IMG/VR virus record: IMGVR_UViG_3300025164_000339
Coordinates: 1 to 29,267 of that record
DNA: 29,267 bases
Strand: one strand, 5' to 3'
From: a virus
Part shown: in pieces, positions 1 to 29,267 of the stretch
How positions within the stretch are numbered: position 1 is the first letter of the stretch
Layout: every line of letters starts with the position of its first letter
The notes under the pieces: model-generated
What the model saw: only the letters and a program-made list of their open reading frames with translations
Database searches by the model: none
Told to the model about the DNA's origin: nothing
Translations under genes and position numbers: made by a program

Positions 1-99
1 CGATGGCATTTTCGTTGAGATGATTCGCGATCGGCAGCTTGCAGATCTCGTCGACTGAGAGATCCGGGTACGGGTTGCTCGCGCGGTGCGAAGCATCCT
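1..99. repeat. Terminal direct repeat, left copy
   Basis: Bases 1-99 are identical to bases 29169-29267. The methyltransferase gene reads through the join in frame when one copy is removed, so the simplest reading is a circular sequence opened at an arbitrary point. A uniform overlap of 99 bases is also a common assembly k-mer length, so the repeat itself is probably an assembly overlap and not a biological terminal repeat. Confidence 0.95.
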
Positions 100-766
100 T
101 GGCCCGGCTCTGGTAGGGCCAGGGTGGATCGATGACCAGCACGTCGAAGGTACCGGCGGGCGCCGGCAATGGCTGAGTGCTCAGGATCTTCGCAACCCTC
201 CGCTTCTCGAGCTCCTTGTGGGCGCCGTTGATCTTCCCGGTCCTGTCCATCTGCGAGACGAGATCCTCGAAGGCTTCAGGATCTTCCTCGGCCGCCCGGA
301 CTACGGCCAGCGCTCGCCGGTAGCCTCTCGCCCCGCCAAAGCCCGCCTTCTTGGCGGCAATGGTTAGCGTTCGGCGTTCCTCAGGATTGTCGGGTACTTG
401 CGACTTAGTGGCATTTGCCACTAAGTCCGTCCTCTCCCCTTGCCGCTTGCCGATCTCTGCCGCCACCGTCTCGGCGATCGCCACCCGCTCGCTGGCGGTG
501 AAGTTCTTGCGGATATCGTTCTCGGCGAGCTCGCCGTCGACGATCGAGGCAATCTTGATGACGCGCGCCTCGATCGTCTCCCAGCCGGCCATTCGCGCGG
601 CCTCGAGACGGCGCTCACCGAATATCAGCGTGTGATCGGGCGTGATCCCAATCGGCTGCAAGAGCCCCAGCTCCTCGAGGCTACTCTTGAGTGACTCGAG
701 GTCGCCGAGATCATTTCGGTGGCGCTCCCCCATGCGGACTGCTTGCAAATCGATCTTCACGGTCAC
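1..766 (-). CDS. ParB-like domain / MT-A70 DNA methyltransferase fusion (5' part)
   Basis: Probable adenine-N6 DNA methyltransferase with an N-terminal ParB/sulfiredoxin-like nuclease-fold domain. The gene starts at GTG 766, overlaps the RuvC-like stop by GTGA, and has GGAGG 5 bases upstream. It runs off base 1 and continues at 29168-28819, giving 371 aa in the circle. Residues 3-75 are ParB-like, including GERR at 50-53 in a typical ParB box context. The middle (about 85-190) is helical. The MT-A70 catalytic motif DPPW lies at 213-216, followed by the WPYQS stretch. I translated the whole segment by hand and found no stop. Such fusions are known in phages and usually protect phage DNA from restriction or change its methylation. 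Target sequence unknown. A role in partition is unlikely because no ParA gene is present. Confidence 0.9.
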   Translation of the reverse strand, partial: MTVKIDLQAVRMGERHRNDLGDLESLKSSLEELGLLQPIGITPDHTLIFGERRLEAARMAGWETIEARVIKIASIVDGELAENDIRKNFTASERVAIAETVAAEIGKRQGERTDLVANATKSQVPDNPEERRTLTIAAKKAGFGGARGYRRALAVVRAAEEDPEAFEDLVSQMDRTGKINGAHKELEKRRVAKILSTQPLPAPAGTFDVLVIDPPWPYQSRAKDASHRASNPYPDLSVDEICKLPIANHLNENAI

Positions 767-1248
767 CCTTTCCTCCGCCCGTACTCCGCGAGCAGCAGCG
801 CCTCGGCGCGGCCGTCCTTCCGCCCGATCTCCGCCCCCGGGAACAGCCGCGAGGCCAGCTCGAGGCTCGCGCCCTTGTCCGCGCCCCGTGGTAGCCCCAT
901 GGCGCGCTTCCACGCGGCCGGCTCGGCCCACTCGAGCGGGATCGAGAGCGCCGCCAGGATGCCTGCGACCATGCCGGTCCCGTAGCCCAGCGAGTAGCAG
1001 CTCGAGACGCCCTGCCCGGGCATCGCGTGCTGGCGCTCCACGACGGCGCGCAGCTCGTCGCTCGGCTGCCGCATAAGGGTGACGCTGCGCAGCATCTCGG
1101 CGAGCTCGCCGACGAGGTACTCCCGCCGCCGGCCCTTTGGGCGGCGCTGGATCCAGATCGCCGGCATGTCGGCCAGCATGGCGGGCTCGCCGCGCCGCAG
1201 GACGGCGAGCCCTCCTCCCAGCCCCGGGTCGATGCCGAGGATCAGCAC
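763..1248 (-). CDS. RuvC-like Holliday junction resolvase
   Basis: Likely a Mg2+-dependent endonuclease of the RuvC/RNase H-like superfamily that cuts four-way and branched DNA made during phage recombination and replication. The 161-aa protein opens with the LILGIDPG motif (Asp7). It has an acidic residue in VVERQH (Glu71) and ends with KDGRAEALLLAEY (Asp145, Glu149), matching the usual spread of RuvC acidic residues. Length fits phage RuvC-like enzymes. The start is GTG at 1248, directly after the stop of the upstream 67-aa gene. The gene lies in the leftward early operon, whereas recE and recT are in the divergent rightward operon. Confidence 0.87.
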   Translation of the reverse strand: MLILGIDPGLGGGLAVLRRGEPAMLADMPAIWIQRRPKGRRREYLVGELAEMLRSVTLMRQPSDELRAVVERQHAMPGQGVSSCYSLGYGTGMVAGILAALSIPLEWAEPAAWKRAMGLPRGADKGASLELASRLFPGAEIGRKDGRAEALLLAEYGRRKG

Positions 1249-1452
1249 CTAGTTGTCCGGCGCCTCGGGCTCGCCCGTATCGGTCTCCCAAGCTGCCTGC
1301 TCGCGCACGCCCTCGAGGGCACGGGACAGCACCTGGATGCGCTGCTCTCCCGATGGCAGGTCATCGAGCGCCCGCTCGATGCGCCTCAGGGCGGAGAGCT
1401 CGGTGCGCAGTGCCTGCTCGGCTGCGCTCATCGGTCGTATTCGCTTGATCAT
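1249..1452 (-). CDS. Small hypothetical protein, helical
   Basis: Not recognised. The 67-aa product is highly charged and predicted helical over its first 50 residues, with a Leu/Arg-rich pattern (RTELSALRRIERALDDL) and an acidic tail ending EAPDN. The ATG at 1452 has a good AGGAGG ribosome site that also contains the end of the upstream zinc-ribbon gene, one base away. It sits between the zinc-ribbon gene and the RuvC-like resolvase, so an early role in DNA metabolism or regulation is plausible but unsupported by any motif. Confidence 0.7.
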   Translation of the reverse strand: MIKRIRPMSAAEQALRTELSALRRIERALDDLPSGEQRIQVLSRALEGVREQAAWETDTGEPEAPDN

Positions 1453-1453
1453 C

Positions 1454-1654
1454 TCATCCTCCTGTGTCGTGCTCCGGCTCGAGGCGCCGGATGATGCGCG
1501 CCCATCGCGCGGTGTCGGTCTGCACGTCGCGGATCAGCGCCTGTTGGCGACACGCCGTGCAGCGGTACATGTCGTCGGCGCCGTACCGGTACTGGCGTAC
1601 CAGCTCGTGTGCGTGGCACCACGGACACGGTCCTATCGGCGCCCGCCAGGTCAT
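1454..1654 (-). CDS. Small zinc-ribbon protein
   Basis: A 66-aa protein with two CxxC knuckles (CPWC near residue 10 and CTAC near residue 33), typical of a zinc ribbon. Such small phage proteins commonly bind DNA, RNA polymerase or another protein, but the exact partner cannot be read here. The ATG at 1654 overlaps the stop of the HTH regulator gene (ATGA), so the two are very likely translated together from one mRNA. The C-terminal half is basic and helical (WARIIRRLE). Confidence 0.75.
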   Translation of the reverse strand: MTWRAPIGPCPWCHAHELVRQYRYGADDMYRCTACRQQALIRDVQTDTARWARIIRRLEPEHDTGG

Positions 1655-1911
1655 CGCCCGCCCGCCCGCTCGCTGGCCGCCGAGGCGCGCAGGAGCGCCA
1701 GGGCCCGGCGGGTAGACGTCGTGAGCGGCAGGTCCTCTGCGCGCACCTCGCCGCGGGTCGCGCGCTCGATCGCCAGGGCGAGGGCCATGGAGGCGGTCCG
1801 CACCGGGACGGCCCCGATGAGGCGCGAGATCGTGCCCTGCGTGCAGCCGGCCAGGGTGGCGAGCTGCGTCTCGGTCATGCCCGCCCGGGCGAGGTAGCGG
1901 TCGAGCTGCAT
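1651..1911 (-). CDS. Small HTH transcription regulator, Cro/YdaS-like
   Basis: DNA-binding regulator of the XRE/Cro superfamily. The helix-turn-helix is visible at about residues 12-33 (MTETQLATLAGCTQGTISRL). The following AIERATRGEVRAEDL stretch resembles the end of the HTH domain in Cro- and YdaS-type proteins. The product is 86 aa from ATG 1911; an in-frame ATG at 1920 would add MGR but lies directly against the -10 box of the likely promoter, so 1911 is preferred. It faces the rightward recET operon across the control region and leads the leftward operon. There is no separate dimerisation or autocleavage domain like that of CI or LexA, so it looks more like a Cro-type switch protein than a full lysogeny repressor. 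Confidence 0.85.
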   Translation of the reverse strand: MQLDRYLARAGMTETQLATLAGCTQGTISRLIGAVPVRTASMALALAIERATRGEVRAEDLPLTTSTRRALALLRASAASERAGGR

Positions 1912-1920
1912 CCGGCCCAT

Positions 1921-1948
1921 ACTATGCCGGCCGGAGTGTGGCACGCAA
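1921..1948 (-). promoter_or_regulatory. Leftward sigma70-type promoter
   Basis: Reading leftward, TTGCGT (1948-1943) is followed after 16 bases by CATAGT (1926-1921). Transcription should begin near 1914-1915, only a few bases before the ATG at 1911, so the regulator mRNA would be nearly leaderless. No Shine-Dalgarno sequence is seen upstream of that ATG, which agrees with this. Confidence 0.55.
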
Positions 1949-1955
1949 GGAGAGC

Positions 1956-1971
1956 CGAAAATATATTTTCG
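1956..1971. promoter_or_regulatory. Perfect 16-bp AT-rich palindrome, operator or shared UP element
   Basis: The sequence CGAAAATATATTTTCG is a perfect palindrome in a GC-rich genome. It lies exactly 7 bp from the -35 box of each divergent promoter (gaps 1949-1955 and 1972-1978), so its centre at 1963.5 is the symmetry centre of the region. Its core AAATATATTTT fits the AAAWWTWTTTT pattern known for UP elements bound by the RNA polymerase alpha subunit. It could also be an operator for the neighbouring HTH regulator. Confidence 0.6.
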
Positions 1972-1978
1972 CCGGCCC

Positions 1979-2006
1979 TTGACGGCGCCATGCCAGGCGG
2001 TATACT
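1979..2006 (+). promoter_or_regulatory. Rightward sigma70-type promoter for the recombination operon
   Basis: TTGACG (1979-1984) and TATACT (2001-2006) are separated by 16 bp, each one base from consensus. Transcription would start near 2013, giving a leader of about 34 nt before the ATG at 2047. This is the best promoter seen in the window and it precedes the recET operon. Confidence 0.75.
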
Positions 2007-2046
2007 CCCCTGCATCACGCGCACACTGCGCACCACGGGAGACATC

Positions 2047-2277
2047 ATGCACTGCGAGATCTGCGCTGACCGGATCGGGCCGCGCCTCGAGCGCGTGCTG
2101 CTAGTGCAGACGGCCGACGTGTACACCGATGCCGACGGGCACAGCGATCTGGACTATCTCGGGCCGCTCTCGCGCCGCGTCGTGTGCGGCACGTGCGCGG
2201 GCGATCTGATGATCGCATTGGAGCGCGCACGGGAAGCTCGCGCACAATCGGCGGTCGTCGCAGAGGTGACGCGATGA
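2047..2277 (+). CDS. Small Cys-rich early protein
   Basis: A 76-aa protein, first gene of the rightward operon. It carries CEIC at residues 3-6 and CGTC near residue 50, so the two knuckles could bind one zinc ion as a treble-clef or ribbon-like fold. Between them is an acidic stretch (VYTDADGHSDLDYLG). The ATG at 2047 is preceded by GGGAG at 5 bases. A longer reading frame extends upstream but would cross the promoter, so 2047 is preferred. The stop overlaps the next start (ATGA). Function is not recognised; its place before the exonuclease suggests an early DNA or host-takeover role. Confidence 0.72.
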   Translation: MHCEICADRIGPRLERVLLVQTADVYTDADGHSDLDYLGPLSRRVVCGTCAGDLMIALERAREARAQSAVVAEVTR

Positions 2278-3122
2278 TCGAGCCAGGCCTGCATCTCGCC
2301 CTCTCGCGCGATGGGTACGAGCAGATCGACGCGCCCAACATCTCGAGGCTCAAGCACCTGCGGCGCTCGCCCGCGCATGCGCGCCACGCGCTGCTCCACC
2401 CGGAGCCGCCGACGCAGGCGCAGGAGCTCGGACAGGCCGTGCACCTCGCGGTCCTCGAGCGCGACCGCTGGGAGCACGAGTACATCGCGGCGCCGCCATG
2501 CGATCGGCGGACCAAGGAGGGCAAGGCGATCTGGGCGGATCTCGAGGCTCGGGCCGAGGGCCGGACGATCCTGCGCGAGGCGGAGTACGAGCTGTGCGCC
2601 GACCTCGCTGCGGCGGTCTGGTCGCATCCGGTCGCGGCGGAGATCCTCAGGGGCAAGGGGGTCAACGAAGCGTCGCTCATCTGGCGGGAGGGCGAGGGGA
2701 TGGCCAAGTGCAGGCTCGATAGCCTGCGGATGATCGCCGGGCGCGCCTGCGCGATCGACCTCAAGACGACGGTGGACGCGAGCCCCAAGGGCTTCGCCCG
2801 CGAGATCGCCAGGATGGACTACCACGCGCAGGCCGGCTGGTACACGCTCGGCCTCGAGCGCGTCTTCGGCGCGCCGCACCGCTGGCTCTGGATCGCCGTC
2901 GAGAAGGAGCCGCCCTACGCCGTCGCGGTGTACGAGCTGGCGCACGATGACCTGATGCTCGGGCGCGAGACGGCGCTGCGCTGGCTCGAGCAGTGGCGCG
3001 CGTGCGAGCGCTCGGGCATCTGGCCCGGGTACAGCGACGCGATCCAGTCGATCCAGCTGCCCGCGTGGGCGCGGGCGAGCGAACCCTACACGGAGGACTC
3101 AAGCCATGTCGTCGCCTTCTGA
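2274..3122 (+). CDS. RecE-type PD-(D/E)XK exonuclease
   Basis: Likely 5'-3' double-strand DNA exonuclease of the RecE/exonuclease VIII family that makes 3' single-strand tails for the RecT annealase encoded next. The 282-aa product has the N-terminal YEQIDAPNISRLK pattern, GQAVHLAVLE (His57), NEASLIW (Glu132), RLDSL (Asp149), IDLKTT (Asp162, Lys164) and YHAQAGWY (Gln186). Together these form the expected PD-(D/E)XK active site. The ATG at 2274 overlaps the upstream stop and has GAGGTG in front; the open frame to 2184 is out of register with any ribosome site. Length matches the stand-alone nuclease domain and not the long E. coli RecE. Confidence 0.9.
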   Translation: MIEPGLHLALSRDGYEQIDAPNISRLKHLRRSPAHARHALLHPEPPTQAQELGQAVHLAVLERDRWEHEYIAAPPCDRRTKEGKAIWADLEARAEGRTILREAEYELCADLAAAVWSHPVAAEILRGKGVNEASLIWREGEGMAKCRLDSLRMIAGRACAIDLKTTVDASPKGFAREIARMDYHAQAGWYTLGLERVFGAPHRWLWIAVEKEPPYAVAVYELAHDDLMLGRETALRWLEQWRACERSGIWPGYSDAIQSIQLPAWARASEPYTEDSSHVVAF

Positions 3123-4254
3123 GCCTGCACCCACGCGCGCCATGGTCGCGATCGGTAACCGCGGCCTCGAGCTGCGCTCGATGGATGACCTCTACCGATT
3201 CTCACGTGCTGTGGTTGCGTCAGGCCTGGCCCCGCGCGGCATGGAGTCAGCGGAGAAAGTCATGGTCGCAGTGCAGACCGGGATGGAGGCTGGCCTCACG
3301 CCGATGCGCGCGCTCTCATCCGTGGTCGTGATCGGTGGCGTGCCGACCTGGAAAGGGGACGCGGCTCGAGCGCTCGTCGAGGCGAGCGGCGAGCTCAAGC
3401 AAGGGACGCACGTCCAGACTGGCACTCGTGCTGAGGGCGACCAGCTGACGGGCTGGTGCCGGACCTGGGCGCGCGACGCTACGGAGCCTGAAGAGACCAC
3501 GTTCGCAACCGCAGACGCGAAGCGGGCCGGCCTCTGGGGCAAGCAGGGGCCCTGGACGCAGTACCCGCAGCGGATGCTCCAGTACCGCGCCCTCGGCTTC
3601 CACCTGCGCGATCATTTCGGCGCCGTCCTGATGGGCCTGCGGACCGCCGAGGAGCAGCAGGACATGGTCGAGCTGCACCAGGTCACCTCGATGCCGGCTG
3701 CAGGGCCGGCGCAGGTCCCGGCCTGGGCGATGCACGCGACGGAGGTCGCGCAGCCCGCGCCTCTGGATGCTGTGGGGGCCGACGGCTCCGCTCCCAACCC
3801 CATCATCTGGGCGAGCACGGGAGCGGAGCTCGAGGGGGCTCCGGATCCGGACCTCGGCACGTCCCTCGCCGAGGAGGACGCGGGGGGCGATCTCCCTCCC
3901 CCCAGCGTCGATCCGGATCCGGAGCCTGTCCCGCCGGCGCCGGCCGAGGATCACGGCGGCGCGTTCGGGGACCGCTATGCGCCCTCACCGGCGCCTGTCG
4001 AGCCGCCCCGCCGCCCGCGCGCCATGGCCAAGGTCCAGTTCGCGGCGCCCGAGCCGGCCGTCCCGGACCCGGCACGCTCGATCGGGCCCGATGAGCAGGC
4101 CGCGATCTGGGCCGTGGTCCGCGCGCGTTACCAGGTCAAGTCCGAGGCCACCGCAGTCCTGGCGCGGGTCCTGGGCAAGCACGGCTGCCGGCGGACCGCG
4201 GAGGTCACGCACCGGCAGCTCGATGCTGTCCTCAAGACGGCGAGGACGATCTGA
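3106..4254 (+). CDS. recT: RecT-family single-strand annealing protein
   Basis: Probable RecT-type annealase that coats single strands made by the exonuclease and pairs them with homologous DNA. The first 200 residues hold family-like blocks: LYRFSRAVVASGL, GMEAGLTPMRALSSV, VVIGGVPTWKGDAARALV, a central GWCRTW, and DAKRAGLWGKQGPWTQYPQRMLQYRALGFHLRD. Residues about 210-315 form a Pro/Ala/acidic linker, unusually long, followed by a basic C-terminal domain (about 320-382) ending in HRQLDAVLKTART, perhaps a DNA- or protein-binding module. The ATG at 3106 overlaps the exonuclease gene by 17 bases and has GGAGGA upstream, so translation is coupled. The 382-aa length exceeds that of a minimal RecT because of this extension. 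Confidence 0.88.
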   Translation: MSSPSEPAPTRAMVAIGNRGLELRSMDDLYRFSRAVVASGLAPRGMESAEKVMVAVQTGMEAGLTPMRALSSVVVIGGVPTWKGDAARALVEASGELKQGTHVQTGTRAEGDQLTGWCRTWARDATEPEETTFATADAKRAGLWGKQGPWTQYPQRMLQYRALGFHLRDHFGAVLMGLRTAEEQQDMVELHQVTSMPAAGPAQVPAWAMHATEVAQPAPLDAVGADGSAPNPIIWASTGAELEGAPDPDLGTSLAEEDAGGDLPPPSVDPDPEPVPPAPAEDHGGAFGDRYAPSPAPVEPPRRPRAMAKVQFAAPEPAVPDPARSIGPDEQAAIWAVVRARYQVKSEATAVLARVLGKHGCRRTAEVTHRQLDAVLKTARTI

Positions 4255-4985
4255 TGAGCATCCTGGCTCTTGCACCACTCCCGACCGAGAAGTTCGAGGC
4301 GCCCGTCGGCGCGCTCGAGCTGCGCGCGACCGAGCTCGAGGTGATCGACCAAGGATCGCTGGAGCTCGCCGCGGCGATGCGAGCCGAGATCAAGGGCTGG
4401 CTCGAGGCGATCGAGGCGGACTGCGGCCCCACGGTCCGGCGCGCGCACGAGCTGCACAAGGACCTGGTCGGGCGCCGCAAGCGGCTCGAGCAACCCTTCC
4501 TCGAGGTCGAGGCCGAGCTCAAGGCGAAGTGCGACCGCTACGTCGCCGAGCAGCGGCGCATCGCTGCGCAGCGGGCAGCCGAAGAGGAGGTCAAGGCGAG
4601 AGCCGCGCATGCAGCCGCGGAGGCTGCGGCCCGTGCAGCTCGCGCGGAGGCCGAGGCCGAGGCGACTGCCCTCGCAGCGGCCGGTGAGGCCGAGCTCGCC
4701 GACGTCGTCCAGGAGCAGGCACAGCAGATCGTGCCGCCCCCACCGCCCTCGCCGGCGCCTCCGCCCCCGCCGCCGCGTGCCGCCGGGCTCGCCGTGCGCG
4801 AGGTCTGGCGAGCCGAAGTCGAGGACCTGCAGGCGTTCCTGGTCGGCGTGATCGAGGGCACGATCCCGCGCGAGGCGATCGCGGTCAACACGACCTGGCT
4901 GCGCGAGCAGGCGACCCGGCACAAGGCCGAGCTGCGGCTGCCCGGCGTGCGCGTCTGGTCCGAGACGTCCACGGGACGGCGCTGA
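4254..4985 (+). CDS. Coiled-coil recombination-operon protein
   Basis: Function unknown. The 243-aa protein has a helical N-terminal part (residues 20-85) and an Ala/Glu/Arg-rich coiled coil (about 85-150). A proline hinge of two PPPPP-type runs follows (about 158-175), then a compact C-terminal domain with W-A-E-V-D-L-x-A-F-L near its start and LPGVRVWSE near its end. Proteins of this plan often follow recT in GC-rich phages, so it may scaffold or regulate the exonuclease/annealase pair; this is inference from position. The ATG overlaps the recT stop as TGATG. It is not an SSB: no OB-fold pattern or acidic C-terminal tip is visible. Confidence 0.72.
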   Translation: MSILALAPLPTEKFEAPVGALELRATELEVIDQGSLELAAAMRAEIKGWLEAIEADCGPTVRRAHELHKDLVGRRKRLEQPFLEVEAELKAKCDRYVAEQRRIAAQRAAEEEVKARAAHAAAEAAARAARAEAEAEATALAAAGEAELADVVQEQAQQIVPPPPPSPAPPPPPPRAAGLAVREVWRAEVEDLQAFLVGVIEGTIPREAIAVNTTWLREQATRHKAELRLPGVRVWSETSTGRR

Positions 4986-5245
4986 TGGGACGCCTCACGA
5001 TCCATGCCCTCGAGCGCGTCGAGCTCCGTGAGCGCGACGAGCCGCGCAATCCAGACCCGCTCTGGATCGAGCGCAGCGACGGTACCCGCGAGCGCCTCAC
5101 GCAACGGCATGACAGGGGCGGGGTGATGCTCTCGAGCCTGATGATCGCCGCGGTCTGGATCGTCGTGGCGTTCTGCTGCGGCGTGGTGCATGGCCGCGCG
5201 AACCCGATCGAGCCTGCGCGGGTGGCTGAGGTGAGGACGTGGTGA
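4985..5245 (+). CDS. Small single-pass membrane protein
   Basis: An 86-aa product with a charged N-terminal half (about residues 1-45) and one strong hydrophobic segment at about 48-70 (MLSSLMIAAVWIVVAFCCG), then a short polar tail. The start overlaps the previous stop as TGATG. A second start at the in-frame ATG 5126, after a G-rich stretch, would give a 39-aa membrane peptide; both forms may exist. No family is recognised. A small membrane protein at the end of an early operon could act in superinfection exclusion or host membrane change, but nothing here proves it. Confidence 0.6.
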   Translation: MGRLTIHALERVELRERDEPRNPDPLWIERSDGTRERLTQRHDRGGVMLSSLMIAAVWIVVAFCCGVVHGRANPIEPARVAEVRTW

Positions 5246-5255
5246 CCTCGGAGCC

Positions 5256-5459
5256 GTGACCTCGCCCGCTCCAGCCTTCGCGCCCTTGCGCGAGGTCTCG
5301 GCGCACCACGTCACCTACGGCACGCTCGAGGATTGGCTGGGCTGGCATCCATTCGATCGGGTGTACGGAGCGCAGCGTGCGTGCTCGGCATGTCGCACTG
5401 ATGCCAAGCGCCGCTATCGGATGAGACTCAAGGCAGCAGCTCAATTGCGTCATAACTAA
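5256..5459 (+). CDS. Small hypothetical protein with CxxC
   Basis: A 67-aa protein starting at GTG 5256. The C-terminal half is basic and contains CSAC followed by RTDAKRRYRMRLKAA, a pattern seen in small nucleic-acid-binding proteins with a half zinc knuckle. The GTG at 5241 can be excluded because it meets a stop after five codons. This is the last gene of the rightward operon; it overlaps the end of the convergent M15-like gene by 32 bases, so the two transcripts collide here. Function unknown. Confidence 0.6.
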   Translation: MTSPAPAFAPLREVSAHHVTYGTLEDWLGWHPFDRVYGAQRACSACRTDAKRRYRMRLKAAAQLRHN

Positions 5460-5853
5460 CTTGTAAGTGCAGGTGCAGCCCCGAGACCGAGTGCCACAGC
5501 GCGGATGGCTTGCCCCGGGGATACCGCCAGCCGCGGTTGATCGCCTCGGCGAGGCTGGGCCCGTAGGCCATCGCCGCGGCCATGTCCGCGCCTGCATCGG
5601 TCCCTGTGGCCGCCGGGACAGGTACGAGGTCCGCCCCACGGCAGGGCGTCGCCTCGTGCACGGAGCTCGGCGGAGCCGGCTTGCCGGCGCGCAGGTAGAT
5701 CTCCAGGGTGCGCGTCCTGGAGCGCCGCACTCCCGTCAGGCGCAGGTGGTAGCCGGCGAGGCCCGCGATGCGCACGGCGTCCGTGACGAGGGCCTGGAGC
5801 CTCCAGTCGGAGGCCTCGAGCTCGGTGCGCAGCAGATCGGACGCGATCAGCAT
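5428..5853 (-). CDS. Probable endolysin, M15-like peptidase
   Basis: Likely peptidoglycan peptidase (D-Ala-D-Ala or L-Ala-D-Glu carboxypeptidase-like, peptidase M15 fold) used for host lysis. The 141-aa protein has the zinc-site pattern SSVHEATPCRGADL (His66, Asp75) and a C-terminal SGLHLHLQV (His127, His129), as in small phage M15-like proteins. The usual catalytic Glu/Asp before the C-terminal His pair is not obvious, so activity is uncertain. It is the last gene of the late operon and follows the membrane/coiled-coil gene with a TGATG overlap, a normal place for lysis genes. No signal peptide is seen, so it would need a holin to reach the wall. Confidence 0.65.
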   Translation of the reverse strand: MLIASDLLRTELEASDWRLQALVTDAVRIAGLAGYHLRLTGVRRSRTRTLEIYLRAGKPAPPSSVHEATPCRGADLVPVPAATGTDAGADMAAAMAYGPSLAEAINRGWRYPRGKPSALWHSVSGLHLHLQVSYDAIELLP

Positions 5854-6188
5854 CAGGGCCAGCGCAGGAGTAGGACTTCGGTGCGTTCGTCCAGCGCTGC
5901 GAGGTGCTGCCCGTGTTCGACAAGCGTGTCACGCTGCCGGCCGAGCTCGAGCTCGACGCGCTGGAAGCCACCCCGGACGTCCCGATTGAGCTGCTGAATC
6001 GCGGCGCGAGCCGGGGCGTCCTCCTCCTGCTCGTGGCGCGCGAGTCGAGCGGAGAGATCGAGCAGCGGCTGGCGGAGCCGGTGCAGGCAGTAGGTCAAGC
6101 CAGCCACGGCCGTGCTGGAGAGGATCGCGATCACCTCCGCCGCGTGGCGCAGATCGGCCCAGCTCGCAGGGGGCTCCGGGATCGGCAT
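5853..6188 (-). CDS. Membrane-anchored coiled-coil protein, DUF2730-like or lysis accessory
   Basis: A 111-aa protein with an N-terminal membrane segment at about residues 17-36 (AEVIAILSSTAVAGLTY) and a long amphipathic coiled coil from about 40 to 105. This plan resembles the Mu-type DUF2730 proteins and some spanin or holin-associated proteins. It sits between the tail-tip gene and the M15-like lysin, with TGATG overlaps on both sides, so a lysis role (holin partner or inner-membrane spanin) is reasonable. No lipobox or outer-membrane partner is visible, so spanin status is not supported. Confidence 0.65.
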   Translation of the reverse strand: MPIPEPPASWADLRHAAEVIAILSSTAVAGLTYCLHRLRQPLLDLSARLARHEQEEDAPARAAIQQLNRDVRGGFQRVELELGRQRDTLVEHGQHLAALDERTEVLLLRWP

Positions 6189-9100
6189 CAGACGGCTACC
6201 TCCTGCACGACCAGGTCCGCGGACCGCACGTCGAAATCACGCCTCACCCCGATGAGCCGCACCGTCAGCGTCGAGGCGTCGAGCTCGGCCGGCAGCGTGA
6301 GCTGCACCAGGTCTCCGATCTCGAGCGGGTAGCTGTCCGCCGCGGGCACTCCGAGCAGCTCGAAGAGCCTGCCAGGCGCCAGGCGCGCGGCGCCCAGGAT
6401 GGCTGCGACCTCCTCGGCCGTGGCCGCGTCGTAGATCGCGGGCAGGATGACGGGATCCCCGAGGAGCGTGCCTCTACGTGCCGCCGCAGCCGGATCGCTC
6501 GCAGCCACGAGTCCCTGCCAGGCGCGCTCCGCGAGCTGCCCGCGAGTCGCCCTGTGGGCGTGCCAGCGGTAGAGCAGATCCAGCTCCGTGGGGGGCCGAT
6601 CCTCGGCCGGCACCTCGACGATCCCCTCCCAGGCGCTCAGGACGAGCGTCGCTGCAGGCCATGTCCCGTCCGCTTCGGCCGCCCAGCAGCCCCAGATGGC
6701 GCCGCCCAAGCGATCGAGCGGGAAGATGCTGGCCCGCATCGACACGCCGAGGCGCTCGACCACGGAGCCGAAGTCCGATCCCAGCGCGCGCAGGTCGGCC
6801 CCGAAGACGTCCGCTCCGAGGTGCGTCGCCAGAGCACCGGCGAGCGTGGCGTCGATCTGCTGCGGCGGCTGGACCAGCTCCTCGAACAGGTAGCGGAGCA
6901 CGTCCGGTCCGGCCTCGATCAGCGTATCGGGCGCCGCGCTGTACGGATTGCCTGTGGTCTGGCCGCTCTCCAGCCAGTCGATCCACACGCCGACGGCTGC
7001 CTGGCCGTCGGTGTCCAGCTCGAGGCGCACGGTCCGCACGGCCAGGACCGTTGGGCCGCCGACGTCGACGGGATCGATCTCGAGGATCATCCACTGGCCA
7101 GCGACCAGATAGTCGACCGGCACGGGCAGCGTCCGTCGTGCCGATGGCTCCGTGGTGCCCGTCTCGATCTCGTCGGCAAAGGCAAGCTCGAGCCGCGAGA
7201 TCCGCGCAGGCGCATCTGCGCGCACGCGGAAACGGTAGACGGGCCCGGCGCTGCTCCAGTCACCGATGGTCGCGGCAGCGTTGCGCTGCGCGATGCCCGT
7301 GATCCGCGAGCGCATGACCATGTGGTCGACGCGCGTCTCGAAGCCATTTGTCGCAGCAGTTGGCGCGTGCGTGCGCACGTCGATGCGGGTCACGTTGGCG
7401 AGGTTGACGCCGCCGCCTGAGACCGTCGTCGGTACATCCTCTGGCGTCCACTTGAGACGCTTCCATGTCTCGAGCGCATCGAGTCCGTTGTCCAGGCCGT
7501 AGCTGTAGATCGAAAACGCGCCACCCGTCAGAAGGATCAGCATCAAGCTGCCCTTCCAGTTGTTGAGCGACCCGGGCAGCTCATCATCATGATCGATCAG
7601 CGTGTGGCCGTTCTCCAGCCAGACGTCAAACTCGAGCGTTGCGTTGGAGAGATCCAGGCTCGGGCTCTCGGTGATCAGGATGCCGTACTCATCGCCTGAC
7701 GTCTTGACGATCGAGGCGCACGCGGAGCCCTCGGATTGCACGCCGCCGCCCGGGAAGGTGAGCGTACCCCGCCACACAGCGACGCCATCGCCGGATGCCT
7801 CGAAGAGATGATCCTGCACGAGCGCGCCTTGCGCGGCCGCGAGCTTGGTGCTCGATGCGCCCTCGACCTTCTGGCCGGTGTCCTGGCTGCGCGTGATCCC
7901 GCTCTCGCTCCACTCCGCATCGGAGTCGAATGCGTACTCGGTCTGCCACTGCCAGGGCACGAGCGGCCCCTGCACGTCCGCGTAGAAGCGCAGCCCCCCG
8001 CCGACCGAGGCCGCCCGGAGCTGCACCTCGGTGCTGCCCGTCTCGGCCACCTGTGGCTGCGTGGTGATGCCGGGCAGCACGCGATTGATGCCGCCGCGCT
8101 GGATGTACCCGATCCGCAACAGGCCGCCTTCGGGATCCGTGTCGATCGTGAATCGGATCTCATCCGCGTCGCAATCGTGTGTAGGCTCGGCGAACGTCGC
8201 GAAGTATCCGCCGAGCCCCTCCGGCGTGGATTTCGGAACGTCGACGACGATGCTTGCGATCGTGGCGCCGGAGCGCCGTAGGCTCACCGTGACGTGCCCG
8301 ATCGTTGCGCTGCCCTCATAGCTGGCCGAGAAGTACACGGTCTGCATGATGATCCGCGCACTGCCGCCGCTGTGGGCGGTGAAGATGCCGCGGATCACAC
8401 AGCCATCATTGGCCCTGGGCAGGTCGCCCGAATCGGAGTACGGAGCGAAGCAGTCGTCAACCACGCCGTAGTAGAGCGAACCCGAGACGATCGACCGCGT
8501 GCTGGCGTAGTCGATATCGATCACGGGTTGCAGCGAATCGGGCGCGACCACGTCCGTGGAGCGCGTCGGCTGCTGCTGCACCTCGGCCGCGAGCAGTGCT
8601 GCGATCAGCGCATCGAGGTCCGCCGGCGCGAAGCGGACAGTCGCGAGCAGCCTGCCGGAGATCACGGTCGGATCGGATAGCTGGACGGCATAGGGCGTCG
8701 TGACGCGCAGCAGCTCGTCCGACCATGCGGAGCGCACGTAGAGCGCATCGACCGCGGAGAGTGGAGAGCTGCCGAGCACGTAGACCGCATCCCCGCCGAT
8801 GCGCTCGATGACCATGTCGCCCGGCTTGTGGGTCTTCGCCAGGCCCGTGACTCCCGTCAGCTGGTTCGCCGTCTTGCCCGAGTAGAGCGCGACCTCGCCT
8901 CCGCCGAGGGTCGCTGCGCCTGCAGATGGGAAGCCCGAGGCATCCGTCAGCTGCAGCGTCGTTGCGCCCGCGAGCGCTTCGACCGCGAGCGTGGTGCGGG
9001 CTCCGACCGTCCACGCGATGGCCTCCACGCGCTCGACCCGCCCGATCGGGAGGGGCAGCACGCGCCCGAGATCATCCGGATCGTTCGTGGTCGGATCGTT

Positions 9101-9646
9101 CGCGGTGAGCCACGGCATCGCCGGCAGCTCGACCTCGAGGCGCAGCTCGATCTCCTCGCCCAGGCGTAGCACGGCCTCGACCCGGCCGACGAAGAGCGGC
9201 ACGACGGCCGCCTCGGCTCCGATCCTCTGCCAGTCCAGCACTTCGGACGGCGCCTCGAGCAGCAGCTCACCGATCTCCACGCGCATGCCAAGGAGATCAC
9301 GGGCGCCTGACTGCGTCAGGTAGGGCGCCACGGCGCCGAGCTCCGTATCCCAGCCGCGCAGGATGATCGTGCACTGCCGGCGGAGCGCGCCGCCGAGCCC
9401 GCCCAGGGTCAGCTCGGGGATCGGTACGTGCCCGATGCGATCCACCTGCGGCATGCCCGAGACCAGAAGCGGCCAGAACTCGCGCTCCGCGCCCCAGGTC
9501 GCCGTGCGCCAGGTGCTCGAGATCCAGGTGTCGATCGGATCGGCCAGCGTGCGCGCATCCGAATAGGTCGTGAGGCGCGCGAGAAGCACCGGGAAGATCA
9601 CGCCTCGTGCCGCGAGCGCCGCCTCGCGGTCCGCCAGCGCTCGCAT
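6188..9646 (-). CDS. Large tail-tip/hub protein with inserted beta-sandwich domains
   Basis: The largest gene: 1152 aa from ATG 9646, which has GAGG 7 bases upstream; a GTG at 9649 would add one residue. The N-terminal 270 residues and the C-terminal 230 residues look like the two halves of a tail hub. The end has the pattern PLEIGDLVQLTLPAELD, then V-x-L-I-G-V-x-x-D-F-D and VVQEVAV, typical of hub proteins. Between them (about 370-930) lie several Gly/Ser/Thr-rich beta-sandwich segments with aromatic and acidic residues, like carbohydrate-binding jelly-roll modules. Likely roles are closing the tail tube and binding the host surface. It follows the 270-aa tail gene after tape measure, as expected for tail-tip genes. 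Part of the middle looks less GC-rich than the flanks. Confidence 0.75.
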   Translation of the reverse strand: MRALADREAALAARGVIFPVLLARLTTYSDARTLADPIDTWISSTWRTATWGAEREFWPLLVSGMPQVDRIGHVPIPELTLGGLGGALRRQCTIILRGWDTELGAVAPYLTQSGARDLLGMRVEIGELLLEAPSEVLDWQRIGAEAAVVPLFVGRVEAVLRLGEEIELRLEVELPAMPWLTANDPTTNDPDDLGRVLPLPIGRVERVEAIAWTVGARTTLAVEALAGATTLQLTDASGFPSAGAATLGGGEVALYSGKTANQLTGVTGLAKTHKPGDMVIERIGGDAVYVLGSSPLSAVDALYVRSAWSDELLRVTTPYAVQLSDPTVISGRLLATVRFAPADLDALIAALLAAEVQQQPTRSTDVVAPDSLQPVIDIDYASTRSIVSGSLYYGVVDDCFAPYSDSGDLPRANDGCVIRGIFTAHSGGSARIIMQTVYFSASYEGSATIGHVTVSLRRSGATIASIVVDVPKSTPEGLGGYFATFAEPTHDCDADEIRFTIDTDPEGGLLRIGYIQRGGINRVLPGITTQPQVAETGSTEVQLRAASVGGGLRFYADVQGPLVPWQWQTEYAFDSDAEWSESGITRSQDTGQKVEGASSTKLAAAQGALVQDHLFEASGDGVAVWRGTLTFPGGGVQSEGSACASIVKTSGDEYGILITESPSLDLSNATLEFDVWLENGHTLIDHDDELPGSLNNWKGSLMLILLTGGAFSIYSYGLDNGLDALETWKRLKWTPEDVPTTVSGGGVNLANVTRIDVRTHAPTAATNGFETRVDHMVMRSRITGIAQRNAAATIGDWSSAGPVYRFRVRADAPARISRLELAFADEIETGTTEPSARRTLPVPVDYLVAGQWMILEIDPVDVGGPTVLAVRTVRLELDTDGQAAVGVWIDWLESGQTTGNPYSAAPDTLIEAGPDVLRYLFEELVQPPQQIDATLAGALATHLGADVFGADLRALGSDFGSVVERLGVSMRASIFPLDRLGGAIWGCWAAEADGTWPAATLVLSAWEGIVEVPAEDRPPTELDLLYRWHAHRATRGQLAERAWQGLVAASDPAAAARRGTLLGDPVILPAIYDAATAEEVAAILGAARLAPGRLFELLGVPAADSYPLEIGDLVQLTLPAELDASTLTVRLIGVRRDFDVRSADLVVQEVAV

Positions 9647-10458
9647 CACAGTGCCTCGAGCAGCGACACGTCCGCGGAGTAGGAGAGCCCCGAGCTGCGC
9701 GGCGCGCGCGCTTCCTGCTCCACCGTCACCTCCGCCCAGTAGGCCACGGGCGGGGGCGGGCTCGCATCATCGCCGGGCGGATCGACGTAGACGATCCCCA
9801 TGCGCGCAGCCAGGGCGAGCTCGGAGAAGAGCGTCAGGTCACCGGCCGGCAAGTCGACGCGCTCGAAGCGCCAGACGACCCTGCGCAGCGCTGGGCGCGC
9901 GACGAGGAAGACGTCGCGCTCGCGCGTCTCGGTGCGCACGAGATTCGGGCTCGCGGTGTCGAGCCACGGCGTCGATGGCCCGCGTTGCGGCGTGCGTGTC
10001 TGGGAGACGAAGATCTCGCCGAGCTCGGGCTGAGCGGAGAGCGTCTTGAGGACAAGCGCCAGGTAGCGATCGGTCACGGCGGTGAACGTCCGGCTCTGCT
10101 GGCCCGTGGTCGGAGTCCAGCTCTCGCGCAGCGTGCCCTCGGTCGGGCCGGTGAAGGCTGTGCCCTTTGAGCGGAGCTCGACGGTCGCGCAGGCGGTCGC
10201 GAGGTTGTGGCCCGCAGGGATGATCAGCCGGTCGAGCCCTGGGTGGCCCGCTCCGCCATCCCATGCCATCCAGGCATCGCCCGTCGCCAGGTTCAGGCGC
10301 ACGATCCGGCCGAGCTTGGAGTCCGCGATCCGTGCACGCGATGCGGCCGCCGTCGGGCCCGCCCCTACGCCAGAGGCGACCGGAGCTGTACCGATGATCG
10401 AGCCGACGACCGCGGCCGCGGAATGATGCAACAGGAAGCGAGGGCCGCGGTAGGCCAT
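9646..10458 (-). CDS. Minor tail protein, distal-tail position
   Basis: A 270-aa protein directly after tape measure, with TGATG overlap, so by siphovirus gene order it should be a distal-tail or baseplate-like component linking the tube to the tip protein. The composition is beta-rich (for example TFTAVTDRYLALVLKTL and VVWRFERVDLP). The first 40 residues are Ala/Gly-rich and could be flexible. There is no clear catalytic motif. Assignment rests on position and general character, since I do not recognise the family from sequence alone. Confidence 0.65.
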   Translation of the reverse strand: MAYRGPRFLLHHSAAAVVGSIIGTAPVASGVGAGPTAAASRARIADSKLGRIVRLNLATGDAWMAWDGGAGHPGLDRLIIPAGHNLATACATVELRSKGTAFTGPTEGTLRESWTPTTGQQSRTFTAVTDRYLALVLKTLSAQPELGEIFVSQTRTPQRGPSTPWLDTASPNLVRTETRERDVFLVARPALRRVVWRFERVDLPAGDLTLFSELALAARMGIVYVDPPGDDASPPPPVAYWAEVTVEQEARAPRSSGLSYSADVSLLEAL

Positions 10459-12011
10459 CAGTGCAGCGCCGAGTACAGCCCAGGCTCTCGCGTCAGGCGC
10501 GAGCCGCCGCGGAAGACGACGCGCGTCCCTCCGAGTACGAGACGACCGCCTCCAGCTGTCGCCGCATCGACGGCAGCTGCACGCCCCTGCTCACGCGCGA
10601 TCCGGTCGAAGTCGCGGGAGCTGAAGACGGCGACCTGCGCCATCTGTGCGCTCGCGATCGCGGCAGCCTCGGACAGCCGGAGCAACGATGCCGTGTTCGC
10701 GTCGAGTACGCCGCCCTGGCGCTCGAGCTCCGTCGAGCTCGTCCGTGTATTGACCGCGAAATTCGTGGCCTGTTGGGCAGAGAGCGCGAGAGCCTCCGCG
10801 TAGGCGGTGACGCTGATCTTGCCGTCCCGGTAGAGCTGCTCGATGCGCTCCAGGCCGCCCGCCTGCTCGAGGATCTGAGCGACCAGGACCGCCTGCGCCC
10901 TGGCGAATGCCTCAGAGTTGCGGGCACCGCCGGCGAAGATGGCATCGAGCCGCTCGAGCCGCGTGCTCAGCGTATCGAGCTCGATCGCCGTGCCCGCTGC
11001 GGTGAGTCCGAACTCCTTGAGCAGCGCGACTCGCTCGGCCTCTGCCTGCTGCTGGGCGAGCGCGGCGCGCAGCCGCTCCTCCTGGACTGCGCGCTCCTCG
11101 GTCGCCTGTGCCGCTTGACGCTGCGCCGCAGCGTACTCCACAGCATGCTCGGCGGCGATGGCTTGCTCCGTGCGGATGCCGAGGAGAATGTCGAGGAACT
11201 CCTTGAAACTCACGTTGTTGAACTGCGTGGCCTCGAGCTCGGTGCGCAGCCGGACATGCTCCTCGCGCGCTTCACGCTCGGCCTCGACCCAGCGAGTCAG
11301 CCCCGTGATCATCTGCTGCATCCAACCGCCCTGGCCGGCGCCAATCGCAAGAGCCACTTCGGCGCCCAGGTCCTTGAGGCTGGCCCCGAGCGTCCGGAAT
11401 GCACCGGCCGCGTTGTCGACGGATGCGGAAAGCTGGCCCTTGAATTGCTCGCCAATCACACGGATCGCTTCGCCCGAGCGCAGCGCCTCATCGGACAACT
11501 CGCCGAGAGATGCGTTGAATCGCGAGATCGCCTCGACATTGCCCGTCAAGCTCGCACCCAGCCTGCGAACCGCCTCTTCATTCGAGATCCCGAGCGCCGC
11601 TGCCATGTCCAGCGCTGCCTGCGTCAGCTCGCGCGCGCCCTCGGCGTTGCGCGTGTACGCGACGGCGAGCGCCTGGAGCTCGAGCACGGTGGACTCGGAG
11701 ATGCCGGCCGTCCGGCGCACGCTCTCGGCGAATGCCTGCGCACCCTCGACCGCCGACGCGCTGCGTGCGCCCACGACCCCGAGCGCCGACGAGAAGCGGG
11801 CGAGCGCCTGCTCCTGGCCGACGAGCTCCTGGCCGATCTCGCGGAAGGCGAGCCCGGCGCCGGCGATCGCGGCGGAGAAGCTCGCCCACTTGGCGATCGC
11901 TCCGCCGACCTCGCCGGAGAGTGACCCGAGCGCGGACTCGACCTTGCGGATCTCCGGGCTCGCCTGGTTGTCCGCCTCGATCGTGACGGTGGCCTTGAGA
12001 TTGCGCGTCAT
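10458..12011 (-). CDS. Tail tape measure protein
   Basis: Tape measure protein that sets tail length and is ejected during infection. The 517-aa product is almost entirely helical, Ala/Glu/Gln/Arg-rich, with long heptad-like stretches (about residues 85-190 and 265-420), an opening KATVTIEADNQASPEI typical of small tape measures, and a hydrophobic segment at about 38-57. At about 0.15 nm per residue the tail would be roughly 75-80 nm. The ATG at 12011 has AGGGG upstream and begins 7 bases after the tail-tube stop. No tail-assembly chaperone gene lies between the two, which is unusual. Confidence 0.85.
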   Translation of the reverse strand: MTRNLKATVTIEADNQASPEIRKVESALGSLSGEVGGAIAKWASFSAAIAGAGLAFREIGQELVGQEQALARFSSALGVVGARSASAVEGAQAFAESVRRTAGISESTVLELQALAVAYTRNAEGARELTQAALDMAAALGISNEEAVRRLGASLTGNVEAISRFNASLGELSDEALRSGEAIRVIGEQFKGQLSASVDNAAGAFRTLGASLKDLGAEVALAIGAGQGGWMQQMITGLTRWVEAEREAREEHVRLRTELEATQFNNVSFKEFLDILLGIRTEQAIAAEHAVEYAAAQRQAAQATEERAVQEERLRAALAQQQAEAERVALLKEFGLTAAGTAIELDTLSTRLERLDAIFAGGARNSEAFARAQAVLVAQILEQAGGLERIEQLYRDGKISVTAYAEALALSAQQATNFAVNTRTSSTELERQGGVLDANTASLLRLSEAAAIASAQMAQVAVFSSRDFDRIAREQGRAAAVDAATAGGGRLVLGGTRVVFRGGSRLTREPGLYSALH

Positions 12012-12018
12012 GTCGCCC

Positions 12019-13077
12019 CTAGTAGAACTGCATCTGCAGCTCGTCGCCCTCGGCAGCGTCCATCACAGCGCGCCCCGTGATCGCCGGCGCGGCGCTCGCT
12101 CCGATCACGTCCTGCTTCACCGCGCGCAACTCGAGCTTGGGGAGCTTGACCGAGTAGCGGTTGGCGCGCACGCCGTTCGGCGTCTGCACCGTTCCGCCGA
12201 CAGCGAAGGTCATCCCCGTGAGCGCGACCGTCTTGAGCAGCGTCTCGATCTCGAAGTCGGGATCCGTGCTCTCTCCGTAGAGGGTGGCAGCCACGTTGAC
12301 CGTCCTCTCGCTCGATGCGGGCACCTCGCCGGAGACCGCATTCGAATCGGGCACCGTGTCGCTGGAGTTGTCGACGGTCACCTCGAGGCTCGAGTAACCA
12401 CGCGCGACCGCGCCAGCGCCCCAGACATGGCCGACGCTCTCGATCGTCGGAGGGCCAGCGAGATCCTGGTTGCCGTAGTCGAGCACCGTCGGGAATGTCT
12501 CAGCCGCCCGCGCGCTGAACGTGCCCGCCAGCTCGATCGTCACCAGACCGATCCCGCCCGGCGTGAAGCTCAGGGTCGGCACGCCGATGCAGTTGGTCCA
12601 GATCAGGCGATAGCCGCCCTTGTGCATGAGTTTGACGGTGCACGGCTTGATCGTGGCCAATCGGATCGACTGGCCGATGCCCGTCGGGCCCTCACCGGGA
12701 GCGCTTGCCGTCCAGATCAGACCGCATGCCTCCCAAAGAGCCCTGACCCCGAGATCCGCGACGAAGTCCGCGTCCGCTGGCGCACCGCCGATCGAGATGC
12801 GCGAGCCCGCGATCGGAACGGCGACGGTGAGTCCGTCGATCGTTGCGCGGAGGAGCGTCGCTGCCGTCTTCGAGAGCCCGACCGCAGCCGACTCCTGGAA
12901 CTCGCCCCCCATCGTGAAGTCGAGTCCGGTGCCCAGCGGCCCGACGCTCGCATCGAGCTTGATCAACCCATCTGCGATGTGAACCTCGCCGGGAGTCCCG
13001 TAGGTCATGGTCTCCGGCGTGCCGGGGACGGTCTCGGTCTTCGCCGTCAGCAGCAAGCCGTAGTTGTACTTGGCCAT
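12019..13077 (-). CDS. Major tail (tube) protein
   Basis: Probable tail-tube subunit. The 352-aa protein begins MAKYNYGLLLTAKTETVPGTPE, a pattern typical of tube proteins that start with a short strand and a VPGT turn. It is beta-rich throughout, with Gly/Thr/Val strands and an Ig-like or extra beta-domain possible around residues 215-300 (SSLEVTVDNSSDTVPD, VNVAATLYGES). The ATG at 13077 has GGGAGG just upstream. It lies immediately before tape measure and after the neck and completion genes, the standard siphovirus order. At 352 aa it is longer than the minimal tube fold, so a surface domain is likely. Confidence 0.82.
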   Translation of the reverse strand: MAKYNYGLLLTAKTETVPGTPETMTYGTPGEVHIADGLIKLDASVGPLGTGLDFTMGGEFQESAAVGLSKTAATLLRATIDGLTVAVPIAGSRISIGGAPADADFVADLGVRALWEACGLIWTASAPGEGPTGIGQSIRLATIKPCTVKLMHKGGYRLIWTNCIGVPTLSFTPGGIGLVTIELAGTFSARAAETFPTVLDYGNQDLAGPPTIESVGHVWGAGAVARGYSSLEVTVDNSSDTVPDSNAVSGEVPASSERTVNVAATLYGESTDPDFEIETLLKTVALTGMTFAVGGTVQTPNGVRANRYSVKLPKLELRAVKQDVIGASAAPAITGRAVMDAAEGDELQMQFY

Positions 13078-13086
13078 CTCGCCTCC

Positions 13087-13503
13087 CTACGTCAGCACGA
13101 CGAACCAGCTCGCGCTGGCGACGATCACGTTTCCGATGCGGGTGCGCTCCATCTCGCGCGGATGCGAGATGAGAGCGGAGACAGTGCCCATATCCGTCCA
13201 CCAGGGCGTGGAGAGCATCTCGACGAATGCCGGGCCGAGCACGGTCGCGAATGCGTTGTGCTCCGTGTTGATCGCCGGGATCCGGTAGGCGAGCACGATC
13301 AGAGCGGACGCGCCCCACAGCGCATCATTGGAGCTCGGGCGCGGGTGCAACATCGGCGTGACTGCGAGCGCATAACCTCGCTCTCCGGACGCTAGGGCAT
13401 TGCGCGAGTAATCGAACGCGCTCTCCATCGGCTGCCAGGATTGACTGCCCACGCCTGCCAGGGCCGCGTAGAGCTCGCCGTCGAAGTCGCTGAGCGTGCT
13501 CAC
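13087..13503 (-). CDS. Hypothetical tail protein before the tube gene
   Basis: A 138-aa protein starting at GTG 13503, overlapping the previous stop (GTGA). The sequence mixes aromatic and small residues (SQSWQPMESAFDYSRN, AYRIPAIN, MLSTPWWTDMGTVSALISHPREMERTRIG) and ends in a hydrophobic strand (VIVASASWFVVLT). No family is recognised. Between the tail-completion candidate and the tube gene, tail-terminator or stopper functions are expected, so one of these two adjacent genes probably does that job. Confidence 0.65.
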   Translation of the reverse strand: MSTLSDFDGELYAALAGVGSQSWQPMESAFDYSRNALASGERGYALAVTPMLHPRPSSNDALWGASALIVLAYRIPAINTEHNAFATVLGPAFVEMLSTPWWTDMGTVSALISHPREMERTRIGNVIVASASWFVVLT

Positions 13504-13919
13504 GTGATGACCCCGCCCTCGACCAGGAAGACCGCGACGCGCCGCGCGCGCGAGTCCGGCGCTGGATCGACCGAGATCCCGATCTCAGAGCAGCGCCAGC
13601 GGTCGAGCCAGCCTGGCACCTGGGTATCCACGATCTGCGAGAGCACAGCGCTGGAGAGATCGAGCATGTCATCCACGCTGACCCCGTCCGCCCAGAGGTG
13701 CACCTGGAGCGCGATCTCCTGCGTGGACTGGCCGAACGGTAGGGGTCCAGACGAGATCGAGAAGTCGACCAGGAATGCGTGCGGATACTCGGAGGGCGAG
13801 AGCTCGGAGCCGTCGCGGAACTGCCGCTCGACTCCGCGAGTGCCGGCCGGCAACGTCGGGACAGCCGCCCTCACGGCCGCCTCGATCTCGTCGACGATGG
13901 CGCGCGTGTCGATCGGCAT
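13500..13919 (-). CDS. Tail completion/terminator-like protein
   Basis: A 139-aa protein with an N-terminal helix (RAIVDEIEAAVRAAVP) and then alternating strands and helices, including FLVDFSISSGPLPFGQSTQEIALQVHLWAD and a closing RARRVAVFLVEGGVI strand. This helix-then-beta plan and the length fit tail-terminator or completion proteins that cap the tube at the head end. Gene order (after the neck protein, before the tube protein) agrees. The ATG at 13919 overlaps the upstream stop as TGATG. The exact subfamily is not identified. Confidence 0.65.
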   Translation of the reverse strand: MPIDTRAIVDEIEAAVRAAVPTLPAGTRGVERQFRDGSELSPSEYPHAFLVDFSISSGPLPFGQSTQEIALQVHLWADGVSVDDMLDLSSAVLSQIVDTQVPGWLDRWRCSEIGISVDPAPDSRARRVAVFLVEGGVIT

Positions 13920-14401
13920 CAGCTGCCCAGCTTCCAGTGGCGCCGCAGCTCGTCGATGAGCAGCGGCTCGAAGAGCCGCGACTCGGCATCAAGCGCCGGC
14001 GCGAGGAAGGCTCTACGCGGGTAGCGCCTGCGCCCGACGTTCAGGCCGTACTCATGGACGGCGCTGTAGATGAGATCCGAGCCAACCGTGATAGCGCGCG
14101 GGAAGCGCGTCTTGTCCATGCCGCGGTTCTGCGAGAGCGAGCGCCTGAGCTCGCCCGAGCGGCTGGTGAGCCGGGTCGGATGAGGCGGCGCATCGTGCAG
14201 CTTGCCGCGTCCGCCTCGAGGCCCGGGTGACCGGAAGCGCCCGCCTCGGATGATCTGCTGCTCGGCAGCATTGCGCAGGACGCGCAGCCCGGCGGCGACC
14301 AGGAAGCGCTGCACCGGCTGGCGCACCTGCTCCGGGCGGGACGCCAGCAGGAACGCGCGGAGCTCTGGAGAGACCCGCCAGACGATGCGCGCAGCAGGCA
14401 T
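13919..14401 (-). CDS. Neck protein, HK97 gp10/virion-morphogenesis-like
   Basis: A 160-aa protein with the hallmark late pattern of gp10-like neck proteins: LTSRSGELRRSLS, then AITVGSDLIYSAVHEYG, then YPRRAFLAPALD, followed by a C-terminal helix (FEPLLIDELRRHW). The N-terminus carries a helix with REQ/Arg-rich residues and a basic loop (RGGRFRSPGPRGGRGK). These proteins join the connector to the tail. The start overlaps the connector stop as TGATG. Position after the connector supports the call. Confidence 0.8.
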   Translation of the reverse strand: MPAARIVWRVSPELRAFLLASRPEQVRQPVQRFLVAAGLRVLRNAAEQQIIRGGRFRSPGPRGGRGKLHDAPPHPTRLTSRSGELRRSLSQNRGMDKTRFPRAITVGSDLIYSAVHEYGLNVGRRRYPRRAFLAPALDAESRLFEPLLIDELRRHWKLGS

Positions 14402-15663
14402 CAGGCGGCCCTCGCATAGCGGCGTGCGAGCGTGAGGGCCTGAGGCACCCAGTCATCCGTCAGGTAGCCGGGGCTGCCCACAGCTGCCTGAGCGGGCCCA
14501 CGATTGCCCAGTCGCCCGCCGCCGGGCTCGAGCTGCTTGAACAGGTACGCCGCCTGGAGCACGGCCGCGAGCTGGAGATCGCGCGGGATGCCGGCCACGA
14601 AGCCGGTGACGTAGTCGACCTCGAGATCCGCCCAGACGGCGCCAGAGAGGCTGCGCAGGAGCCCGGTCGCGGCCTCGACCACGTACTCGGACGGATCGAT
14701 CACGTCGCCATCGCCATCGCGGAGCTCTGCGATCGAGAGGATCGGCCACTCGCGCAGGGGCAGGCGCCCGATCGGCACGCCGCCTGCGCGCACGTGGCGT
14801 TCGGCCGTGATCGTGCGCGAGAGCGAGAGCTGCCGGCGCGTGAGCCCGCGGATCATCTCGCTGGCGCCGGCGATGGCCAGCGTGAGCGCGGCATCGGCGT
14901 CCGAGGTGTCGATCCCAAGAGCGAGGCGGAGATCGTCCAGGCTGCACAGCGCATCGCCCAGGCCAGGCGCCTCGAGCTCGAGCACAATGAGCGCGCCGAC
15001 CATGTCGGTATCGACCAGGTCGGTCACGGTCACGACGACCGTACAGCCCCCCGGCAGAGCGAGAGGCGGTGCGCCCGTGGGCCAGGCCACGCTGTAGGCG
15101 CCGCTCGAGGCTGCGATGGTGACCGTGAGCCCGCCGTTCACCGGATTGCCGGCCGAGTCCAGGAACGCGAAGGCGAGATGAGCAGCTACCGTGGGAGGCG
15201 GCGTTCTGGGGGTCACAGCTGCTGCACGGATCTGGTAGCCGACGGCCGGGCCGGCCATGCGCATCCACTCCGCGTCGATCGGCGCGTCCCCGTCGATGTT
15301 CCAGCTGAGGATCGCGCGCGTGCCCGTAGCCTCGCCGAACTGCGCGATGAGGGTGAGATTCTGCGCGGCGCTGGCGGTCACGACGCGCAGGTAGATCTGG
15401 GACGATGCGCCGGCCGGGATCGCGATGCTGCCGACGGCGACCAGGCCGACGAGCTGACCCGCGACGATGGTCGCCTCGATGTAGTCGGTGGGCGCCCCTC
15501 CGCTCTGCTTCTGCAGTCGAACGACGAGCGCCGTTCCACTCGGAGCCGTGCGCACGGATGGCGTGATCGCGGTGAAGGTGACCGCGATGCTCAGGCCGAG
15601 AGCGATCAGCTGCTCCTGGCCGTTGCTCAGCGCGCCGTCGAGCTGGAAGTTGACCGATCCCAT
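14401..15663 (-). CDS. Fusion of beta-sandwich surface domain(s) with head-tail connector
   Basis: A 420-aa protein of two parts. Residues about 236-420 match a head-tail connector of the HK97 gp6-like type: LCSLDDLRLALGIDTSDADA, IAGASEMIRGLTRRQL, REWPILSIAELRDGDG, then a C-terminal helical segment AAVLQAAYLFKQLE. Residues 1-235 are beta-rich: a domain with APSGTALVVRLQKQSG and IAIPAGASSQIYLRVV, then an Ig-like stretch (VAAHLAFAFLDSAGNPVNGG). The first domain resembles beta modules seen on phage fibres and decoration proteins. No stop or internal start separates the parts. ATG 15663 has GGGAG upstream. Stand-alone connectors are usually under 200 aa, so the N-terminal half is an added module. 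Confidence 0.78.
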   Translation of the reverse strand: MGSVNFQLDGALSNGQEQLIALGLSIAVTFTAITPSVRTAPSGTALVVRLQKQSGGAPTDYIEATIVAGQLVGLVAVGSIAIPAGASSQIYLRVVTASAAQNLTLIAQFGEATGTRAILSWNIDGDAPIDAEWMRMAGPAVGYQIRAAAVTPRTPPPTVAAHLAFAFLDSAGNPVNGGLTVTIAASSGAYSVAWPTGAPPLALPGGCTVVVTVTDLVDTDMVGALIVLELEAPGLGDALCSLDDLRLALGIDTSDADAALTLAIAGASEMIRGLTRRQLSLSRTITAERHVRAGGVPIGRLPLREWPILSIAELRDGDGDVIDPSEYVVEAATGLLRSLSGAVWADLEVDYVTGFVAGIPRDLQLAAVLQAAYLFKQLEPGGGRLGNRGPAQAAVGSPGYLTDDWVPQALTLARRYARAA

Positions 15664-15687
15664 GGACTGCTCCCGCTACGCTCCCGT

Positions 15688-15903
15688 CTATGCGCCGCGC
15701 AGTTCGGCGTTGAGCTGCCTCTTCGTCTCCCGCAGCATCCTGGACTTGATCGCGTGCTTCACGGTGTCGCGCGTCGGGGCCTCTGCACCGCGCTTCTTGG
15801 CGCGCTTCAGCGCGTCCGCATAGGCGGCATTCGTCTCCGCCTCGAGCCGCGCGGCGAAGCCCTGCGGCTTCGCGACCTCTGCCTGTGCCTCTGTGTCGGC
15901 CAT
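15688..15903 (-). CDS. Small basic helical protein in the head module
   Basis: A 71-aa protein from ATG 15903, which has GAGG 5 bases upstream; a GTG at 15909 would add two residues. It is helical and strongly charged (RLEAETNAAYADALKRAKKRG, then KHAIKSRMLRETKRQLNAEL). Position between the secreted beta-helix gene and the connector fusion suggests a small head or assembly protein, but no family is recognised. Its stop is 24 bases before the connector start. Confidence 0.62.
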   Translation of the reverse strand: MADTEAQAEVAKPQGFAARLEAETNAAYADALKRAKKRGAEAPTRDTVKHAIKSRMLRETKRQLNAELRGA

Positions 15904-15910
15904 GTTCACC

Positions 15911-18565
15911 TCATCTGCGGCCCCAGGCCGCCGTTTTCCACGAATCGCCGTGGAGGTAGGGGTTGTGATGGATCACGCGCAGTCCCCACTGGTCGTATGC
16001 GCCGACGTCGCGCGCGCCGCACTGATTGGCGAGTGGGCTCTGTGGCGTCTGTTGCAGGATCCCCAGCTGTGGCGCGACGAATGGCAAATGGCGCTCGCGC
16101 CAGGTAGTGACAGGATCCATGGCAGCGTCCAGACCGGAGAAATCTTGATCGTTATTGACGAAACAGAAACCGCCACGCAGGAATGCCCTATCCGGAGCAT
16201 CTGCTATGGAGATCGTGGACTGATTCGCCGTCGATGACCAGTGATGAGCCAGCAGCACCTGCTTGAGTGTGTAGTATGATGCGAATACTGAATCCGTACC
16301 GCTAGCGGAGATCAGTAGGCTCCACGTATTCTGCTCTCCTGGCCGGAAGCCGATGGTAATGCGTTCTGCATCCATGCGCGTTGTGCCAGCGGCGAAGGCA
16401 TCGAAGCGCAATACCGTTCTTGCTGCGCTCTGTCCTGTGCGATTTGGCGAGATGATCGCGAGATCGCGGATGCGTGTCGCAATCTGCGGGTCTGAGAATT
16501 GGAAGAGATAGATGGGATCGCTGCCTGGTGCGTCCGCATCCAGCGACAACACGCGGTAGAGGGAAACATCCGATCCACTATATCCGGACTGCGGCGGACT
16601 AAAGAGATACCCGCCGGATCCAGTTGCCCGTGATTCAATGATCGAAGCATCCGTCAAAGCCGTGGGCCTGTAGAAGGACTGCGTGCCGGCATTGACGCGG
16701 CCGATATCGTAGACGTTGCTCAGCGCGACCACGCCTGTACCAGTGCCCCCCCAAGTCACCATCGGGCCCTTGGCGCTGATTGACGTGATCCCTCCGACCG
16801 AAATCAGGCTGTTCGCCATGATGTGATTGATCGTTCCAGAGGTGACGTCCTCGCCTTCGCCGGCACGAAACAGCAAGTCGTGCGCCTCGATCCCGCGACC
16901 GCCACCACCCGTGCCCGTATCGATCGGATTGCAGGAACCGCCGGCGCACCCGAAGAACTCGAACCGAATCCGGCGGAGGATTGCGGCATACGGGAACACG
17001 GTGGAATCATCACCTCCGGAGACGCTGCTCGGGCCGGTCACCGTGAATCCGTTGAACACGATCGGATCATCTCCAGCGTGGCGGATGACCATGTCGCTCA
17101 GCTGAACATTCGTATTTCGGCCGATCGGCGAGAAGCCATGCCCCGAAGCGGCATTCGGGGCCGTGCTCTGGTAGCGGTCGAGCGGGCCGGCTCGCTCCGC
17201 CAGCAGATGCCCGACGCCGGCGCCATTGCCGCGCATCCATGAGTTGCGCACGACGGTCCCTGTGAACCAGAGTTGCTGCCCGAGATGATCAAGTACCGTG
17301 AAATCGAATTCGCAGGTCGCATCACGCGAGCAGGTGATCGGAGAATCCGTATCCGTGCCTGCGTTCCCGTCACCGATCAGGGCGGGTCGGAAGAGCGAGA
17401 GCGTATCGCCGCGATCCCATCCGTAGGTGATGAAGCAGGTTGTCGCGTCTGCGATCCCGTGTGCGAAGCCCCCGGGCATGATCCGGATCGAATCGCCGCC
17501 GGCATCGTCGATGATCTCGGTGATCTGGATGATCTGCCGGACTGGCTCATTGGTCCCATCGGCATCGATATCGGCAGGGCAATCCAGGTAGCGTCCCTCG
17601 CGTTGTCGATCCGCGGTGATCGCCGTCGTGCCGACCGCGAGCGTGCGCCGCCCAGCGACGTAGGCCGCGGACAGGGTCACCTCGAGAACATCGCGCTCGG
17701 CGACATGGCAGGAGAGCGCGTTGGCGTGGCAGCTGACCTCCGTCGTGGCATCCGCGCTGGTCGGTCCCTGACGGATGGCCATCGTCAGACACACATCATC
17801 TGTGGTCGTGTTGATGGACAGGATCTCGTACATCGCGTTCACGTCGCGGCTCGGATCGAGGCCACCCGTGGGGTCCCAGAAAACGAGCACGTCTCCGACG
17901 GCGGCGGCGGCGATCCACTCGGGGTAGAAACCCTCTCCGGGCTGGCCGGCGGTGGTGACCTGATAGCCCTGCCTGCGCGCGGTCGCGTCGTCCGCATTCG
18001 GCCAGCAGATGGCGATCTGCGCAGGCGAGCCCGGGGTCGTATCGTTTGCCTCGCAATCCTCGACGAGCGTCGAGGCGCTGGTACCCGGGCAGTGGATGAT
18101 CTCTCCCGCGGCCAGCGCCGTGTTGACCGTCGGAACGGTGCTCTGCGCCAGCGCTGCCGCGGAGTAGGCCGGCGTTGCATTGCCGTAGGTCAGCGCACGT
18201 CCCTGCGACCGGAAGATGCCGAGCGGCTCGACCAGGAGGCCAGCACCCGGCACGCCGAGGCCGCCGGCGGCAGCAAGGGTGAGCTGCCCGCCTGCGCGCA
18301 CGATGATCTGCGCCGTGGCGCTCGACATGGTGACGTCGAGGTCCGTCACCGTCGCATCGCCCGGGATCGTGACGATGGCGTCCTGGGGGATCTCCCAGAT
18401 ATCGGCATCGCTGGCGTTGCACGTGCATCCAGTGATCGTGCCGGCCGAGACGGTACAAGCCGCCGTCCAGTTGTAGGTTCCGGTCGGCAACGTGCAGGTC
18501 TCCGCCAGAGCGCGGAGCGGCAGCAGCAGCGCCGCGAGCCATGCCAGGATCTTGATGCGTCGCAT
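15911..18565 (-). CDS. Secreted parallel beta-helix protein with signal peptide
   Basis: An 884-aa protein starting at ATG 18565 with GGGGAG 7-8 bases upstream. The start MRRIKILAWLAALLLPLRALA is a classical Sec signal peptide (basic n-region, Leu/Ala core, ALA cleavage site) followed by ETCTLPTGTYNW. Residues about 50-125 have the stacked IP-G-ATV, IIVRAGGQLTLAAAG, LLVEPLG pattern of a beta-helix cap or G8-like domain. The rest is Gly/Thr/Ser/Asp-rich with many Cys, like extracellular parallel beta-helix proteins, and ends with CGARDVGAYDQWG. It lies between the capsid and connector genes, where a secreted protein is not expected. A hand count of 16261-16320 gives 30 of 60 G+C, against 42 of 60 for 10981-11040. 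It may be a horizontally acquired conversion gene or a surface-acting glycan enzyme; no catalytic motif is certain. Confidence 0.75.
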   Translation of the reverse strand: MRRIKILAWLAALLLPLRALAETCTLPTGTYNWTAACTVSAGTITGCTCNASDADIWEIPQDAIVTIPGDATVTDLDVTMSSATAQIIVRAGGQLTLAAAGGLGVPGAGLLVEPLGIFRSQGRALTYGNATPAYSAAALAQSTVPTVNTALAAGEIIHCPGTSASTLVEDCEANDTTPGSPAQIAICWPNADDATARRQGYQVTTAGQPGEGFYPEWIAAAAVGDVLVFWDPTGGLDPSRDVNAMYEILSINTTTDDVCLTMAIRQGPTSADATTEVSCHANALSCHVAERDVLEVTLSAAYVAGRRTLAVGTTAITADRQREGRYLDCPADIDADGTNEPVRQIIQITEIIDDAGGDSIRIMPGGFAHGIADATTCFITYGWDRGDTLSLFRPALIGDGNAGTDTDSPITCSRDATCEFDFTVLDHLGQQLWFTGTVVRNSWMRGNGAGVGHLLAERAGPLDRYQSTAPNAASGHGFSPIGRNTNVQLSDMVIRHAGDDPIVFNGFTVTGPSSVSGGDDSTVFPYAAILRRIRFEFFGCAGGSCNPIDTGTGGGGRGIEAHDLLFRAGEGEDVTSGTINHIMANSLISVGGITSISAKGPMVTWGGTGTGVVALSNVYDIGRVNAGTQSFYRPTALTDASIIESRATGSGGYLFSPPQSGYSGSDVSLYRVLSLDADAPGSDPIYLFQFSDPQIATRIRDLAIISPNRTGQSAARTVLRFDAFAAGTTRMDAERITIGFRPGEQNTWSLLISASGTDSVFASYYTLKQVLLAHHWSSTANQSTISIADAPDRAFLRGGFCFVNNDQDFSGLDAAMDPVTTWRERHLPFVAPQLGILQQTPQSPLANQCGARDVGAYDQWGLRVIHHNPYLHGDSWKTAAWGRR

Positions 18566-18581
18566 GTCTGTTCTCCCCGAT

Positions 18582-18614
18582 GAGGGGCCCGGCCGATGGG
18601 CGACCGGGCCCCTC
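18582..18614 (-). terminator. GC-rich hairpin after the capsid gene
   Basis: A perfect 11-bp inverted repeat (GAGGGGCCCGG, 11-base loop, CCGGGCCCCTC) lies 15 bases after the capsid stop on the coding strand and ends about 16 bases before the next start. There is no U-run after it, so it is probably a partial terminator, attenuator or mRNA 3'-end stabiliser for the abundant capsid message. Confidence 0.6.
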
Positions 18615-18629
18615 CCTCTCACCCCTGGA

Positions 18630-19949
18630 CTAACCAGCCGTCGTCAGACCCAGCATGATGCGCAGCGCAGCCACGGTAAGGATGTTCCCATCGAAGCGCG
18701 TTGTGAACTTGAAGACGATTCCATCCTCGAGGAACCGGATATGCTCGCTGATCGCGACGGAGATCCCGCCGGCATCGAGCAGCCCGTACCCTTCCCGGAA
18801 GTCGCCGAACATCAGCGTGCCCGCCGCGAGCGGCACGTCATAGACCGGACGTCCGAAGATCGACCCGACATTGCCGGCGGTGTTGCCGATCACGTTTGCA
18901 GCGGCATCGGCAGGCTGGAAGATCGGCCGCCCGTTCCCATCGTCGATGAGCGAGAGGATCTTCATGACCGTCCCATCGCCCAGCCACGAGCCGCCCGCCC
19001 GATAGGGCTCGGGCACCGCGAAGTAGAGCGAGACCACGTCGGCATAGGCCAGCGTGGCCGAGACGGCCTCGGTCACCTCCGTCACGCCCGTGATGATGGC
19101 GCTCGTGATGTTGGGCGCCGTCCCGTTGCTCGTGCAGATCTGCACGTCCTCGAGCGCCCCGAGCGCCGAGCCCGCGCGCTCGCTGAACAAGCTCACCAGG
19201 TCGAAGGCCGAGTCCGAGAGCAGCTCGATGGACGCCTCGAACACGCCCTGCGCCTTCTTCTTGTCGAGCAGCTTGTGACTGATCGTCGGCTCACCCTGTG
19301 AGGCCGTCGCACCCTCGGCGACCATCGCCACCGTGGCCGAGCCAGCGGTAGGCACCCGGAGCGTCTTGCCGGCGCTCGTGAAGCTACTGACGATCGGCCG
19401 CAGGCGCGCGCGCTTGTCGCGGGCGAGCATGATGACCGCCGCCAGCGGGGTCGGCATGAGCGAGGCGCCCGATCCGGCCGTCATGCCGGTCGTCCCGGAC
19501 GCGAGCCCCTCGAGCAGGTCGGCGCGCTCGTGCTCGCTGACCGACACGCGCGGGAAACCGAGCTCCTCGAGCTTGGCGTCCGCCTCCATGAGGATGCCGC
19601 GATCCCGCCATGCTTTGCCGCGGAGCCACTGGGCCATCCAGTGGTCGCTGTCCGGCGTGCGGATCTTGCGCTGGATCTCGGGCAGCCGCAGGTAGCGCAC
19701 GGCATGCGGCGAGATCAGGCGCACGCCCTCTCCGTATGCGAGACGCTGCTTGGGTTGGCCAGAGAGCGCCACCAGCCCAAGCTGGCTGCGATCGGGCTTC
19801 TCGCCGAGGATCCGATCGACCTCGGCTCGGACCGTCTCGATCGCGCGCTCCTCGGCCTTCTGCGACAGGTCCTTGAAGGCGAGATTCAGCGCTGTCTCTC
19901 TGGCCTTCGCCATCTCCTCTGAACTCGGAGGCAGGGTCAGTTCCGGCAT
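18630..19949 (-). CDS. Major capsid protein, HK97 fold
   Basis: HK97-fold shell protein, 439 aa from ATG 19949, whose GAGGGG lies 6 bases upstream; an ATG at 19955 overlapping the protease stop is too close to that site. Residues 1-60 are a charged helical region (delta-domain-like), residues 60-150 continue as a helical or extended arm, and the typical shell part starts at about 160 with PTPLAAVIMLARDKR, SFTSAGKTLRVPT, ISHKLLDKKKAQGVFEASIELL and a C-terminal REGYGLLDAGGISVAISEH. It follows the protease and portal genes, the expected order. A strong hairpin follows the gene, which may protect or end its message. Confidence 0.87.
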   Translation of the reverse strand: MPELTLPPSSEEMAKARETALNLAFKDLSQKAEERAIETVRAEVDRILGEKPDRSQLGLVALSGQPKQRLAYGEGVRLISPHAVRYLRLPEIQRKIRTPDSDHWMAQWLRGKAWRDRGILMEADAKLEELGFPRVSVSEHERADLLEGLASGTTGMTAGSGASLMPTPLAAVIMLARDKRARLRPIVSSFTSAGKTLRVPTAGSATVAMVAEGATASQGEPTISHKLLDKKKAQGVFEASIELLSDSAFDLVSLFSERAGSALGALEDVQICTSNGTAPNITSAIITGVTEVTEAVSATLAYADVVSLYFAVPEPYRAGGSWLGDGTVMKILSLIDDGNGRPIFQPADAAANVIGNTAGNVGSIFGRPVYDVPLAAGTLMFGDFREGYGLLDAGGISVAISEHIRFLEDGIVFKFTTRFDGNILTVAALRIMLGLTTAG

Positions 19950-19951
19950 GG

Positions 19952-20953
19952 TCATCCCCTCGCGGCCAGGCTGTCGCGCACGATCTGTGCCGTGCGCACC
20001 CGGACGCGCTCGAGCAGGTCATCTACAGGCTGCGCAGGCACGGATGCCGGCGCAGTGTGAGGCACCTCGGGAACTCCCCGTGGCGCCGGCTCTCGCACGG
20101 GCTCGACGAGCAGCGGCATGCCGTCTGCCAGCAAGTCGAAGGCGAGCTCGAGCCGTTCGCGTGCCGAGCCCACGAGGCGGTCGTGCGCCTCGCGCGGGAT
20201 CAGCACGCGCTGCCCGTCCCCGTACTCGACGGAGACGAGCGAGGAGGCATCGGTGCCCATGCCGCAGAGCCGCAGCAGGGTCCCGAAGTCGGTCACGCCC
20301 TGGCCGCGCAGCGCCTCGACGCTGCCGGCGAGCGCGGTGTACGCCTCGCGCAGCTCTGGGGCTGCAGCGCCCTGGGCGAAGTAGTCCGCCAAGGCGCCGC
20401 GCCACAGGTCGCGGTCCGCTCCGCGCGCCTGCGCGATGCGACCGATGAGCGCGGCAGGGTCGGCGCCAATCGTGACGACCGAGCCCTCGAGCACGCGCCA
20501 GGCGTCGAAGTAGTAGCCCCAGCGCCGAGGATCATCTCCGTGTGCCTTCTCGGCGTCGACGTAGGCCGGATGATCGCTGGCGAGGTTGATCCTGCGCACG
20601 GGCGGCTTGAGCGGCTCCCAGCGCACGCTGAGCGCGGAGACGTGCCCTTGGGCGATCATGTGCGCGAGGTCTGCACGCCAATCAGCCTGCGCGCCGATGC
20701 CGGCCATCTCGATCTGCGCCTCGCCGCGGAGCTCGTGCTCGGACGGACGGAAGCGAGTCCAGCTGCCGAGATTCGCGGTGCCCGAGAAGGCATCATGGCC
20801 GAAGAGCAGCGGCGCGCCAGGCTCGGCCTGAGCGCCCTGCATCGATAGGATGTGCCCGTCGGATGCCTCACCGTCGGTCGCGAGGATGCCCGCGACGATC
20901 CCGAGCTCGGCGCCCGTCTCGATGCGGCAGTGGCGCTGGTAGCGTGTGGTCAT
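19952..20953 (-). CDS. Prohead maturation protease with long C-terminal region
   Basis: Probable serine protease of the HK97 gp4-like prohead family that trims capsid or scaffold during head assembly. The N-terminal 120 residues carry VAGILATDGEASDG, the catalytic His in LLFGHD (His53) and a serine in VSALSVRW (Ser106 or Ser109). Residues about 170-333 form a helical, Ala/Arg/Glu-rich region with a Pro-rich stretch (APRGVPEVPHTAP); this extra part may serve as internal scaffold. The ATG at 20953 overlaps the portal stop (ATGA) and has GAGGGGGAG upstream. The 333-aa length is longer than a minimal protease. Confidence 0.82.
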   Translation of the reverse strand: MTTRYQRHCRIETGAELGIVAGILATDGEASDGHILSMQGAQAEPGAPLLFGHDAFSGTANLGSWTRFRPSEHELRGEAQIEMAGIGAQADWRADLAHMIAQGHVSALSVRWEPLKPPVRRINLASDHPAYVDAEKAHGDDPRRWGYYFDAWRVLEGSVVTIGADPAALIGRIAQARGADRDLWRGALADYFAQGAAAPELREAYTALAGSVEALRGQGVTDFGTLLRLCGMGTDASSLVSVEYGDGQRVLIPREAHDRLVGSARERLELAFDLLADGMPLLVEPVREPAPRGVPEVPHTAPASVPAQPVDDLLERVRVRTAQIVRDSLAARG

Positions 20954-23070
20954 GCTGTCTCCCCCTCGGTGACGGGCACCATGGCGCAGCGACAGTTGAT
21001 CCGGTCGCCAGGCGGCAGGCTCGAGTCGAGCGGCGCTCGCGCCTCGATGCCGTCGCGCAGCCTGAACCGGCCCTCGAGCAAGACGGTCTGCCCGTCGATC
21101 TCGTGAGCGTCTCGGACGGCGTCGTCCTGCGAGTTGACCCAGCGCTTCAGCTGGACGACGCCAGATTGCCGCCAGCCGTCGAGCTGCGCGATCTGATTCG
21201 CGGTGCCGACCTCGGTCCGCGCGATCGTGCGCGCGCGCGAGCGGCGCATGTCCATGCCCTCGGCGACCGCTGCTTCGATCCGCTTGGCGCGCGCCTCGAG
21301 CGCTTCGCCCGCTTCAGCGGACTCCTTGAGCGCCGCGAACACCTTGCCCGAGAGATCGCGCAGCGTCGTATCGCTCACGAGCTTGCGGAAGACTCGCTCT
21401 TGGGCAGCGAGCTCGGTGGCGACCTGCGCCGAGAACACAAACCCGCCCGGCTGACCGCCGACCTGTGCGAGCGCGCGGCGCGCCTGGGCGAGGTAGGTTG
21501 CCCCGCGCACCTTGCCCGTGGTCCGATCGTAGAGCTGTGCCCATCCTGCCGGTGCGAGCGTGCGGCGCAGGATCGACATGATCTCCTCTGCGGAGAGATC
21601 CCGGGCGCTCCGCCCCATGCCGGCCTCGCGCAGCGCCTCGAGCATGCGGCGCTGCTGCGCGCCGAACACGCGGCGGAGCGCGCCCTCGAAGCTGCGCACG
21701 TAGCCGAGCACCAGCCGATCATCGAGTGCGGAGACATTCGCGCGTCTGCGCGGGGCGTCGTCGGGATCGGCCGGCTCATCGTCCACGGGGGCCAGCGCCT
21801 CGGGATCATCAGGGACGGTGATGGGCTCGGGCATCTCGCCGTCATAGGGCACGTCCGCGATGGAGCCTACGGGCAGCTCGCCCCACGCTGCGGCATCGAG
21901 CCCGCGCTCCTCGCGTACCTCATTGATCGAGCGGACCTTGAGCGTGAGATCCTGTGCCTCACGCGCGAGCTCATGCGCCTTGTCACGCGGGACGAACTCG
22001 CGGAAGCGCACAGCAATCGACTCACCATAGGCCGGCATGGCGAGCTGCGTGGTGAGCGCGTCCGCGATCAGATCCGCGTATGGCTTCACCGCGTAGAGGT
22101 CGAACACGTACTGATTCGTGTCGGCTGCGGCCCGGTTCGCGTCGACGACGTCGCCCACGACAGAGCGCGGCACGCCGAGCGCCATGAAGATCCGGTCGCG
22201 CAGGTAGGTCTGGATCGGCACGACCGATCCAGTCGAGGCGTGCTCATCGAGGATCTTGGCGCTGAAGCCGCTCGGCAGGAATGCCGGCAAGCCGCGGCGC
22301 GTGGAGCCTAGGCCGTAGGCGTTGCGCCAGCCCTGCTCCCAGCGCTCGCGGCCCGCAGGGTCTGGGTGCTGGGCTTCGGGACCTGACTCGATGACCACGC
22401 GCGGCGTGGCGTCATTCTGGAAGTGCTCTCGGATGTGCGCGTCGCCGTACTTGGTCGCATCGACAGCCTGCGCCTGCGGCCCGATGACTCCCTCGGCCGA
22501 GTAGAGCGTCTCGGGATCGGGCGTCCAGATCCAGATCACGTCCTCGGGACGGAGCGGGATCTCCTGCCCGGTGCCGCCCTGGGCGATGTACCCGGTAACG
22601 ATCCCGCCCTCGAGCACGGGGCGCACGCGCGCCGCCTGCATCACGTGGAGCTCGGCGGTGCGCCGACCGGACCGGGCCCCGACCCGGAGCAGGTAGGCTT
22701 GTCCGAGCTCGAGCAGGTAGCGGGTGAGCAGATAGAGGGCCTGGCGCCGCGAGTGGGTCGGCCCGAAGCGGGCCAGCAGGAGCGCGAGCTCGTGATCGTC
22801 CAGGACGGTCTCGACGACGGTCCCGCCGCGCTCCGAGCGCCGCTCGATGACCTCCAGGTCGAGCTGCATCATGCGCTTGGCGACGGCGCGCACGGCGATA
22901 TCTGCCCAGCCGAGCACCTCGCGGAGGATGGCGTCGGGGCTGGGTTGCGAGCTGCCGATCAGGCCGCTGCGGCCGACCGGGGGATGGAATGCGATGGGTG
23001 CGCCGTAGCGGGTCTCCCTGCGGTAGCGGCGCCAGTCGCGGAAATCGCGGTAGAGATCAAGGGCGCTCAT
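20950..23070 (-). CDS. Portal protein fused to MuF-like minor head protein
   Basis: A 706-aa protein with two domains. Residues 1-420 look like an HK97/SPP1-type portal: an N-terminal arm, a ELVLDDHELALLL-type region, RPEDVIWIWTPDPE, YLRDRIFMALGVPRSVVGD and a following long helix with KAHELAREAQD. An acidic Pro/Asp linker (about 415-445) leads to a MuF-like domain with RARTIARTEVGTANQIAQLDGW, WVNSQDDAVRDAHEIDGQ and the ending PPGDRINCRCAMVPV, the signature end of Mu gpF/SPP1 gp7. Such fusions are known in some phages. The ATG overlaps the TerL stop (ATGA). It makes the DNA entry ring and an internal or neck component. Confidence 0.88.
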   Translation of the reverse strand: MSALDLYRDFRDWRRYRRETRYGAPIAFHPPVGRSGLIGSSQPSPDAILREVLGWADIAVRAVAKRMMQLDLEVIERRSERGGTVVETVLDDHELALLLARFGPTHSRRQALYLLTRYLLELGQAYLLRVGARSGRRTAELHVMQAARVRPVLEGGIVTGYIAQGGTGQEIPLRPEDVIWIWTPDPETLYSAEGVIGPQAQAVDATKYGDAHIREHFQNDATPRVVIESGPEAQHPDPAGRERWEQGWRNAYGLGSTRRGLPAFLPSGFSAKILDEHASTGSVVPIQTYLRDRIFMALGVPRSVVGDVVDANRAAADTNQYVFDLYAVKPYADLIADALTTQLAMPAYGESIAVRFREFVPRDKAHELAREAQDLTLKVRSINEVREERGLDAAAWGELPVGSIADVPYDGEMPEPITVPDDPEALAPVDDEPADPDDAPRRRANVSALDDRLVLGYVRSFEGALRRVFGAQQRRMLEALREAGMGRSARDLSAEEIMSILRRTLAPAGWAQLYDRTTGKVRGATYLAQARRALAQVGGQPGGFVFSAQVATELAAQERVFRKLVSDTTLRDLSGKVFAALKESAEAGEALEARAKRIEAAVAEGMDMRRSRARTIARTEVGTANQIAQLDGWRQSGVVQLKRWVNSQDDAVRDAHEIDGQTVLLEGRFRLRDGIEARAPLDSSLPPGDRINCRCAMVPVTEGETA

Positions 23071-24353
23071 GCTGCGACACCGGAGAGTGTCGCTGCATCG
23101 CCCCAGCCGATGCCTCCGACGGGCATGAGCTCGGTGAGCGCCCAGACCAGCGCATCGAGGCGATCAGGCGAGCGCATGCCGGAGAGCGGCTCCCAGGAGC
23201 AGAGCTGATCCTCGAGCTCTCGGAAGCCGCCGACGTGATGGACCTTGCCCTGCTCGTAGAGGGCAGCGATGGGCTCTGCGCGTGCGGCCTTGCCGCGCGA
23301 TGCGTGCACCTTGCGATAGGGCACGTTTGGGCGAACCGTGCGGAGCGTGTGCTCGATGAGGTCGCCGCCGTTGTTCGCTTCGCCGATGATGCGGTCGGCG
23401 CCATGCCGATCGAGCGCGTTGACCGCACGCCGCGCCCAGGCATCCGGGCTTGATCGGCCTGATAGATCCTCGAGCACGTAGCCGTGCCCGTCGATCCCGA
23501 GGCCGGCCACGACGATACCTGTCTCGTCGCTGTCGGCGTCGCTTGTGACCGCGGGGTCGATCGCGACCACGATGCGCCGCAGCCTGTCCATGTCCACTGA
23601 CTCGATGCGATCGCGCTCGATCCAGTCGCGCTGCCACAGGGCGCCCTCGACCTCCTCGAGATACTCGCCGAGCACCTCCTGGCGGTAGAGCCGTGTGCCC
23701 TGGTAGCGGCCGAGGATCTCGCGCAGGAAGGTCGGCGCGAGGTTGCGGGCGTTGGCCTGGGTCGTGCCGCGAGTGACTGCGCAGGTAGGATCATCGAGCA
23801 GCTGGCGCACCACGCGGACGGGCTTGGGGGTCGTGGTGACGCAGATCTGCGGGTGCTGCCCGAGCCGCAGCCCGAACATCAGCATGTCCCAGGTCTCCGG
23901 GCGGGCCCAGGCGGCGAGCTCGTCGGCCCAGGCGTAATTCGCCTGAGGGCCGCGCAGGCGGTCGGGCTCTTCGGCCGAGAAGAGGTACGCGAGGCTCCCG
24001 TTGGGCCAGGAGAGCCGCCGGCGGCTGGGCTCGTAGACCGGCCGGAACCAGGGCGGCGCGGTGCGCAGGATGCCCGACTGGCCCTCGAGCATGACGTCGC
24101 GGGCGTCCGAGGCGGTCGGCGCGACGAGATGGATCCGGCAGCCCGGGTGGCGCTCGGCCTGCTCGCGCACCCATTCGCCCCCTGCGCGGGTCTTGCCGGC
24201 GCCACGGCCGGCCAGGTAGAGCCACTTGACCCAGTCGCCAGCCGGCGCGCGCTGCTCTGGACGAGCCCAGAAGCTCCAGCGGTAGGCCAGGGCGATGGCC
24301 AGCGCCTCGCGAGGCACGTCCTGAGCGTCCAGGATGCCCGTGGCTGCGCTCAC
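23067..24353 (-). CDS. terL: Terminase large subunit
   Basis: Packaging motor ATPase and nuclease, 428 aa. The start is GTG 24353, overlapping the TerS stop by GTGA; the open frame to 24773 reads out-of-frame TerS sequence and should not be used. Visible motifs: Walker A GRGAGKT (49-55), Walker B ANYAWADE (about 138-145, with the DE pair at 144-145), a coupling TTTPKP (about 173-178), then the RNase H-like nuclease with VVAIDPAVTSD (Asp266), GEANNGGD (Glu325) and SPDRLDALVWA (Asp400). The overall plan resembles terminases of GTA and small siphoviruses of GC-rich Proteobacteria. It cuts and pumps DNA into the prohead through the portal encoded next. Confidence 0.93.
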   Translation of the reverse strand: MSAATGILDAQDVPREALAIALAYRWSFWARPEQRAPAGDWVKWLYLAGRGAGKTRAGGEWVREQAERHPGCRIHLVAPTASDARDVMLEGQSGILRTAPPWFRPVYEPSRRRLSWPNGSLAYLFSAEEPDRLRGPQANYAWADELAAWARPETWDMLMFGLRLGQHPQICVTTTPKPVRVVRQLLDDPTCAVTRGTTQANARNLAPTFLREILGRYQGTRLYRQEVLGEYLEEVEGALWQRDWIERDRIESVDMDRLRRIVVAIDPAVTSDADSDETGIVVAGLGIDGHGYVLEDLSGRSSPDAWARRAVNALDRHGADRIIGEANNGGDLIEHTLRTVRPNVPYRKVHASRGKAARAEPIAALYEQGKVHHVGGFRELEDQLCSWEPLSGMRSPDRLDALVWALTELMPVGGIGWGDAATLSGVAA

Positions 24354-24751
24354 TGCAGGAGTGCCCGTACCTGATCCGGGTGCTCCGCGATCAGGCCGTC
24401 CAGGACGATCTGCGCTCGTTCGAGGGTTTCGAGCGGCACGCCGATGATCACCTCGCCGGAGTGCTCCAGGGCCAAGCGGGCCGGAGCGAGGCGATCGAGC
24501 AGGATGCGGAGGTGCTCGGCTGAGCCCTCGGCTGCGAGCTGCCAGGCCTTGTCCAGCGCCCGCTCGAGGTACGTCCGCCTGCGGTCCGGCGTGAGCTTGG
24601 CTGCGGTCTCGACCAGCAGCTTCCAGGCGTCGATGCCTGCGGGGCGGCCCTTGGGGTTGCCGCTGCTGCCCCGTAGCCACCTTCCCGTGACGTCTCGTGC
24701 TGGGGCGTGATGGGCAGGGATCTTGTCGTCCACCACTAGATGTTGTGGCAT
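24350..24751 (-). CDS. terS: Small terminase-like DNA-binding protein
   Basis: A 133-aa protein just before terL, overlapping it by GTGA, and by gene order the probable terminase small subunit that recognises phage DNA and regulates TerL. The N-terminal part has GRWLRGSSGNPKGRPAGIDA, a basic motif like that found in many small terminase proteins, and then an extended helix (KLLVETAAKLTPDRRRTYLERALDKAW) with a C-terminal dimerisation-like helix. The ATG at 24751 lies inside a large inverted repeat and has no clear Shine-Dalgarno sequence; a GTG a few codons later is possible. Annotated as TerS from position and motif, not from a match to a known structure. Confidence 0.7.
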   Translation of the reverse strand: MPQHLVVDDKIPAHHAPARDVTGRWLRGSSGNPKGRPAGIDAWKLLVETAAKLTPDRRRTYLERALDKAWQLAAEGSAEHLRILLDRLAPARLALEHSGEVIIGVPLETLERAQIVLDGLIAEHPDQVRALLQ

Positions 24752-24781
24752 AGTGCCACGTGGAACACAACATCTAGTGGT
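24732..24781. repeat. Perfect 16-bp inverted repeat over the terS start
   Basis: ACCACTAGATGTTGTG (24732-24747) and its exact reverse complement (24766-24781) flank an 18-base core. Inside sits a second nested pair, GTGGCA (24745-24750), TAG, TGCCAC (24754-24759), and the core also contains the 8-bp palindrome CCACGTGG (24756-24763). It covers the terS start and ends 12 bases before the divergent candidate holin gene, so it may be an operator for the two diverging genes or a packaging recognition site. Confidence 0.75.
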
Positions 24782-24793
24782 AAGGAGCCCGTG

Positions 24794-25057
24794 ATGCAGC
24801 CGCAGCCGACCGAAGCCAGGCCGTCCCGGCCACCGATCCAGCAGGTCGCCACGGGCACGGTGGCGGGCGGGATCGGGCAGGTGGTTTCTACCCTGGTGAT
24901 CGGGGCCAATCCCGAGCTGATCTGGCTAGCGCCGGTGATCGGGACGGCGGTGACGGGGATGCTCTCGGGGGTCGGTGCGGCGGCGCGCAATCGGATCGCG
25001 GGCGGGCGCGGTGGGTGGCTGACGCTGCTGGCGCAGATGTTCGGATGGCTCGGCTAG
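24794..25057 (+). CDS. Candidate holin, small membrane protein
   Basis: An 87-aa product from ATG 24794, which has AAGGAG 8 bases upstream. After a Pro-rich N-terminus it has two hydrophobic segments, GGIGQVVSTLVIGANP (about 28-43) and LIWLAPVIGTAVTGMLSG (about 46-63), then a basic tail, a common plan for small holins. It is transcribed away from terS, apart from the M15-like lysin at the other end of the late operon. The frame open upstream to 24740 lies in the inverted repeat and is not preferred. It could be another membrane protein, since no holin family motif is certain. Confidence 0.6.
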   Translation: MQPQPTEARPSRPPIQQVATGTVAGGIGQVVSTLVIGANPELIWLAPVIGTAVTGMLSGVGAAARNRIAGGRGGWLTLLAQMFGWLG

Positions 25058-25248
25058 ACGGCGGCGATGGAGGCGAGCGCTGGGCGCGCTGCCGGGCGGC
25101 GTTTTACGACCGGCTGTGCGGCCGGGTACGCCGCTGCACGCTGAGCCGGGGGCATGAGGGGATGCACCGGTACCGGCGCTGGGATCACGCTGCGGCTGTG
25201 GATCCGCAGGACGCGCCCGAGGCGCCGCGGAGCTTCACGCGGGGCTGA
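25045..25248 (+). CDS. Small Cys/His protein
   Basis: A 67-aa protein overlapping the end of the candidate holin gene by 13 bases. The start is ATG 25045. Cys and His residues form CRAAFYDRLCGRVRRCTLSRGHEGMH, a putative zinc site of the C-C-C-H-H type. The C-terminus is Pro/Asp-rich. No family is recognised. With the holin candidate it makes a two-gene plus-strand unit that ends convergently 4 bases before the secreted dockerin-like gene. It may regulate lysis or be an unrelated small early protein. Confidence 0.55.
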   Translation: MARLDGGDGGERWARCRAAFYDRLCGRVRRCTLSRGHEGMHRYRRWDHAAAVDPQDAPEAPRSFTRG

Positions 25249-25252
25249 GGGC

Positions 25253-25735
25253 CTAGCCCGGGCAGGTCTCGGGCCGGTAGATGCAGAGCGCGTAGCAGAC
25301 CATGTCGCTGACGTTGGTCGTGCCGTCGCCGTTGCAGTCCGCGCGGGAGCGCTGGCGGATCTCGAGCGTGTTCGGTGAGAGGTCGCTGCACCCTGCGGCG
25401 TTGCAGGCCCGGCAGCGGATCTCGGCCGGCGGCATGTCGAGCGGGAGGCTGACCGGCTCGCCTTCGGTGGGGCTCGCGGCGCCTTGCACGGCACCGATCT
25501 GGGCCGAGGCGATGGCGGCCAGCTCGCAGCGGATCTCGGAGGTGCCGGCCGGCCAGGTGGTCCTGGCGGTGTAGCCGTCCCAGGGGCGGACGATCTTCGG
25601 GGGTGGCGGCGTCTGGGCGCGGGCGACGGAACAGACCTCGGGCGACAGCACGGTGCCGAGGATCGCCAGCCACAGGCCGGCCAGGAGCAGGCGGCGGTGA
25701 GCTGCGGCATGACGCGGCGCGTCATGGCGGCTCAC
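25253..25735 (-). CDS. Secreted protein with dockerin-like calcium motif
   Basis: A 160-aa protein starting at GTG 25735, overlapping the previous stop (GTGA). It has a basic N-terminus, then LLLAGLWLAILGTVLS (about 16-31) and VARAQT near 37-42, a typical signal peptide and cleavage site. Residues 45-130 resemble a fibronectin/Ig-like domain (PKIVRPWDGYTARTTW, IRCRACNAAGCSDLSPNT). The C-terminal 28 residues contain DCNGDGTTNVSDMV, a single dockerin-type EF-hand-like calcium loop with Cys pairs after it. Classical dockerins have two such repeats, so this is a half unit. It ends the leftward operon and has no cohesin partner in the genome. It is probably exported and binds calcium, a host protein or glycans; its task is unknown. 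Confidence 0.72.
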   Translation of the reverse strand: MSRHDAPRHAAAHRRLLLAGLWLAILGTVLSPEVCSVARAQTPPPPKIVRPWDGYTARTTWPAGTSEIRCELAAIASAQIGAVQGAASPTEGEPVSLPLDMPPAEIRCRACNAAGCSDLSPNTLEIRQRSRADCNGDGTTNVSDMVCYALCIYRPETCPG

Positions 25736-26058
25736 GGTTCGAGATCCTGCCCGGACTCGCTGTCCTGGTTTTTGGAGAAGAGGTCCCGGTTCCAGGCCCA
25801 CAGCGGGCAGGTGCGCGTCTCGCAGGAGGCCGCGAGCCGCTGCGAGTAGCCGTTGCACTCCACGCAGAACGTCTTGATGGCGGCGGTCCTGCTGCTGTGG
25901 GCCCGAGCGATCAGCCCGCGGTAGCGGCGCCGGGTGACGGCTGGAGCGTTCGCGAACGGCTCGAAGCCTGGAGGGCGGACCCTGATTCTGGCGCTGGGCG
26001 CATCGGTAGTGCCTGCGGCGCGCGCAGGATCAACGATCTCGGTCGGGTTGGTATCCAT
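25732..26058 (-). CDS. Small phage zinc-finger-like protein
   Basis: A 108-aa protein from ATG 26058, with AAGGAGA 7 bases upstream. An open frame to 26328 starts inside the ATPase gene and has no ribosome site. The C-terminal part has CVECNGYSQRLAASCETRTCPLWAWNR, a C-x2-C-x10-C-x4-C site typical of small phage proteins with the pattern FCxEC...CPL. Such proteins probably bind zinc; their role in phage replication is not defined. It lies 53 bases after the ATPase gene and overlaps the secreted dockerin-like gene. Confidence 0.72.
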   Translation of the reverse strand: MDTNPTEIVDPARAAGTTDAPSARIRVRPPGFEPFANAPAVTRRRYRGLIARAHSSRTAAIKTFCVECNGYSQRLAASCETRTCPLWAWNRDLFSKNQDSESGQDLEP

Positions 26059-26084
26059 GGCAGGGTCTCCTTGCGTTCGGCGAT

Positions 26085-26099
26085 CCTGGGGGCCCCAGG
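26085..26099. repeat. Short palindrome in the gap after the ATPase gene
   Basis: CCTGGGGGCCCCAGG (7-bp arms, one central base) lies in the 53-base gap between the ATPase stop and the next start. It is a possible protein site or weak RNA hairpin; no U-run follows, so it is not called a terminator. Confidence 0.4.
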
Positions 26100-26111
26100 G
26101 CACTTGGGAGC

Positions 26112-26975
26112 TCACAGCAGCCTCAGCGGCTCGCCCCAGGGCTCGGGATCGTCCGGATCTGGCGGCGGCGGTACGGCGGGCGCGTGTCCGGCACCCTCCG
26201 GGACGAACTGCACGCCTGCTGCGTCGCGGTGGTAGCGGCGGCCCGCGAAGCCAGCTGTCGAGCGCGAGCGGAAGTCGACTTCGACGATACCGGTGCCGCC
26301 GTCTTCGGGTCGCAGCGTGACGAGGCAATCAGCAGCGTATTCGGGGTCTTGGCCTGTTATTTGCCCGGCGCGATTGACTTCAGAGACGAGGATTGCGCCG
26401 ATCTGGCCGTGGGAGAGGGTCATGGCGCGGCGGGCCCATGATACGACGGCAGAGAGGGCGTCGAAGTACGCGTCTTTGCGGTGCAATTGCTGGTTTTTCG
26501 CGAGGCGGTTGATGGAGTCGATGACGATGAGGACGCGCTCGTGCTGGTCGTCGAGCTGTTCGGCGATGCCGTCGCTGAGCTCTTCTACGCCGGCGTCCCG
26601 GCCGTCGATGATGCGCATGTGGTCCGGGATCCACGAGGGCAGCTCGCCCTGTGTGCGTGCCCCGCAGGCTCCCAGGAGGCGCCGTGCGTAGGTGCCTGAG
26701 TCGAGCTCGAGGTCGACGTAGACGACGAGCGTCTCGGCCTGGCGGGCGGTGTCCAGGGCGCAGCGCAGCGCGAGCAGGGACTTGCCGGACTTCGGAGCGC
26801 CGGCGATGACGGCCAGGCCGTAGAGGCCGCCGGCGACGACCTCGAGGTCGTAGAGGCCTCCGGCGTAGCGCGGGAGGTCCCAGTCGTAGCGCAGCTCTTT
26901 GAGCTGCTGCCGCATGCTGCGGTGCGCCTCGACCCTGAGGATCTGGCGATGGCGGATCCGTGCGTCAGTGCTCAT
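26112..26975 (-). CDS. RecA/DnaB-fold ATPase, probable replication helicase or loader
   Basis: A 287-aa P-loop ATPase. Walker A is GAPKSGKS at 59-66, Walker B is VLIVIDSINRL (about 148-158), and a sensor-like SEVNRAGQITG lies at about 218-228. The fold looks like the RecA/RadA/DnaB core. The ATPase sits next to the replication initiator candidate, so a helicase or helicase-loader role at the phage origin is likely. The C-terminus is Pro-rich (PAVPPPPDPDDPEPWGE). It lacks the N-terminal collar of a full DnaB, so it may be a short phage helicase, a RadA-like factor or a DnaC-type loader. ATG 26975 overlaps the initiator stop (ATGA). Confidence 0.82.
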   Translation of the reverse strand: MSTDARIRHRQILRVEAHRSMRQQLKELRYDWDLPRYAGGLYDLEVVAGGLYGLAVIAGAPKSGKSLLALRCALDTARQAETLVVYVDLELDSGTYARRLLGACGARTQGELPSWIPDHMRIIDGRDAGVEELSDGIAEQLDDQHERVLIVIDSINRLAKNQQLHRKDAYFDALSAVVSWARRAMTLSHGQIGAILVSEVNRAGQITGQDPEYAADCLVTLRPEDGGTGIVEVDFRSRSTAGFAGRRYHRDAAGVQFVPEGAGHAPAVPPPPDPDDPEPWGEPLRLL

Positions 26976-27790
26976 GATTCAGCGCTCCTCGGTATCTCGC
27001 CACGATTGATGGCCGCTATGATGGCCGCCCCCTCTGCGGCGCTCAGCGGTGGCACGTACACCTCGAGCGGTGGCTGGGCGATGAGGCCCTCGCGCATGGC
27101 TTTGGTCCTGGCTGCTGCGAGCTCGTCGGGTCGGACGCGGGCCCACCACGACGTGGCTGCGCGGCGGATGTCGGAGTAGCCGCGAGCGTCGATGGCGGGC
27201 CGGATGGTGGCCAGCCAGGCGCGAACGACGCCTGGGTCGCAGGCGCCGTGTGGGCAGGCCCGGGCGAGCTTGGCAATCCACTCGGCGCTCGAGGTCTGTG
27301 GATTCTTGGGGCGCGCGGGCGGCGGTAGCCGCTCTCCCCCCGGACCCCCCATGTGCCGAGAAGAATCCACATCCTCGGAGGTAAGAACAGACTCAGAAGA
27401 AGATCCGGATCCGGATGCGGAGGCGGAGGCGGAGGCGGAGCCCCCCCTAACGGTACCGTCTTCGCGGCGAGGGAACTGCTTTTTCGCGAGGTTAGGCCAT
27501 GTGATCGCCCAGACGTCGCCTTGACGTTCGACGGACATCCCGCAGACGTCCGCGAGACGTCCGAGCGATGTCCGGGCGATGTCGGCCCGACCTACCCCCA
27601 TCAGCGCGGTGAGCGCGCGGTCCGGAATCTGGAAGGTGTCCTGCGTCCGGTCGGCGTAGACCTCGACCGCGTAGATGCCCAGGCGCACCCATGCAGCGAG
27701 GAGCCGGTTGTCCGCGTAGACGCCTGCGGTCTTGCGGTGGTTGCGCATGGAGCAGCGCACCTTGAAGTGCGGCGCCTGATTGCGCGGCAT
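26972..27790 (-). CDS. Probable replication initiator / replisome organiser
   Basis: A 272-aa protein with two domains. Residues 15-95 look like a winged-helix DNA-binding domain (RLLAAWVRLGIYAVEVYADR, RALTALMGVGRADIARTSLGRLADVCG). A Ser/Ala/Gly linker (about 117-135, SASASASASGSGSSSES) leads to a helical C-terminal domain (about 165-260) that may bind the ATPase encoded next. This is the plan of lambda O and DnaD/replisome-organiser proteins, which bind the origin and recruit helicase. The linker is encoded by six tandem hexamers, a possible origin repeat. The ATG at 27790 has GGGAG upstream. Family is assigned from plan and gene order. Confidence 0.75.
   Translation of the reverse strand: MPRNQAPHFKVRCSMRNHRKTAGVYADNRLLAAWVRLGIYAVEVYADRTQDTFQIPDRALTALMGVGRADIARTSLGRLADVCGMSVERQGDVWAITWPNLAKKQFPRREDGTVRGGSASASASASGSGSSSESVLTSEDVDSSRHMGGPGGERLPPPARPKNPQTSSAEWIAKLARACPHGACDPGVVRAWLATIRPAIDARGYSDIRRAATSWWARVRPDELAAARTKAMREGLIAQPPLEVYVPPLSAAEGAAIIAAINRGEIPRSAES
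27403..27438. repeat. Tandem hexamer repeats inside the initiator gene
   Basis: Six head-to-tail hexamers (ATCCGG twice, ATGCGG once, AGGCGG three times) occupy 27403-27438 and encode the Ser/Ala/Gly linker. In lambda-like phages the origin iterons lie in the same place in the initiator gene. The repeats are followed by a run of seven C. This could be the replication origin or merely a low-complexity linker. Confidence 0.6.
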
Positions 27791-27818
27791 GCTTCTCTCC
27801 CCTCGCTTCCCGCGGAGG

Positions 27819-27875
27819 AGACCGGGGCGTGGGCCGCCGGAGAAGCGGACAGCAGCCCCCGGTCTGCAGGACCGG
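27819..27875. repeat. Inverted-repeat cluster upstream of the initiator gene
   Basis: Between the 83-aa gene and the initiator gene, AGACCGGGG (27819-27827) pairs perfectly with CCCCGGTCT (27857-27865). The latter overlaps a second pair, CCGGTC (27859-27864), TGCAG, GACCGG (27870-27875). The 104-base gap (27791-27894) holds no gene. The pairs could form alternative hairpins in the leftward mRNA or be binding sites near an origin. Confidence 0.55.
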
Positions 27876-27894
27876 TGCCCCGGTGCTCATCGTA

Positions 27895-28146
27895 TCACAG
27901 GCCCATGGCCCGCCTGGCATCGGTGCGCACGTCGAGCTGGCGCTCGAGCTCCAGGACGCGCAGGTAGTGCGGCCAGACCATGCCGTTGTAGACCTCGCGC
28001 CAGCCTCGGTCCCTGGCGCCGAGCATGCCCGCGGCGACATCGACTGCGCCGAGGACCACGTCCCAGACCGCGACGATGCCCTCGGGCGTGGCGTCTCCGA
28101 CCTCTGGGATCACGACCCGCCGAAACGGGATCACGACGCCCTGCAT
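27895..28146 (-). CDS. Small hypothetical early protein
   Basis: An 83-aa protein from ATG 28146, with GGGAGGAGG just upstream. It has a short hydrophobic strand (VVIPFRRVVIP), then an acidic and Val/Gly-rich stretch (IVAVWDVVLGAVDVAAGMLGA) and a helical C-terminus (YLRVLELERQLDVRTDARRAM). No motif or family is recognised. It overlaps the preceding zinc-binding gene by 16 bases, so it belongs to the leftward operon. It precedes the 104-base gap and the initiator gene. Confidence 0.62.
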   Translation of the reverse strand: MQGVVIPFRRVVIPEVGDATPEGIVAVWDVVLGAVDVAAGMLGARDRGWREVYNGMVWPHYLRVLELERQLDVRTDARRAMGL

Positions 28147-28328
28147 GGTGCCTCCTCCCGCGCCTGTCTGCGCTCGCGCGGCGCATCGTCCGCGTATCTG
28201 TGCTCACGTCCGTGATGGCGATGCCGCAGGCATCTCCAGATGCGCCCGGAGCGGAAGACGGCGCTGCGGCAGCGGCTGGAGTGGCGCTCGGGAAAATCGC
28301 CGCAGTAGCGGCAGGCCATGATGGTCAT
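28131..28328 (-). CDS. Small zinc-binding protein
   Basis: A 65-aa protein from ATG 28328, with AAGGAGGG at a 5-base spacing. CRYCGDFPERHSSRC at about 6-20 gives a CxxC-H-C zinc site; CLRHRHHGREH later adds Cys/His residues and the rest is basic (RERRQAREEAPCRA). It is likely to bind nucleic acid or a protein partner. The start overlaps the PD-(D/E)XK nuclease stop (ATGA). An open frame upstream to 28355 is in the nuclease gene and has no ribosome site. Confidence 0.68.
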   Translation of the reverse strand: MTIMACRYCGDFPERHSSRCRSAVFRSGRIWRCLRHRHHGREHRYADDAPRERRQAREEAPCRAS

Positions 28329-28822
28329 CGGGTCCCTCCTTGGGCGATCCTGCACAAGACGCGCATGGCAGCACGCGGCCAGTACACCATTCCGCCGCGC
28401 CCCATCTTGCGGCCGTCGTATACGCGCTTCATGTCCTCGATCTTGTCCAGCGCGATGAACAGCAGCTCGCTAGCCGCTAGCTCGAGTACGAAGATCCACA
28501 CGGGCGATGCACTCTCCTGCTGGACTCGCTGGTAATCGGTGTAGTGGCGCAATTGCATACCGTGTTCGAACCGTTGGGTGATCCGCGTGAAGTCGGCGGC
28601 GGTCTTGGTTTTCACTTCGACCCAGTACCGCGTGCCGCCCCTAGCGATATCCAGGTCGGGTATCACGAAGCCGAGGCGCTGCCCGATCATCCTGGGCGCT
28701 TTCGCGCCATCCGTCCCGGTGAAGTCATAGCTCGGGACGATGTACCATCCGCGCTCTCTGAGGATCCTCGCGACGACCCGCTCCCCGTGCTTGCCAACCT
28801 CGAGCTGGGCCTCGAAGCTCAT
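28325..28822 (-). CDS. PD-(D/E)XK family endonuclease
   Basis: A 165-aa restriction-endonuclease-like nuclease. The N-terminal helix has Glu14 in KHGERVVARILRERGW. The active-site strand and turn are VIPDLDIARG (Asp56 or Asp58) and YWVEVKTKT (Glu69, Lys71). This E...D...ExK layout fits Holliday-junction-resolvase-like and phage restriction-like nucleases. It lies directly after the MT-A70 methyltransferase gene with an ATGA overlap, so the two are co-expressed and may act on the same or opposite DNA states. It may instead process branched DNA in replication. Target specificity cannot be read from the sequence. Confidence 0.8.
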   Translation of the reverse strand: MSFEAQLEVGKHGERVVARILRERGWYIVPSYDFTGTDGAKAPRMIGQRLGFVIPDLDIARGGTRYWVEVKTKTAADFTRITQRFEHGMQLRHYTDYQRVQQESASPVWIFVLELAASELLFIALDKIEDMKRVYDGRKMGRGGMVYWPRAAMRVLCRIAQGGTR

Positions 28823-29267
28823 GCGAATTTGCTCGATTCCACGCCCCAGGTTTGCCAGCCCGCTCGCGCCTCGCGCGCGAAGTAGTCGAGCTTCGTCCCC
28901 GGGCAGAGGCTCTCGACCAGCGCATAGAACTCGTCTGGCTTACGTGAGTGCTCCCGCCGCAGCCCATGGATGAGCGTCGTTTGATTGGTGAGCGTCACCG
29001 TTGGTCTCCCGCGCGTGCAGAGCAGCGCGTGTTCCGTCTTGCCGCGCAACCAGTCACCTGCGCCCATACGATCCTTGGCCCAGGTGAGGATTGTGCGCAC
29101 CCGTAGCCCCCACGCATCGGCCACCATGTATGCCTCGCCCATGAAGGCATTCGTCGTCCAGAGCCACACGATGGCATTTTCGTTGAGATGATTCGCGATC
29201 GGCAGCTTGCAGATCTCGTCGACTGAGAGATCCGGGTACGGGTTGCTCGCGCGGTGCGAAGCATCCT
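28819..29267 (-). CDS. ParB-like/MT-A70 methyltransferase fusion (3' part)
   Basis: Second part of the gene whose start is at 766. From 29169 leftward it continues VWLWTTNAFMGEAY, then ILTWAKDRMGAGDWLRGKTEHALLC and KPDEFYALVESLCPG, and ends WGVESSKFA. These are typical later blocks of MT-A70 adenine methyltransferases. Bases 29169-29267 duplicate 1-99, so this copy covers the DNA just after the DPPW motif. The gene overlaps the PD-(D/E)XK nuclease start by ATGA. The apparent GTG start at 29169 in the linear window is an artefact of the cut. Confidence 0.9.
   Translation of the reverse strand, partial: DASHRASNPYPDLSVDEICKLPIANHLNENAIVWLWTTNAFMGEAYMVADAWGLRVRTILTWAKDRMGAGDWLRGKTEHALLCTRGRPTVTLTNQTTLIHGLRREHSRKPDEFYALVESLCPGTKLDYFAREARAGWQTWGVESSKFA
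29169..29267. repeat. Terminal direct repeat, right copy
   Basis: Identical to 1-99. Dropping one copy leaves a circular genome of 29,168 bp and restores the 371-aa methyltransferase gene. Confidence 0.95.

Follow-up and report, generated by a model that had tools for sequence, protein, structure and literature searches.

Genome organization and the divergent gene sets

The whole stretch of DNA analyzed (the window) comes from a virus of an environmental sample; it is a 29,267-bp contig with 69% GC, in which family searches recognized the head, portal, terminase and recombination genes of a phage. Positions 1-99 recur exactly and in direct orientation at 29169-29267. This terminal repeat of 99 bp makes it very probable that the record represents a complete phage genome of 29,168 bp that is circular (or circularly permuted). 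A single minus-strand frame runs across the contig ends (2-763 and 28819-29169), and family searches assigned to it a ParB-like domain fused to an MT-A70-like methyltransferase; in this joined reading, the 33 residues of the overlap are counted twice.

The recognizable structural and packaging genes, together with adjoining long open frames, are on the minus strand. The accepted plus-strand genes extend from 2047 to 5459 and comprise a 76-aa protein with two CxxC pairs (2047-2277), for which family searches gave no significant match, a RecE/exonuclease VIII-like nuclease (2274-3122, Pfam DUF3799), a RecT-like annealing protein identified by family searches (3106-4254) and small genes. Both gene sets start divergently from the region 1912-2046. 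On the minus side, the transcript is led by an 86-aa Cro/YdaS-like helix-turn-helix (HTH) protein, P0001 (1651-1911), identified by family searches and by the alignment of its relatives. It is followed by a 66-aa protein (1454-1654) with a weak, sub-threshold similarity to zinc ribbons, and the same operon encodes a Holliday-junction resolvase (763-1248, phrog_1770, E = 3.8e-27).

At their far ends, the plus and minus gene sets meet and overlap at 5428-5459, and no terminator-like site was found in a scan of positions 1-20000. Elsewhere in the genome, a 706-aa frame on the minus strand (20950-23070) matches a portal protein family, with a C-terminal end that matches head-morphogenesis families, and the GC content falls locally to 58% at 16001-16500, inside a 903-aa frame without a PHROGs match.

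The palindrome, the A/T run and the two promoters

The divergent region contains a perfect 16-bp palindrome, CGAAAATATATTTTCG, at 1956-1971, which can be read directly from the sequence and is a candidate operator or UP-position element. As the original prediction had stated, it lies 7 bp from the hexamer TTGACG (1979-1984) on one side and 7 bp from the minus-strand hexamer TTGCGT (1948-1943) on the other. It is also a single copy in the window, where a search that tolerated up to 3 mismatches detected no further match. Palindromy was nevertheless rejected as the main signal, since palindromes of 16 bp are expected by chance in this window: 4 were observed, and 1.77 of at least 16 bp were expected from 200 order-1 Markov sequences.

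The striking feature is not the palindrome but the 12-bp A/T run that it encloses, AAAATATATTTT (1958-1969). This run is an outlier in a genome of 69% GC, where the next longest run has 6 bp (one case) and is followed by 14 runs of 5. Genome simulations yielded runs of at least 12 in 3 of 300 cases at order 1 and in none of 300 at order 2 or of 300 at order 3, and a separate order-1 Markov set also gave 0 of 200. For an A/T run of the same composition, the probability of palindromy is p = 0.07; the two C-G pairs that flank it add a further factor of about 0.08, which brings the joint value to about 0.006. As palindromy given the run reaches only p of about 0.07, selection could have acted on the run alone. 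Without the palindrome, the intergenic DNA has 67% GC versus 69% in the genome.

On both strands, the run includes the distal core of UP elements, AAATATATTTT. Compared with the consensus AAAWWTWTTTT (PMC2412878), the agreement is 11/11 in each direction, as had been proposed, and this is the likeness to the UP elements of strong Escherichia coli promoters. The difference is that the proximal AAA is missing here (0/3 on both strands, 11/14 in all) between GC-rich flanks, and that one core would need to serve two opposite promoters. The full 22-nt UP consensus element directly abuts both -35 boxes. The UP-element zone is described as -60 to -40, and polymerase contacts with a single UP subsite have been reported (PMC2613000).

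Regarding the promoters, the plus side, which precedes the recombination operon, combines the -35 box TTGACG with the -10 box TATACT (2001-2006) and matches 10 of the 12 consensus bases, a best score of at least 10 being reached by 1 of 5,000 random 75-mers. A ribosome-binding-site-like GGGAG (2037-2041) is visible in the sequence 5 nt before the ATG at 2047. On the minus side, the candidate -35 box TTGCGT (1943-1948, 3/6) and the candidate -10 box CATAGT (1921-1926, 4/6) are separated by a 16-bp spacer and together match 7/12. A score of at least 7 was found anywhere in 44 bp for 384 of 5,000 random sequences, while p is 0.00215 (20,000 sequences) when the position is restricted to the exact mirror image of the plus promoter. 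Two more minus-strand combinations equal 7/12, namely TTGCGT-18-TAGTAT, with TAGTAT at 1919-1924, and GTGCCA-17-TATGGG. The plus promoter thus appears convincing, and the minus promoter would be weak, with an uncertain -10 box. The idea of two mirror-image promoters with 16-bp spacers holds for the geometry, but the minus assignment is uncertain and the promoters are unequal, so that the support for a symmetry about the palindrome is moderate.

A two-hexamer scan of the whole window, run in two overlapping pieces, returned two sigma-70-like sites. The first is TTGACG-16-TATACT at 1979-2006, the best sigma-70 match reported for the window, and the second is a 9/12 match at 1938-1967, in which the palindrome serves as the -10 box. 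If transcription starts near 2013 on the plus strand and near 1914 on the minus strand, as predicted, the palindrome would occupy about -57 to -42 of both promoters. Besides, the 5' leader predicted for the plus transcript contains an inverted repeat, GCGCA-CAC-TGCGC (5-3-5, at 2019-2031), which is either a second operator or a product of chance; it was set aside as an alternative operator because, by a rough estimate, an inverted repeat of such size is likely to arise by chance.

The HTH protein, its relatives and the recurrence of the element

The ATG at 1911 was taken as the start of P0001, as it aligns with the first methionine of the relatives; an ATG at 1920 would immediately follow the -10 box. 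The distance from the end of the candidate -10 box to the ATG at 1911 is 9 nt for CATAGT and 7 nt for TAGTAT. The P0001 mRNA is probably leaderless, since no ribosome-binding site is visible before this ATG and a start 6-10 nt past the -10 box would fall at about 1911-1914.

Family searches matched P0001 to PHROG 35, transcriptional repressor (E = 5e-6), and to the Pfam families YdaS_toxin (1.7e-4) and HTH_3 (0.0015), both below the curated cut-off. Judged by its sequence, P0001 is a small HTH protein of the Cro/CI superfamily and a distant relative of Cro and YdaS; its structure model is poor (mean pLDDT 62.9). It is the sole HTH_3 match in the window, just as each of the records L002-L004 has one HTH_3 match. 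Domain searches in these four records found no S24 peptidase, tyrosine integrase or resolvase. No CI repressor was found in the window, and the gene divergent from P0001 is that of the 76-aa CxxC protein. Taken together, the CI protein, the integrase and the several operators of a lambda-type CI/Cro lysogeny switch appear to be missing from the window.

The search with P0001 retrieved three distant relatives (47% identity over 56 residues; proteins P0006 and P0007, to which P0001 is 45-48% identical), and these are also located at an apparent divergent start. The phage records that match P0007 (37) carry the names Cro, YdaS, DicC, repressor or hypothetical protein. Twenty of these 37 regions were fetched and 17 were compared, after L039, L045 and L046 had been dropped, the HTH gene being unannotated there. 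In 13 of the 17 annotated relatives, the control region separates the HTH gene from a divergent neighbor that bears the name of a repressor or regulator, and in the other 4 this neighbor is hypothetical or otherwise named. The phage studied here departs from those 13, as its divergent neighbor is the CxxC protein ahead of the recombination genes. Moreover, some relatives have several operators in this region, for example HK639 with three ATAACnnnnGTTAT sites, whereas the window has one site that overlaps neither -35 box.

Scans with P0001, P0004, P0005, the capsid protein and the ParB/methyltransferase protein, together with one alignment, found no relative covering the control region that is closer than L002-L004; three distant loci from these scans and two loci from the capsid protein scan did not enter this comparison. 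L022-L024 carry a capsid protein that is 100% identical, but they are fragments outside the control region. The search with alignment A1 recovered the three P0001 relatives again plus one weak match (L030), which was left unused. A genome scan for relatives gave no match, nor did P0001 in phage and plasmid records. Three phage regions that encode a relative of exonuclease VIII (L019-L021) show a different gene order and were set aside.

The comparison of divergent regions took in L002 and L004 of the records L002-L004. In both, ATTGCGACAAT (2970-3003) overlaps the apparent -10 box (GACAAT) of the HTH promoter, and this box ends about 7 bp before the ATG, which suggests that the HTH mRNA may be leaderless there too. 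L002-L004 also have TAGT-N6-ACTA between the two -35 boxes. As an operator of the relatives, this motif was dropped, given that it is likely by chance in an A/T-rich stretch (rough estimate) and that its spacing is unlike that of the YdaS site.

The exact palindrome occurs at 14 loci in other viral contigs, in unrelated settings, and these were treated as chance because no comparable HTH-divergent setting was visible. A pattern search with the relaxed element CGAAA-W6-TTTCG, spaced by 7 bp from TTGAC, gave 11 loci.

A probable single operator and the competing explanations

Considering these data, the region most likely contains one operator of the Cro-like type, at a position that is also the UP zone of two divergent and unequal promoters. 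A good sigma-70-type promoter would direct transcription rightward into the genes for the CxxC protein, exonuclease VIII and RecT, and a weak leftward promoter just before the ATG at 1911 would yield a probably leaderless mRNA for P0001 and the genes behind it. The palindrome would be the single operator for a dimer of P0001, located in the zone of the alpha C-terminal domain of both promoters, and the bound dimer would displace the upstream alpha contact, so that both transcripts would go down (autoregulation and early shut-off). Lowering of both transcripts is the best-supported effect, because a dimer on 1956-1971 would spare both -35 boxes and cover both alpha-subunit zones. We infer here the start sites, the binding and dimerization of P0001, the repression and the use of the A/T run by the polymerase, and this complete reading is tentative, at somewhat less than an even chance. 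In its favor are the position of the palindrome midway between the promoters, its single copy, the unique A/T run and the adjacent Cro/YdaS-like HTH gene. Characterized Cro/YdaS members are described as binding palindromes of 16-18 bp between divergent promoters (PMC4488713, PMC8630535), and central A-tracts as increasing the affinity of the P22 and 434 repressors (PMC3317979).

The arrangement is close to known ones. In phage PY54, Cro is reported to bind one 16-bp palindrome, a UP-like sequence lies beside the cro promoter and leaderless mRNAs occur (PMC4488713). The PY54 cI/cro region thus shares with the present one a palindromic site of 16 bp (a candidate site here) that is alone in the genome and lies between divergent promoters, as well as a UP-like A/T-rich sequence at the cro promoter and a leaderless cro mRNA, which is a prediction here (PMC4488713). 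It differs in having a CI repressor and an operator beside the cI gene, while no CI was found here; in the present phage, the genes on the divergent side are those for recombination, and the A/T-rich element is the palindrome itself, which lies midway. In CP-933P, YdaS is described as binding 18-bp inverted repeats between divergent promoters, and the PaaR2/YdaS region resembles the present one in the YdaS-type HTH protein that leads its operon, the short divergent intergenic region and the leaderless regulator mRNA on one side, predicted in our case (PMC8630535). According to the same report, however, CP-933P has several 18-bp repeats, some of them over promoters, and two competing regulators, and its half-site GTTTAGTAA is unlike CGAAAATA here (PMC8630535). 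Lambda OR also combines divergent promoters with an operator (candidate here) for a Cro-like protein, but it has three promoter-overlapping operators and CI, neither of which was found in this region. The window provides an example of a probable Cro-like control region with a single operator, in a phage where CI and integrase were not detected.

The alternative that deserves most attention, although it is unlikely, is that the element is a UP element only. In this case, the alpha subunit would bind the A/T run and stimulate the plus promoter and perhaps the minus promoter as well, and palindromy would be a by-product of the nearly self-complementary core. The complete distal core on both strands and a consensus element adjacent to both -35 boxes fit this, the addition of one A/T base to a random UP core gives a palindrome in 12.7% of cases, and among the pattern matches CGAAA-W6-TTTCG precedes TTGACA, for example in L061 and L063. 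Nevertheless, the proximal AAA is absent, the flanks are GC-rich and the C-G end pairs are left unexplained, and the consensus is that of E. coli, so that the preference of the alpha subunit of the host may differ. Furthermore, the Kpn2I C-box has, like the present region, an A/T-rich UP-like segment upstream of a -35 box between divergent promoters that is the site of a small HTH protein (a candidate site here), and yet polymerase without the alpha C-terminal domain is reported to have transcribed equally well, so that the UP role was rejected there (PMC6237814). An HTH site of this type can therefore exist without UP activity, with the difference that the Kpn2I site overlaps the -35 box and the one here stops 7 bp short of both -35 boxes (PMC6237814). 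Distinctly less probable is a palindrome without any role of its own, an A/T-rich spacer upstream of promoters in a GC-rich genome that is symmetric by chance. That palindromes of this length are expected by chance and that the intergenic DNA remains slightly richer in A/T once the palindrome is left out would agree with it; an A/T run of at least 12, which arose in 3 of 900 simulated genomes (three orders) and here is placed at the functional spot, would not.

Other roles for a bound protein were also weighed. A dual action of the HTH dimer, like that of lambda CI at PRM, is very unlikely; it would activate one of the promoters, presumably the weak one of its own gene, and block the other. 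The usual activating position is -42, and the center of the palindrome, at about -49.5 from both starts, is displaced from it by about 7 bp; in addition, a site equidistant from the two starts provides no asymmetry. The argument for activation is that unequal promoters (10/12 and 7/12) share one site, and strong and weak divergent promoters with a shared site are the layout of other switches (PMC4207663). The least probable explanation, and a highly improbable one, makes the palindrome the site of another factor, for instance a host factor, or the ParB-like/methyltransferase protein (2-763) if the site is parS-like. The minus operon does encode a ParB-family protein, the HTH gene of the relative L041 is followed by a ParB-like gene, and parS sites are likewise 16-bp palindromes. 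Against this, the palindrome bears no evident resemblance to the known parS sequence, and it is a single site exactly between promoters.

Concerning the alternatives of the original prediction, one operator for the HTH protein or one UP element that activates both operons, the sequence and the position fit both, but activation of both is the weaker half. Simultaneous use of the promoters is doubtful, because polymerases starting about 99 bp apart would have upstream footprints that overlap on the A/T run. The two ideas could also be combined, in that one symmetric element would be the shared UP element of mirror-image promoters and the sole HTH operator, with polymerases that compete for it and a regulator that withdraws it from both, as a minimal early switch without CI. 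This appears rather improbable, and the literature searched returned no title on a UP element that is shared or bidirectional, which is not proof of absence. If it were true, one symmetric sequence would set the competition of two polymerases and a regulator, and this very compact divergent switch would be easy to test and reuse.

Finally, one of the relaxed-pattern loci (L065) has TTGAC at a distance of 7 bp on both sides of CGAAAAAATAATTTCG (12086-12125), in an unrelated phage contig of 37% GC. On its minus side, TTGACA-16-CAAAAT matches 10/12, and the rightward -10 box is weak. As a post hoc lead, this locus hints at a recurrence of the mirror geometry; its element adjoins a gene whose protein, judged by eye, resembles a small terminase.

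Follow-up and report, generated by a model that had tools for sequence, protein, structure and literature searches.

The 884-aa gene lying between the capsid and adaptor genes of this phage is best explained as encoding a secreted, late-expressed, tailspike-like surface-glycan protein with an exchangeable specificity half. We give this reading, which is drawn from sequence, a probability of about 0.45. An exported spike-like glycan protein fits best because the protein combines a constant, cysteine-rich N-terminal part, mostly of native composition and with a signal peptide, with an exchanged C-terminal half that is tailspike-like. The protein may act on the surface coat of the host and not inside the particle; the strongest alternative is a role in the virion, as a spike or head fibre. 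From the initial annotation we retain a large, cysteine-rich and partly foreign protein with a signal peptide, plausibly directed at surface glycans. Its G8 domain and its simple low-G+C picture are dropped.

Gene organization and context

The initial annotation placed an 884-aa signal-peptide gene inside the head gene cassette, and we confirmed the gene in that location (Table 1). The gene order is TerL, portal with a MuF domain, protease, capsid, 884-aa gene, 71-aa ORF, adaptor and neck. Thus, the gene directly follows the capsid gene, the position expected of a head decoration or head fibre gene. The Shine-Dalgarno-like sequence of the 71-aa ORF overlaps the stop codon of the 884-aa gene. 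The strength of the hairpin that follows the capsid stop is not clearly above that of shuffled sequences (z -1.4). A scan for sites of the sigma-70 type found no promoter-like and no terminator-like sites between positions 14000 and 20500; the simplest supposition is therefore that the gene is expressed late, together with the head genes. The adaptor has a ~235-aa N-terminal extension ahead of its phrog_442 region; the adaptor of one relative (L121) has a C-terminal fibre-like domain in place of this extension.

Table 1. Features of the 884-aa gene and its neighbours. Coordinates are positions in the window, i.e., the whole stretch of 29,267 nt that was analysed (IMGVR_UViG_3300025164_000339).
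Feature	Position	Strand	Basis or remark
Main gene, 884 aa, predicted exported spike-like protein	15911..18565	-	ORF list and composition scan
Signal peptide, codons 1-21, MRRIKILAWLAALLLPLRALA (followed by E)	18503..18565	-	Sequence and rule-based test
Shine-Dalgarno-like GGGGAG, 7 nt upstream of the ATG at 18565	18573..18578	-	Sequence
G+C-rich 14-bp hairpin between the capsid stop and the 884-aa gene	18582..18614	-	33 nt; without T-run
71-aa ORF directly downstream of the 884-aa gene	15688..15903	-	Sequence
Major capsid protein, HK97-type, upstream neighbour	18630..19955	-	PF05065, E 8e-36; phrog_10
Head-tail adaptor, downstream neighbour	14401..15663	-	phrog_442, E 1.8e-20
Part with atypical GC3 (0.70), residues ~319-884	15914..17611	-	Composition scan
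Local similarity, residues 571-651 vs HK620 tailspike 429-511	16613..16855	-	35% identity
Constant part, residues 1-410, identical in L001	17336..18565	-	Residues 1-~318 with native GC3; 12 of 18 Cys
Residues 411-442, where the second allele (L001) starts to diverge	17240..17335	-	12 changed codons, 10 synonymous

Signal peptide and cysteines

The N-terminus (MRRIKILAWLAALLLPLRALA/ETCTLPTG, with the slash at the predicted cleavage site) has a basic n-region, an unbroken hydrophobic core and an AxA site. By eye this is a standard cleavable signal peptide, and our own rule-based test also calls it one, in agreement with the Sec signal peptide proposed in the initial annotation. The same test flags 25 of 859 late genes at 144 related loci, and these are mostly short, lipoproteins or clear false calls. 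The cleavage site reads ALA/ETC, and thus does not have the lipobox cysteine at +1.

The many cysteines reported at the outset were also borne out. The protein contains 18 Cys (2.04% of residues), compared to 0.48% in nine other late proteins (23 in 4760 aa), an enrichment of approximately four-fold (Fisher p 1.5e-5). Twelve of them precede residue 411 and many are closely paired (24/37, 47/49, 279/286, 412/418 and 540/545). The signal peptide and the cysteines argue against ordinary cytoplasmic virion assembly of this protein. We infer that it is exported and that disulfides form by oxidation of its cysteines.

Similarity to a phage tailspike

When the C-terminal half alone was compared to PDB sequences, the HK620 tailspike was the sole protein matched at E ≤ 10 (E 0.0075). 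The alignment, with the core SNVxDIxRV...SFYxPxxxTD, spans ~81 residues and involves one protein family. The Smith-Waterman score is 101, compared to 42.2 (sd 5.5) for shuffled sequences, none of which (0 of 300) reaches 101. Similarly, phmmer gives 18.0 bits versus a maximum of 5.2 among 150 shuffles, and 0.3 bits for the reversed sequence. The N-terminal half scores 39 against the HK620 tailspike, versus a shuffle mean of 39.6. Pairwise BLASTP yields E values of 4.8e-6 to 7e-8, but 0.0075 is the value to rely on, as the pair was chosen from a database in the course of several such searches. HK620 was again the sole match in a phage-wide tblastn search with the segment (50,697 phage records), and a profile constructed from P0001 and the HK620 segment retrieved HK620 only. 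The matching region falls outside, and downstream of, D339/E372, which we take to be the catalytic residues of the HK620 tailspike. In the region of the N-terminal virion-binding head domain of P22/HK620-type tailspikes there is no Pfam or PHROG match, and a signal peptide occurs instead. On the basis of the alignment, it is probable, if not certain, that the exchanged half holds a tailspike-type beta-helix.

The initial annotation had placed a beta-helix/G8-like region in the N-terminal part. The beta-helix similarity persists, but in the C-terminal half, and we rejected the G8 domain (PF10162 has no match at E ≤ 10, and a Pfam scan of pieces of the protein was likewise empty). A fold matching that of a known tail protein had been named as grounds for abandoning the original interpretation. 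This is half the case, since a phage tailspike is the only detectable similarity.

The Beta_helix profile (PF13229) has no match even at E 10. We identified no full-length homologues of the protein in phages, plasmids, the PDB (whole-protein query), GTDB/genome contigs or 289 genomes of one class and, apart from this phage itself, none in the viral collection. The C-terminal query had no match in viral contigs, and there was no matching family profile in NCBIfam, PHROGs or Pfam. A line for phrog_866 (a toxin subunit family, E 0.36) was considered noise, and weak matches in genomes (L074-L076) were judged spurious. Structure prediction without relatives (two AlphaFold runs) gave unusable models (pLDDT 35 and 31).

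Base composition and a second allele

Judged from composition and alleles, the 884-aa gene is a mosaic, the rear half of which appears to have been swapped in from elsewhere. GC3 changes from 0.85 to 0.70 at codon 318 (permutation p ≤ 0.001). Codons 1-330 have a GC3 of 0.84, compared to 0.85 in nine other late genes (p 0.42), whereas the value for codons 331-884 is 0.71 (vs 0.85, p 5e-17). The initial annotation had reported low G+C content from a 60-base sample (50%). This sample is unrepresentative, as the whole gene has a G+C content of 63.6% (67-71% for its neighbours), and composition is atypical for the 3' ~60% only. Because the change is within the gene, we reject low G+C of the gene as a whole as a sign of transfer.

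A GC3 changepoint alone is not unique to this gene, as the TerL and tape-measure genes also change internally. In the TerL ORF (23067-24773, minus strand), codons 1-143 have a GC3 of 0.48, versus 0.87 for the remainder, and alignments with homologues begin only near residue 150. The start of this ORF was probably annotated too early, making it too long. The putative tape-measure gene (10458-12011, minus strand) changes at codon 131 (0.95 to 0.81, p 0.005).

The window has three near-identical counterparts among IMG/VR contigs of other metagenomes, each of which stops inside the 884-aa gene (at about 18548, 17550 and 17241). One of these, L001, shows 2 SNPs against the window over ~7.8 kb, with an abrupt onset of divergence at residue 411. 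From this residue, 12 of 32 codons are changed (10 of the 12 synonymously), and the last 35 bases are wholly diverged. The mostly synonymous divergence over these 32 codons is as expected under purifying selection. The divergence would reflect either recombination inside the gene or an assembler crossing into a related strain; under both, a second allele exists nearby. In a search for further copies of this allele, L001 alone was found to have it, and a search for sister contigs on the adaptor side found none. A constant N-terminus combined with an exchanged module agrees with the module recombination proposed for genes of phage receptor-binding proteins and depolymerases (PMC13385381).

The capsid-to-adaptor interval in related phages

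Loci encoding relatives of TerL (64 in genomes and the best 80 in viral contigs) were searched for capsid homologues. TerL relatives with 58-66% identity come from Bacillota, Methanolobus (archaea), Chloroflexi and Alphaproteobacteria; outside TerL, the genome has little in common with them, indicating strong module mixing. In GTA-like and prophage relatives (L032-L034, L036-L038, L044, L045 and L079), the adaptor gene directly follows the capsid gene. Compared to these, the 884-aa gene is an extra gene between conserved phage genes. In other relatives (L121, L123, L109, L097, L080 and L139), the interval contains between one and three small genes. One of these genes weakly matches phrog_19421 ("head decoration", E 0.0038), and others match phrog_5707 and phrog_28483 (unknown function). 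None of the proteins encoded in this interval in the examined relatives resembles the 884-aa protein.

An exported product in this position may not be unique, as in one related phage lineage the capsid gene is immediately followed by a 157-aa ORF with a signal-peptide-like start (L134:17831-18304 and L128:13454-13927). L099:16223-17755 was rejected as a parallel; this ORF encodes a capsid protein, the signal-peptide-like N-terminal extension of which is probably due to a wrong start codon.

The small and partly decoration-like proteins of this interval favour a virion component, i.e., a head fibre, decoration protein or spike encoded in a decoration-like slot. In that case, the hydrophobic N-terminus would serve in attachment to the capsid or in assembly; alternatively, the protein would first be exported and then be added to the particle once the cell has lysed. 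Such a role could also account for the similarity to the HK620 tailspike and for the variable C-terminus, a feature of receptor-binding proteins, and some decoration proteins serve in host adhesion (PMC7602432). However, the clean AxA signal peptide and a cysteine enrichment unlike that of any other late protein argue against it, as does the dissimilarity of the relatives' proteins, relative to which the 884-aa protein is about three to seven times larger. Overall, we consider a virion component unlikely.

The absence of the gene from relatives with adjoining capsid and adaptor genes also suggests a moron, involved in lysogenic conversion. In this case the protein would be an exported adhesin or surface modifier that the prophage expresses to the benefit of the lysogen. 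Exported proteins (e.g., Lom) are encoded in the lambda late region (PMC12309495). Composition unlike that of the phage, expected for a moron, was found for codons 331-884; the 5' third, however, has native composition (as determined for codons 1-330). Also against this explanation are the lack of sigma-70 type promoter or terminator sites of its own, the tight coupling of its 3' end to the next late ORF, and the finding of no lysogeny genes among the genes examined on this incomplete contig. Thus, a moron is improbable.

It is very improbable that the gene is an artefact (a chimeric contig, or a signal peptide that is a chance hydrophobic stretch): despite the composition change within the gene, the three sister contigs that end in it and an L001 end at which the assembly may have joined two strains, the frame is uninterrupted over 884 codons, its adjacency to the capsid gene recurs in L001 and L004 (two other metagenomes), the second allele diverges mostly synonymously, and the ribosome site of the downstream ORF overlaps its stop.

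Proposed role of the exported protein

We infer the biological role of the 884-aa protein, its glycan target, and the binding or cleavage of that glycan, from the features described above. The gene would be transcribed together with the late head genes, and the protein would cross the inner membrane, probably by the Sec route, and be cut after Ala21. Disulfides may stabilise the conserved N-terminal part. The C-terminal beta-helix half would be an exchangeable specificity module for binding, and possibly also cleaving, a surface polysaccharide that differs between strains. The site of action could be the infected cell's own surface, or debris and neighbouring cells after lysis. Masking or stripping of the receptor glycan would prevent re-adsorption of progeny and keep out competitors. 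Alternatively, the exported protein may loosen or clear the matrix.

Known tailspikes belong to the virion, and the known exported exclusion proteins are small lipoproteins. A more specific version of our reading, possible but doubtful, is that the protein is a dedicated secreted spike, derived from a tailspike and stabilised by disulfides. Its export half would be constant and its specificity half would recombine, and it would be the soluble, receptor-destroying counterpart of a virion spike. If so, the spike is made alongside the capsid but is then exported, and masks or strips the glycan that the phage itself uses as receptor. An exported, spike-like protein of this size with an exchangeable specificity half would link virion tailspikes and exclusion lipoproteins, and spike modules could serve as free surface effectors. 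In addition, signal-peptide genes in head cassettes should then not receive automatic structural annotation.

Comparison with known systems

The head decoration and head fibre genes of relatives occupy the same place after the capsid gene, but their products are smaller, lack a signal peptide and are unlike the 884-aa protein. Lom of lambda and other late-region morons share with it a signal-peptide product encoded among late structural genes. However, Lom is a small outer-membrane barrel encoded in the tail region, whereas the 884-aa protein is large, spike-like and encoded in the head cassette.

The tailspike of HK620 (a beta-helix endoglycosidase of a P22/HK620-type podovirus) resembles the 884-aa protein over 81 C-terminal residues (35% identity), and both have a constant N-terminus and an exchangeable C-terminal part. 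The HK620 tailspike lacks a signal peptide, and its gene lies where late transcription ends, a long way from the capsid gene. The 884-aa gene, in contrast, is right after the capsid gene, and its product has a signal peptide, 18 Cys and a dissimilar N-terminal half.

Phage T5 exports Llp, which blocks the receptor used by T5 itself (PMC9586334). Like the exclusion lipoproteins Llp and Cor, the 884-aa protein is phage-encoded, is predicted to be exported and may alter the receptor of the infected cell. Llp and Cor are small lipoproteins, whereas the 884-aa protein is large and lacks the lipobox cysteine. WceF of Pantoea stewartii is an exported EPS hydrolase (a glycanase) with a tailspike fold and a Tat signal peptide (PMC7949094). 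It is a bacterial protein encoded in an EPS cluster, whereas the 884-aa protein is phage-encoded with a Sec-type signal. The likeness of WceF to the proposed protein, which is by description only, lies in export, a tailspike-like beta-helix and a surface glycan target.
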